From: Mimachlamys varia
Lineage: Eukaryota > Mollusca > Bivalvia > Pectinida > Pectinidae
Length of the DNA: 64,000 nt
NCBI GenBank assembly: GCA_947623455.1
Contig: OX392529.1
Coordinates: forward strand, 60,407,186 to 60,471,185
Direction of reading: 5' to 3'
The position numbers and the translations under genes are program-made. Shown here in pieces: positions 1 through 64,000 of the stretch. The number at the start of each line of letters is the position of its first letter. The first letter of the stretch is position 1. The notes under the pieces are model-generated. The model worked only from the letters and a program-made list of their open reading frames with translations. It was not told the origin of the DNA and did no database searches.

Positions 1-225
1 AGAGGGGTAGTGTTAACAGAATGTCAGACACCCTTCACCACATTGCCATCGCCAACGGGTGGTGGAGGGGTAGTGTTAACAGAATGTCAGACACCCTTCA
101 CCACATTGCCATCGCCAACGGGTGGTGGAGGGGTAGTGTTAACAGAATGTCAGACACCCTTCACCACATTGCCATCGCCACCCGATGGTGGAGAGCTAGT
201 GTTAACAGAATGTCAGTCACTTTGA
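1..225. repeat. 63-bp tandem array, cut by the left window edge
   Basis: About 3.5 copies of a 63-bp unit (for example the t of 'ggggtagtg' at 8 and again at 71). Each unit contains 'gtgttaacagaatgtcag'. The first copies are nearly identical and the last one diverges. The array starts before the window. The unit is a multiple of three, so several frames stay open through it, but nothing suggests coding. Confidence 0.9.
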
Positions 226-689
226 CCACATGGCCAGCGCAGTAGTAAGGTTCTCACTTGCTATCTTTAAAAGAATCCCAAGTTGTTTGATATTAATGAC
301 ATTCACTTTGTTTTCCGTATTTGGATAACTGTGTGTGCTTCCCGATTTATCTTACACATTGCATTGTTGAACATTTATCACGGTTTGAATGAAAAGATGA
401 TACTGGTTCCACAATATAACATATTTTTAATTCTGTTATACATTCTCTCTTCTGCATCAGGTTTTATTTCTGAGCTTTAGTGTCAATATAGCAGTATAGT
501 CACAGTAGGGTCATCCATAGCTATAAAGATCTTTACTTAAAGAGGCAAACAAAAAGTGCCACTACAATGGAACCAATCATTGCTCCTATTGCTAATGTTT
601 CGTACTGATCTTGATATTTGTGTAAACAATTGTCATGTAAATATATTTTTTGAGGAGTAAGAAGATTGCACTTGTTAAGTGTTTAAAAC

Positions 690-870
690 GTTCGACCGTG
701 TTCAACCACTAGACCTCTAACACTGGGGTGCGCAATCTAAACCTATGACGGACAGTGCCTAGGAACTGCCTGGAGGTTGATGGTTTTCTCTGCGCGCTCC
801 CGCTTTCCCACATCACTAAAACGTGCCACGCCATTAAATAGCCCTAGTTGTTAGTGGAATGGAAATACTC
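690..870 (+). mobile_element. possible SINE remnant
   Basis: A relatively GC-rich island holds a 'ggttttctctgcgcgctcc' / 'gctttcccacatcact' motif. It resembles the central domain of the clear SINE at 26.5 kb ('gggttttctcccggtactcc'). No intact A/B boxes or target-site duplication were found, so this is an old fragment at best. Confidence 0.3.
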
Positions 871-2186
871 CGTCTATCGATATGTTTTTGTGTTGAGTAA
901 ATTTATCAATACAATGATACAGCGAACGCTCACTATCGAGTAGGTTTATTAACATCGTTTGTCATGTACTAATTGTTAATTATTACAGCCGGGCTTGTCA
1001 CATCGACCCGGCATTTACTCTGGTAGATACCAGTATGGAAATCAATACCCCTGACACCAGGTCTAATATGTACTCTAGATTTATTAATAACAGATTGGCA
1101 TTGTTGTTTCTATACAAACAGAAAAAACCCTTTTTTTAAAGCGTAAGCATTTTAATTCAGGTGAAGGAAAAAGGGTAAATAAAAGGAAAAAATAAAAATA
1201 AATACAAAATAATAATAATATAATAAGGATAATTGGGATAACTTTTCATTTGGGTTAAAGTAAACATAATATCAAAATTACATACTAATTTGACAAAAAT
1301 CTGAATTACAGAGTACCAATAACAAGGAGCAGTATTTCTCGGCACTTTAGCAGAATTAAAGGAATTACGAATTTCCAACAAGACGTTTATATAACCAACC
1401 AAAGAAACAATATACGCCCTTCATTACACTGTAGTAAAAAAGAAGATTTATGTAAAATAAAATTATGTAAAATATTTCCGTTAGGATGGCAACAGATGCA
1501 AAAAGGGAAAGGAAACCGAATCGTGATCTAAACCAAAATATGAATAAAAAAAATATTTAAGCGTAGACCCTTGTAAAAGTTGAAGAGTAAGAGTCCCCTG
1601 CTTAGTCCACGACATTGGTCTTGTGTTCGTCACTTCAGCACACACTACTTAACTCTGTTCCATATTTCACAAGTTATTTATTCCAATTTTTGTTTGCATG
1701 TTATTCACGTAGAAATATATGTGTGATATAAGTACAAAAATAATTAAGAAATTATCATAAAAATTGTTAGTACGATGTTAACCGGTGATAAGTGTTAAAA
1801 TGTTTCTTGGGAGTTGATAATAAAGATAGAACGAATGACAAAAAGAAGGAGGACTCTTTCAAACGTTATAGTAAACGGATAGAATGATTTTGCTTCCTAG
1901 TGTTTTATCTCAACAATCAATCCACTCGGAGCAATATTCAGGATTCACATAGCAGACATGAAAATCGGCTCTTTACGGCTTGATAATGCGGAACATGCCT
2001 TATCTGTAAAGGCGAAACAACAATTCTGGAAAGTTATCAGAAACATGATAAGGTCTTTATAAACTTCACCGTTTTTTCACGTGTATTGTGCATGAGGATA
2101 CAAAATGTACCAATATCTCACCTCTGAAGTTATCACAGTGTATAATATCTATCGGGTACCGTTATATATTAGAGGATCTTGTGGAG

Positions 2187-2270
2187 TTAGGTATACATTA
2201 TTTAGCAGGGTGTCTGTGACGCTTGGTTAGGTATACTTTATTTATCAGGGTCATTGTGACGCTTGGTTCC
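2187..2270. repeat. two-copy direct repeat, about 44 bp
   Basis: The block 'gttaggtatac' ... 'gtgacgcttggtt' occurs twice in succession with small differences. It is a minor local duplication. Confidence 0.75.
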
Positions 2271-2865
2271 TTATATGTGTAAGTTTATTGAACTAAACGT
2301 CAACCCGTTCATTTCTAGGTCCCTGGCGCATCATCAAGTTTGTTTACCAGGAAAATCATGACAATTTATGCCATTTCGATTATAATCTAATTCATAATAG
2401 AAACAATAAAGCGTCGGTTTCTTTATTAATAATCATTGTTTACAATACACGGTAAGGTTACATTTAATCGGATCAATTTGCTTGATATTGTATCTTCTAT
2501 AAGTAGATATTTTTCAAAAATTGCACAGGTCTATATTGGATTTCAAAATGAATCATCGGACACAAGACATACATAATGTTTCAAACTTTGAAATAAAATT
2601 TACCATTCATCAAGGTAACCTCTCATTCATCTCATCAGCCCTTAAACAAAAAGGGAGATAATTCACCGTCATGATAAATATGTTACAGTATTCCCCCTCC
2701 AAATATACACTTGCAATCAATACTCACATGGAACACCGCTTAATATGTTACCCGAGTCACATTTCTTTTTAATATTTTTTTTCGATATTATCAAGTTATT
2801 ATATATATCAGGAAACCATTCTATAATTTGGCTGTTTCATATTTCATTCTAATCGGACACATCAG

Positions 2866-2936
2866 AAATTACCGAAGCGTCAATAAAATCATAATCCGAA
2901 CTCAAAATCTATAATATGACCAAAGAAAAGATTTTC
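2866..2936 (+). repeat. dispersed repeat family R1, copy 1
   Basis: 'atcataatccgaactcaaaatc' style sequence, preceded by 'accgaagcgt' and followed by 'aaagaaaagattt'. Related copies occur at 15250-15350 (+), 27838-27955 (-) and 43976-44060 (+). The four-way match within 64 kb marks a mobile or formerly mobile family. Ends are not defined. Confidence 0.6.
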
Positions 2937-3039
2937 TCATGTACCCATGAAAAAGTACTAGAGAATAAGATCATATGTTCCAGCAGAGTATTAGTATTAT
3001 TTAAAAAAAAAATGATTCAAAGCGTATCCATGCTCAATA

Positions 3040-3285
3040 CAGTCAGAACATTTAGGTGTTTTTTTCCTACCATCACAAACAGATCATTTAGGTGTATTGT
3101 CCTACCATTACAATCTGAACATTTAGGTGTATTTTCCTACCATCACAAACAGAATATTTAGGTATATTGTCCAACCATCACAATCAGAACATTTAGGTAT
3201 ATTGTCCTACCATCACAATCAAAACAATTAGGTATATTGTCCAACTATTACAATCAGAACATTTAGGTGTATTGTCCTACATGGT
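3040..3285. repeat. 35-bp tandem array, about 7 copies
   Basis: Units carry 'catttaggtgtattgtcc' followed by 'taccatcacaatcaga'. The 'tttagg' anchors fall at 3051, 3087, 3122, 3157, 3192, 3227 and 3262, giving a 35-bp period with one 36-bp step. Copies are moderately diverged. Confidence 0.9.
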
Positions 3286-3372
3286 TACCCGTGTCTGACC
3301 TTACGTTTTGTATAGCTATGGTTACCCATTGTGTGACCTAACGTTTTGTATAGCTATGGTTACCCACCATCA
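3281..3372. repeat. two-copy repeat of about 38 bp
   Basis: 'tatggttaccc' ... 'acgttttgtatagc' occurs twice, ending with a third partial 'tatggttaccc'. It directly abuts the 35-bp array. Confidence 0.75.
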
Positions 3373-6300
3373 TGTGTGTGATTTTATGTGTTTATGGCGC
3401 TTCCTGTGAACATCGCACAATGTTGCTTTTTCTCCGCTGACGTTGTCTTGCCTGTTTTCGGACTTTTGGTTTTTTGCCCATCCTTACTGATATTCACGGT
3501 GTCATTTAGTGCACTCTTTGCAAACATACGACATGTTTTTTACTCTCTTAACACATTACATGTATATGCCTGTAAATATTTTATCAATTTTAATACAGAG
3601 CCTTAACTGGGTCAACGTTCATTTTCATTCATATATTCTGAAATAATTCGGCATTTAATAACTCATTTAATGATTAGTCAGTGTCAACTCTCAATCTATC
3701 GGTAGCTACATCGAGTCGTAAACATGTCTACCCCCAATCTGGAGATCTGCACCACTCAACAAAGGTTCGTGCCACCCTGTAATGGCTCCCGATAGCAGGC
3801 CTGTCTGCTGATGTATCCGGTAACTAAACACCCGGTTCTACCCTTATCGTCTGCCAGATCTGTTCATTGGAAAATTACGGAAATCATTGCCTCTTGATAT
3901 GGTTGTACAAATATTGGTCTACCAGGCCTGCTAGCATGTTATTTTCTACTTAGCTATAATTACCTTATACATTGTTGTATGTCAATGGAAACCGGTTCAA
4001 TCATCATCCTTCTTTCTTCTGATTTGGATTGTTAAAACACCATTTTTTAAACACATAATCACTGTATGTTGTAACCTAGGAATTTTTGACTGAAAATGTT
4101 GAAAATATATACAATATAGATTAAATAAATAAAAACAAGACGACTGACTTTCTAGCGCTTTCACTCATAAGTTTTAGTAGACAAGTTTTTTTTACCTTAA
4201 TCACACATTTGCAACTTCATCATTGTTTGTGAGCGTGATTTGATGTCTAATATTCGGAACACTTTTGGTGTGTCACTTCAGATTTGTGGTAGAGAAAGAA
4301 CACACCTTTGTTAAAAACCTTCTTACAGGGATTAGCTATATAATGCGAGAAGGTGGAAACGAAACAGATACTGAGTTCAGAGTATTACAATTGATGCGGA
4401 AAACAAGTTTCTACTTTATCGTCAGACACGTGTGTGAGATGACGGGACTCGTCGCTAAGCTTAGTCGCTTACATATTTTGTTTCGTGTAGTTGTAAGGAA
4501 ACATTTCTATAATATTGACCTGTTTTGTTGAGATATTGGGGGGATTCCATGGAGTGGCTCATTAATGATGGTAAAGGGAATAGAAACAAGAATTGCTGAC
4601 GTTTTTTGTTCAGACTATTCACATAGAAAACACAATGACAACGATTTAAGATGAAAATCAATGGTATACCTTAGGATTGGGCCTGATGACGGCCAGGTAG
4701 CTGAGGGAAGTATGTGGAAGGTTTATGATACTGTCAGTGTACGACAAAAATATAATGGATACTTATATTGTTTTGTATTGGTATGAAAATCAGTTACATG
4801 TTTGTATGAAATATCATGATTGGTTACGTAATTACTGACATAAAATACGTTTTATTTATAAACTGAAGGTTATTTTTAATTGGTTACAAATGTTTTTTCG
4901 AGGCGAGTACAAGCTAACCATGGCCGTGTTTGTACGCTGTAGGCTCTGCCTCCTGTGTGGTACTTATAGGCTACTCAGCTGGAAGGATTGGGGATAAACA
5001 AGCTTCTGAGCCTGGAACATCGATAGATCGTATTAAAATCACACAATGCTACAGCCAACATACAATACCGAGCAATGACCCCAGTGCTGAAACGCTGGTT
5101 CCATTAAATTCATTGTTTTCAATAAAATAATTGATTTCAAAACCCTGTTTAAATAAAAGAGACCTATTATATTGATAAAACACCAAATAGGGTATTATTT
5201 CATTTCATGGTATGTCCTGGGATTTATAGAAAGAAGTTGTTTTTCATTCTTGAACAGAACAGCTAATCTTAGTGTATTATTTTCTTTCATGATACGTAGT
5301 TAGGTATTAACAGAAATTTGCGTTCAAGCTACGAGGTTAAATAGTTCGACAAACACTTATGATTTTGTTTATTTCCCCCTAGTATTTTGTAATTTTCTCC
5401 CTCATATCTTTAACTGTTTATTTACTTTAACAAATTATCAACCCTGATGCAATAATCAACTTAATGATACAAGCGAGGCGGAAATATTTTTTTTTATCGT
5501 CATGACGAGTAACACACGTGCTAAAATTCTTAGCTTCTAGAATATTTTACTTCATCCTAGACATTTGTTTCAGAATTTCCAATTTGTAATTTGCATTAAA
5601 TTTTTTATATATGAATGTTATGCTTCATCTCGTTCACCCAGACGCTTAATCACATTCTTATATCTCAATTAAACTAACATTGATTTTTTTACTTTAAAAT
5701 GTTTGAATAACATATGCCTGGCAAACATTTTACATGGGAGCTTTTTTGATAATTGGGAAACAACGAGTCGTGACAGGGTTTTAATCAAAATAAGGAGTGG
5801 AATACATCAGGGGTCTGTGCTAGTGTCGCTTTCGTTTTTTGAAAACCAGTACGATTGTCCTTAAAGCAAAACTTTCACCTTTGCATTCGCCACGAAATCA
5901 TTCAAATGAATTAATAAAGAATCATTTAGAAGATAATATATATTTCACAAGTAATAGAGAACTTGATGATTTCTTTATCATCAGACTATATGGTGATAAT
6001 TGGGAATTCTAAAGCAGATTTTATATCATCTAAAGAAATACAATCCAACTTCTTAAATCAGAAACATTGGACTTGGCTACACACATTTTACTATTTAGTA
6101 ACAACCCAAACTGAATAAAGCAAAACTAATCGAAACAACTGAATGCGTATAATTTAGAGCAGCACAACAGAGTTGGTCACCATTATCGTACGAAAATGTC
6201 TGAACGAATTATTGTATAACAAAACGTAGTATTGCCTATCAAAGATCATGAAGCTGGTACGAATCTACCCTAGGCTACAGTGTTTGCACACTAGAGGGTC

Positions 6301-7612
6301 CAGGTTACATATAGACTCGAGAAAACATGGAGTTATCGTCCAGAATACATGATACACTTTAAAACATGGAAGAAATGGGAGAAATATACAGCCAAAATAT
6401 GCTCTAAGACAAAATTGATTTTGATTTGAATTATATAGTATCTGCATGAGCCGAAATCAAATGATATTGAATCCTAATGATGACAATAATAATTATCAAT
6501 ATGTTTGGAAAAGTAATTATTCTAACAAATATTCTTTTTTCTGCTAAAAGGACAATAAATATTAAGTAGGTCGTTGAGCACATTATTGTTGTTTTTACAC
6601 GTACCTACCCTAATGTCACCTTTACTGCGACGTTCAAAGTCTCTTTTTGTTAGAGACCGAAAATGAACAAGGGGACAGCCAATCCCAATTTTGTGCACGC
6701 GAACGCACACCCTATAAGGGATCAAACTCTACAGAATATAACCAACGGAAGGTTGTCTGTATCTGGTATTAGGAAAGGGAGTCCTTTTCTATACAATGGA
6801 GAGATTTGTTTGTAGTCAAACATAAGCGACAGTGTTCATATTGGTCAGGTTTTAGTTATTGAGTTAGGATTTCAGTGTTCTGGTTAAATTATGGGATATT
6901 TAACAACTATTCATACCCATGCTGTGTTAGTTACAGATAAACATATTTTATCAAAGAACAATTGTGATGGTGATTGAGCTTACATATATCTTTAAAAAGT
7001 TATTTTGGAAAGACCAAAGAGTTCTGAAACTGAACATGAAATTGACAAGAAAGAGACAGTGTCTTTTTAGTAACAGTGTTTTATTTATTTATTTATTTTT
7101 TGCTTATTATTTATTATTTTTTATTCTCAAATGTAACGTTTAATAGAACGTGCAAACCAAAACGAAGCTTATTTTGGTGGTGAATAAAATCGTTATAAAT
7201 CGTGTTCTCTATATCCACTGATCTGTTAACACCTAAGTTGTATTCAATAAAACTGTTTGAAATACAGTCTCAAACAACAGTGTGGTACCTCAAACTCCTT
7301 ATCCGACTGAACACCCCAAAGTCAGCAGGTCGATATAGTATATCAATATGATACAGTTTCGAATACAATACGCAGTGTTTGTACGAAAACCAAATATAAT
7401 TCAAGTCCTAGCTTGCTTATTGTTTTGCATTGTCGAAAATACTCCAGTGCGAAGTATTTTTTTTGTTTTGTTTCTTTGTTTTTGTATTGACTGACTGATT
7501 ATAATATCCTCAACTGTGGAGAACTTATATATATATTCGTGCTTATTTGTTTAATGCGGTTTCTTATGCTGATAGATGGTCGCTTTAACTTTAATAGTAT
7601 TGTCTGATACAC
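3373..7612. other. AT-rich stretch without a recognisable gene
   Basis: Only short open frames with no domain-like sequence or convincing splice sites are present. No dispersed repeat of this window was recognised here. It may be intergenic, or an intron of the RS gene whose first visible exon starts at 8119. Confidence 0.45.
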
Positions 7613-8118
7613 TGAGCATATTCTGTTACAGACGGTCGTATGACGTGATATTTGCCATCCATTATAGACGTCCGTATGCCGTGATATTTGCTGATACGGT
7701 ATTTTCTGTTACAGATGACCGTATGACGTGATATTTGCTGATACAGTTTATTCTGTTACAGACGTCCGTATGCCGTGATATTTGCTGATACAGTATTTTC
7801 TATTACAGATGACCGTATGACGTGATATTTGCTGTTACAGTATTTTCTGGTACAGATGACCGTATGACGTGATATTTGCTGATACAGTATTTTCTGTGAC
7901 AGGCGACCGTATGATGTGATATTTGCTTTCTGTTACAGACGACCGTATGATGTGGTATTTGTTATCTGTTACAGGCGACTGTATGACGTGATATTTGTTT
8001 TCTGTTACAGACGACTGTATGACGTGATATTTGTTATCTGTTACAGGCGACCGCATGATGTGATATTTGCTTTCTGTTACAGGCGACCGCATGATGTGAT
8101 ATTTGCTTTCTGTTACAG
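7613..8118 (+). repeat. tandem array of duplicated 3' splice-site units
   Basis: Thirteen units each hold a splice-acceptor-like 'ttctgttacag' followed by an exon-start-like 'acgaccg', then 'tatgacgtgatatttg'. The AG dinucleotides end at 7631, 7667, 7714, 7761, 7808, 7855, 7902, 7938, 7974, 8010, 8046, 8082 and 8118. Spacings are 36, 47 (five times), then 36 (six times). The last AG is the presumed real acceptor of the exon at 8119. In the exon's reading frame, upstream acceptors run into TGA within a few codons, apart from the unit after 7938, which stops in the following unit. Confidence 0.9.
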
Positions 8119-8288
8119 ACGGCCGGCGGCCTGTGGACGGTAATACGTTATACGACGTCTTCAATCAGGTGTACGGAATGCAGTATTTAAACGGCCGCCG
8201 TGTCCTTAACAACAAGTACCGCCGACATAACAACAATGACGGGCTCACCTTGGCGGAAAGGATAAAAAACAGACGGTATGGTAGTCAG
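8119..8288 (+). CDS. internal coding exon of an RS-rich protein gene (first visible exon)
   Basis: Bounded by a 3' splice site (ttctgttacag, AG at 8117-8118) and a strong donor (CAG|gtatgt at 8288/8289). It starts with two bases that complete a codon, then reads 56 codons and ends on a codon boundary. The peptide begins GRRPVDGNTLYDVFNQVYG, has a basic asparagine-rich middle (NNKYRRHNNN) and ends LAERIKNRRYGSQ. It joins in phase 0 to the exon at 24310, the next plausible exon on this strand. I do not recognise the domain. The evidence is splice-site fit, coding character and frame continuity into the RS exon. Upstream exons were not found. The tandem array of duplicated acceptors directly in front may affect which acceptor is used. 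Confidence 0.65.
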
Positions 8289-8548
8289 GTATGTAGCTAT
8301 CCTTTTATTTACAAGACAAAACGCATTTATTTGTTCCTTGAAGTCTAAATGATAATGTAAAAGGTTATCAAATGAATGAGATGAATATTTTGTTATATCA
8401 ACATGAACAAGTGATATTGACCGAGATTTAATTGAGGTTAATATCAGGTTCAGGTCCATAAAACACATTTGCAACAAAATGAATAGGTCTCCATCGTTAT
8501 GTTAGAAATTACAAATCACATTGAAAACATTGCTACGCTAAGCTAAGA
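8289..8548 (+). other. start of a 16-kb intron (8289-24309) of the RS gene
   Basis: This follows the donor at 8289. Nothing specific was seen in this first stretch. The whole intron is packed with repeats described separately, including the 49-bp satellite at 16.3-21.9 kb. Confidence 0.5.
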
Positions 8549-8945
8549 GATGACGTAACACACACATTTACTGCACCTGTTAAATTTAGTAACACTTACA
8601 GCATGCCGAAAAAAAAAATAAAGTTACAGCCCCATATAGCTCTTTCGTCCTTCTAGGACGTGTCAGTGATGCTAGGGGCCAAAAGGTGGGAATTTAAATT
8701 TTCTAACGTAGAAACAAAAGGGTCAGGTCCGTAAAACCTTTTGAATTTATGAATTTTGAAGAAATAAAAATCAAAAGTGTATATAATGAGCTATGTCACT
8801 ACTCAAATGAGATAACTGTCGATATCAAGGCTCCAAACGGGTACTAAAACATTCTCAAGCAGAGTATACCACCTTGTATCCTGAAAAATGACGTAATACA
8901 CACGCATGGTGCACCTGTTAAATTTAGTAGTATATAGTAATAATC
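8549..8945 (-). mobile_element. dispersed repeat family R2, minus-strand copy
   Basis: In reverse complement it matches 12690-12965 and, more weakly, 22290-22470. Shared blocks are 'gatgacgtaacacac' near one end, 'tttcgtcctt-taggac', 'gggtcaggtccgtaaaacc', and 'tatctcatttgagtagtg' (here 8799-8816 in reverse). The head block is repeated at 8888-8935. It lacks an obvious ORF, so it is likely a non-autonomous element. Confidence 0.65.
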
Positions 8946-9424
8946 TTCCAGGTAAGTCATGGTGCTACATCTGTAGCTAATGTATTATAAGCGTTCAGCC
9001 TCCAACTATTTCGAAAAACAATTTACGGAAATAGATATGCAATTTTCCGGATTTGTTTTTGTTCAGCATGATTTGCTGTCTGTACAAAGTTTTCAATTCT
9101 GTCCGTACGTGACCTTCCGATATAATGTACATGATGTATAACCATTATACTGTGCTGTTTTCCATGACAATTAGACATGGATATGTCTGAAACCAAACAA
9201 TATTGTATCAGAAAAGAACACTCGTCATAGCTCAGCTGTAAAATGTCGTGAAATGTTGACACTCGTTTTTTCTTTCTTGTTAATGAGTGAAGCTGTTGTT
9301 TAGCCATATATTTTGTGAGCTATTACTTGCTACATTTTTAGAAACACTCAATCTATATATACATTTCTCTTCCCATCAACTCGGTGTTAATCTGGGCTGT
9401 ATTCCCAGTAGTGAAGATGCAGTC
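8946..9424. other. intronic sequence, nothing recognised
   Basis: Short open frames only. No match to the repeat families described in this window was noticed. Confidence 0.4.
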
Positions 9425-9820
9425 CAAACCACCGGACAATATCATGACGTCATTTTGGCGTCAGGTTGACCTACGTCACGTCCACAGGCACTTGTGGCCA
9501 GGAGAATAACCATCTATATATTTATAATATATAAAATATAGCGAAATTTGAAAAAAATATTTTAAAATATATAAACTAAATTTTCCAATTTTCTTTGTAT
9601 GTTATTAATCATCTAAAACCATAATGAAAATAACTGCCAAATTTCAGCTTGATACGTCAAGCGGTTAAATTTCACAAAAAATCGACTATCAGACACTGAA
9701 AAAGGGAGAACTCTCTTTTTCAGTGTCTGATAGTCGATTTTTTAAGTGATCGTGATTTTCAAAAAGTTCTTAAATGTAAATATTACCATTGAACGTCTGT
9801 CAGATTGTATTTATTGCCAT
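9425..9820 (+). mobile_element. dispersed repeat family R3, plus-strand copy
   Basis: The block 'atcatgacgtcattttggcg' and the downstream 'aaatgtaaatattaccattg' with 'aacgtctgtcagat' match, in reverse complement and in the same order, the copy at 58690-58985. This copy carries a long perfect hairpin (9676-9743) between the shared blocks. No coding capacity is visible, so it is probably a miniature or non-autonomous element. Confidence 0.65.
9676..9743. repeat. perfect inverted repeat, 29-bp arms
   Basis: Arms 9676-9704 and 9715-9743 are perfectly complementary ('tcgactatcagacactg' against 'cagtgtctgatagtcga', flanked by A and T runs). The 10-nt centre can pair further with one G-T wobble, leaving almost no loop. 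Confidence 0.95.
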
Positions 9821-10199
9821 GACGGACGTCATTCTATTTTGCTTGCACCCATATTGCATTCATATTGACAATAAATACAACCTGGCAATTGTTAATTGAA
9901 TAACTGAAATTACGAGCTCCAATTCAATGACGGCTTTTATTACAAATATATTTGATGCGAGTATGACCATTACTTGGGAATAAAGTATATAAAAAATGAT
10001 AACATGAACTAACGACGACGTGGTAATGATCCGTCCAGTAAGGTATGGGGAAAGTTGCAATATATGATAGATATCAATACCAGCTATATATCTGCTGTAT
10101 ATTACAACTGACCGTATGTGTGAAGGATAGTCGATAAGACAGTCAAGTCAGTCGTCATTTACACGTAGTAATACCACTGTCGACTTCGTGATATGGAAT

Positions 10200-11365
10200 G
10201 GTCTTTTCAAGATGGCCGACCAGGGGCGTACGAAGAAAGCAGATCCTAAAATCAAGCTACCATATCAACTATTTGTTTATACATTGAGATCATGTTAAGT
10301 GTCATGCTGAACTCAGAAAGATGTCAACTTAAAATTACATTGTTGATGTTTCTCGTTCAGTTCAAAAACACTTGTCTACCCTAACCCTAACCCTACTATC
10401 TTGAAGTTGGACGAATTGTTAAAATCGTAATGGAGGCTGAAACTGTTGTAATAATTTGCCAATTTTGAAGTATTTGGGGGGTTTAATGGCTCTCAACCTA
10501 GTCAGACATACTGCCTAGTGAGACTCGATAGCATTTCATATCTCTGCTGACCACAATCATGTAATACTTCGAAAATGAAAAGATAAAATAATTGTTTATG
10601 ATAGGGATTGGTCCAGCGTTATAAAATGTTTTGAAAAAAAAAATGGTATTGATTGGTTCCAAAAAATCAAATAATTGAATTATGGATTGGTCCCAAAACA
10701 AACTAGGGCTACTTAAGATCATCACAAGTAATGGTATCGACCCGTTTTTAGTTTTCACCTTTACCCTTTCGGTTTCATGGATGGAGTAGCTATAGTCGAT
10801 AATTATTTGCATTTTTTCCTCTTCGAAATTGCAACAAAACAATGAAAAGCCGCCATCATCTTAGCTAGGATATCTCTAACTAAAAACGGGTACCATTATT
10901 TGCGATAATCATCTTAAGTAGTCATACTTAAAGTGTATCACATATAAAATTGTTTTGGAACCAATCATACTATTTGTTTTCAAAACATGCAATTTATTGG
11001 TGTTTGACCAATCCCTAATATAAACAATTATTCTGTCTCATAATTATATATAGAATGTTCGAAGTATTATTGGATTGTTGTTATCAAAGATATGAAGTGC
11101 TATCGGATCTCAATGGGCAGTACTTCTGACTAGGCTGAAGAACCCTCAAAATAATTCGAAATCGGCAAATTATTAAAACAGCTTCCGCCTCCATTACAAT
11201 TTAATAATTCGTCCAACTTCAAGATGGATTGTATTTTGGAACTGAACGACAAATAGCTGATTATGTGGTTTTCTGAGTTCAGTATGACACTTATCACCAT
11301 ATGGTTTTACAAATAGTTGATCTGGTAAGTGAAGACCAACCTTCTTCCTGACTGGCCATCTTGAA
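10200..11365. mobile_element. long inverted-repeat (foldback-like) element
   Basis: The left arm (about 10200-10755) is homologous to the reverse complement of the right arm (about 10877-11365). Matching blocks include 'cttgaagttggacgaatt', 'gtaatggaggc', 'aatttgcc', 'cctagtcag', 'catatct' and 'cccgtttttagtt'. The outer ends share 'caagatggcc'. A spacer of about 120 bp separates the arms. Arms differ by substitutions and short indels, so the element is not freshly made. The left arm contains 'ccctaaccctaaccct' (10379-10394), a telomere-like run absent from the right arm. No transposase is visible. Confidence 0.8.
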
Positions 11366-11842
11366 ATGGCCGTAACACTATATCGACATTGAATACTGAC
11401 AGGTTGTCTAAGGAGGCAGGTTCTGATTTCATATGGTACAATCGTTATGATACATCAATGATCACGTAATCAGTTCGGGTTTAACTTTATTTAATTGGAT
11501 ATAAAGTTTATCATAAAAGATTAAAAAAAAACATTATTATTTTAGTTTACGGCTATTGATGAGAAGACCGTACGGCTGTTGTTCATACACATGTGGCGGA
11601 CGAAGGATAACTCTTACATCAAGCGCGAAAAATTAGGATGAGTAGTTCACAGAACAAAAGTGTCCGCTTCAAATGAGTATTTCTTCTTCAAAATGTGTAA
11701 CATTTTTATACAAATGACAGATTTTTTCAAGAATTTGAGGCTTAAGTCACTCTATACAAATAGCCTTGAAAAGCGCATATATAACAGCGGAAATGTTATC
11801 GTAGATTATGTAAATTGTATTGTATGTAGTATATAGAAGCTA
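11366..11842. other. intronic sequence, nothing recognised
   Basis: AT-rich, with no convincing exon and no match to the repeat families noted elsewhere. Confidence 0.4.
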
Positions 11843-11996
11843 ATTAATGGTTTCCCATTAAATATCAAATATATTTCACGAGTATGGCAGATTTTTTTTT
11901 ATATTTCCACGAGTGCGTAGCACGAGCAAATATGTTTTTAAAATCTGCCATACGAGTGAAATATATTTGATATTTATTCGGAAACCATTGAATTTC
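11843..11996. mobile_element. palindromic MITE family A, copy 1
   Basis: About 154 bp, an imperfect palindrome: 'atatcaaatatatttcacg' and 'tatggcagattt' on the left, and their complements 'aaatctgccata' and 'gaaatatatttgatatt' on the right. The ends read 'atggtttcc' and 'ggaaaccat'. A second member of the same size and design lies at 29844-29997. It directly abuts family B element 11997-12367. Confidence 0.8.
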
Positions 11997-12367
11997 CTTT
12001 TTATTACATTTTCGAAATTCCCAAAAGTCTGATTTCATTTATAAAATTTGCGGCTACAACTGATCCGGACAGAGGTTTATAGAATATTAATATGCCACAG
12101 GACAAGTTCTATTTTGTGTTCAAAATATATTAAAAATACAAAAACATATTAATAAAATTATTTGATTTATATTAATTTTCAAAATACTATACAGATTTTA
12201 ATATTAAATTGCCTTACTTTATATGATTTGATTCTAGAACTACAAAAAAAACATAATACGCAATAGTGCGCCATGATATTGGACCGAAACTTATATCATC
12301 ACTAGTGATGATATAAGTTTTATCAAGCTGATATTTTCTGATATTTCACCGGTAAAAATGTAATAAA
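11997..12367 (-). mobile_element. element family B, copy 1 (short form)
   Basis: Delimited by 'tttttattacatttt' (about 11998) and 'aaaaatgtaataaa' (about 12353-12366), a terminal inverted repeat. In reverse complement its right part matches the left end of the 29108-29843 element ('ttattacattttt', 'gtgaaatat', 'tgataaaacttatat'). It contains a 34-nt perfect palindrome at 12287-12320, centred on CTAG. Confidence 0.65.
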
Positions 12368-12689
12368 GTGATTTATCATTCACAACATTGAAGATGTTTT
12401 CTTATAGATTTTGGGGTTGTGGGATGGAGTTTACTTAGTTTATATGCTAATAGTTTTGGAAAAGGAGTGACTCCCATGCACTTTTTATGTAGATACTGTA
12501 AAGCTAGTACTTATTAATCAACTTTTTATTTTCACGATTCCGGGATAGGTCGAAATCGCAAGCCAAAATTGATGCAAATAATTCTGAAGAATGTTTGTTA
12601 ATGTTTGTTAAATATAACCAAAAATGTCTCAAGATAGAAGGTGGTAGATTTTGTTGGTGGATTTTTAGTACCGAGGTTTGCTGGAACCT

Positions 12690-12965
12690 CCATAACCATA
12701 GTTATCTCATTTGAGTAGTGGGACGGTTCATAATATACACACTTTTCGAAGTACACGATTTGAAATTAAACAGTACTTATTAATTTGTTCTTCTCAATTG
12801 AGGGGTTTTACGCACCTGACCCTTCTGCTTCTACATTTTTGGCACATAGCATCACTGACGAGTCCTAGGAGGACGAAACAGCTGAATGATGCAGTTTAAT
12901 TCCTTTGTATCTGTTACTTAATTTAAAGGGTGCAGCAAAAGTGTGTTACGTCATCTTAAACGTTT
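12690..12965 (+). mobile_element. dispersed repeat family R2, plus-strand copy
   Basis: Same blocks as 8549-8945 but on this strand: 'ttatctcatttgagtagtg', 'aggggttttacgcacctg', 'gtcctaggaggacgaaac' and 'gtgtgttacgtcatc'. The block 'atatacacactttcg...gtacacgatttgaaat' is shared with the partial copy at 32020-32085. Confidence 0.7.
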
Positions 12966-13479
12966 CATTTTATCTCGCGTGGTGCAACTATACGTTTAAA
13001 CGCGAGAATTGTTCTTCTCCGCTCTGAGCCCAAAATAGCACCAATGAGTATGTATGTGTTACTGCTCCGTGAATAACGCATATCTCAGGGTCTTTGCCTC
13101 AAATAAAATGGAAAAGTTATTGCATTAATCCGATAGTATTCACAATGGTTAAACATTACATAGTGTAAGGCATGCCCGACTTGTGTAAGGCTCACGGTGA
13201 AATGCCATTGTACACCTAAACAGCGGTATAGACCATCGATCTACAGACTCGTGTTTATTGCACTGAAAGTTTCAACTCATTATTCATAAGTTTATTGATA
13301 TTGAATTATGTGCACAGAAAGTGTTACCTGCTTTGTTTACAAGGTGAAGAGAGTATCGATCAGGTGAAGCAGGTTATCAATAGCTTGTGTGATACACTCA
13401 TATTAATTTAAAAAGATAAAATGAAAAAATGCAAACCTTTCGCTGATTGCTGTATCAGGCAAGTACAACGGATAACCGC
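12966..13479. other. intronic sequence, nothing recognised
   Basis: No gene, and no repeat structure recognised. Confidence 0.4.
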
Positions 13480-13870
13480 TCACACCAGTGTCGGTGCCGC
13501 CAGTATCAACCACCAACACAATAACTAATCAGCATCACACCACAACAGAACAACCACTAAACACATAGCGTAACCACTAATACACTAGCATGTAACCAAA
13601 ATCTGAAAAACACCGCCATCATCAAACCTAAAACCAGTAACACAATCATCAAACCACTATCCCTCACACCACAATATAATCACAACCTCTAACACCACAA
13701 TAAAATCGCAACCTCTAACACCACATTTCATCACAACCTCTAACACCACAATAAAATCACAACCTCTAACACAACAATAAAAACACAACCTCTAACACCA
13801 CAATTACATCACAACCTCTAACACCACAATTACATCACAACCAATCACACCGTCGTCAAACTCAACCTTT
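13480..13870. repeat. CA-rich repeat region with 25-26-bp units
   Basis: The core, at about 13682-13852, is six to seven units of 'aacctctaacaccacaat' plus a variable AT-rich tail, spaced 25-26 bp. The flanks are degenerate AC-rich sequence. One strand has almost no G. Confidence 0.85.
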
Positions 13871-13974
13871 AACACAATCGATTGTATCAAGTTGCATTCC
13901 CATGTAACATCACTATCGATACAGTCATCTAAGAATCTTTTAATGTACCGCCACCAACATTCAAACTTGTGGAA

Positions 13975-14385
13975 CTTCTGACCCTAACATCAAATCTACA
14001 ACCAATTCTGACGCCAACGTCGAATCTACAACCATTTACAACCCAAACATCAAATAGTCAATAACTTACTGCCCAAACGTTAATTGTACAACCGCTTCCG
14101 ACATAAAGTCAAACTTACGACCGCTTCCGGCTCCAACGTCATACATACAACCACTTCCGGCTCCAACGTCATACATACAACCACTTCCGGCTCCAACCTC
14201 ATACATACAACCACTTCCGGCTCCAACGTCATACATACAACCACTTCCGACTCCAACGTCATACATACAACCACTTCCGGCTCCAACGTCATACATACAA
14301 CCACTTCCGGCTCCAACCTCATACATACAACCACTTCCGACTCCAACGTCATACATACAACCACTTCCGACTCCAACGTCAGGTC
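13975..14385. repeat. 30-bp tandem array, about 10 clear copies
   Basis: Units read 'ccacttccggctccaacgtc' followed by 'atacatacaa', with an exact 30-bp step. Degenerate copies extend left to about 13975. Because 30 is divisible by three, both strands show long open frames of a 10-residue repeat. These are judged artefacts of the period. Confidence 0.9.
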
Positions 14386-15249
14386 TATAAACGTTAAAAC
14401 AGACACTGTTAAAGAAAAGAATAACTGTATCTGCAGTTCCTTTGTATTTGTGTGGCATAATATCACTCATTGATTTTGAGGCAGGGCATTGGTAGAGTTA
14501 ATAAATGCATTGATACCTTGGCAGATATGTGTTTCGTACCTAATGGCAGTGTGACAATCATGCCTTTAGATGTTGTCAGTCAAGCGTGACCCAGGCAGCC
14601 GCCATAAAACCATGACGATGCCATCAATTTTTCAACACAAAAAGGTCTCGTTTGGGATTTGATAGAAAATATATGAGCTCTAAAATAACTCTGTCTAGCT
14701 TAACTGTATAATACACAATAAAGATTCTATATACAGTTCGACCAAGGCTTGATATAAGCTTACACGACACACCGTCAGTATAATGTAAGAGGCCTCGTGT
14801 GGACATACTTTTGTCCGGTGAACATTATAAACAACGTTGGACGAAGGATAACCACGTTTACCAGGAAACTGACATGGCGGTAATTATATCGACAATGTTG
14901 TTACATGTGTCGCTGTGAGAGAGTCAACTTTCTGAGAGTTCGATACGTGTTCTATATAGGTTGTATATTTTATATGTATCATGGTGTCTTATCAGCTAAT
15001 GACATTGTGACAATTCAGGAAAAATCATAGAGAAAGTTCCTAGACATAACTACAGCGACAGATGGTATCATTTGTTATATAACAGGAACAGAAAAGGCAC
15101 CAAAACAAGAATACCGGATTCTGTACGTAGACATCCATTCCTTCGTGTTGGGGGCTAATAAGCAAAACGTATTGATTTGTAAATCATTAGGATAAAGGTA
15201 TACCATGATATTTGTGTTATAGTCCTTTCCTCTGTCTTGTTGATGAAAT
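14386..15249. other. intronic sequence, nothing recognised
   Basis: Short open frames only, without family resemblance. Confidence 0.4.
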
Positions 15250-15350
15250 AAATAAGAGAATACCTAAGCGTTAACGAAATCATAATCCGAGCTCAAAATC
15301 GATTAAACCAGTGGCAAAATTTGAACAAAGGAAAAATTTACATGGAGACC
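15250..15350 (+). repeat. dispersed repeat family R1, copy 2
   Basis: The fullest plus-strand copy: 'gcgttaacgaaatcataatc', 'gagctcaaaatcgattaaac', 'gaacaaaggaaaaatttaca' and 'tggagaccc'. It matches 2866-2936, 43976-44060 and the reverse of 27838-27955. Confidence 0.65.
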
Positions 15351-15994
15351 CTAATTGACTATCTCAGTAATGTTTTCTGATTTGAGTTAGTTTAACTTGT
15401 TTTCCGGTTAATTCATGTTGCATATATATGGTTTACGTGTGCGGGTACAAAGCTGAACATCTTACAAAATTCGTCCTGGACATATTACAGAAGGAGGTCG
15501 GACTCTTTCAAAGTGTTTAACGAATTACATTTTTTAGTAATGAAGTGTTCATGAAAGCCTAGCTCAGGATGAAAATGTGTTTCCGAACGTTTTCAGTTCC
15601 GTTTCGCATCTTGTTCCCGGTACACCGTTGACCCAAAAACGCCGGGAAGTGGTGTTGAATCGAATTCAAACATTTCTTTATCAAAATGATTTATTCTTTG
15701 TCATCTTTGTTTTTGTGGTTCTAGTGGTGATGTCGTTGTTAAGGTGGGGTTTTTTGTAATTAATTTTAAAAATTGAGATAAAAGGTACAGTTTTTTAAAA
15801 ATATATGCATACTTGTCTTTCTTGTGAGCTTGTTTGTCGTTTGAATGGGTGCTCAACCGTTTGTTAATAAATTGTGTTCATATAAGTATTGACCTTCGTT
15901 CGGACGGCGTATACGGTTATATGAACGCTGTGAGCAAAGGACCAATTAAGAAAAATACACAGTGAACAACATTTTTATTCTTCTTTTCGTAGTT

Positions 15995-16260
15995 TCATTT
16001 ATAACGATCGTTATTTACGCAAAAAATATTTCCATGGTTGTGGCGTGGTCTTATATTCCAGCACGAAGCCGCTATTGTTCCATTTACTTTCAAAGTTTGA
16101 TTATACGGAACTGGCGGAATAAGAGCATCCCGTTTCTGTTGAAGTACGCTTAATTGATCTGGAAAGTAGTTCATGTCCCAAGATATGAACGGCACCAAAC
16201 AATGGTCGTCATCCAGTTGTAACATCGCCGAAGCGTGAAAGTTGCCATGTTTGGAAAAAT
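15995..16260 (-). other. unidentified antisense ORF inside the RS-gene intron
   Basis: A minus-strand frame of about 76 codons, open further upstream to about 16250, has a protein-like composition (LDDDHCLVPFISWDMNYFPD; later PPVPYNQTLKVNGTIAASCW). It ends with a stop at 15995. It has no recognised domain. It could be an exon or pseudogene fragment of a nested or formerly inserted gene, or chance. The 49-bp satellite starts immediately next to it. Confidence 0.25.
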
Positions 16261-16261
16261 A

Positions 16262-19200
16262 ATAAAGCCACTGAACCCTTTTAATCGTGTTTAGGCTAAT
16301 TCACAGCAGTTACATGTTCCTGAACACTTTTAACCGTGTTTAGGCTAATTCACAGCAGTCACATGTTACTGAACACTTTTATCCGTGTTTAGGCTAATTC
16401 ACAGCAGTCACGTGTTACTGAACACTTTTAATCGTGTTTAGGCTAATTCACAGTAGTTACGTGTTACTGAACACTTTTAATCGTGTTTAGGCTAATTCAC
16501 AGTAGTCACGTGTTACTGAACACTTTTAATCGTGTTTAGGCTAATTCACAGCAGTTACATGTTCCTGAACACTTTTAACCGTGTTTAGGCTAATTCACAG
16601 TAGTCACATGTTACTGAACACTTTTAACCGTGTTTAGGCTAATTCACAGCAGTCACGTGTTACTGAACACTTTTAACCGTGTTTAGGCTAATTCACAGCA
16701 GTCACGTGTTACTGAACACTTTTAACCGTGTTTAGGCTAATTCACAGCAGTCACATGTTCCTGGACACTTTTAACCGTGTTTAGGCTAATTCACAGCAGT
16801 TACATGTTCCTGGACACTTTTAACCGTGTTTAGGCTAATTCACAGCAGTCACGTGTTACTGAACAATTTTAACCGTGTTTAGGCTAATTCAGAGTAGTCA
16901 CATGTTCCTGGACACTTTTAACCGTGTTTAGGCTAATTCACAGCAGTTACATGTTCCTGGACACTTTTAACCGTGTTTAGGCTAATTCACAGTAGTCACG
17001 TGTTACTGAACACTTTTAACCGTGTTTAGGCTAATTCAGAGTAGTCACATGTTCCTGGACACTTTTAACCGTGTTTAGGCTAATTCACAGCAGTCACGTG
17101 TTACTGAACACTTTTAACCGTGTTTAGACTAATTCACAGTAGTCACATGTTCCTGGACACTTTTAACCGTGTTTAGGCTAATTCACAGCAGTCACGTGTT
17201 ACTGAACACTTTTAACCGTGTTTAGGCTAATTCAGAGTAGTCACATGTTCCTGAACACTTTTAACCGTGTTTAGGCTAATTCACAGCATTTACATGTTCC
17301 TGAACACTTTTAACCGTGTTTAGGCTAATTCACAGCAGTCACGTGTTACTGAACACTTTTAACCGTGTTTAGGCTAATTCACAGTAGTCACATGTTCCTG
17401 GACACTTTTAACCGTGTTTAGGCTAATTCAGAGTAGTAACGTGTTACTGAACACTTTTAACCGTGTTTAGGCTAATTCACAGTAGTCACGTGTTCCTGAA
17501 CACTTTTAACCGTGTTCAGGCTAATTCACAGTAGTCACGTGTCACTGAACACTTTTAACCGTGTTTAGGCTAATTCACAGTAGTCACATGTCACTGAACA
17601 CTTTTAACCGTGTTTAGGCTAATTCACAGTAGTCACATGTTACTGAACACTTTTAACCGTGTTTAGGCTAATTCACAGTAGTCACGTGTTCCTGAACCCT
17701 TTTAACCGTGTTTAGGCTAATTCACAGTAGTCACATGTTACTGAACACTTTCATCCATGTTCAGGCTAATTCACAGTAGTCACGTGTTCCTGAACACTTT
17801 TAACCGTGTTCAGGCTAATTCACAGTAGTTACATGTCACTGAACACTTTTAACCGTGTTTAGGCTAATTCACAGTAGTCACATGTTACTGAACACTTTTA
17901 ACCGTGTTTAGGCTAATTCACAGTAGTCACGTGTTCCTGAACCCTTTTAACCGTGTTCAGGCTAATTCACAGTAGTCACATGTTACTGAACACTTTTAAC
18001 CGTGTTTAGGCTAATTCACAGTAGTCACATGTTACTGAACACTTTTAACCGTGTTCAGGCTAATTCACAGTAGTCACGTGTTCCTGAACACTTTTAACCG
18101 TGTTCAGGCTAATTCACAGTAGTCACATGTTACTGAACACTTTTAACCGTGTTTAGGCTAATTCACAGTAGTCACATGTTACTGAACACTTTTAACCGTG
18201 TTCAGGCTAATTCACAGCAGTCACATGTTCCTGAACACTTTTAAGTGTGTTTAGACTAATTCACAGCAGTCACGTGTTACTGAACACTTTCATCCGTGTT
18301 TAGGCTAATTCACAGTAGTCACATGTTCCTGAACACTTTTATCCGTGTTTAGGCTAATTCACAGTAGTCACATGTTCCTGAACACTTTTAATCGTGTTCA
18401 GGCTAATTCACAGTAGTCACATGTTCCTGGACACTTTTAATCGTGTTTAGGCTAATTCAGAGTAGTAACGTGTTACTGAACACTTTTATCCGTGTTCAGG
18501 CTAATTCACACTAGTTACATGTTCCTGAACACTTTTAATCGTGTTTAGGCTAATTCACAGTAGTCACATGTTCCTGAACACTTTTAACCGTGTTTAGGCT
18601 AATTCACAGTAGTCACGTGTTACTGAACACTTTTAACCGTGTTTAGGCTAATTCACAGCAGTCACATGTTCCTGAACACTTTTAACCGTGTTTAGGCTAA
18701 TTCACAGTAGTTACATGTTCCTGAACACTTTTATCCGTGTTTAGGCTAATTCACAGTAGTCACATGTTCCTGAACACTTTTAATCGTGTTTAGGCTAATT
18801 CACAGCAGTCACATGTTCCTGAACACTTTTAACCGTGTTTAGACTAATTCAGAGTAGTCACGTGTTACTGAACACTTTTAACCGTGTTTAGGCTAATTCA
18901 CAGCAGTCACATGTTCATGAACACTTTTAACCGTGTTTAGGCTAATTCACAGCAGTCACGTGTTACTGAACACTTTTAACCGTGTTTAGGCTAATTCACA
19001 GCAGTCACGTGTTACTGAACACTTTCATCCATGTTTAGGCTAATTCACAGTAGTCACATGTTCCTGAACACTTTTATCCGTGTTTAGGCTAATTCACAGT
19101 AGTAACGTGTTACTGAACACTTTTAACCGTGTTTAGGCTAATTCACAGTAGTAACGTGTTACTGGACACTTTTAACCGTGTTTAGGCTAATTCACAGTAG

Positions 19201-21908
19201 TCACGTGTTCCTGAACACTTTTAAGCGTGTTTAGACTAATTCACAGCAGTCACATGTTCCTGAACACTTTTAAGCGTGTTTAGACTAATTCACAGCAGTC
19301 ACGTGTTACTGAACACTTTTAACCGTGTTTAGGCTAATTCACAGCAGTTACATGTTACTGAACACTTTTAACCGTGTTTAGGCGAATTCACAGCAGTCAC
19401 GTGTTACTGAACACTTTTAACCGTGTTTAGGCTAATTCACAGCAGTCACGTGTTACTGAACACTTTTATCCGTGTTTAGGCTAATTCACAGTAGTCACAT
19501 GTTCCTGAACACTTTTATCCGTGTTTAGGCTAATTCAGAGCAGTCACGTGTTACTGAACACTTTTAACCGTGTTTAGGCTAATTCACAGTAGTTACGTGT
19601 TACTGAACACTTTTAACCGTGTTTAGGCTAATTCACAGCAGTCACGTGTTACTGAACACTTTTAACCGTGTTTAGGCTAATTCACAGCAGTCACATGTTC
19701 CTTAACACTTTTAACCGTGTTTAGGCTAATTCACAGCAGTCACGTGTTACTGAACACTTTTAACCGTGTTTAGGCTAATTCACAGTAGTTACGTGTTACT
19801 GAACACTTTTAACCGTGTTTAGGCTAATTCACAGCAGTCACATGTTCCTGAACACTTTTAACCGTGTTTAGGCTAATTCACAGTAGTTACGTGTTACTGA
19901 ACACTTTTAACCGTGTTTAGGCTAATTCACAGTATTCACATGTTCCTGGACACTTTTATCCGTGTTTAGGCTAATTCAGAGTAGTAACGTGTTACTGAAC
20001 CCTTTTAATCGTGTTTAGGCTAATTCACAGCAGTCACGTGTTACTGAACACTTTTAACCGTGTTTAGGCTAATTCACAGCAGTCACGTGTTACTGAACAC
20101 TTTTAACCGTGTTTAGGCTAATTCACAGTAGTTACGTGTTACTGAACACTTTTAACCGTGTTTAGGCTAATTCACAGCAGTCACGTGTTACTGAACACTT
20201 TTAACCGTGTTTAGGCTAATTCACAGCAGTCACATGTTCCTGGACACTTTTAACCGTGTTTAGGCTAATTCACAGTAGTTACATGTTCCTGAACACTTTT
20301 AACCGTGTTTAGGCTAATTCACAGTAGTTACGTGTTACTGAACACTTTTAACCGTGTTTAGGCTAATTCACAGTAGTCACATGTTCCTGGACACTTTTAT
20401 CCGTGTTTAGGCTAATTCACAGTAGTCACGTGTTCCTGAACACTTTTAACCGTGTTTAGGCTAATTCACAGTAGTTACGTGTTACTGAACACTTTTAACC
20501 GTGTTTAGGCTAATTCACAGTATTCACATGTTCCTGGACACTTTTAACCGTGTTTAGGCTAATTCACAGCAGTCACGTGTCACTGAACACTTTTAACCGT
20601 GTTCAGGCTAATTCACAGCAGTCACGTGTTCCTGAACACTTTTAACCGTGTTTAGGCTAATTCACAGCAGTCACGTGTTACTGAACACTTTTATCCGTGT
20701 TTAGGCTAATTCACAGTAGTTACGTGTTACTGAACACTTTTAACCGTGTTTAGGCTAATTCACAGTAGTCACGTGTTCCTGAACACTTTTAACCGTGTTT
20801 AGGCTAATTCATAGCAGTCACGTGTTACTGAACACTTTTAACCGTGTTTAGGCTAATTCACAGTAGTTACGTGTTACTGAACACTTTTATCCGTGTTTAG
20901 GCTAATTCACAGCAGTCACGTGTCACTGAACACTTTTATCCGTGTTCAGGCTAATTCACAGCAGTCACGTGTTCCTGAACACTTTTAACCGTGTTTAGGC
21001 TAATTCATAGCAGTCACGTGTTACTGAACACTTTTATCCGTGTTTAGGCTAATTCACAGTAGTCACGTGTTACTGAACACTTTTAACCGTGTTTAGGCTA
21101 ATTCACAGCAGTCACATGTTCCTGAACACTTTTAAGCGTGTTTAGACTAATTCACAGCAGTCACGTGTTACTGAACACTTTTAACCGTGTTTAGGCTAAT
21201 TCACAGCAGTTACATGTTCCTGAACACTTTTAACCGTGTTTAGGCGAATTCACAGCAGTCACGTGTTACTGAACACTTTTAACCGTGTTTAGGCTAATTC
21301 ACAGCAGTCACGTGTTCCTGAACACTTTTAACCGTGTTTAGGCTAATTCACAGCAGTCACGTGTTACTGAACACTTTTATCCGTGTTTAGGCTAATTCAC
21401 AGTAGTCACATGTTCCTGAACACTTTTAACCGTGTTTAGGCTAATTCACAGCAGTCACGTGTTACTGAACACTTTTAACCGTGTTTAGGCTAATTCACAG
21501 CAGTCACGTGTTACTGAACACTTTTAACCGTGTTTAGGCTAATTCACAGTAGTTACGTGTTACTGAACACTTTTAACCGTGTTTAGGCTAATTCACAGTA
21601 GTTACATGTTCCTGAACACTTATAACCGTGTTTAGGCTAATTCACAGTAGTTACATGTTCCTGAACACTTTTAACCGTGTTTAGGCTAATTCACAGTAGT
21701 TACGTGTTACTGAACACTTTTAACCGTGTTTAGGCTAATTCACAGTAGTTACATGTTCCTGAACACTTATAACCGTGTTTAGGCTAATTCACAGTAGTTA
21801 CATGTTCCTGAACACTTTTAACCGTGTTTAGGCTAATTCACAGTAGTTACATGTTCCTGAACACTTATAACCGTGTTTAGGCTAATTCAGAGTAGTCACA
21901 TGTTACCA
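16262..21908. repeat. 5.6-kb satellite of 49-bp units, about 115 copies
   Basis: Units read 'gaacacttttaaccgtgttt' then 'aggctaattcacagYagt' then 'cacRtgttMct', with a constant 49-bp step (for example 16322 to 16371). Variants recur in blocks (aaccg/atccg/aatcg; cacgtg/cacatg; ttactg/ttcctg), which suggests higher-order duplications. Most units contain CACGTG or CACATG inside 'agtcacgtgtt', a perfect or near-perfect E-box. It lies in the intron between RS exons 8119-8288 and 24310-24477 and contributes no coding sequence. Confidence 0.97.
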
Positions 21909-22289
21909 AACTGAACAAGGGATCTGTATATACGCAATTGCGTCTACTTAAAATTATTTAACCAAACATTGTTTAAATCATTAGGCGTGTGACACAGGTT
22001 TATACCAGAAGAAACTATTTGTTGATATATTTTGGTGGTGGGTTATTTTATATACACCAGTATAAAACAGTATTGTAGAACTGTGAAAATCTACAAGCAT
22101 ACTCCTTAAGATAAATACATTATTTGCTAAATAATGTCTCCTTAATTTTGTTATTCTGGCAAACAATGGACATTTGAAATTTTTTTCTGATTTGTGACGT
22201 AAGAAATATAGTTATATTTGAAGTGGTAGTTTTAAAAAGAACAATACAAATAACTGGTACATAATATACACCTTTTCTTAGTATAAATT
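21909..22289. other. intronic sequence right of the satellite, nothing recognised
   Basis: AT-rich, with only short unremarkable open frames. Confidence 0.4.
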
Positions 22290-22475
22290 AAAGGGGTTTT
22301 ACGCACCTGGCCCTTAAGCTTCTACTGTTGTTTAGAGAACTTCGATCCCCATATTTTGGTCCCTAGCACCCTAGAAGGACGAAACAGCTGTATGAAGCAG
22401 TGTAATTCATTTTTTCGGCAAACTGCATCTATTACTAAGTTTAAACGTACAACGTGTATATGTGTGTTATAGTAC
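22290..22475 (+). mobile_element. dispersed repeat family R2, diverged copy
   Basis: Shares 'aggggttttacgcacctg', 'gaaggacgaaacagctg' and a TGTGTTA end with 12690-12965. It has an extra insert ('gagaacttcgatccccata') between the first two blocks. It is the most diverged of the longer copies. Confidence 0.6.
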
Positions 22476-22815
22476 ATAACATAGTTTGACATTCAAAATT
22501 AAATCAACAAAAGATTTTCCTTTTTTTTTTTTAAATTTTTGATTGATATGCATATGCCTAACATCGCTTCGTTGGATATGAGTCAGTAATATTCTTAAAA
22601 CTTCGGTAGTACATCTGCCATTTCCTTATTCCGTACCTATTTCAAGTCATGATAAATGATAATCAGAAATAGTATTCCTTTTACTTAGATAAGATTATAG
22701 TCTTTTCATCTTATCATATTATTTTGATTTAGTTTTCTTACATTTAATGTTCAGTTGATTAAATAAAAGCAATCGCTCAGACCTGATTAATATCTAATAA
22801 CTATCTAACAGAACT
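22476..22815. other. intronic sequence, nothing recognised
   Basis: AT-rich sequence directly upstream of the LINE remnant. No further reverse-transcriptase sequence was recognised in it. Confidence 0.4.
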
Positions 22816-22998
22816 AGAGGTCACCCTTAGAATTTGTTTAAAAAGCGATGTCTAATGGATGGAAGGACACACTTCTTCAGTTATCGAATCGTTGATCTCT
22901 GGAACAGTCTTCAACAACATGTCATCAATGCAGGAACTGTTTTTCATTTTGAAATCCTGTTCGACAAACATTGGAAAAATTCTCAATTTTTATATTAA
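22816..22998 (+). mobile_element. LINE (non-LTR retrotransposon) ORF2 C-terminal remnant
   Basis: Translation from about 22840 reads FKKRCLMDGRTHFFSYRIVD then LWNSLQQHVINAG and FEILFDKHWKN, and ends at a stop. The pattern 'R..FFS.R.VD.WNSLP..V..A.....F...LDKHW' is characteristic of the extreme C-terminus of many animal non-LTR retrotransposon polymerases. Upstream, 'RGHPLRI' continues in another frame, so a frameshift lies near 22838. Only about 60 codons remain. This is a 5'-truncated, dead copy, and no endonuclease or RT core is visible. Confidence 0.75.
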
Positions 22999-23369
22999 GA
23001 AAAACAATTTTTCATATGCTACGTGTACATTGCAGCGGAATGATATGATTTAATATATGTTTAGGTAATTTATAGATATCGACATAATTTATCCTAACAG
23101 AGCCTAATAGTTCGTTACCCTAATAAATAAATCACGACATTGTATTGTCTAAAGAAGCGCTTAGTAGAACAATGAGTTAAAAACTTTTTTGAAATGTTTA
23201 AATATATGACCGAATCAACAGTTGGTCTTTCATGTTTTTTTCTCGTTTCGATATTAATTTAAAAACCCGAATACTTAACACGATATAAACATCTGCTGAC
23301 AAAGAAATACAATCCGGTTACAGGATATAGAATTGTCTCCCACGCGTGCTCAATTTCTCTCAATGTCAA

Positions 23370-23605
23370 GCAATATTTGGCTGAAACATGTGCGTATTAT
23401 TTTGGAATTTATTATATCCCCAACCTGAACAAAATCAATATTAGTATCATATTTTTTTTATATCTGATACTTATATTTTTAAATAAAGTGATTTGAGGGC
23501 AATCAATATTTTGCTGAAACATTGGCGTTTTGGGTTTTTTTGGAACTATTTTTATCACCAACCTGAACATAATCATTTATAGTATCATATATCTGACGCT
23601 TTCAT
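23370..23605. repeat. two-copy diverged direct repeat, about 125 bp
   Basis: 'tcaatattttgctgaaacat' ... 'caacctgaacataatca' ... 'agtatcatat' occurs at about 23370-23475 and again at 23498-23600 with many differences. A short third trace ('tcaatatttggc') is at 23848. Confidence 0.65.
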
Positions 23606-23849
23606 AACTATGACGTATAAGTTCGTCAATAAGAATGTACGAAACAATATGTTGGCAAATTAGTTAATGTTTTTATGAATAAATTAACAATATAAAATAA
23701 TATCAACACGAAAATTAACATATAGACAATTTTACTGTTACACTTTTATACCAGCTAGATATGTAAACACAAACTTGTAAATGTACTTATTGGGGTTATT
23801 TTCCACATCAACAAAAATACAGGTATTTATTACAGGAGAATGCTGCCAA

Positions 23850-24105
23850 TCAATATTTGGCGGATGGAACGCCCGTTAAAGTTCTATTTGGATAACGAAT
23901 CGTTATCGGGCCAGCATCATCCAATGGTTTCCAGTTTAACACGTGATAGGGATCAATAACCATCCCAAGCAGAATAAATCCATTCTGATTATATACAGTG
24001 TTATGGAAGTCTTCAGCATTTGAAGTAAGTCCGGTTGTAATTCTGTCGACAGGATAAGCTGTGATAAGTACTCCAGGGACGATGAAGCAGGATAGTGTCA
24101 TGGCT
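23850..24105 (-). other. unidentified antisense ORF with possible acceptor, inside RS-gene intron
   Basis: The minus-strand frame gives 83 codons with protein-like composition (SCFIVPGVLITAYPVDRITT; FHNTVYNQNGFILLGMVIDP; PITIRYPNRTLTGVPSAKY, stop). Just upstream on that strand is 'gataaccacccag', a possible 3' splice site, so it could be the last exon of an antisense gene. No partner exon or domain was identified. A pseudogene or chance frame is the alternative. Confidence 0.3.
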
Positions 24106-24309
24106 GGGTGGTTATCATCAAAATAACTTTAAAATCAACAACATTAACATATTTGTTTGCTGTTGTCAACGCAGCATTGCCAAAGAATGGTCCAATGCCA
24201 CTTTCCTAAATGATATTATCAATTTACTGTAGTATTTTACTTAACGATTTACTAGAATTTCAAAGGACAAATTGGCAGAGTTCTGAGATAAGGCATTCCC
24301 TTTTTTCAG

Positions 24310-24477
24310 AGTGGGAGTGACGATTCCTACGGTAATGGTGATCCCAACTACAGTGAGAGAAACGACAGTTCCTTCTCCAGTGTCGATATAGCTGACTATG
24401 CTGATATCGACGACGGGAAGAGGACCCCCACGCCGGAACCTACCGCGCCCCAACGACAACCACCTACCCAGCACAAG
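24310..24477 (+). CDS. internal coding exon of the RS-rich protein gene
   Basis: Flanked by a good acceptor (ttttttcag, AG at 24308-24309) and donor (AAG|gtgagt at 24477/24478). It is exactly 56 codons in phase 0-0: SGSDDSYGNGDPNYSERNDS, then SFSSVDIADYADIDDGKR, then a proline-rich TPTPEPTAPQRQPPTQHK. It is acidic and serine-rich in the first half and proline-rich in the second, which suggests disorder. It joins in frame to 8119-8288 upstream and 32126-32179 downstream. Because all junctions are phase 0, this exon could be skipped without a frameshift. Confidence 0.75.
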
Positions 24478-26513
24478 GTGAGTGGTGAGATTTAATTTAC
24501 CGTGAAATTTACCGGTTGTTGGTATACAGAATGTGGAGTATTCATGATTTATTGGTATTGTGGATAAAACCAAAAGTGCATTGCTGTTGGTCTAAACTAA
24601 TCAGTTTCATTTTTGCCAGTCGACAGATGTTAGAGGTAAACAAACACAAAAAATTAATAGCAAAGTTTAAAAGTCGGAATGAAAATACAACAACAAAAAA
24701 GAGACACCATACCAAACGTATCTTGAACCCCCTCTATTACACCACCTGGTACAGAACTGGTTGACAGGCTCTTTCTATGTTTAAGTGTTGGGATTTTTGT
24801 TCAAACTTTTAGACATTATTGACAGTTATGTTCCAACCATGTAGATAAAATAATTAAACACGATTCTAAATCTCATAGAACGGATCATTCACAAATAATG
24901 AGCTAATTAGGTATGTATGATGTATGAAAACTTGTTAAAAGACGACAAAGTACACGTATCTCACTTAGAAATATCATTTCTGGGGACTGTTCCCAACAGC
25001 TATTCGTACTGCTAGACAAAGGGTAGAAATGACCGGTTTTGTCAAAATCTATAAGCTGAAAACTATCCATGAAGCAATGTATGCAAATGCTGTGAAATCA
25101 ACATTAACTATACATTGCACTGCACCACATAACGTAACCGTCTGACTGTATATTCATAAACCAAATCTAATTTTAAACATCGTTCACCCATTATAACAAA
25201 AGAATTAATTACCCCACGAACAGGTGAAATGGAACCCTGAAAATTTCATATGTAATGTGTTTGTCAGCATCCTGCTTGGCTTTCCACGTATATATTACAA
25301 CTATAGATGCATTTCGTAAAGAGAAGTTAGCTATCAAATTTAAATTATTGAGTATCTACAAAAAATGTACAATCACAGTCGATAAATTCTAATTTGTCAA
25401 AGTATGCCATACAAAAGAAAATAGACCACGTGATCTGATGTTCAAATTTAAACAGTATATGTATAGAACGTAGAAAATAAACTTACCACTGTGAACCAGC
25501 AGGAAAAGAGAATACGATGAAAGCTCCTATACTGTAAATATACCATCTACATAACGGTAATGTTGTTGTTGTTTTTTTTTTGTGAAATTGGCTTTGATTC
25601 GCTTACTGGTATGGTCCTATAAAAAGTATATAAATAGTATATAACTTATTGGAAATACATACCCATACCAAAACGACATGTGTACAAACCGTAAGTTACA
25701 CGTGTCAACGGTATCTTACACTCACATAAAGGTATTGACATAAGTCATCCCTTCAATGTTAAGACAGAACGCTAAGCGAACCGTGTGTAACTATTGCAAA
25801 TACGTGAATTTATTTCTAATTAAAATTGACAATATAGTTAATATGTTTATTTATCATATACATTGAAATGCTAAATGAATGTGAAGTCTGCATATGGTCA
25901 GGGCTGCTGTTTTTTTTATTGTGAATCCCAGCTCAACTAAAATGGTTTCTTTGACAACACAGAATTGAAATAAACTATTGTGGAAGGATTGTATTCTTCC
26001 TTAATTAATTTTCGCGAGATGCTGTTGAATATATGATATAGCTGTGTCGAAATACAAGCGAAAATAAAACTCACTAAATACAATTAATTAACTGTAACAC
26101 CTATACACAACATCGATTCTCTCACCGACCCAATGATACCAAGTAATGCTGATGAATATGTACCCTTTTGATTTAATATAAACTATGTACATTTATAATA
26201 AGTAGTTAAGTTAAACTAAGCTCTGGGGGCAAATATTATAAATATATTATACTGTTGAAAACCACACGACCATTTTCAGGCCCAAACGTGTTAGGAAAAT
26301 TCGATGTTGGTAAACATGTCTTGGACATTTGAAATAAACAAACATCACCGTGATATCCGACTCACAACACTGTGGGGGATCAAACGCATTTAAAATGTAA
26401 TCCATACATTGAAATACAAGACAGAATCATAACCGTGTGTTAGCTGTTTAACATCCAATAGGAAAATGTCGTAGTCGCCTTGACTTATATTTATTTACAT
26501 TAAGTTGAAATAT
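24478..26513 (+). other. first part of the 7.6-kb RS-gene intron, nothing recognised
   Basis: AT-rich, without convincing exons or repeats before the SINE at 26.5 kb. Confidence 0.45.
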
Positions 26514-26785
26514 GACTATGCGTGGTCGGGTGGTGCAGTGGATAGCGCACTTGCCTTTCACCAAGGTGGCCGGGGTTCGATTCCCTGACCGAACGTAAAA
26601 AAGTATGGGATTATCTGCCTGATAACGTGGGTTTTCTCCCGGTACTCCGGTTTCCTCCCACAATAAGACCCCCTCGCGCCGTACATCCGGGTGAACAAGA
26701 GTGATTAATATAAGTTTGACAACTTGTTTCATAATTGTTGTAAAATAAATCAAGTTTATATATATATCTTGTAAGACTATGCGTG
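26514..26785 (+). mobile_element. tRNA-derived SINE with 11-bp target-site duplication
   Basis: An 11-bp direct repeat, 'gactatgcgtg', flanks the element at 26514-26524 and 26775-26785. The body starts with a tRNA-like head: A-box 'tggtgcagtgg' at 26531 and B-box 'ggttcgattcc' at 26574-26584. A conserved central block follows ('gggttttctcccggtactcc', 'ggtttcctcccac'), resembling the central domain reported for molluscan MetaSINE-type elements (recalled, not checked). The tail has 'acttgtttcataattgttg' and ends in a TA-rich run. A second full member lies at 61600-61815. Confidence 0.9.
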
Positions 26786-27489
26786 ACTTTTTTTAAAGAT
26801 TTTTTTTATCTCATCGCAAACAACTAGTGCACTATATTAAGTGGGAACGGCTGTTAATCGCATTTGTACATTTTTTGTTTATCGTGGAGGCGAATTTATT
26901 ATTCATTTGAAGGAATATTATTAACAGTGGGCGTGTATGGCTTTGTCCGATGTGAACTGGAAAGTTTAATTGGGGACTTTTTCCTTTAACACAGTATCTG
27001 ATATTTCTCATTGATCCGTACTATATATATGGACGACCAGGGAATCATTATCATTCAATAATAACCAGTTAGACTAAAGCAACCGACCACTCGATGTGGG
27101 TTAGGTAGTTTTAGGTGTTACTGAAATAGCGGAACCTTGTCGTATCCGTCATAGCATAGAGGGACGCATACAGCTTAGGTAAGTACATGTAAATAGGTAA
27201 TAGGTAATCTATATTGTGTGTAAGTATTTAGTTTATTACCATATCTATCATTCTAGAATGGTTCTCCCTGGATAAACGTTTTAATATGGTGTCAGTGTAG
27301 ACTTCCAGCTTAATGAGAACAAAGACCGTCTATGTGTGGGGGTAGAGGGTGTCTTGGTAACTCACGATGGGATCGAACGATAAAAATGATATCATGCATC
27401 ACTACCAATCACCAGTTTTTGTAGTAATCCATAGAATTCATATAAAATCATATAATAGGTTTTACTTTCTTCTATAATTTCTTTAAGAT
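26786..27489. other. intronic sequence, nothing recognised
   Basis: No coding or repeat structure was recognised. Confidence 0.4.
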
Positions 27490-27812
27490 AGTAACTGATG
27501 TCACTGATTCTGTTTAATTTTAAACTATTTTCTCTTCAACTAGAAACGTAAAAGAGTCAATGCATTTTGTTACAGTAAGTTACAAAAGTTTGGCAATAGA
27601 TATATACAACACAAGGATTCGAGAGGAACAGGTTGATCAGAACTATGGGCAAATTTTATGGTCGCCATCTTTGTCTCATTGAAAAATATTCTGTATCTTT
27701 CAGGGATATGAGGATGGACGTTTTTGAGTATGCTCATTAGTGTGTTTACTTGTTGTGATTGACAATGATGACTCGGTTCTCATTTTGAAGCAGAAGACGC
27801 TTACTCTTTCGG
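27490..27812 (+). repeat. inverted-repeat partner of 30113-30515 (segments A then B)
   Basis: Segment A (27490-27612, with 'gaaacgtaaaagagtcaatg' and 'cattttgttacagtaagtta') and segment B (27615-27812, with 'tttgtctcattg' and 'gacgcttactctttc') each match in reverse complement at 30113-30246 and 30279-30515. The order relative to orientation is permuted: both segments are inverted but their left-to-right order is unchanged. Confidence 0.75.
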
Positions 27813-27837
27813 AATACCTGGTCTTATTCTCATGTAC

Positions 27838-27955
27838 TTTTACAAGGGTCTCGATGTAAATGTTTCCTTTGTTCACACTTTACCCCTGGTTTATCGATTT
27901 TGAGTTCCGATTATGATTTTGTTAACGCTTCGGTATTCTCTAATTTATTTTCCTC
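27838..27955 (-). repeat. dispersed repeat family R1, minus-strand copy
   Basis: The reverse complement reads 'aataccgaagcgttaacaaa', 'atcataatcggaactcaaaa', 'tcgataaaccaggggtaaag' and 'gaacaaaggaaacatttaca', which closely matches 15250-15350. Confidence 0.65.
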
Positions 27956-27960
27956 CTGCT

Positions 27961-28210
27961 CTTAATGACTTCTTGTTTAAGGGGTAATAACTCTTGTTTT
28001 AAGGTGGTTATTAATGACATCTGGTTTAAGGGGTAATAACTCTTTTTTAAAGGTGGTTCTAAATGACTTCTGGCTTAGGGGGTAATAACTCTTGTTTTAA
28101 GGTGGTTATTCTGCTTCTAGTTTAAGGAAGTTCGTAGTGACTTCTGATTATAGAGGGTTCTTACTGACTTCCGGTTTCAATGCCACCTCGTTTAAAGGTG
28201 TTCTAACTGA
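27961..28210. repeat. 49-bp degenerate tandem repeat, 3-5 copies
   Basis: 'aatgacttctggtttaaggg' followed by 'gtaataactcttgttttaag' and 'gtggttatt' repeats with anchors at 27964, 28013 and 28062. The copies then decay to short fragments. Despite the shared 49-bp length it is unrelated in sequence to the satellite at 16.3-21.9 kb. Confidence 0.8.
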
Positions 28211-29107
28211 CTTCGATTGGTGTATCCTCAGTTGTGCTGTTTTATTTCTGTAGAGGCATCTTTTTCCTGTGTATGTGACATAATTTTAATGTATAAAAAT
28301 ATAATTAAATTATCGATAGATATTAATTTGACGTCGGTTTCCTCATTCATTAATGGCCGTATTTCATTAAATGCATCAAAATATTTTCCATGAAAGGCAT
28401 TCAAACCTACAACTCCCATGCTCGATAGCAAGTTGATTTGATTTGCAATTATATTTCGACATCAATCGTTTTTGAGAGAACAATTTATGAATTTTATATA
28501 TTTTGTGATGTTAATCAATAACACTGTATATAATATCCTTTAAATTTCAGTGTGATTACGATGTACTCTACCTGTCAAAAGCATGACCTTTTAGTGATAA
28601 AATATGAATGTGTTTCAATATCAGTAACTTGATATTTCATACCAGAATTCGTGTTCGCTGTCGGTAAAAACCAAATATGAATACAAGCAGTAACAAACCC
28701 TTTGTTTTGGACACAATACAGATGTGTGTACATACGCATTGTTTGATGGTAGTGCAAAATAAGTACAGTAGGATCAATAAGACGACACTATTCTTTTCCG
28801 TAATGCACCAGTGAACTGACGTATGTTGCCCACGGTAGCTTCTGAGGCTGCTTAACAATCCAGAGAGGGAATCCGATACAGACCTCCAGACTCCGTCGGC
28901 CATTACAAACCAGTCGGCCATTATAAGCCAGTAGAGACATTTTATATCCAAAGCAGCTCTATAATGTTTTTATTATTAATGTTTCTTGTTAGTAAAGCTC
29001 TTTAAAATTTTATACTGCTATTCTGTGTAAATGTGTGTGTGTGACAGTTTAAAGGTATATAACGAATGTAGCTAGTTCAAGTTATAATATTTAATGGCAT
29101 AATAGCT
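28211..29107. other. intronic sequence, nothing recognised
   Basis: Short frames on both strands. None has splice context or family resemblance that I could recognise. Confidence 0.4.
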
Positions 29108-29843
29108 TTTATTACATTTTTGCCTGTGAAATATAGAAAATTATCAAACTGATAAAACTTATATTTTCACTGCTGTGATGAGCAGTGAAAATATAAGATT
29201 TTGCCGTGAAAATATAAGATTTTGCAGTGAAAATATAAGATTTTGCTGTGAAAATATAAGGCTTTTTCAGTGTAACTTGAAAAAGTGACCTGCCAATAGA
29301 TAAGTACCCGGGGTCATTATTCTACGTTGCAAAAGTTACCCGGGGTCGTTATTTTACAGTAGAAATCTGACATGGCCATTTGTAGAAACATGACCCCACT
29401 CGCTATTTCTGTAATTCGTCCCCTTGAGAAAGTGACCCGCCGTAGATTTCAACGGTGGGTAGTTTTTCACTTGGTAATTTTTTCACGTTACACCGAAACT
29501 TTTGAATGAGTTGTTCCCCTTAATCGAATCGAACATGGCATTGGAGGCTCGGCATATATTATTGTCGTCTGCTAGAACTTGTCTATTGTGGAAAGATGGT
29601 CTGGAAGAAATGGCATCAATAGTAAATATTGATGAGAAACTGCTGCAGGATTTAATATGTAATGAATTGGAAGATGAGAATGGTTCAACTTTTCCGATCA
29701 GCTTATCCCAACCGCTGTGTACTGGACCCGATCGTTGTGATTTCGACGGAATACAGTAGGCCTAGTTACTTTCCACTAGGCAAGTAAAGAAAACAAATCA
29801 TGAAAGTATCTTAAGTCCTCTTTCGAAATGTAATAAAAAGAAA
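29108..29843 (+). mobile_element. element family B, copy 2 (long form)
   Basis: Starts 'cttttattacattttt' and ends 'atgtaataaaaag', an inverted terminal pair. The left end matches the reverse complement of 12300-12367. Internally it has about four 21-bp repeats of 'gtgaaaatataagattttgc' (29165-29262), several 'tacccggggtc' blocks, and an 85-codon frame (29502-29759: ALEARHILLSSARTCLLWKD ...). That frame has no recognised domain and no counterpart in the short copy. The element abuts MITE A at 29844. Confidence 0.6.
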
Positions 29844-29997
29844 ATTCAATGGTTTGCCGTTTAATGTCAAATATATTTCACTTGTATGGCAGATTTTTTT
29901 ATATTTTCACTCGTGCTACGCACTCGTGAAAATATGATAAAAATTTTTTTACCATAGTCGTGAAATATATTTGATATTAAACGGCAAACCATTGAAT
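29844..29997. mobile_element. palindromic MITE family A, copy 2
   Basis: A 154-bp palindrome. Terminal arms 'attcaatggtttgccgttta' and 'taaacggcaaaccattgaat' are perfect complements. The inner arms 'tcaaatatatttcac' and 'gtgaaatatatttga' also pair. It has the same length and internal layout as 11843-11996. The centre is the small palindrome-like 'cactcgtgctacgcactcgtg'-type region (29907-29927). Confidence 0.85.
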
Positions 29998-30112
29998 ATC
30001 CTCTATATACTGATATACTTGAAACATCACAGTGTTCGTTTGATTGATTCAAACACGTTAGTTTTTTTCCTCAAAACATTCTCTGAGGATACGCTGTAGT
30101 AGAACTGAACTC

Positions 30113-30515
30113 GTTGTACTCAATATATCTATTTCCAACCTTTTGCAACTTACTGTAACAAAATGCATTGACTCTTTCACGTTTCTAGTTGAAGAGAAAA
30201 TAGTTTAAGATTAACCAGGCCCACCAGAATCAGTGACATCAGAATAGTGCAGTCATAATTACTGTGACTGATTATTCAGAGTAAGCGTCTTTTGCTTTAT
30301 GCAAATCTAGATCATACCCAAGTAAATGACACGTTGTCAAAGTGAGAACTGAGGCATAATTCTCAATCACAACAAGTAGGCATACTATGTAATGAACATA
30401 TTCAAAAACGTCCACCTTCGTGTCACATAAGCTACAGAATATTTCTCATTGAGACAAAGACAGAGACCATAACATTAGCTCATAGATATCACAAACCTGC
30501 TTCTCTCGAGTCCCT
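30113..30515 (-). repeat. inverted-repeat partner of 27490-27812
   Basis: The reverse complement of segment A (30113-30246) and segment B (30279-30515), with mid-level divergence. Segment B is longer here (about 235 against 197 bp). See 27490-27812 for the permuted order. Confidence 0.75.
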
Positions 30516-31774
30516 GTGCCGTACGTATGTTCGTCAGCAGCTGACATATATCACAAAAATCCCGATATTTGGACCAAGTCCTGATATCGCTAATCAACTG
30601 CTAAATGTTTACACCATAGGTTGGAGAAGAAGGGATGTTACTAGCGAAAAGGAAGAGTTCACGATCGGATAATCAAAGTCACGTCAAAATTGTTCAACTA
30701 TACTCAAAAAACATGTTGTCAACCAAAAAAAATCACTTTTAATATATCTTCCTCGGCATATTTCATCTAAGATTTTGCTTTGTTTTTCACAAAGTATGTT
30801 AAAAATAGCCCACAACCATATAAATGTATCGTTGCCCTCCTGTCTTTGAAAAGAAAGCTCTCATACTGAGAGATCGAACACGTTTTTAAAATCAAATGTT
30901 TTGATAGATGATACATTTGTGGGTGCTCAATACCGATCAGTAGACATTTCGATTTTTCATAATCCACGTCCCATTAATTCTAGTTCTGGAGTATACAGTA
31001 TCATAATAAGACTGCAGTCTTGATGATACTAAGAATGATGGTAAGAAGTATTGATAATGGCTTGGTCGAGCAATTAGTCAGTGATAAAACGTTGCTTATA
31101 GGAATCCTTGTGCAGTTTCGTCATCCAATATATAGACGAAGTAGGTCAGCGTCTTTCCCATTAATCGGTATCTTGAAAAAATTTAATACTGATGCATGCT
31201 TAAATAGTATTTCATATTTCGGAAAACCTATTAATGGGTAGGTAGGCTTACCTTGGTTATCAAACAGGCATAGTTTGTTTTGTTTGTTTTTTAGGGTTGT
31301 TGTTGTTGTTGTTGGTTGGGGTTTTTTTTGCAAACATTAAAAGTTAGTGTTAACAAACACGGATCATTCGATGTCGTGTCCGCAGATACAACTACATACT
31401 CAGCATGTAGTGGTGGAGTGCAAGAACATCGGGGTCAAGAAATACCGACTTGTTTAGTTTTAATTTGTATAGCAAACTGCTTGTTCTTCTTTTTTCTGAA
31501 TGGAGGTTCTGATAGATTTTACCCAATTTGGAGTGGAATCCAATTCAACATGCGCACGTTTAGCTAATTGGCATAATCTCCCACAAAATCCAAAAGTGTC
31601 TTGTACACTGCATTCGATAGATGGACCTAATATTCAGATTACCAGTTACTACATGTCGAGCTGGACCAATATCGATATAAAGAACATGATGCTGGGGGTG
31701 GGTCATTCTAAGGCTATCACAAGTCTTGAGGACACAGAAAAGGAAAATTATTTACATTGTATTGCGTTCAAAAT
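30516..31774 (+). other. intronic sequence before the small exon, nothing recognised
   Basis: A (gtt)n-like microsatellite occurs at about 31295-31315. Other frames are short and unremarkable. Confidence 0.4.
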
Positions 31775-31995
31775 TTACCAGAATCGCTCTACTGTGTCCA
31801 GATTATGTACCAAACTATTGTGTCCAGAATCGCTCTACTGTGTCCAGAGTATGTGGCAAATTATTGTGTCCAGAATCATTCTGTTGTTTCCAGAATCGCT
31901 CTACTGTGTCCAGAGTATGTGGCAAATTATTGTGTCCAGAATCATTCTGTTGTTTCCAGAATCGTTCTACTGTGTCCAGAGTATGACACGAGGTT
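31775..31995. repeat. 66-bp compound tandem repeat built on a 'gtccagaatc' core
   Basis: Units of 66 bp combine three short modules ('gctctactgtgtccaga', 'tatgtggcaaattattgt', 'cattctgttgtttccaga'). There are about three copies, the first being shorter. Several frames are open only because 66 is divisible by three. Confidence 0.85.
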
Positions 31996-32019
31996 TGATG
32001 GAGCTTTTATGATAGCTAT

Positions 32020-32085
32020 CGCATTTGAGGAGTGGCATAGTTCATGATATACACACTTTCGTAGTACACGATTTGAAATATTATA
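32020..32085 (+). repeat. dispersed repeat family R2, partial copy
   Basis: 'gcatttgaggagtgg' and 'tatacacactttcg' with 'gtacacgatttgaaat' match 12703-12765. It lies only about 40 bp upstream of the acceptor at 32125. Confidence 0.6.
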
Positions 32086-32125
32086 TAATAATAATATCCT
32101 TATAAATTTTCTCTCTTTCTTGTAG

Positions 32126-32179
32126 GCCTCTCCCTCGACATCACGCCAACAAGACATGGAGGGGACGCCAAAAAATAGG
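32126..32179 (+). CDS. 54-bp micro-exon of the RS-rich protein gene
   Basis: The acceptor has a strong pyrimidine tract (ctctctttcttgtag) and the donor reads AGG|gtacgt at 32179/32180. It encodes exactly 18 residues in phase 0-0, ASPSTSRQQDMEGTPKNR, and joins in frame to RKPTRTDSRHSV at 32925. Composition (S, T, P, R, Q) matches the disordered neighbouring segments. Being 3n and phase 0, it could be an alternatively used cassette. The call rests on splice sites and frame rather than homology. Confidence 0.7.
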
Positions 32180-32924
32180 GTACGTTTTACTAGAGAAGAA
32201 TAATTTATATTCTGTGTTTGGAACATATTATTGTAAAACCATCGTATGACGATAACTACGTTATATACGCTTTACTGCAATAGTATTCTAAGGTTTATGA
32301 TTCCACGTTATATAACTTTGACTATGAGGATCGTACACGCGTATATAACATAACTAAATGTAAAATACAAACAGCATCTAGACCCTACTGGTATCTTACT
32401 TTTTGTTGTGCAGTGTATTACGTACTTCAACTGGTTCTTCATTTGGTGTTTCCTTTATAGACCCAAAAGTCTTTTTCCATCCATATTGGCCGAGAATCTT
32501 TTATAACTTTTCGTTTTATATGAAAACTGCCTAAACTTGTAATCTATCAGCAATGCCGTGTCAATCCTTAAAAAGATGACATGAGTTGAATATACAATAG
32601 AGTCAAAATATGAGATAAAACCTTCCTAAATCACTCCTTATAATAGTAGAACAGATTTGTTATTCTTATCACCATAATAACAGTTTAAATTGAGCAATTT
32701 TAACGTGATGTATGTATTGTTTTATTCGACGCCATAATGAAATGATGTTATGTTTATCAGGGAAAAGCGTGCATTTCTACGTCTAAAACAGACAATGATT
32801 TATATGTTAAGGTATATTTCTTCCAGAGTAATTTATTTGCACTCATAGTCAAGGGCCGTAACTCTTTGCAATGCAAAACTGAACATTAACAGATTACGTG
32901 TAATTATGCCCGTTTGTATTTCAG
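32180..32924 (+). other. last intron of the RS gene
   Basis: Bounded by gtacgt (32180) and tttgtatttcag (ending 32924). No repeat or RNA gene was recognised inside. Confidence 0.6.
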
Positions 32925-34892
32925 AGAAAGCCGACCAGAACAGATTCTCGACACTCGGTTTCATCAACGCCACCGTTACCTCCTATCAGAGCAATGACAC
33001 CAAAGTCATCCAGAAGACGATCCCAGTCATCGGAACAGAAACAGACACCACGCACCGTCCTACCCCCAATAAAATCACAGGGTTCAATACAACGGGACTA
33101 CGACGATCAGTCACGTGATGGCATAACACCACCTCGTGATACAAGCAATTTTGACCCGGATGTTGGAGTTGGTGTCATGGTTGTCGGGAATGAGAGGTTG
33201 AAGAGCAACACTCCACCACCAACTCACACAGAAAGGAGACGGAAGTCGAGGTCGCCTAGTCCAAGGAGGAGATCAAGGTCACATTCTAGACGACGAAGTA
33301 ACGTAGATGTACACGTGATAAACCACGTGCGACATCACAGATCTGATTCGAGGGAAAGGAGAAAATCTGTTGACGAAAAACGGAGAAGGTCACACAGTAG
33401 ATCGCGAAGGCCAAAATCAAGATCAAGGTCCAGATCACGAAACAGGAACGTCATTATTCACAATGTTCGAGACAAGTCAAGATCAAGAAGTCGAACTAGG
33501 TCCCCTAAAAGGAGATCAAGGTCAAGGTCAAGGTCAAGATCCCGACGACGAAAATCCCGATCAAGATCCCGAGATGTACATGTCGTTATGGCACAGAGTC
33601 ATTCGAGAGGCAGAAAAAGTCGCTCTCGTTCTCGTGACAGACGAAGAAGTCACTCCAGAGGTCGTTCTAAGAATAGACATAGGCATAGAAGTCGGTCAAG
33701 GTCACGATCACGAGATAGGTCTCATTCACGATCAAAAGTAGTGGTAGTTGCTGCTCCCACTGAACGATCACGGCCAAGATCACGCTCAAGGACTCCAAAA
33801 CGTAAGTCAAGAAGCAGGTCTAAGAGCAAACATCATAGGTCTCACTCAAGATCACGTAAGAAGTCCCGGTCACGTTCAAGGTCAAGATCTCGTAGTTTAA
33901 GTGTTACGTTGGTTGCTGCTTCGTCGTCAAGAAGAGATCGTTCTAGGACGCCGGAGAAAAAACGGCGGAAGAGTCCAACACCTACGCGGTCTAGTAGACG
34001 ATCGAGTCCAAAGAAAAGTCGATCTCGAACACCGGAACGTCGGTCGAGAAAGTCAAGCAGGCGATCAAGTCCAAAGAAAAGTCGATCGCCAACCCCTAAA
34101 AGTCGATCTCGAACACCGGAACGTCAGTCGAAAAAGTCAAGCAGGCGATCAAGTCCAAAGAAAAGTCGATCGCCAACACCAAAAAGTCGATCTCGAACGC
34201 CTGAGCGAAAGAGTAAGACATCAAAACCTCCCCCGGCTGCACGTCCGGCTAAAACACGATCACCAGATATAGCCGTATCAGCAGCTACTGCAGTTGCTGC
34301 ATCTGCTAACAAAAGGTCACCAGAAAGAGAGTCAAGGAAATCAAGCAGGCGGTCTAGTCCCAAAAACAGATCGCCGACACCGCCAGATTCCCCCGATCCC
34401 AGGCGATCATCACCGAAAGAAAGCCCAAGAAAAAGTAAGACACCTAAACCATCTCCGGCCCCACCACCGGCAGCAAAACCTGCCAAGGCAGACTCTCCTG
34501 CTGGGCCGGTGAAGGCTGCTGTCGCGGCTGCTGCAGAAGCTGCACCTTCTCAGTCCCGCCCTCCATCAAAACGTCCACCGTCTGATAAAAAGGACGATGA
34601 TTTACCGGAGTCTTTATCGGGCAAATCTCCAAGCGATGTAGGCTCGCCTCCGCCTTCAACAAGCATGAAACAGACTCCTAAACCAAAGAAAGAGAAAGCA
34701 CCACCTAAAAAGAAAGAAAAGGACGACACGGAAAACATGATAGCACAACTTGACAAATTAACAGACTTTAACCTCAAAAACCTGGCAGGGAACGCCGGGG
34801 ACGAGGAAGCGCCCGAGGTAGACAAAAAATATCTTGACAAAATGAACGATCCAGATTTTCAGAAAAATCTTAATGCGTTTCTGTCTTCATAA
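32925..34892 (+). CDS. terminal exon of an arginine/serine-rich (RS) protein
   Basis: Encodes 655 residues and a TAA stop, opening after an acceptor at 32924. The frame is fixed by the long open reading frame and by phase-0 joins to earlier exons. The order is: a linker; from about 33230 an RS domain with long runs of RS/SR dipeptides; from about 34000 RSSPKKSRS(P/R)TPE repeats with an exact 84-bp (28-residue) duplication (34020, 34104, 34188); Ala/Pro/Lys-rich segments; then a lysine-rich stretch. A distinct C-terminus (MIAQLDKLTDFNLKNLAGNA ... LDKMNDPDFQKNLNAFLSS) could fold. RS domains are typical of splicing and mRNA-processing factors, but no RRM or other named domain is visible. Short hydrophobic islands (VGVGVMVV, VDVHVINHV, NVIIHNV, DVHVVM, KVVVVAA, SVTLVAA) interrupt the RS runs. 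The gene family is not identified. Confidence 0.88.
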   Translation, partial: RKPTRTDSRHSVSSTPPLPPIRAMTPKSSRRRSQSSEQKQTPRTVLPPIKSQGSIQRDYDDQSRDGITPPRDTSNFDPDVGVGVMVVGNERLKSNTPPPTHTERRRKSRSPSPRRRSRSHSRRRSNVDVHVINHVRHHRSDSRERRKSVDEKRRRSHSRSRRPKSRSRSRSRNRNVIIHNVRDKSRSRSRTRSPKRRSRSRSRSRSRRRKSRSRSRDVHVVMAQSHSRGRKSRSRSRDRRRSHSRGRSKNRHRHRSRSRSRSRDRSHSRSKVVVVAAPTERSRPRSRSRTPKRKSRSRSKSKHHRSHSRSRKKSRSRSRSRSRSLSVTLVAASSSRRDRSRTPEKKRRKSPTPTRSSRRSSPKKSRSRTPERRSRKSSRRSSPKKSRSPTPKSRSRTPERQSKKSSRRSSPKKSRSPTPKSRSRTPERKSKTSKPPPAARPAKTRSPDIAVSAATAVAASANKRSPERESRKSSRRSSPKNRSPTPPDSPDPRRSSPKESPRKSKTPKPSPAPPPAAKPAKADSPAGPVKAAVAAAAEAAPSQSRPPSKRPPSDKKDDDLPESLSGKSPSDVGSPPPSTSMKQTPKPKKEKAPPKKKEKDDTENMIAQLDKLTDFNLKNLAGNAGDEEAPEVDKKYLDKMNDPDFQKNLNAFLSS

Positions 34893-35309
34893 GTTAAGGA
34901 GATCGTGTTAACTGCATCTGTGGTCCTAAATTGTGTGTGTTAGGGTCATCTTTTGGTATTCTGAAATTGCATGTGAGTTGCAAATTCAAGATCTTGGCAA
35001 ACGTTATAGATGAATAGATTCAATAACGGGTTTTGTCGGATAAAACAAGACACCATGAGCAAGTTACGGTAAAGGTTTCTTGAAGAACATTCTAGCTTGT
35101 CCCTTTCAAATGATAGCGTCTCTGAAAATATAAGGCGACTCTTCGATTGACAGTTGGTCAGTTTATCTGACTGAAGAATCGCCGAAAAAGCATTGAGTGA
35201 GCATGTACTACATGTAGCATACACGGCTGAAATGATGTCGCCTTGTTGTTATATACGGACAAGCTTCAATGTGCTGTGATCGCTTTAATGTCAAAACTTA
35301 ACATTTTTT
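34893..35309 (+). other. 3' flank / presumed 3' UTR of the RS gene
   Basis: Follows the stop at 34890-34892. I did not see a canonical AATAAA before the mobile element at 35310, so the cleavage site is unknown. Confidence 0.45.
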
Positions 35310-36304
35310 GTCCCCCGCTTCCGGAGGAACGGGGGATATTGATTTGGGTTTGTCCGTCCGTCCGTCCGTCCCTCCGTCCGTCCCTCTGTCTGTCTGTCAC
35401 ACTTCGTTTCCGTGCTCTATCTTTTGAAGGAATAATCCGATTTTCATTAAACTTGGTCAGGATACTTATCATCCAAGTACCTCGGATGAGTTCGATTTTC
35501 GTGAAATTCCGCGCATATTTTATGGAGTTATCCCCCTTTTATCACCAAATATAGGCATCATGTACAAAATGCCATAACTCTTATGTTTTTTATTTAATTC
35601 ACTTTAAATTCTGTAGAATATTATATAAGGTAATGATGTTTAACATATATTACGGGTTTGGATGTCGTATCTCAACTTTCTTTGGAATCCGACAGAGTTT
35701 TGTCCCTTTCATTGCCTCCCTCTGTCCGTCTGTCTGTCACACTTCGTTTCCGTGCTCTATCTTTTGAAGGAATAATCCGATTTTCATTAAACTTGGTCAG
35801 GATACTTATCATCCAAGTACCTCGGATGAGTTCGATTTTCGTGAAATTCCGCGCATATTTTATGGAGTTATCCCCCTTTTATCACCAAATATAGGCATCA
35901 TGTACAAAATGCCATAACTCTTATGTTTTTTATTTAATTCACTTTAAATTCTGTAGAATATTATATAAGGTAATGATGTTTAACATATATTACGGGTTTG
36001 GATGTCGTATCTCAACTTTCTTTGGAATCCGACAGAGTTTTGTCCCTTTCATTGCCAAATGAAAGCATTATGTACAAAAAATTGCTTTCCGTGCTCTATC
36101 TTTTGAAGGAATAATTCGATTTTCATCAAACTTGTTGAGGATACTTATTATTCAAGTATCTCGAATGAGTTCGATTTTCGTGAAATTCCGCGCGTATTTT
36201 ACGGAGTTATCCCCCTTTTTATCATGAAATATAGGCATCATGTACAAAATGCCAGAACTCTACGCACATGATGTTTCCCCCCAAGTGGCCCTGAAGCGGG
36301 GGAC
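35310..36304 (-). mobile_element. modular element with 12-bp TIR, 340-bp core repeats and GTCC tract
   Basis: Perfect terminal inverted repeat: GTCCCCCGCTTC (35310-35321) and GAAGCGGGGGAC (36293-36304). Next to the left end lies a hairpin, CCCCCGCTTCC against GGAACGGGGG, with one bulged base. A (GTCC)n tract follows (about 35348-35392). The core has about three copies of a 338-340-bp unit ('tttccgtgctctatc' at 35407, 35747 and 36085). The first two copies are almost identical and the third is diverged. Read on the minus strand, the order is terminus, core repeats, GGAC tract, hairpin, end, as in the elements at 44848 and 50043. No coding sequence. Confidence 0.85.
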
Positions 36305-36412
36305 ATAAATTCCACGAATTAGCTTGTTATATGTGTGATACAAACAATGGTCTAGACTAAAGGATTGAACTGTGAATATTTATTTTGAAAACAGATTATA
36401 AGATGCTTTTAC

Positions 36413-36530
36413 CTTTAGTGAGATTGCTGTTTTAACGGCACCTCGGTTATCTTTAGTGAGATTGCTATTTTCACGGTTACTCAATTATTTTTAGTGAGAT
36501 TGGTATTTTTACGGTTACTCGGTAAAGATT
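36413..36530. repeat. three-copy repeat of about 46 bp
   Basis: 'tttagtgagattgctatttt' plus 'cacggttactcgg' repeats three times with small changes. Confidence 0.75.
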
Positions 36531-36591
36531 TCGACGTAAATGAAAATGGCGGGAAAAAGTATTATGATATTGCTTTAGTATGTAACTGAGT

Positions 36592-37995
36592 GTTTTACAG
36601 TGTATATCATACTAATACAGTATATACCATACTAATACAGTGTATATCGTACTAATACAGTGTATATCGTACTAATACAGTGTATATCGTACTAATACAG
36701 TGTATACCATACTAATACAGTGTATATCGTACTAATACAGTGTATATCGTACTAATATAGTGTATATCGTACTAATACAGTGTATATCGTTCTAATACAG
36801 TGTATATCGTACTAATACAGTGTATATCGTACTAATACAGTGTATACCATACTAATACAGTGTATATCGTACTAATACAGTGTATATCGTACTAATACAG
36901 TGTATATCGTACTAATACAGTGTATACCATACTAATACAGTGTATATCGTACTAATACAGTGTATATCGTACTAATATAGTGTATATCGTACTAATACAG
37001 TGTATATCGTTCTAATACAGTGTATATCGTACTAATACAGTGTATATCGTACCAATACAGTGTATATCGTACTAATACAGTATATACCATACTAATACAG
37101 TGTATATCGTACTAATACAGTGTATACCATACTAATACAGTGTATATCGTACTAATACAGTGTATACCATACTAATACAGTGTATATCGTACTAATACAG
37201 TGTATACAATACTAATACAGTGTATATCGTACTAATACAGTGTATAACGTACTAATACAGTGTATATCGTACTAATACAGTGTATACCATACTAATACAG
37301 TGTATATCGTACTAATACAGTGTATATCGTACTAATACAGTGTATACCATACTAATACAGTGTATACCATACTAATACAGTGTATATCGTACTAATACAG
37401 TGTATATCGTACTAATATAGTGTATATCGTACTAATACAGTGTATTTCGTTCTAATACAGTGTATACCATACTAATACAGTGTATATCGTACTAATACAG
37501 TGTATACCATACTAATACAGTGTATATCGTACTAATACAGTGTATATCATACTAATACAGTGTATATCGTACTAATACAGTGTATACAATACTAATACAG
37601 TGTATATCGTACTAATACAGTGTATAACGTACTAATACAGTGTATATCGTACTAATATAGTGTATATCGTACTAATACAGTGTATACAATACTAATACAG
37701 TGTATATCGTACTAATACAGTGTATAACGTACTAATACAGTGTATATCGTACTAATACAGTGTATACCATACTAATACAGTGTATATCGTACTAATACAG
37801 TGTATATCGTACTAATACAGTGTATACCATACTAATACAGTGTATATCGTACTAATACAGTGTATATCGTACTAATACAGTGTATATCGTACTAATACAG
37901 TGTATATCGTACTAATACAGTGTATATCGTACTAATACAGTGTATTAGTACGAATACAGCATATACCATACTAATACAGTGTATATCATATTAAT
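36592..37995. repeat. 20-bp satellite, about 70 copies
   Basis: The unit is 'actaatacagtgtatatcgt', with variants ending 'taccat', 'tacaat' and 'taacgt'. The 20-bp step is almost perfect for 1.4 kb, so each 60-nt block shows three aligned copies. Variant units recur in similar order, which suggests segmental duplication within the array. It lies about 1.7 kb downstream of the RS gene stop. Confidence 0.97.
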
Positions 37996-40102
37996 AGGTA
38001 CATACATGTCTGTACAATAGTCATAATCATAGAATAGTGGCGAACTTTTAGTGCATAGAAATCTAGTGAAACATATTTCACGCATTACATATCGAAGTTG
38101 ATATTACTACAGAGTTGGAATTCCAGTACACGCAATACCTTTTTTTAATTCCAGTGTGACGAAACTACAGTATTACATGATGACGTCATAATAGGATTTG
38201 GTTTGTTGTAATCATATCACACGATTATGCTGTTTGTTGAACAATATCATCAATTAATATGTTTGTGCGATCACGAAAGAAATGTGAACATTCGTCCATT
38301 GCATGGAGAAACGAAATATGAGTTGACTTAAGTAGTAAGTATGAGAAATGCTTTATTGTTAATACGTATGTATTATAGATGTGTGGGTTCTACTCTATTT
38401 ATTATATCATAGAATTCAAAGATCTCAACCTGTCGCTATTCTAGTGTTTCCCGTAAGAAATACTTCAGTCGGTTAGATATTATTTACATGTATTTTATAT
38501 TTAAACAAAAATAAATATGGCCCTTTATGAAGATTTGAACTAGAAATAGAGGGAAGATGATGAAAAGCTGTTCGTTTATGCCTCATAATTTTATGACGTC
38601 ACAATAGGATATGTTACAAAAGTTGTAATTTTTACATGAATTGCCATTACACGTCAGTCTGAGTTCATGGGTGTATATGAGAAATATTAAAACTGTTCAT
38701 TTTAAATTTTTGTTGGGGTGGGGGGGGGGGGGGAGGGGGGGCTGTGTTATTTATTGATGTGACAGTTTTGAATATGTTGAACAAATATACCCTTGCACCT
38801 ATACGATACAATCAATATGATAATGACCACTGTTTATCTGCTGTGCCCAATGTCAGTATATGTTTATACTGATAGTTTTCACAAATCATTTGTCAGATTA
38901 TGGATTGATGAACTATTGAGTTTGAAATTGATAAAACCGTTCTTTTAAAATTTTAGTCCTAGTAAATATAGTGTTTGTTGATAGAGACACCACTGTGATA
39001 TAAGGTTTGGTTGTAGCTTTGTCAGTATTTATATCTAGTCTATGTACTCTAGTCAGTCGTTTTTATCTGGAGAGTGGTTGGCGGGGACAATATTTTCTGA
39101 TTCACTCAGTGAAACCTCTCCTGATTACAATAACCCAGTTTGGTGGGATAGTGTGAGATGTGCAGGGCACAATAGCTGAATTATTTTTCTATGTCTAAAA
39201 ACTATAGAGCGAAATACATATTTGCACTGCAAAATAAATAAGTCCTGTTTTAAGAGGAACAGTGACATTTTTGCATTCATATTTGTTATTATAAATATTT
39301 TTCGCGATTGATATGCATTGAAGAATGTATATGTGCACGTGCAAAATTAACATAGAATTGTTTATCATGTCATAATGACGTTTTTATGACGTCATATAAT
39401 TGTCTTGGAAGTGAAAATCGTACTGTCAAATTAGAAATTTGCCTCGTTTTTAAAGAAATTAATTTGAGAGTTTTGTTGTGTAATGAATTTATGTGAAAAT
39501 AGATCTTTCAGTCGTGTCAGGGTAATATGTAATTGATTAAACTCGTTAAATAATTCAATATGTCACTGGCATAAAAGCTCGTGACATATAAAATTATTGA
39601 AGTCGTTAAATAAATTCCATATTACATTGGGACTCATGTAAGATCCCTATTTATATATATATAGTGAATAACATAATTCCCTGTGTATCTTATGTCTTTA
39701 TAACATTACTAGGTCGAACTACGTTTTAATGACATTGACTGTCAGACCATTTAGATGGAATCTGTATCTAGTCCCGTAGACTAGCCTCGTAGTTTAGTCC
39801 CGGAGAATGATTGTTTCTGTTTTATTCCTGATATTAAGAAAAATTCTTTATTCCGACCCATTTTGTATGTAAGGATTCGACATAAGGCAACTTGGATGTT
39901 GTAACAAGTATTATCGACTACTGACAGTAGACCGAATATTAAGGGTTTATTACACTGTGAGAAAACGTTTATATTTTTTTATAAATGAAAAATAATTCAA
40001 AACAATAGTCTAATAATTATAAAGAAATTCTCGTCTATTCTTTTCACTTGTTGCTAACGCATACTACACATTAAGCATGCCATGGAAGAGTAGTGAGCTT
40101 TG
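37996..40102. other. intergenic sequence with G-rich tract and three TGACGTCA sites
   Basis: No gene was recognised. TGACGTCA palindromes (CRE-like) occur at 38181-38188, 38594-38601 and 39387-39394. A G run lies at about 38715-38741. Whether the CRE-like sites are functional cannot be judged. Confidence 0.45.
38715..38741 (+). repeat. poly-G tract with G-quadruplex potential
   Basis: A 27-nt stretch of almost only G, interrupted by a single T and a single A. It could form a G-quadruplex and is also error-prone in sequencing. Confidence 0.85.
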
Positions 40103-40567
40103 CTAAATGTTGAGCACCAAATCGTAGTCGTTTACGATCATAATCAAAGTATTGTGGCTGCCAGGCAGGTGTATAATTGCGTCCTGTACGAAAACGTACG
40201 AAAAGGAAATAATTTGTTGAAGATGAGCAGAAAATACATTTTTTTCCATCTGGAATAAGCTTGGTTGATATCTAGCCCGAGTTTCATCTTGCAACGACAC
40301 CCAACTAAGACATTGTGACAGATGGAGATGTCTGGTGTGGGGCCCCCCCAAACCAGACATGGTGTCGGGGCCAGAGGAAACTCGGACGTGTTAATACCGG
40401 TCAGGTGCACATGGAGACGCTTTTGGGTAAGTTGAGAATAAATATTTTTTCTGATCTTCAATCACAACCTTTTTCTTCAATAGAGTCAGCATGGAACTGC
40501 ACTAAACGTAAGAAAAGTTCATAGAGATCCCTTACACTAATTTGTTCTCTGTGTGCTCAACATTTAG
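40103..40567. mobile_element. 465-bp segment bounded by a 15-bp perfect inverted repeat
   Basis: CTAAATGTTGAGCAC at 40103-40117 and its exact complement GTGCTCAACATTTAG at 40553-40567. The inside is more GC-rich than its surroundings and contains a C run (40342-40349). No transposase is seen, so a MITE-like element is the simplest reading. An exon-like stretch with a donor (gtaagt at 40437) lies inside but has no partner. Confidence 0.5.
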
Positions 40568-41139
40568 TTTGGGTTGAGAACTGCCCAGTCGTGTCGCATG
40601 TTACACTCAAACGTTTACGGACTAAAATAGAATTGGGCTAATTAATCATGTTAATTCAACTGTTCTTTACATAATAAAGAGTTTGTTAAACTTAACAGGC
40701 ATTCGAGTTTGTTTTCTGTTTTTTTTTTTTTTATCTGGGCAGTCACCTTCAGCCTACCACTGTTTCACAGAGTACGTTCTACGGCTAACTAGTAAACCCA
40801 CTTAAACAGATTCATATCGATCTGGACACTTGTAATCTAGACACTTCACATACTTAGTACTTTTAAATGGTGGCTTTTTACATTTCAAGGTTACATGAAA
40901 ATTGTAACGCTAAAAAAAATGAATGCCAGAAATGTTTACTTTGGGCTCAAAAGGATCCCATACTCGTTTGGGCTCAAAAGACACTCATTTGGGCTCAAAA
41001 AGGATGCCATATTCGTTTCCATTTCATATTAAGTTATTAAACTCCAGCCGACTATTTCACGACACTGCCAAGCAAATGTGTCCATGGTGAAGCAAAAGCA
41101 CGAAGGAAAACGACCATACCAAATAACTCTATCATAAAT
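40568..41139. other. intergenic sequence with a short triplicated motif
   Basis: 'tttgggctcaaaa' occurs three times between about 40938 and 41000. Nothing else was recognised. Confidence 0.5.
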
Positions 41140-41215
41140 CAATCTCTTGTTCACCACTACTTGGGATCGAACCAAACTTCTTGGGAGAGCGACTCCCGGC
41201 TACCGAGGCACACAA
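41130..41215 (-). mobile_element. short tRNA-like SINE head
   Basis: The reverse complement reads 'gtgcctcggtagccgggagt', then 'tttggttcgatcccaag' (B-box-like) and 'gtggtgaacaagagattgat'. The last part resembles the 'gtgaacaagagtgatt' tail of the SINE at 26.5 kb, but the central domain is missing. This is a truncated or alternative SINE, not a functional tRNA, because no cloverleaf closes. Confidence 0.45.
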
Positions 41216-42739
41216 TCAGTTTCAGAATGTTTTCATCACTCTCATAGGAAATGAAAACTCAAGTAAGAACCTATTTATTTCTTATTTTGACGTCAAACAA
41301 GACTCTATCTTAAAATACAAGAGATTCAATTTGAAAAAGATACACAATTTAAAGTTATTTTGAATTTGTTTGACTGCCCCGTAAAACTGATGATCGGAAC
41401 ACGAACATATGATGAAAGTGTGAATCCTGAGTATAACGATGATATAAGCACGGGACCATTTCGTTACCTTTCTACATGTTTCTACATGTTGTCGCTATAG
41501 TACCGTAATCAGTTTATTCGAATATAATTACCGAGTGAATTAACTCGAATTAATCGGCATAAATTGGCCAAAACGACTACAACACACAACTCTATCGGCA
41601 TAAAACTTACACTTTATTGTGTCGCGGTTTTAAGACATGGACTGAAATCATTTTTTATGAACAATGTCTAATTACTCTTCTAAGAACTCAACTACACCCC
41701 GTTTCGCTCGATGCGTACATTTTTAGGGTTTTGAAGTTACCCTTCACGTTTTCACAACTTCCTACGCCACTGTTCGATTTCAATCAATATGACTATGACT
41801 AACACGTAACGATGATAAATATCTGAAACAATGTCAACAAAAACACCAGAAATGATAACTTAGCAACTCTGGGACAATTTAGCCAACGAACTATGGATTC
41901 ATGGAATCCTTCCCAAATTAGGTGGTAGAATCCACATCTCTCACTGCTATTAAAGGTCGCCTAAACAACCATTGGTAAAATGTACCGTTTAAGTTTTATC
42001 CTAGTTTTAATTTCAATGCACAACCGGACGGCAGTGAGTTGACAACACGAAACGCTACCGGATAAGCTTCCATTGGTTAACTATTGGTGTCTACCACAAG
42101 GTAACGTCCCGGATGTAAAGTGACACATATATGATTAAATGTGGAAGGCCCGAAAATAAAGTCAGCTCAACTAGTCAAAGAACATTTGAACAGATCTGAA
42201 ATAGCATGGCTTGGGACCGTATTTCCACATCATATCGATGTAAGCCAGGTAAGTGTACCGCCGGCCGATGTCGCGCTGTGGTGTATACCGTCCTCGGTAT
42301 TGATTGTCTCTAAGCAGACACACAATTGTCAGACTTCAATAAGCAAACAATTACAAAGGCCGTATAAAACTAGAATGTTCAATATTGGCCGGTTGTCATA
42401 GACTACTCAACTCCTGCTTCCAGGTGGAGGTTTACATAGCATGTGATCCGTGAAATATTGATGTGAATTTTTCAAATGTGTGTAGAAATTCAACCCGGGA
42501 ATGTAATAAAACGGCTGGCAAATATACGTTATTGATTACAAACAGTGTCAATGAAATACTCTCAATACATTTCGAGGACTTCTGTTTTGGAATTTGTTAT
42601 TGCACACGAGGTTCTAGAGGGAATTTCGGAAAATTTCATAAGATTACTTATGTCAGAGTTGTAATATGCATGTCAAACGATCTAATTTATTAAAGTTACC
42701 GTTTTCAAAACAATCGTTTTTAATTATCTTTCCATCCAC
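41216..42739. other. intergenic sequence with one weak exon candidate
   Basis: A plus-strand frame across about 42144-42248 (KSAQLVKEHLNRSEIAWLGT, then VFPHHIDVSQ) ends at a consensus donor CAG|gtaagt (42248/42249). No acceptor, start or partner exon could be assigned, so it is not called as a gene. Confidence 0.3.
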
Positions 42740-43000
42740 CCGGAGAAGTAGACATTAGTATGTTTGAGAATTTTGAAACATTGGTTAATTTTCCATTTGC
42801 GAACCACCCTGCCCCCTAAGGTCAGGGCAAAAACTCCATATCTACAATATTGTATCCTCATCTCCGAAGGATTATTCTGGACAAGTTTGAAAAAATTCCA
42901 TACACTGGTTATTGAGAAGTCAAAAATGTTTAAGCTTATGCACGACGGACGGCGCACGAAGACGGACGGAAAGCGACCATGTGATCGGAGTTAAACAATA
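42740..43000 (+). mobile_element. relic of a modular GGACG-type element
   Basis: One diverged monomer-like block ends 'ggttattgagaagtcaaaaa' and is followed by 'cgacggacggcgcacgaaga' and 'cggacggaaagcg'. The same junction of a 'ggttat..agaagt' monomer end followed by a CGGACG tract occurs in the elements at 44848 and 50043. Terminal hairpins are degraded. Confidence 0.55.
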
Positions 43001-43975
43001 TGATATTATGGAGCTAAGTTGGTCGGAATTAAACAAGGAGTCAAAAAAGTGAAGTTCACATGTTGTAGCCTTTTACAAATTAAACAAGCAGTCAACAGAC
43101 CAAAAGTCACAGGGTCAAAGAGGTCTAGGTCACCAATTCAAAGGTCAAGGAAAAAGTTTAACTTTTGAGAAGACAATTGATCAAAAGATAAAAATCAAAG
43201 AGTTTGACCATGATTCCAATGATTTCAATGTAAATACACAACAGCAAAAGTTGAGGGCTTCCTCTTACGACGTACGACTTCCTCTCAATACCAGAAGGTC
43301 AATGGTTCTAATATTTGGCCAGTAGCATGCAGGGATGAAAAGACTGTCTTGTTTGTCCAAATGAATCGCTTTCAAGGTCACACAAGATCAAATTTCTGAA
43401 AATCTGCAAGAAACTTTTAAATAACCAAAATGCGCAATGTATGTATTAATATTGGGTCTGTAACATGCTGGGACGAAGGGCTAATACATTTTTTCAAGTG
43501 AATCACCTTAACTCACTTTCAAAGTTTTGGTTTGCTCTTCTTTTCTTGTTCCCGCCTTTTTTCGACACTGTATTTGTGTCCGCTTTTGGGGCCCATTTAG
43601 GATATACACAGGCTTTCATTGCCTAGCGACGAGGGTCTGCACCATTGTTTTATGACTATTGTCTCTCATCTGTTGTCTGATGTAAAGGATTGGTGAGATT
43701 TGAAGCGATCTTCAATGCAGGTACACACCAGTACGCTTTCTACGTGACTGTCACTATCCAGCCTAAGGCTTTGATAACTACAGCTAACCAGTGTAAAACG
43801 ATGTACAACAGAGTCCACTTGTATGTCTGAAGTTATCCTTGACTAAGGGTAGGTTTGCTGACAGCTTTACTTGGAAGCAGAAATAAAGAGGAAGATAGCT
43901 ATTGAAGAAAAAATAGTGACATTGATATTGGTCGAACCAATGTGGTGATAAAATTAGAGAATGCCAAAATGTCAA
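43001..43975. other. intergenic sequence with 'aaggtca'-type remnants
   Basis: Scattered 'gtcaaaggtca'-like fragments (43090-43150) may be decayed core monomers of the same modular class. No gene was recognised. Confidence 0.4.
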
Positions 43976-44060
43976 CAAAACGATACTCCAAACTCAAAAT
44001 CGATTAAACTAGGGGGCAAAATATGAGCAAAGGAAATATTTACATGAAGAAACATAGACT
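43976..44060 (+). repeat. dispersed repeat family R1, copy 4
   Basis: 'ccaaactcaaaatcgattaa', then 'gggggcaaaatatgagcaaa' and 'ggaaatatttacatg', homologous to 15275-15345. Confidence 0.6.
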
Positions 44061-44254
44061 ATTTAGGCTACACTCTGCATGCGTTCTCATGTTTCTGGTA
44101 CTTGTCCATCCATAGTATCACAATGCAAGTATACTGGTATTCTTGCTGAGAATAGAACCTTCATGTATGTATTTCATGTATAACTTTACCGGTGACATTT
44201 TATTTTGTATATATTGTGATATGGACTAAGAGGTTTCTAGCCTGCGTCCATTAT

Positions 44255-44535
44255 TTTCCATTAAATGTATACTGGTATTCTTGCTGAGAATAGAACCGTA
44301 TACTGGTATTCTTGCTGAGAATAGAACCGTATACTGGTATTTTTGCGAGGAATAGAATTGTATAATGGTAATTTTGCTGAGAATAGAATTGTATACTGGT
44401 ATTTTTGCTGAGAATAGAATTGTATACTGGTATTTTTGCTGAGAATAGAATTGTATACTGGTATTTTTGCTGAGAATAGAACCATATACTGGTATTCTTT
44501 TTTTTCTTCTTGTTGAGAATGGAACCATCTACTGT
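44255..44535. repeat. 31-bp tandem array, about 9 copies
   Basis: The unit is 'gtatactggtatttttgctg' plus 'agaatagaacc' or '...attgt'. The last copies are diverged. A stray related copy lies at about 44130-44160. Confidence 0.9.
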
Positions 44536-44847
44536 ACTGGTATTCTCGTTGCTATTTACCTTCACCAGGAAATCAGTGAAATAAGTTTTTTGGTTTAGAG
44601 AATTGATCGTTTATTGTTCCTTCAGCACCTTGAATTAGGGCTGGGCGGTTTTACCAGTATACCGTCGTATAAAGTTGTGATGGTACATTAGTCCTGTACC
44701 GGTTTTTTGGGGACTTTCATTTAAATATCAATGAACTATTTGTTACATAGAATAATTGGAATTTCAATATGTTTTAATTGTAATTTCCTATACGTTTGCT
44801 GACTAGGTCAGCTTCACTCAAACAATATTAGAGTATAACACAAAGAG

Positions 44848-46982
44848 AACAAGAGGCCCAACGGGCCTTAACGGTCATCTGACTACCAATTGTAAAATCA
44901 CTATGAAAATACGTGTAGTCATTAAATCAAGTTATAATATGCCTGTATAGATTGCCAAGTTCAAGATAGTGGCCTTCTTGGATTTCTGATGGGCTTGAAA
45001 AATAACAACACTTTGTTGGGACCATCTCAGGATATCATTTCTGGCAAGTTTCAGCTCAATTCCCCTGGTAGAACTTGAGAAGTTTAGAATGTGTTTTCAA
45101 CAAACCCTTTTGGCCCCTGTGACCTTGAATGAATGTCAGGGTCATTTCTTTAAACAAACTTGACACACCTTTATCCCAGCATGCCACAAGCCCAATATCA
45201 CATCTCTGTGCCTTTTGGTTATTCAGAAAAAGTTGTTTTTAAAGATTTTGACCCTTTTGGCCCCTGTGACCTTGAATGAAGTTCAAGGTCATTTATTTGA
45301 ACAAACTTGGTAGACCTTTATCCCAGCATGTCACAGGCCTAATATCAGGTCTCTGAGCCTTTTAGTTATTCAGAAGAAGTTGTTTAAAGATTATGACCGT
45401 TTTGGCCTCTGTGACCTTGAATGAAGGTCAAGGTCATTTCTTTGAACAAACTTGGTAGCCCTTTATCCCAGCATGCCACAGGCCCAATATCAGGTCTCTG
45501 GGCCTTTTGGTTATTCAGAAGAAAATGTTTAAATATTATGACCGTTTTGGCCCCAGTGACCTTGAATGAAAGTCAAGGTCATTTCTTTGAACAAACTTGG
45601 TAGCCCTTTATCCCAGCATGCCACAGGCTCAATATCAGGTCTCTGGGCCTTTTGGTTATTCAGAAGAAGTTGTTTAAAGATTATGACCGTTTTGGTCCCT
45701 GTGACCTTGAATGAAAGTCAAGATCATTTCTTTGAACAAACGTGGTAGCCCTTTATCCCAGCATGCCACAGGCCCAATATCAGGTCTCTGGGCCTTTTGG
45801 TTATTCAGAAGAAGTTGTTTAAAGATTATGACCGTTTTGGCCCCTGTGACCTTGAATGAAAGTCAAGGTCATTTCTTTGAACAAACTTGGTAGCCCTTTA
45901 TCCCAGCATGCCACAGGCCCAATATTAGGTATCTGGGCCTTTTGGTTATTCAGAAGAAAATGTTTAAAGATTATGACCGTTTTGGCCCCAGTGACCTTGA
46001 ATGAAAGTCAAGGTCATTTCTTTGAACAAACTTGGTAGCCCTTTATCCCAGCATGCCACAGGCACAATATTAGATCTCTGGGCCTTTTGGTTATTCAGAA
46101 GAAAATGTTTAAAGATTATGACCGTTTTGGCCCCAGTGACCTTGAATGAAGGTCAAGGTCATTTGTTTGAACAAACTTGGTACCCCTTTATCCCAGCATA
46201 ACACAGGCCCAATATCAGGTCTCTGGGCCTTTTGGTTATTCAGAAGAAGTCGTTCAAAGATTTTGACCTTTTTGGCCCCTGTGACCTTGAATGAAGGTCA
46301 AGGTCATTTGTTTGAACAAACTTGGTAGCCCTTTATCCCAGCATGCCACAGGCCCAATATTAGGTCTCTGGGCCTTTTGGTTATTCAGAAGAAGTCGTTT
46401 AAAAATTATGACCGTTTTGTCCCCTGTGACCTTGAATGAAGGTCAAGGTCATTTCTTTGAACAAACTTGGTAGACCTTTATCTCAGCATAACACAGGACC
46501 AATATCAGGTCTCTAGGCCTTTTGGTTATTCAGAAGAAGTTGTTTAAAAAGATTTTGACCTTTTCGGCCCCTGTGACCTTGAATGAAGGTCAAGGTCATT
46601 TGTTTGAACAAACTTGGTACCCCTTCATCCCAGCATGGCACAAGCCCAATATTTGGTCTATGGGCCTTTTGGTTATTCAGAAGAAGTCGTTCAAAGATTT
46701 TGACCTTTTTGGCCCCTGTGACCTTGAATGAAGGTCAAGGTCATTTGTTTGAACAAACTTGGTACCCCTTCATCCCAGCATGGCACAAGCCCAATATTGG
46801 GTCTATGGGCCTTTTGGTTTATGAGAAGAAGATGTTTAAATGGAAAAGTTTACGGACGGCACACGGCGCACGGCGCACGACGCACGACGCACGGCGCACG
46901 ACGACGGACGAAGCATGATGACTATAGGTCATCCTGACCCTTCGGGTCAGATGACTTAAAAACTTATAACAGGCCTCTTGTT
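44848..46982 (+). mobile_element. modular element with 145-bp core repeats, GGACG-type tract and terminal hairpins
   Basis: An 11-bp perfect TIR: AACAAGAGGCC (44848-44858) and GGCCTCTTGTT (46972-46982). Near the left end there is a hairpin AGGCCC-AAC-GGGCCT, then GTCATCTGAC (44874-44883). The core holds about 12 monomers of 145 bp ('gtgaccttgaatgaaggtca', 'ttatcccagcatgccacagg', 'gggccttttggttattcaga'). A 'cggacggcacacggcgcacg'-type tract follows (46851-46912). The right end has a hairpin, GTCATCCTGACCC / GGGTCAGATGAC (46928-46955), whose last arm is the exact complement of 44874-44883. No coding capacity; the 60-residue frames in each monomer are period artefacts. Confidence 0.88.
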
Positions 46983-49040
46983 GATTGGCTTCAGAACAAA
47001 AAACAGCCAGAGACCTTTAACTAGCTCAGATATTCAATCAAAGTGATATGTACTGCAGTATTTGCCTAAAAACTATGGTATATCATTGTACCTAGGTAGC
47101 TGTGTACAGTACCCTAGAGATTTATGGAAAAAAAGACCAATGCCTGAGAATTGTCAACACAGAGATTTTACCGTACACTGCATAGATGTAAATGTACACA
47201 TTTTTGTAAATTGTATATCATTTCCAATTCATAAAAAAGACTATGAAGTGTATACACTGATGTATCCTATGTATGGCACTTGTGTGGAAACCATGGTTAC
47301 CACATCAAAAATTACCGAAAAATGCAAAATATCACTGTTTTTGACACAAAATTTGACCTATGCAGATAGGAATTTTTTTCTTAAGTTCTATCTAAAATGA
47401 AAGCTTACTTCATTGGTTGCAGAAATATATCTGTTCCAGCATAGGTCGTACGCTTAGATTTTTCGCTATTTTCCCTCAGGTGCTGTTGTCGAAATTTCAC
47501 TTCCGGTAAAGCTAGCTTTTCATTTGTAGACACCCATTTCGGAAAGGTCAAAATTTTAATCTCTTACCAAAATTTTTTTTTTCTCTTTTTACAAATGTGA
47601 AGTCCACAAAGTCCACTTTATCATGCTTAAGCCAATTTTACTCCTTATTTTTTTTTTTAGATTTTCATAGGCATGCTATTATAGGGGTTATTCATTGTAC
47701 AAAAATATCACCCATGGCCACAAAAGCCTTCTGTACACTGCTACCCTACCACAGTATTTACCTAAATACTATGGTATACCGTGGTACGTAGCGCAGTAAT
47801 TGCCTAAATATCGTGGTACTTTTGAGTTTGTGGTACCATGCTCTACCTTGAATGAACAACACAAACACTTAAACAATGTAACAACTATCATTTTATTACT
47901 GTCAGATCTTAGTAGTGACATTTGTCAAACATTAACAGTTGTACTTTTGGATAATAATTAATACCCGTCCAGCATCATTATCCCATCTATAAGAAATTAT
48001 ACAGTGAACTGGATATTCAAGGTCATTCAAATATATTAGTTAGACCACCTTCTGTTTTGACCTTGACCACAAAGTGACCTTGACATTGTGTACAGCCCTT
48101 CAGCCTCGACCATAGCAATGGTTGCAAACATATGTAGCTGATGCTGTGTAGAATAATTTCTACAGATATGATCATATTTAACAGCCACTTAAGGAGGATA
48201 CACATCAATGTGACATGCACCTCCCTCAAAGAAGAGTTCTTAACATTTAACCAATGAAACATATCTCTCTGTGATATATGTATAAGGGTTGATGATATAT
48301 CAGAAAGTTACACAAGAATTGATTTTTTTGGTAACATTCCTATAAGCTATGCAAGCTTACTCTGTCTTTATCACAAGTGTAATGAAAATGTAGCACAAAT
48401 TTAACTTCATGTGGACAAAAAAAAATGTTCAGATTGATCTGGAACTAGAATACAACCAAATCTAGCTGAGAGTAGGGATCCCAGGGGGATAGTTACTGAA
48501 AGCTCAACAAAATATGTCTAGTTTATTTCCCAAAACTTCCAAGCTAAATTATGATATCTAAATGGAATCCAAACAATTCTTTAAAAAAGAAACACTTATT
48601 TTAGGTTTTTTTCTTTTGTAAAATTTCAAATATTATTTTGAATTCATTTGCTGAATTTTTGTGCTAATAACCAATACTGTGATCTGGTCTCTTTGAATCT
48701 ACCACTGCAGCTGAAAACTAGCAAGGTAAACAACAAAATACATTTCAAGACAGGCTAGTGAATTTAGAGGTTTTAATCTTCATCTATAGCAGTTGCTTAC
48801 CTGAATCATCAAGTTTAAGTGTGGTAGATGTTTGATTTTGTTACAGTCTAGTCGGAACTTTTCAAGGTTTGAAATAACGGAGAATACTGTAATTAACATT
48901 TAATGTATTTACGAAGGACAAACAACTTTCATTTGTGTTTGTACAAAATAATTATAAAAAATTTCAGACACATACATTTTGTAATCTGAATACAACCTAT
49001 ACACACAGTTTATTACATTGTACTAGGATAACTGACCGAC
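46983..49040. other. intergenic sequence with a few short internal repeats
   Basis: 'cagtatttrcctaaa.actatggtata' occurs at 47057-47083 and 47751-47776, with a third weaker copy at 47793. A 112-codon frame (47062-47400) lies between them but has no ATG at its start and no recognisable family. No gene is called. Confidence 0.45.
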
Positions 49041-49265
49041 ACTCAGATCTGGAAATATTAATTACATCAGATTGTGTAATCAGATCTGGGAATATTAATT
49101 ACATCAGATTATGTAATCAGATCTGGGAATATCAATTACATCAGATTATGTAATCAGATCTGGAAATATTAATTACATCAGATTATGTAATCAGATCTGG
49201 GAATATCAATTACATCAGATTATGTAATCAGATCTGGAAATATTAATTACATCAGATTGTGTAAT
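49041..49265. repeat. 37-bp tandem array, 6 copies
   Basis: The unit is 'cagatctgggaatattaatt' plus 'acatcagattatgtaat', with anchors at 49044, 49081 and every 37 bp. Copies differ at only a few positions. Confidence 0.92.
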
Positions 49266-50040
49266 AATGGATTAACCTTGTGCACCAATACGAAACACGT
49301 AACTATACCTCCTTCACTCCTGAATTTTCAAAATGAACTTTTCTAACCTTAGAACAGGGAAAGTTCAATGTGTCGTCAGGGGTGAATGAGTTGATGATTG
49401 AAAACACGTTTATAATACTTGGGTGTTTACCATGCAGAGCAAATTATATATCTACAGAAGCTTCAAAGACGTATCAACAAACAATCATATTAACAGTTTT
49501 ATTTTACTTATCTCGAGTTTTGATTACAAAGATAATAATTTGGTTTTGATTTTAAAGTTATATTTTAAGAAGATGATAGAATAAAATATGATTGTCTGTA
49601 GATACTTCAGGATAGAATATCAAGAAATGAGATTTTACCTACAGCTTGAAATTAACTAATATCAGATTTTATAGTAAAATATCTGGGTTTTGTGTTTATA
49701 ATTAACTCCCGCTTCTGACCTAAGATTGTTAGATTAATTCATTCACCCCTCAAACACATTTGAGTCCTTCCAATTTAACAACTGGAATAGTTCATTATCA
49801 AAATTCAGGGGTGAACGAGTTAACCAACAATCCAGGAACATGTGTAAGAAAAATCTGTTATCCTGGTCAGTGCCTCAAAAATATTACCTTGGTATTCATC
49901 AAAAGCCATGGACATTATTTTACTTTTCAAATCTTACTGCAAATTTTAAACTGTTCATACATTATTTACAAAAGTCAAGTGTTTGTACATGCATCATGTA
50001 ATACACATCTCAGAAAAATTTATCAAAATGAAAAAAAACG
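49266..50040. other. intergenic sequence, nothing recognised
   Basis: Phrases such as 'ggggtgaatgag' / 'ggggtgaacgag' occur twice (about 49380 and 49808). No gene was seen. Confidence 0.4.
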
Positions 50041-50042
50041 AG

Positions 50043-51122
50043 AGGCCCAGAGGGCCTGTATCGCTCACCTGGATACATTCGTATCTAGGTAATCATGATA
50101 AAATATTTTCTTTTTGGCTTGCCCCTTAGCCCCTAGGGAGTCAGTCCCACCATGAGTACAATTTTGAATCCTGAGCACCTGGGGATGCTTCCTGCCAAAT
50201 AAGGCTGATTTCCGATCAATGGTTATGGAGAAGAAGTCGATTAAACCAATATAGCTAAATAACCCTTTTTGGCCCCGCTCCTCAGCCCCCTAGGGGGTCA
50301 GTCCCTCCATTAGTACAATTTTGAATCCTGGGCACCTAAGGATGCTTCCTCCAAAATAAGGTTGATTACCAATCAGTGGTTTTGAAGAAGAAGTCGCTAA
50401 TATCAATATAGCTACATAATTTTCTATGGACCCCACCCCTCAGCCCCCTAGGGGGTCAGTCCAACGATGAGTACAATTTTGAATCCTGAGTACCTAGGAA
50501 TACTTTCTGCCAAATAAGGCTGATTTCCAATCAGTGGTTATGGAGAAGAAGGCGCTTATATCAATATAGCTAAGTAATTCTTTTTAGCCCCGCCCTCAGC
50601 CCCCTGGGGGGTCAATCCCACCATGAGTACAATTTTGAATCCTGAGCACCTAGGGATGCTTCCTGCCAAATAAGGCTTATTTCCAATCAATGGTTATGGA
50701 GAAGAAGTCGATTAAACCAATATAACAAAATAACCCTTTTTAGCCGTGTCCCTCAGCCCCCTAGGGGGCCAGTCCCACCATGAGTACAATTTTGATTCCT
50801 GAGCACCTAGGGATGCTTCCTGCCAAATAAGGCTGATTTCCAATCAGTGGTTATGGAGAAGAAGTCGCTAATATCAATATAGCTAAATAACCCCTTTTGG
50901 CCCCGCCCCTCAGCCCCCTAGGGGGTCAGTCCCACCATTAGTACAATTTTGAATTATGGGCACCCAAGGATGCTTCCTGCCAAATTAGACTGATTTCCTA
51001 TCAGTGGTTATGGAGAAGAAGTCGTTTAAAAAATTGTTGACGGACGACGAACGGACGACAGATGGACGACGGACGCCACGGTATGGCATAAGCTCACCTC
51101 GGTTCTTCAGACCAGGTGAGCT
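50043..51122 (+). mobile_element. modular element with 157-bp core repeats, GGACG tract and terminal hairpins
   Basis: The left end has a hairpin AGGCCC-AGA-GGGCCT (50043-50057), followed by GCTCACCTGG (50063-50072). Six core monomers of about 157 bp follow ('cccctagggggtcagtccca', 'ttgaatcctgagcacctagg', 'ggttatggagaagaagtcg'), with anchors at 50141, 50298, 50456, 50612, 50769 and 50926. A tract 'gacggacgacgaacggacga' lies at 51039-51078. The right end is a hairpin AGCTCACCT (51091-51099) / AGGTGAGCT (51114-51122). CCAGGTGAGC (51112-51121) is the exact complement of 50063-50072. No coding capacity. Confidence 0.86.
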
Positions 51123-51277
51123 AAAAAATCTTGAAATAAATAAGATTGCTGATTCTAAGTTGTAGCAACTTTTAAGCCAAAGTGTATCTATCAAATGATG
51201 CATATCCTTTTGCAAATCATAATGACTTTCTCAAACGGTCTTTATTCTGTTAGTCACGCTTAATCATTCTAAAGACA

Positions 51278-52168
51278 CAAACACTATCAACTGTGGTAGC
51301 ACTATACCTATCCTACATCCCTGCTACAGCTGATGTTACTATCAACTGTGGTAGCACTATACCTATCCTACATCCCTGCTACAGCTGATGTTACTATCAA
51401 CTGTGGTAGCACTATACCTATCCTACATCCCTGCTACAGCTGATGTTACTATCAACTGTGGTAGCACTATACCTATCCTACATCCCTGCTACAGCTGATG
51501 TTACTATCAACTGTGGTAGCACTATACCTATCCTACATCCCTGCTACAGCTGATGTTACTATCAACTGTGGTAGCACTATACCTATCCTACATCCCTGCT
51601 ACAGCTGATGTTACTATCAACTGTGGCAGCACTATACCTATCCTACATCCCTACTACAGCTGATGTTACTATCAACTGTGGTAGCACTATACCTATCCTA
51701 CATCCCTGCTACAGCTGTTGTTAATATCAACTGCGGTAGCACTATACCTATCCTACATCCCTGCTACAGCTGATGTTACTATCAACTGTGGTAGCACTAT
51801 ACCTATCCTACATCCCTGCTACAGCTGATGTTACTATCAACTGTGGTAGCACTATACCTATCCTACATCCCTGCTACAGCTGATGTTACTATCAACTGTG
51901 GTAGCACTATACCTATCCTACATCCCTGCTACAGCTGATGTTACTATCAACTGTGGTAGCACTATACCTATCCTACATCCCTGCTACAGCTGATGTTACT
52001 ATCAACTGTGGTAGCACTATACCTATCCTACATCCCTGCTACAGCTGATGTTACTATCAACTGTGGTAGCACTATACCTATCCTACATCCCTGCTACAGC
52101 TGATGTTTCTATCAACTGTGGTAGCACTATACCTATCCTACATCCCTGCTACAGCTGATGTTACTAAG
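51278..52168. repeat. 55-bp tandem array, about 16 copies, highly uniform
   Basis: The unit is 'actatcaactgtggtagcac', 'tatacctatcctacatccct', 'gctacagctgatgtt', with an exact 55-bp step. Only a handful of substitutions are seen in about 890 bp, so the expansion is recent or actively homogenised. Confidence 0.97.
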
Positions 52169-52794
52169 TCGAGCACTACACATGTCAAATATAAACTACA
52201 CCTCATCATCAAACTATTCACCAATACTGAAGTTCAACTCAGACAAGGTATCAATCTGTATCTTGAGTTATGATATTAATGCAGGAATAAGGTTTCAGTA
52301 TATATTCCGATCAAGCAATGCTTTTTAGTTTATTATAAAACTGACTTATTTTGCCCATAATAACTTAACTCAAAAAAAAAAAAAAAAAAACATGATGAGA
52401 ATAATACAGATGTTTTTTTCATACTTCCTTGAAATTCAACTTTTCTCAATATTTTCTCTTTGATACCTTTAATAAAGCACCCACAATCAAGTAAATAGTG
52501 AAGTGGTAATTATTTGAAACATCTTCCTCAGCTTTAAACTCTCAATCGTTCACATTTTTTCTTCTTCCACCAAAGAATCAGTATTATGAAAACACAAGAA
52601 GAATACATAGTAAATAGCACTAGTTGTTATTGTAACTCAAACTAAAGCTTTGGTTGTAAAACATATAATGTAAAACTTACTGAAATTTGAAAATATATTA
52701 TGCACCTATTAATACAAAGAAAAATCACCAGATCTACTGTGCCAAAATTGAAATAAAAAAAAATTCAAGATCTAAGTCAACTTTTTCACTAGCC
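52169..52794. other. intergenic sequence, nothing recognised
   Basis: Contains a poly-A run (52373-52391). No gene was seen. Confidence 0.4.
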
Positions 52795-52905
52795 GATAAA
52801 ACTCTTTCAGATTCAAAACCTTCCAGTGTTTCAATTGCAGACAGCACTCTTTCAGATACAAAACCTTCCAGTGTTTCAATTTCCGACAGCAATGTACAAC
52901 TCAGC
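52795..52905. repeat. two-copy 45-bp repeat
   Basis: 'actctttcagattcaaaacc' plus 'ttccagtgtttcaatt' and 'gcagacagc' occurs twice. Both strands are open because the period is divisible by three. No evidence of coding. Confidence 0.75.
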
Positions 52906-53209
52906 TGGTGCTGAACATAAAATAAAACTAATAATGTAATTACATGTATGATACAGAGTAAGTAACAGGGTGTTGTACTATAACATAAATACATATAAGA
53001 TTTTCATCCTCTATGTAAACATATCTATGGTAACTTACTCAAACTTGATACACAGCCAGATAATGAGACAAAAACAATTAATACTGATCAAATCCCAATC
53101 GCTTGGAAATAATTATGTTAATTAGTCAATATTGGAAAAGTTGGTAAGAATATATGTAAAGTTGCTCAAAAGTCTTGTACAACCAAAACCTGTCTAACAG
53201 TACGTCTAA

Positions 53210-53372
53210 GTACCGCCACATTCACACACACCTTCACCCACCCACCCACACACACACTCACTCACTCACTCACTCACAACCACACACCCACACACACACA
53301 CCTTCAATCACACACCCACACCTTCACCCACACACCCACACACCCACACACACTCACACCCACACACCTAGT
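53210..53372. repeat. CA-rich microsatellite (cryptic (CA)n, (CACACC)n, (CACT)n)
   Basis: About 160 bp with almost no G, mixing 'cacacaca', 'cacccac' and 'actcactcactcact'. Confidence 0.95.
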
Positions 53373-56308
53373 TTAGAGGATACACACATGTACATTGCAC
53401 AAGGCATTGCTGAACACAACATTTTACATAGTAAATATTCAATGACATAAAAGTAATAAATTAACATATATCCACATTAAATATCAGGCTGAATAACTTC
53501 ATTCCTATCAAGCATTTTTATCTAAGAAGATTTCTTTTTGCAGGAAGATTTGAATTACCAGGTGTTAAAACAGAATGTACAGAGTTCTTACTTCTACCAT
53601 TGTGTTTTGTCGACATCTGATCAGCTCTTGTAACAACAAAGATAGAATTTAGCATTAAAACTGAGAGCAGAAAAATAGTAACCTTTGAATTCTGGAGAAG
53701 AACACGATCTAGCTGAATAAACTCAACTTTAAATATCACAGAGGTATATGAAAGAGTGATATAGTATTGCTTATAATAATTTCTCCAATCCTACAGAAAT
53801 ATTATGGAAGAAAAGTGAAATAAGTACATGCAATGAAAAAATAAGTCCTCATACTAAATATAAACCAGTTTTGAGACAGCAATAATGATCCAATACTGTT
53901 TCTAAGTGTAGTATGTTCGGGCGGAGAAAATGTTGCCAAAGCCTGTGCTTTAACATATTCAGCATAAGGAAATGTATATAGTTGAAACAAAGTGACACAC
54001 TACAAAACATACACCGTAAGGGCATTGCCACGGTAACAGTAATCAAAGGTGCCAGAATTCCCAACCAAGAATTGTTGAAAATTTCAACTTTTACAGTACA
54101 ACAAATTTAACGAGTACATTTAAACTCACATGCATTTGGATTTTTTTGTCTTCTAGGATTAAACCTTCCAGGGATTTTTATGTCCAATATGTAAACACAA
54201 TTTGTACAGAACTTTATAGAAACAATGTTGTTTATAACATTCAAAACCACACAGTATACAATATAATCTACTGTATACAGAAACCAATGCTAGATTTTCC
54301 AAGCTAAAACATGATACCAGCTACCTAAATTGAACTTACAGAATACAGGTATATGTTTATCATATCATATTTTTCGGGTAAATAATTGCATAAATAAGTA
54401 TGCCCTTCATATAAGCAATAGCTAAGAGATTATCGTATTTGTTAGTATAAACTAACTAACTGTTCCTAAGCATTCGACACGGTTCACCTATAACCCAAAT
54501 ACAGTGATGAAGAGTTATCAATATAAAAGCTTAGTGATATTAGCATACCAGTATCAGTCGTACTATAGTCAGAAATATTGATAAAACAAGAAAAATAAAA
54601 TAATAAGGTGTGAAACTAAACACTCTATGAACTTAACTACAATATTAATACATATCTTAATATTTCTCTCCGAGATGTAACTTGATGGCACCATGTGATT
54701 TTAAAGTATGGGTGTCGTTCATGCTACTTTAGAATACATATTTATCTAACAAACATGTGTGTTTGAGTCATACATCTTTATGTTTTTTTAAGTCAATTGT
54801 TTGAGTCATACATCTGTATGTTTCTTAAGGTCAATTTGATTTTTTTCATGAAAATTATTGAATAAATTATTGGTATTATGAAATAATGTATCAAAGTGCA
54901 AGTATATAATACAAGTGATCACAAGTACATTTACCGGCACATAAATATACATACATAAACGGGTTCCTGGAGTCAGTACAATTATACTGGTTATATCTCA
55001 TCTTACCTATGTATACATAATAGCCAAACCTCATTCTCTTAAAATCTGCAGGGACCTTTGGGAAAACTTGAGTTAAAAGAGTATTCAAGTTCAGAAAAAC
55101 ATTCTCCTCAAAACAGTCATTCTTAGCAGTTACTACATACCCTGTTTTAAAAATATTGGTCACACCCTGTTTTACGTCCTGATTTCCAATCCAATCAAAA
55201 AAGAAATCCTGAACCAGAATCAACTTGCCATAAAAACCACTTGTCTGTCACATAGGCTAGTCACATATACTCCTATGTATGGCCTTCTATAATAAATATC
55301 CAGAATTATTGTCAAATCGTATCAGCAAACCATTTCTTCCAGCACTATCATTTAATTTGAAGGCTACAAAGGGATTCCAATCTCATCTAAACACTTTGAC
55401 AAATAAAATTATCTTTTGTGATCAGATCAATATTTCCAATAAATCCAATTAATTTCAATAGATTGAGATCACAACATATGGTTAAATAGAGATCTATAAT
55501 AAAGACGGATCTGTAGGAGTGTTAAGGTTTTAAATCGGGTTTGTATAGTATATCAAAAAATTCCTTCAATATCTGTATATGAAATACATTTTAAAATAAT
55601 GAAAAGTAATTGTAAATCAAATTTTCATACCAATACTGACTTAATCATTTCTGGTTGATAACAATAACATAACCAAAATGAATAAACCTTGAATTAAATA
55701 GTTATTAGATCTTCTATCTGTCATTATTTTGGAGCTACAACACTATAAACATGTTCAGCTTACTCATATAACTAATGATATTGCATTGAAATCTTAGTTG
55801 AAGCCAACAAATTTTTCATCAATTCGTTTGAATCGTTCAGCTGTATCTACAGAACTCTACATGTTGAATGAACTTAACCTTGCTACGACCAAAATTGGGT
55901 CAATCAAATCGCAGCAGCCTACTGGGCCTTTTTGTAAGAGTTGCTTCCCATTTGAGGTTGGTATATACATGTATACATCACTTCTGTTTGTTTTCTTGTA
56001 TTGATAGGAAACAGACATACATGCAGGAAACTGTAGGCTAGAAAAGACTGTTTCTCTAGTAAAACTATGATGTACCTATGGTAGTGATGTAAATACCAGC
56101 CACAATGGGAGGCAATTCTTGTTTAAGTGAAGACCCAATAATAAACCCAGAAAGGTGACACGGTTGTGACGGTGACACAGTTGTCTAAACATCAATGCAT
56201 GCTTCAGTTGCTACAGTCCTAATCAGTTCTATGCAGGCACATTATCACCTTGTCGGTTTGAGCTAACTCCACCGTGATATCATACACAATCTAAACTAAT
56301 ATCCTGAA
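53373..56308 (-). other. downstream flank / possible 3' UTR of the SH3BP5-like gene
   Basis: Lies 3' of the minus-strand stop at 56309-56311. Part of it is probably 3' UTR, but the polyadenylation site could not be placed. Open frames here (for example 54891-55223 minus) lack recognisable features. Confidence 0.4.
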
Positions 56309-57631
56309 TCAAACTATTTCGATCTCCTCTGCAGGTACTACTGGCTGTGAACACTGAGTATTGTTTTCCTGAACATCTATCTGAATGTCTGGACTAGTTA
56401 AGGGCAGGGTCTTATTGGATTCAGTCCCCTCTTCGTCTTCATTTGTCAGAGTGGTCGACAAGGAACCTTCGCCGTTTGTAAGAGATTCTATGACAGGGTT
56501 GTCTCCCTTCTCCATCGGGGGATGAATGTATTGCTCAAGGTGACTAAGTCTTGGGGGTAAACTCATCCTGTTCCAATCCTGCCTTCTAAAAGTTGGACTG
56601 TTGTCATCTGTCGAGGCTTGATCAGAAAACTCGAGAGTCAGGAGCTCCACCTGGTCATCATCCAGCATAGGTCCAGTGCTGGCAATGCTTTCAGTGTCAG
56701 ACCCATCCTCGCCATCTACGTTACCAGGGGTGAGGAATGACCCTTGACGACTTGGAGAGTTGGACATAGAGTTCTCTCTCCATGTTTTCTCCGTTGGACT
56801 ACCAAATGGATTATGTTTTGGAAATTCCACACTCCGTTGAACTTTTGATTGGTCTTTTGACAGTCTTCGTCGCTGACCTCTCCTAGTTGGTTGAATTTCT
56901 GTTGCCTGATATCGTTGAGTTAAAGGGTCCATGGCAGCGTCGATCTTCAATATCAGGCCACCTTGGAGTTTCCGTCGTCTGCCTGTGGGTGAGGATTGAG
57001 ATCGCGCTCGTTGATCCTGTAATAGTTCTTGCCTGTCTGCGTAATCACTTGGGGAAGACGATAATAGTGAGCTAGTGAAGTCTTTGGGTATACTAGATTC
57101 TCGTGACAAACTCCGCCGTAGTGGTGCGGCATTCTGACCCTGTGTTGTCCGACTATTTGGCAGTGCTCTATATTCATCATCAAATGTCGGCACAGGAAAA
57201 TCATCTCCGCCACCCTCTGTCTGACTTATACGCCTTTCTATGGCTTCCCTGTAGCTGGGATTACGAGACTTATCTAGATTCTGATGTATGACAGACGGGA
57301 GAGTATAGTCAATATCCTCGTGTGATCTAAAGTTTGAATGTTTGGCATGACTAGAAGTGGTTGTTGCCTGAGACATGGCCTGGCAGCAGCTCAGGTGACT
57401 TGACCCCTGACCTTCCACAGAGTTCATGCCCTTGTCACGGTTGGGTGGGGGCGACGGAGATTCAGAGCCCACCCCCGCCTCCCGAACACCGAGCTCCTGC
57501 TGTTTTCGCTTCTCCTGTCGCTGAAGATGGATGTCGTCACTGATGAGCTCCAGATTTTTCAGAGCGTCGGAGTATGCAGACTTAGCTGATGATACGTCCT
57601 CTTCTAAGATATGAATACTTCTCTTCTGATC
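56309..57631 (-). CDS. SH3BP5: SH3BP5 (Sab)-like protein, terminal exon
   Basis: The minus-strand exon starts at 57631 after an acceptor (atgttttcag) and encodes 440 residues to a TGA at 56309-56311. The first 40 residues continue the coiled-coil domain of the SH3BP5 family: LEEDVSSAKSAYSDALKNLE then LISDDIHLQRQ, matching the family's 'ALKNLEMISDEIH' signature. Members are Rab11 guanine-nucleotide exchange factors, and mammalian Sab also docks JNK at mitochondria (family knowledge). The remaining 400 residues are low-complexity and serine-rich, with SPSPPP, RRSLSRESS, PTRRGQRRRLS and RRRKLQGGLILKI (a basic stretch followed by L-x-L, resembling a MAP-kinase docking motif; inference). The tail is longer than I recall for vertebrate SH3BP5. 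The gene converges on the RS gene. Confidence 0.88.
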   Translation of the reverse strand, partial: DQKRSIHILEEDVSSAKSAYSDALKNLELISDDIHLQRQEKRKQQELGVREAGVGSESPSPPPNRDKGMNSVEGQGSSHLSCCQAMSQATTTSSHAKHSNFRSHEDIDYTLPSVIHQNLDKSRNPSYREAIERRISQTEGGGDDFPVPTFDDEYRALPNSRTTQGQNAAPLRRSLSRESSIPKDFTSSLLSSSPSDYADRQELLQDQRARSQSSPTGRRRKLQGGLILKIDAAMDPLTQRYQATEIQPTRRGQRRRLSKDQSKVQRSVEFPKHNPFGSPTEKTWRENSMSNSPSRQGSFLTPGNVDGEDGSDTESIASTGPMLDDDQVELLTLEFSDQASTDDNSPTFRRQDWNRMSLPPRLSHLEQYIHPPMEKGDNPVIESLTNGEGSLSTTLTNEDEEGTESNKTLPLTSPDIQIDVQENNTQCSQPVVPAEEIEIV

Positions 57632-57879
57632 CTGAAAACATATTTTTTCTTTGAATACAAGTTTAACTAAAAAGTTATATGATGTAACCAATCATCAATC
57701 CCTGTACCCTTCCTAATACCATTGTCGCTTTAATCAAACTCCCATATGTTACACTTCTTAAACCAGATGTTCTCATGCCTTACGCGTAATTATAGGTCTT
57801 GCCTTTCCCGCTTTGTCGATAACGTTTAAGTCTAAATGGAAAAATTAATAAAATGATTGACAAAATACATACAGCAAGA

Positions 57880-58160
57880 TGATATCAGTAACTTGGCCAA
57901 GTTCCAATTTAATGACATATCAATAACACTATGAAAAGTGGACTTTAACACAAATACTCAAAAATTCCCATGTTTTTGCCCCAAAACAGCAAAACCTAAA
58001 AATAAATTTCTTCCAAATTTCAGTAAGGTGTTCAGTATGATAATATTAGTATTTACTTAAAGTTTCAATTCAATCGGATATCAATAACAATATGAAAGTG
58101 GACTTTAAACACAAATTCTCAAAATTCCAATGTTTTTGCTCCAAAATACCAAAACCTGTA
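57880..58160. repeat. two-copy diverged direct repeat, about 150 bp
   Basis: 'gacatatcaataac', 'tatgaaaagtggactttaa', 'cacaaatactcaaaaattcc' and 'atgtttttgccccaaaa' occur at about 57915-57990 and again, diverged, at 58075-58150. Confidence 0.75.
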
Positions 58161-58236
58161 CTATGTCTAGTTTGCCTACCTCTACATATTGCAGAGCTTC
58201 TATAAATGCTGGACAGTAGACAAGTGGCATTGAAGC

Positions 58237-58399
58237 CCAGGCCCTGGTTTCATCAACGTTCCTTAACTTAAAGTTCCTGAACTAAGGAGAAAATCCTTAG
58301 TTAAGGAACTTTCCTTAAATTCTGTACTGTTTTCCAATGGAGATTTTTAAGTTAAGGAGTTCCCTTAAGTTAAGGAATGTTGATGAAACCAGGGCCTGG
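58237..58399. mobile_element. palindromic MITE with 35-bp terminal inverted repeats
   Basis: Arms 58237-58271 and 58365-58399 are complementary with one mismatch (ends CCAGGCCCTGGTTTCATCAA; inner part TTCCTTAACTTAA). The 93-bp centre repeats the 'ccttaactta'/'taagttaagg' theme several times. No ORF. It lies inside the SH3BP5-like intron. Confidence 0.92.
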
Positions 58400-58550
58400 T
58401 TTTACTGTGCTTCCCATCATAAAAAGTAACATAGCATTACAGACAAAATTCACACCTATTGTTTTCACCACTATTAATACAATAAAGCAATTTTTGTTTC
58501 ACTTTTCTCTTTCCAGCTAGAGGTTTACACTGTGTTTGTATTAACCTTAC

Positions 58551-58593
58551 CTCCATTGATTGGTTGAATTTTGCTTTCATTTCAAAGTATGGT
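58551..58593 (-). CDS. SH3BP5: SH3BP5 (Sab)-like protein, penultimate coding exon (43 bp)
   Basis: The minus-strand exon is bounded by the acceptor gtttgtttcag (ending 58594) and the donor GAG|gtaagg (58550). One base completes an upstream codon, then 14 codons read PYFEMKAKFNQSME, matching the conserved 'PYFELKAK' segment of the family's coiled coil. Splicing to 57631 gives PYFEMKAKFNQSME-DQKRSIHI... with the expected spacing to the ALKNLE..ISD.IH signature and no gap. Earlier exons, which should encode the N-terminal coiled coil, were not found within the window and probably lie beyond the right edge. Confidence 0.85.
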
Positions 58594-58689
58594 CTGAAAC
58601 AAACAAACAAAAATGCTCATAAACCGAATTATTCCACATAAATGCAACGTTCATAGTTTCTGTCTTATTTTCTCAGTAAGAGCATTTAA

Positions 58690-58985
58690 ACATTTATATT
58701 TCATTTAACCATTGAATGTCTGTCAGATTCTGATAGACATTCAATGGTTATATTTACATTTCAGATATTTCATTATACATAACCATGCTGACTTTGCCAA
58801 TTTATGAAGGTTTTGTCCTTGTATGTTAACATACTGGAAGAGCTTTTTTGCAAATCACAATCACCTGAATGATTAACGTTAAGCTATAACGCATTTTATC
58901 TGAAGCGACGTGCAAAGCGTTGACGTAACCTAGATCAACACGGCGCCAAAATGATGTCATGTTATTGCCTGGTGGTCTGGGCTGC
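58690..58985 (-). mobile_element. dispersed repeat family R3, minus-strand copy
   Basis: The reverse complement carries 'ggcaataacatgacatcatt' plus 'ttggcg' and, further on, 'gaaatgtaaatataaccatt' plus 'gaatgtctatcag', in the same order as 9425-9820. It ends in a perfect hairpin, 'aaccattgaatgtct' / 'agacattcaatggtt' (58708-58749). Confidence 0.65.
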
Positions 58986-60919
58986 ATCTATACTACTCTG
59001 AATAAAGTCCAGATTAACATAGAGTTAAAGGGAAGCCATCATACAAAATTTAAATATAAAGTTTATATTCAAGGAACTTGTTTTCTGTATTTCATCATCC
59101 CTACCTGGTAATTATCTTGCCACAATTTTAGTATTGTGAAGAATGTCTGATAGCATTCTGATTGGCAATACAATGAGAAGACTTTTAAGGAATCTGGTAC
59201 AAAATGTATTTGTTTTTAGAGGCAAATTCAGTGGAGAAGATACATTTTCATTTCGTCTTTTACAGGACATCCCCTTCTTTAAAGTTTTATTATGGTTTTG
59301 GTTTATCACTTTGAAAAGATGGTAAGTACTTCATTTGAGTTGCGAGACTATTCTTGGTATTTAGATACTCACATGACCTGGCCAACGGGATTGAATCTTG
59401 TACAGATTAACATTAAAGTCAAAGTTTGCTCCAGATCAAGAAAGCAAATACACATTCTATTGTCCATCTATATTAGCATTAAATGACAAATGTATTATTC
59501 ATTTCATTGTGTATATTTTCCTCTTAAGATTTGGTAAAACTAGGTCATCAAAGAAAAAACCAACCAAATTTATTTATGTCAAAAAGCCCACCTAGTATGC
59601 TGAAGAAATACAAATCATGATGTCGTATTGAATAAGTTCAGAAGGAAGGTATATGTACCCTTAGTTTCCTATGGCTCTCATACAAGACTCCAGACATTGT
59701 GAAAATCTATTCATACCAGAAATTGTATAAAATGTATATCGTAAAGGCCAGACAATGATATGGTGCTGGTATGTTGTAGGTCTCTTACACATGACGTGGG
59801 GCCTGCTAGTGACCTGGGAACAAGGTAATTGTCATTCCAACAAAAACGTCCTTTACTCAAGCCAACAACAGGCCAAATATGGTCATTCAGGGTTTTTGAG
59901 AGGATAACCCCAGTGACATTATAATATTATAATTATCCAACAGCCTAGTTAACGCAAGAACTGTTTTCAGGGTTTTGTGGCCAAAACAAATGAAAATTGT
60001 ATTGGGTGTTGACAAAGCTGACAGAAGACAAGTTTTATGGTTCATTAACCAACTAAAACTATGAATATTCATATATCAACTACTCTTAAGTAAATATATA
60101 CATGATAAAATATCAAAAATAACATTTTTGTGTTTTGCGGAAATCAATGAACAAGTCTTTGATAAGAAAAAGAGTTAAAATCTTAGAGTTTGCTTTTAAA
60201 TTTCAATACAAAATTAATATACTTACATTTTCATAAGGATACATAAAGTAAAAACAACACTAACAGTGTAGACCCAATAATAAATAAGACAGTTTATATA
60301 TACAAATTACATTCACATATTTAAGTGTTTTATTACAGTCACCTTAGGAATTTAACAGAAAAATATAGAAAACGGAGTAGAAACAACCTTTAAACCAAAG
60401 CAAACGGGATGAAGGTGTTGATGACATGGCAGTAGGGAACCCTCAGAACACTTACAACGTATTCCTACACGTACATCAGTCTTACCAATATCTATCTGAA
60501 GAATCTAAAACAAATTCTAATCATATATGACTTCATTGAGCTACAGTGAATTTCATTAACAGGAACATGTATGACTCTCCCCCACTCCTTCCAAATATGA
60601 TTTACCTATTGAAAATTAAAACATTTCAACCCAGATAAGGTTATAACAAACACACTAAGATATTGTGGCAGTCTTGACTTTACAGCCTTTATTTTTGATG
60701 TTATTGATCAGAGTGATGTCACAATGCCTGTTGGTACAAGTTACAGTGTTATACATTGAAAGCTTATGTGATGGTGTCATCTTATTCAATATTGTACAGA
60801 TGTATTAATGTTTATTACTTAAAGCATAAGTGAAGTTACCATTTCCACAAACAGCTAGGAAACTAAAGAAAATTGAAACTAAGAAAAATAAAGTTCACAC
60901 CACCAGCTGTTTCTAGGAA
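58986..60919 (-). other. presumed upstream intron of the SH3BP5-like gene, nothing recognised
   Basis: No further SH3BP5 exon was recognised. Short open frames (for example 59143-59325 on the plus strand) have no splice or homology support. Confidence 0.4.
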
Positions 60920-61262
60920 CAGGGTAAAGATAAGGGAGGTAACCCATCACAATCTGTGACAACAATCCTATCAAAGGGAGGTAACCCATCAAAATATGTG
61001 ACAGCAAGCCTACCAAAGGGAGGTAACCCATCACAATCTGTGACAGCAAGCCTACCAAAGGGAGGTTACCCATCACAATCTGTGACAACAATCCTGCCAA
61101 AGGGAGGTAACCCATCACAATCTGTGACAGCAAGTCTAGCAAAGGGAGGTAACCAATCACAATCTGTGACAGCAAGCCTACCAAAGGGAGGTAACCCATC
61201 ACAATCTGTGACAACAATCCTACCAAAGGGAGGTAATCCATCAAATATTTGACAACAATCTT
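60920..61262. repeat. 42-bp tandem array, about 8 copies
   Basis: The unit is 'aaagggaggtaacccatcac' plus 'aatctgtgacaacaatccta' plus 'cc', with a 42-bp step. Because the unit is divisible by three, the plus strand reads as a GGNPSQSVTASLPK repeat and the minus strand as a hydrophobic repeat. Neither is judged coding. Confidence 0.92.
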
Positions 61263-61599
61263 ACCATATACCAGTATTATCTACACAGCGGTAATAACTT
61301 ATCAGAGTGACCAGTGAGACGAGTTTAGATCACTGAGGATGGAGTACATATACCAGGTAACTCTACTGATTCCTTTGAAATACATTCAAAATTTACTGTA
61401 AACCATTCCAAAGGATTGGGATATAATCAACGGATAATTACAATGTTAGCTATAATATCTTATTTATACACAATATCTTATATAAGATAACAGAGAAGCA
61501 TTCATACAGACACACTAGATATAATGTACTGAGGTTAGATTGCTATGAGCATGCCAATTATATCAAGAGCTTGTAACAAAATTATTTAAAAAGTAAACT
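61263..61599. other. presumed intron, nothing recognised
   Basis: Contains a small palindrome-like 'atatcttat' cluster (about 61457-61486). No gene was seen. Confidence 0.4.
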
Positions 61600-61815
61600 T
61601 TTTTCATTTTACAACAATTATGAAACAAGTTTTATAACTTATATAAATCACTCTTGTTTGCCCGGATGTTATCACGAAGGGGGATTTTGTTGTGGAAGAA
61701 AACCAACGAAGTTGGGCAGATGACCCCATAACTTTTCACGTTCCATTGGGGATTCAAACCCCAGTCGCCATGGTGAAAGGCAAGTATGCTATCCACAACA
61801 CCACCTGATCATCCC
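61600..61815 (-). mobile_element. tRNA-derived SINE, second full-length copy
   Basis: The reverse complement begins 'tgatcaggtggtgttgtgga' (A-box region), then 'ggggtttgaatcccc' (degenerate B-box), 'ggttttcttcca', 'catccgggcaaacaagagtg' and the same tail 'acttgtttcataattgttgt' as the SINE at 26514-26785. Heads and tails are collinear over the full length. It is more diverged than the first copy, and no clear target-site duplication was found. Confidence 0.8.
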
Positions 61816-61921
61816 AACACAGCTATTTCTATACCAATATATAATAGAAGATATGTAATTTTATATACATATTTGCATCATCAATATATAATCATTAAAA
61901 TGGTAATGTGAAATAGAATGA

Positions 61922-64000
61922 AAGGGATCAGCATTATAACTAGAGGTTCAGGCCGGGACCCTCTCAGGGTCTAATGTAAGGGATCAACATTATAACTAGA
62001 GGTTCAGCCCGGGACCCTCTCAGGATCTAATGTAAGGGATCAGCATTATAACTAGAGGTTCAGCCTGGGACCCTCTCAGGATCTAATGTAAGGGATCAGC
62101 ATTATAACTAGAGGTTCAGCCCGGGACCCTCTAAGGGTCTAATGTAAGGGATCAGCATTATAACTAGAGGTTCAGCCCGGGACCCTCTCAGGATCTAATG
62201 TAAGGGAACAGCATTATAACTAGAGGTTCAGCCCGGGACCCTCTCAGGGTCTAATGTAAGGGATCAGCATTATAACTAGAGGTTCAGCCTGGGACCCTCT
62301 CAGGATCTAGTGTAAGGGATCAGCATTATAACTAGAGGTTCAGCCCGGGACCCTCTCAGGATATAATGTAAAGGTCAGCATTATAACTAGAAGTTCAGCC
62401 CGGGACCCTCTCAGAATATAATGAAAGGGATCAGCATTATAACTAGAGGTTCAGCCCGGGACCGACTCAGGATCTAATGAAAGGGATCAGCATTATAACT
62501 AGAGGTTCAGCCCGGGACCCTCTCAGGATCTAATGAAAGGGATCAGCATTATAACTAGAGGTTCAGCACGGGACCCTCTCAGGATCTAATGTAAGGGACC
62601 AGCATTATAACTGGAGGTTCAGGCCGGAACCCTCTCAGGATCTAATGTAAGGGATCAGCATTATAACTAGAGGTTCAGCCCGTGACCCTCTCAGGATCTA
62701 GTGTAAGGGATCAGCATTATAACTGGAGGTTCAGGCCGGGACCCTCTCAGGATATAATGTAAGGGATCAGCATTATAACTAGAGGTTCAGCCCGGGACCC
62801 TCTCAGGATATAATGTAAGGGATCAGCATTATAACTAGAGGTTCAGCCCGGGACCCTCTAAGGATCTAATGTAAAGGATCAGCATTATAACTAGAGGTTC
62901 AGGCCGGGACCCTCCAGGTTATAATGTAAGGGATCAACATTATAACTGGAGGTTCAGGCCGGAACCCTCTCAGGATCTAATGTAAGGGATCAGCATTATA
63001 ACTAGAGGTTCAGCCTGGGACCCTCTCAGGATCTAGTGAAAGGGATCAGCATTATAACTGGAGGTTCAGGCCGGAACCCTCTCAGGATCTAATGTAAGGG
63101 ATCAGCATTATAACTAGAGGTTCAGCCTGGGACCCTCTCAGGATCTAATGTAAGGGATCAGCATTATAACTAGAGGTTCAGCCCGGGACCCTCTCAGGAT
63201 CTAATGTAAGGGATCAGCATTATAACTAGAGGTTCAGCCCGGGACCCTCTCAGAATATAATGTAAGGGATCAGCATTATAACTAGAGGTTCAGGCCGGGA
63301 CCCTCTCAGGATCTAGTGAAAGGGATCAGCATTATAACTAGAGGTTCAGCCCGGGATCCTCTCAGGATCTAATGTAAGGGATCAGCATTATAACTAGAGG
63401 TTCAGCCCGGGATCCTCTCAGGATCTAGTGTAAGGGATCAGCATTATAACTAGAGGTTCAGGCCGGGACTCTCTCAGGATATAATGTAAGGGATCAGCAT
63501 TATATCTAGAGGTTCAGCCCGGGACCCTCTCAGGATCTAGTGAAAGGGATCAGCATTATAACTAGAGGTTCAGGCCGGGACCCTTTCAGGATCTAGTGAA
63601 AGGGATCAGCATTATAACTAGAGGTTCAGCCTGGGACCCTCTCAGGATCTAATGTAAGGGATCAGCATTATAACTAGAGGTTCAGCCCGGGACCCTCTCA
63701 GGATATAATGTAAGGGATCAGCATTATAACTAGAGGTTCAGGCCGGAACCCTCTCAGGATCTAATGTAAGGGATCAGCATTATAACTAGAGGTTCAGCCT
63801 GGGACCCTCTCAGGATATAATGTAAGGGATCAGCATTATAACTAGAGGTTCAGGCCGGGACCCTCTCAGGATCTAATGTAAGGGAACAGCATTATAACTA
63901 GAGGTTCAGCCTGGGACCCTCTCAGGATATAATGTAAGGGATCAGCATTATAACTAGAGGTTCAGCCTGGGACCCTCTCAGGATTTAGTGAAAGGGATCA
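61922..64000. repeat. 56-bp tandem array, about 37 copies, running off the right edge
   Basis: The unit is 'agggatcagcattataacta', 'gaggttcagcccgggaccct', 'ctcaggatctaatgta', with a 56-bp step (61923, 61979 and so on). Variable positions (cc/ct/gg before 'gggacc', 'tcta'/'tata', 'atgt'/'gtga') recur in mixed combinations. The array is incomplete at the window end. It lies on the upstream side of the visible SH3BP5-like exons, so it is probably intronic to that gene. Confidence 0.97.

Follow-up and report, generated by a model that had tools for sequence, protein, structure and literature searches.

The window, the whole stretch of 64,000 nucleotides from Mimachlamys varia that we analyzed, contains three unlabelled repeats, E1, E2, and E3 (Table 1). 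Each combines a 5' subTIR and its local inverted repeat, a microsatellite tract, a satellite-like core of tandem repeats, a 3' subTIR, and a 3' palindrome, which is the anatomy of a HINE. (The microsatellite and the central tandem repeats are frequent in HINEs but not obligatory.) A preliminary description of this DNA had already recognized one modular architecture in the three elements, with tandem cores of 340, 145, and 157 bp, and had noticed that a motif near the opposite end recurs, exactly inverted, as a hairpin arm. We located both. The paired motifs are 12 bp in E1 (35310-35321 and 36293-36304), 10 bp in E2 (46946-46955 and 44874-44883), and 10 bp in E3 (51112-51121 and 50063-50072), and the 5' copy lies near the end of the element. 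HINE subTIRs measure about 10-15 bp, a range that holds all three pairs.

Other parts of that description needed revision. By convention, the 5' end of a HINE is the one whose hairpin adjoins the GTCC/GTCG tract, so E1 lies on the + strand and E2 and E3 on the - strand; the description had swapped 5' and 3'. It ended E1 at 36304 and overlooked the 3' palindrome, but E1 extends to 36328. It also gave every element a GGAC(G)-rich tract, which holds for E1 (GTCC) and E3 (GTCGTCC-type) but not for E2, whose tract is of the CGCACGG type.

Table 1. Window positions of the three elements and their parts.
Feature	Position	Strand	Basis or remark
E1, complete HINE copy	35310..36328	+	
E1 5' subTIR GTCCCCCGCTTC and local inverted repeat	35310..35337	+	imperfect hairpin, GGA tip, one bulged base
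E1 GTCC microsatellite tract	35352..35398	+	
E1 central tandem repeats	35388..36261	+	340 bp, 2.6 copies
E1 3' subTIR GAAGCGGGGGAC	36293..36304	+	
E1 3' palindrome AATTCcacGAATT and terminal AGCTTGTT	36308..36328	+	
E2, HINE copy	44848..46955	-	5' end at high coordinate; boundary by kinship, not empty site
E2 5' subTIR GTCATCTGAC and local inverted repeat	46928..46955	-	hairpin, GAA tip, one bulged base
E2 CG-rich microsatellite tract	46856..46907	-	7 bp, CGCACGG-type
E2 central tandem repeats	45104..46840	-	145 bp, 12 copies
E2 3' subTIR GTCAGATGAC	44874..44883	-	
E2 3' palindrome AGGCCCgttGGGCCT and terminal CTTGTT	44848..44868	-	
AACAAGAGGCC, inverted copy of HINE 3' end	46972..46982	-	beyond E2 5' subTIR; left out of E2
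E3, HINE copy	50037..51121	-	5' end at high coordinate; boundary by kinship and flanks of related copies
E3 5' subTIR GCTCACCTGG and local inverted repeat	51092..51121	-	hairpin, one bulged base
E3 microsatellite tract	51039..51075	-	GTCGTCC-type
E3 central tandem repeats	50110..51030	-	157 bp, 5.9 copies
E3 3' subTIR CCAGGTGAGC	50063..50072	-	
E3 3' palindrome AGGCCCtctGGGCCT and terminal CTCGTT	50037..50057	-	

With a slash at the element boundary, the 5' ends read TT/GTCC, TTTTTAA/GTC, and TTTTTTA/GCTC, and the 3' ends read CTTGTT or CTCGTT. Helitron1 ends (5' TC and 3' CTRR) are absent from all three elements, with the boundaries of E2 and E3 placed by kinship for this comparison. An ORF search of the elements found none of at least 150 amino acids, and no Rfam match at the gathering threshold lies inside them; the sole match in the window is a tRNA (26524-26595). 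The 12-base subTIR motif of E1 has 236 and 223 exact matches in the genome, by strand. A fragment at 42940-42995 resembles a 5' remnant with a different subTIR, and our 3'-end scan found no matching 3' end for it.

Given these features, E1, E2, and E3 are very probably three families of HINEs, that is, small parasites of Helentrons, themselves non-autonomous and non-coding, that would spread by rolling-circle (peel-and-paste) replication using the Rep/helicase of a putative autonomous Helentron elsewhere in the genome. This reading builds on the literature on HINEs and Helentrons (PMC3627910, PMC4067079, PMC7492417, PMC2374699; here and below, we draw on excerpts of the cited papers). In those excerpts, what defines Helitron2/Helentron ends is that their subTIRs are paired (PMC3627910) and that they have a 5' hairpin and a 3' palindrome. 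Compensatory changes at the ends were also published previously, for the paired ends (PMC3627910) and for the 3' stem (PMC2374699), and a pairing switch was proposed as a model for such changes (PMC3627910). The traits of the ends of E1-E3 match the published Helitron2/Helentron ends (PMC3627910, PMC2374699): the paired end motifs are a hallmark of the Helentron group, not a new design.

How often might such ends arise by chance? When we compared random pairs of 160-base stretches from the window, 72 of 1500 shared an inverted match of at least 10 bases, and 8 of 1500 shared one of at least 12 bases. Because 10-base inverted matches are not rare in the window, one pair alone proves little. A strict rule that combines a 3' palindrome, CTYGTT, a 10-base subTIR, and a local 5' hairpin was applied to 264 kb (the window plus another 200 kb). 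It found four places, namely E1, E2, E3, and a further copy (L026), versus one place in 20 dinucleotide-shuffled sets of equal size and none in the reversed sequence. The full end anatomy is not due to chance. We drafted the rule after viewing E1-E3, and L026 had been noticed beforehand, so the result measures how rare such places are and was not obtained blind.

Weaker rules were not specific. With an 8-base subTIR, there were 10 places in the real sequence and 14-49 in five shuffles. A scan that asked for a subTIR of 10 bases and a local hairpin, but not for the 3' palindrome, gave 64 merged candidates as compared to 45 in a mirror control, so it is not useful alone. An AT-rich place (in L012) from a relaxed 3'-end scan was taken as a chance match. 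Two IMG/VR contigs that match the 3'-end pattern were also judged to be chance, because we saw no 5' partner of HINE form. For two E3 terms, there was no match among the best 10 of 81 rows.

The ends are unlike between families and matched within each of the five families that we compared. When we scored each family's own ends, there were 10, 10, 10, 8, and 9 matches out of 10, while exchanged ends averaged 6.45 of 10 with a maximum of 8. The preliminary description had seen a likeness to compensatory change between the left and right motifs. The true pairing of ends is the best of the 120 assignments for the five families, but these families were noticed at least partly via their matching ends, so the swap test is not blind. 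Among copies that were found by likeness instead of by their end match, L026, L028/L048, and L029 score 10/10 and L011/L049 score 9/10. End-to-end pairing is also kept despite sequence change, as had been claimed: an alignment by eye of the E2 and E3 subTIRs over 9 bases shows three differences, each of which is repeated in the 3' copy. Among the copies we read, we did not see the alternative of a single family whose common TIR has decayed at random.

To define the insertion site, we used 19 ends of the E1 family that were picked by their exact end motifs. (This leaves out five loci with a single motif, L043-L047. One of these, L046, is an E1 copy that has lost its 5' subTIR but keeps its 3' end intact; L043 and L047 have common surroundings of another kind; and the matches in L044 and L045 seem to be due to chance.) The 5' flank is TT in 19 of 19 cases. 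At the 3' end, CTTGT is followed by T in 18 of 19 cases, and the base after that is variable (6 T, 5 A, 5 C, and 3 G). In one locus (L042), one E1 copy is nested in another, with TTATTTAATT before the nested 5' end and CACTTTAAATTC after the 3' end. These two sequences adjoin in the intact core (35600 and 35940), which shows that the insertion was exact. Apart from a possible TT, no target sequence is duplicated. Insertion at a TT dinucleotide was seen for the E1 family only; the 5' flanks of E2 and E3 are T-rich.

The E2 family might be a two-ended variant with true outer terminal inverted repeats besides its subTIRs, in which a 3' end served as the source of the 5' end. Moving outward, AACAAGAGGCC is 16 bases away from the 5' subTIR and its counterpart is 15 bases away from the 3' subTIR, and the 5' flank of a related copy (L011) appears by eye to contain CTGTTATA and CAAGA too. 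But the likeness of L011 is short, and four other E3-type copies have nothing in common upstream beyond TTA (by eye). Furthermore, HINEs can directly adjoin: in a tandem pair (L049), the 3' end of one element is joined to the 5' end of another, as seen by eye. The outer motif of E2 may therefore be the remnant of another element, and we consider a two-ended E2 to be unlikely.

Alternatively, these could be MITE-like cut-and-paste elements that duplicate a 2-base TT target. The paired motifs would then be inverted repeats for a DDE transposase and the hairpins would be by-products. In the nested copy and at 18 of the 19 E1 ends, GTCC...CTTG has TT on either side, just as a TT duplication would give; an outer inverted repeat of 11 bp is present in E2 (AACAAGAGGCC...GGCCTCTTGTT); and Pearl and DINE-1 were formerly classed as MITEs, according to excerpts of PMC7492417 and PMC2374699. 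However, E1-E3 do not carry inverted repeats at their extreme ends (the outer repeat of E2 is the single exception seen), and the 3' motif is clearly subterminal, at 24 (E1), 26 (E2), and 26 (E3) bases short of the element's end. E1-E3 also bear the marks of HINEs, with CTYGTT after a palindrome, a microsatellite tract, and a tandem core, and in other animals, such ends have linked Rep/helicase elements (PMC4067079, in the part consulted). Cut-and-paste transposition thus seems very improbable.

That the pairing acts in RNA, for instance by folding HINE transcripts for their protection or processing, is less probable still: the motifs can pair in RNA as in DNA and sequence alone cannot distinguish these, but the elements are without an ORF of at least 150 amino acids or an Rfam match, and the motifs lie at insertion boundaries, as expected for a DNA transposition signal.

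Among the known systems closest to E1-E3 by anatomy are the Cg_HINE elements of Crassostrea gigas (Vojvoda Zeljko 2020, PMC7492417). As described in excerpts of that paper, Cg_HINE have a 5' subTIR with a complementary inverted repeat, a GTCY/GTCC tract in the left flank, a satellite-like tandem core, a 3' subTIR and palindrome, and an oligo-T target, and there are many dispersed copies with no autonomous partner linked. Their core units average 140-180 bp, which includes E2 (145 bp) and E3 (157 bp) but not E1 (340 bp). The suggested resemblance to pearl-type elements of oysters and to non-autonomous Helitrons is right at the level of architecture. DINE-1 of Drosophila (Yang and Barbash 2008, PMC2374699, in part) also has a partial inverted repeat adjoining the 5' subTIR, a GTCY tract, central repeats, a 3' stem-loop, and a TT target. 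Its subTIRs vary between species while both ends stay matched, but its sequences differ from those of E1-E3.

From what we saw of Bao and Jurka 2013 (PMC3627910), Helitron2 shares the asymmetric TIRs, the 5' hairpin that contains the 5' ATIR, and the 3' hairpin. It also shows compensatory changes between two related elements, and pairing of the 5' and 3' ATIRs was proposed to undo the 5' hairpin. Unlike E1-E3, some Helitron2 elements carry a RepHel gene, and the target in Chlamydomonas is TTTT followed by T or C, instead of the TT flank seen here. The HINEs and Helentrons of mite and mosquito (Thomas 2014, PMC4067079, in part) have subTIRs, a 3' palindrome, and a preference for insertion at TT. 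There, an autonomous partner has the same ends, and the mite subTIRs are themselves palindromic, unlike those of E1-E3. Canonical Helitrons (Helitron1, Helraiser; PMC5876387, in part) have a 3' hairpin as a possible stop signal and abundant non-autonomous copies, but E1-E3 lack the 5' TC and 3' CTRR and have paired ends and a 5' hairpin.

By analogy to these systems, transposition of E1-E3 might begin when an HUH nuclease recognizes the 5' hairpin and nicks the T-T step beside the 5' end. As for Helraiser, a helicase would then peel off one strand. Once the 3' end is single-stranded, its subTIR could pair with the 5' subTIR, which would dissolve the weaker 5' hairpin and unite the ends (the model of Bao and Jurka, as given in part of PMC3627910), and the 3' palindrome might mark the stop. 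Finally, the joined strand would be inserted at a new T-T step. Insertion at a T-T step is shown for the E1 family, with no duplication beyond an ambiguous TT. The extra inverted copy of a 3' end outside the 5' subTIR of E2 is not accounted for by this simple cycle.

Predicted folds bear on the pairing step. The local inverted repeats at the 5' ends fold (z = -3.8, -4.35, and -4.23 for E1, E2, and E3), while the 3' ends fold weakly at best (z = 0.03, -2.38, and -1.39). In the 3' palindromes, the arms match perfectly over 5, 6, and 6 bp around 3-base loops, and the palindrome of E1 is absent from the best predicted fold of its 3' end. In all six sets of ends, from three families, the predicted duplex of the two subTIRs beats the local hairpin, by 0.5-6.5 kcal/mol with the cost of closing the loop excluded, and in four of the six sets the margin is small (0.5-1.7 kcal/mol). 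For the linked fold of E2, the margin is just 0.2 kcal/mol (-9.4 against -9.2).

Among 10 predicted folds of 5' hairpins, from five families, nine have at least one single-base bulge and one of the hairpins has two. The bulge is not universal, as the 5' hairpin of a fifth family (E5, in L052) is perfect. Still, a bulged 5' hairpin in four of five families, in counts that come without a control to separate a kept bulge from plain decay, is perhaps a new observation. Loops of three bases close 5 of the 10 hairpins (GAA twice, GGA once, and AAA twice), and the other five loops have 4-10 bases. The ends of Fusarium Helitron2 also show GAA between the stem arms (PMC5148889, in part). GNA tips are a weak mark of these hairpins: they close 3 of 9 hairpins with a stem of 5 and a loop of 3 near a GTCC-type tract (two of them from E2 alone) versus 14 of 300 overall. 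In the literature on Helitrons or Helentrons together with GNA, triloops, or GAA loops, the sole match for Helitron and GNA, among the matches listed, is a paper about a plant lectin.

A speculative and rather unlikely idea is that the 5' hairpin is a built-in switch. A bulged base would keep the hairpin, often with a small purine loop at its tip, imperfect, and the transposase would see a folded 5' end until the fully matching 3' subTIR displaces the fold.

Overall, three unlabelled repeats are assigned to a known group of transposons, and our analysis contributes a natural empty site along with a comparison of true and swapped end pairs. Should the bulge prove to be kept across many families, the published idea of a switch of Helitron2/Helentron, from 5' hairpin to end pairing, would become directly testable by changing bases at the ends.

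We think that E1, E2 and E3, the three repeat elements under study, are very probably three families of HINEs (non-autonomous Helentrons), ordinary in kind. In HINEs, the cited passages place the 5' end at the hairpin that adjoins the GTCC/GTCG tract (PMC7492417, PMC4067079), so E1 lies on the + strand and E2 and E3 on the - strand. All three 3' ends have a palindrome with a 3-base loop (AATTCcacGAATT in E1, AGGCCCgttGGGCCT in E2 and AGGCCCtctGGGCCT in E3), followed by CTTGTT or CTCGTT. The preliminary description had overlooked the palindrome of E1; direct reading bore out its tandem cores of 340, 145 and 157 bp. When folded alone, the 3' ends of E1, E2 and E3 are weak (z = 0.03, -2.38 and -1.39), and the 5' hairpins fold better (z = -3.8, -4.35 and -4.23).

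Elements, sampled loci and other features (window positions unless a contig is named)
Feature	Position	Strand	Description
E1	35310 -> 36328	+	5' end set by published HINE anatomy
E2	46955 -> 44848	-	5' end set by published HINE anatomy
E3	51121 -> 50037	-	5' end set by published HINE anatomy
L026	C1 sample		complete E3-family copy
L028	C1 sample		E3-family copy cut by stretch end; remainder in L048
L029	C1 sample		element with E3 subTIR and E2-like core
L011	C1 sample		E2-type element; remainder in L049
L052	C2:20000001-20010000		10-kb stretch with seven HINE-like ends, of four types
Tandem array	16270-21906		long; 49-bp unit
Tandem array	36596-37996		long; 20-bp unit; begins 268 bases beyond E1 end
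Tandem array	51283-52166		long; 55-bp unit; begins 162 bases beyond E3 end
Tandem array	61917-64000		long; 56-bp unit
Open frame	32994-34892		Ser-Arg-repeat-rich protein; zero Pfam matches at 0.001
Frame	56309-57691		last part of SH3BP5 profile (PF05276, E = 9e-10)
tRNA match	26524-26595		31.8 bits (gathering 29)

The subTIR is a motif near the 5' end that is repeated inverted before the 3' palindrome. It had been claimed that these ends differ between families while pairing is kept within each, and two comparisons agree. The subTIRs of E2 and E3 can be aligned over nine bases (GTCATCTGA and CTCACCTGG), and by eye, all three of their differences are mirrored in the 3' copy. In a swap test of five families, which was not blind because the match prompted the reporting of E1-E3 and partly the noticing of E4 and E5 (two further families), the 5' end matched its own 3' end at 10, 10, 10, 8 and 9 of 10 bases, vs. 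a mean of 6.45 (maximum 8) for exchanged ends, and the true assignment ranked best among 120. Among copies found by likeness, the two ends matched at 10/10 bases in L026, L028/L048 and L029, and at 9/10 in L011/L049. The original observation was careful and correct; reading it as a new pattern is unnecessary, as paired change of such ends is already described in parts of PMC3627910 and PMC2374699. Compensatory mutations are indicated for a pair of Culex elements by Bao and Jurka (PMC3627910), and in Table 1 of PMC2374699, the DINE-1 subTIR varies between species, with a footnote giving a single 3' mismatch in one.

In this repeat-rich window, 72 of 1500 random pairs of 160-base stretches had an inverted match of at least 10 bases, so end matches alone carry little weight. 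A strict rule (10-base inverted end match, 3' palindrome, CTYGTT end and local 5' hairpin), composed after E1-E3 had been seen, matched E1, E2, E3 and L026 in 264 kb. The 20 shuffled sets gave one match in all, and the reversed sequence gave none. A looser structural rule was not above control (10 real matches vs. 14-49 shuffled).

We searched the genome (975.3 Mb in 71 contigs; the window is G000:C3:60407186-60471185) for the E1 subTIR motif. The two strands have 236 and 223 occurrences (counting both ends of each copy), vs. 11 and 15 for the motif backwards. We read the 5' and 3' ends of E1, 19 of each, in the window, at the motif-search loci and at places among the matches listed, excluding the single-motif loci L043-L047. 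(These copies were picked by exact motifs, so they are uninformative on motif variation.) TT ends the 5' flank in 19/19 cases, and CTTGT then T stands at 18 of the 19 3' ends, with the next base mixed. At L042, an E1 copy nested within another provides a natural empty site: its flanks adjoin each other in the intact E1 core (window 35600 and 35940), and there is no duplication, save possibly TT. Alternatively, E1-E3 might be MITE-like elements, moved by a DDE transposase, with a 2-base TT target duplication. Because such a duplication is possible, we slightly raised our estimate for this reading, which we still consider very improbable, and slightly lowered that for HINEs.

Most likely, HINEs move like their kin the Helitrons: a Rep/helicase would nick, peel off one strand and join the ends. 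For Helraiser, joined circles and a 3' hairpin working as a terminator are reported (PMC5876387, in part). For Helitron2, Bao and Jurka proposed that pairing of the 5' and 3' ATIRs (their term) undoes the 5' hairpin and fixes the end point (PMC3627910); by analogy, subTIR pairing would do the same here. With the loop cost left out, the predicted subTIR duplex beats the local hairpin in 6/6 end sets, but four of these have a margin of only 0.5 to 1.7 kcal/mol; with the ends folded linked, the E2 margin is 0.2. Predicted energies thus lean towards end pairing over the 5' hairpin. In oyster, ten autonomous elements could not be related to HINEs (PMC7492417) and, in the cited passages of PMC7992393, autonomous elements went undetected.

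Two likenesses of the 5' hairpins are leads, not results. At least one base is bulged in 9 of 10 folded hairpins (4/5 families), which would shift the balance towards end pairing; TnpA-REP of E. coli, an HUH enzyme of another group, requires a bulged hairpin (PMC8266576, in part). Or the imperfect hairpin may be a mere partial or interrupted repeat in the sense of PMC2374699 (as cited). A three-base loop closes 5/10 hairpins (GAA twice, GGA once, AAA twice); DNA mini-hairpins with GNA loops are described as very stable (PMC4686876), and GAA sits between the stem arms in Fusarium Helitron2 ends (PMC5148889, both in the passages cited).

Outside E2, 16 bases from its 5' subTIR, lies an 11-bp inverted copy of a HINE 3' end (46972-46982), at nearly the spacing of the true 3' end; L011, related to E2, shares short pieces with this region. 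E2 (44848-46984, both strands, 2,137 bases) contains 22 copies of TCAAGGTCA, vs. 10 in 59,725 bases of the remaining window and none in E1 or E3. This motif resembles a nuclear-receptor half-site.

We also sampled stretches chosen by position: 20 from contig C1, each of 10 kb, and three more (L052, L053 and L054). Of the seven ends in L052, two are E3-type 5' ends and one is a decayed 5' end of E1 type; the remaining four belong to E4 (a short element, ATGCCCCC...GGGGGCAT) and E5 (TGTCGCCTG...CAGGCGACA), two to each. One of the two E3-type ends is of the E3 family and has its core; an exact 3' subTIR was not found for it. The same scans found zero HINE-like ends in L053 and L054. At L049:1480-1600, a degraded HINE 3' end (AGGCCCATTGTGCCTCTTGTT) directly abuts an E3-type 5' end, head-to-tail. 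In the window, 42940-42995 is probably what remains of the 5' end of another HINE, whose subTIR is different; it includes a GTCC tract, and 29 bp match the E2 tract region at 93%. Sampled loci such as L029, with its E3 subTIR and E2-like core, imply that alike ends may bear differing cores, as is also described for group 2 of the oyster HINEs (PMC7492417, in part).
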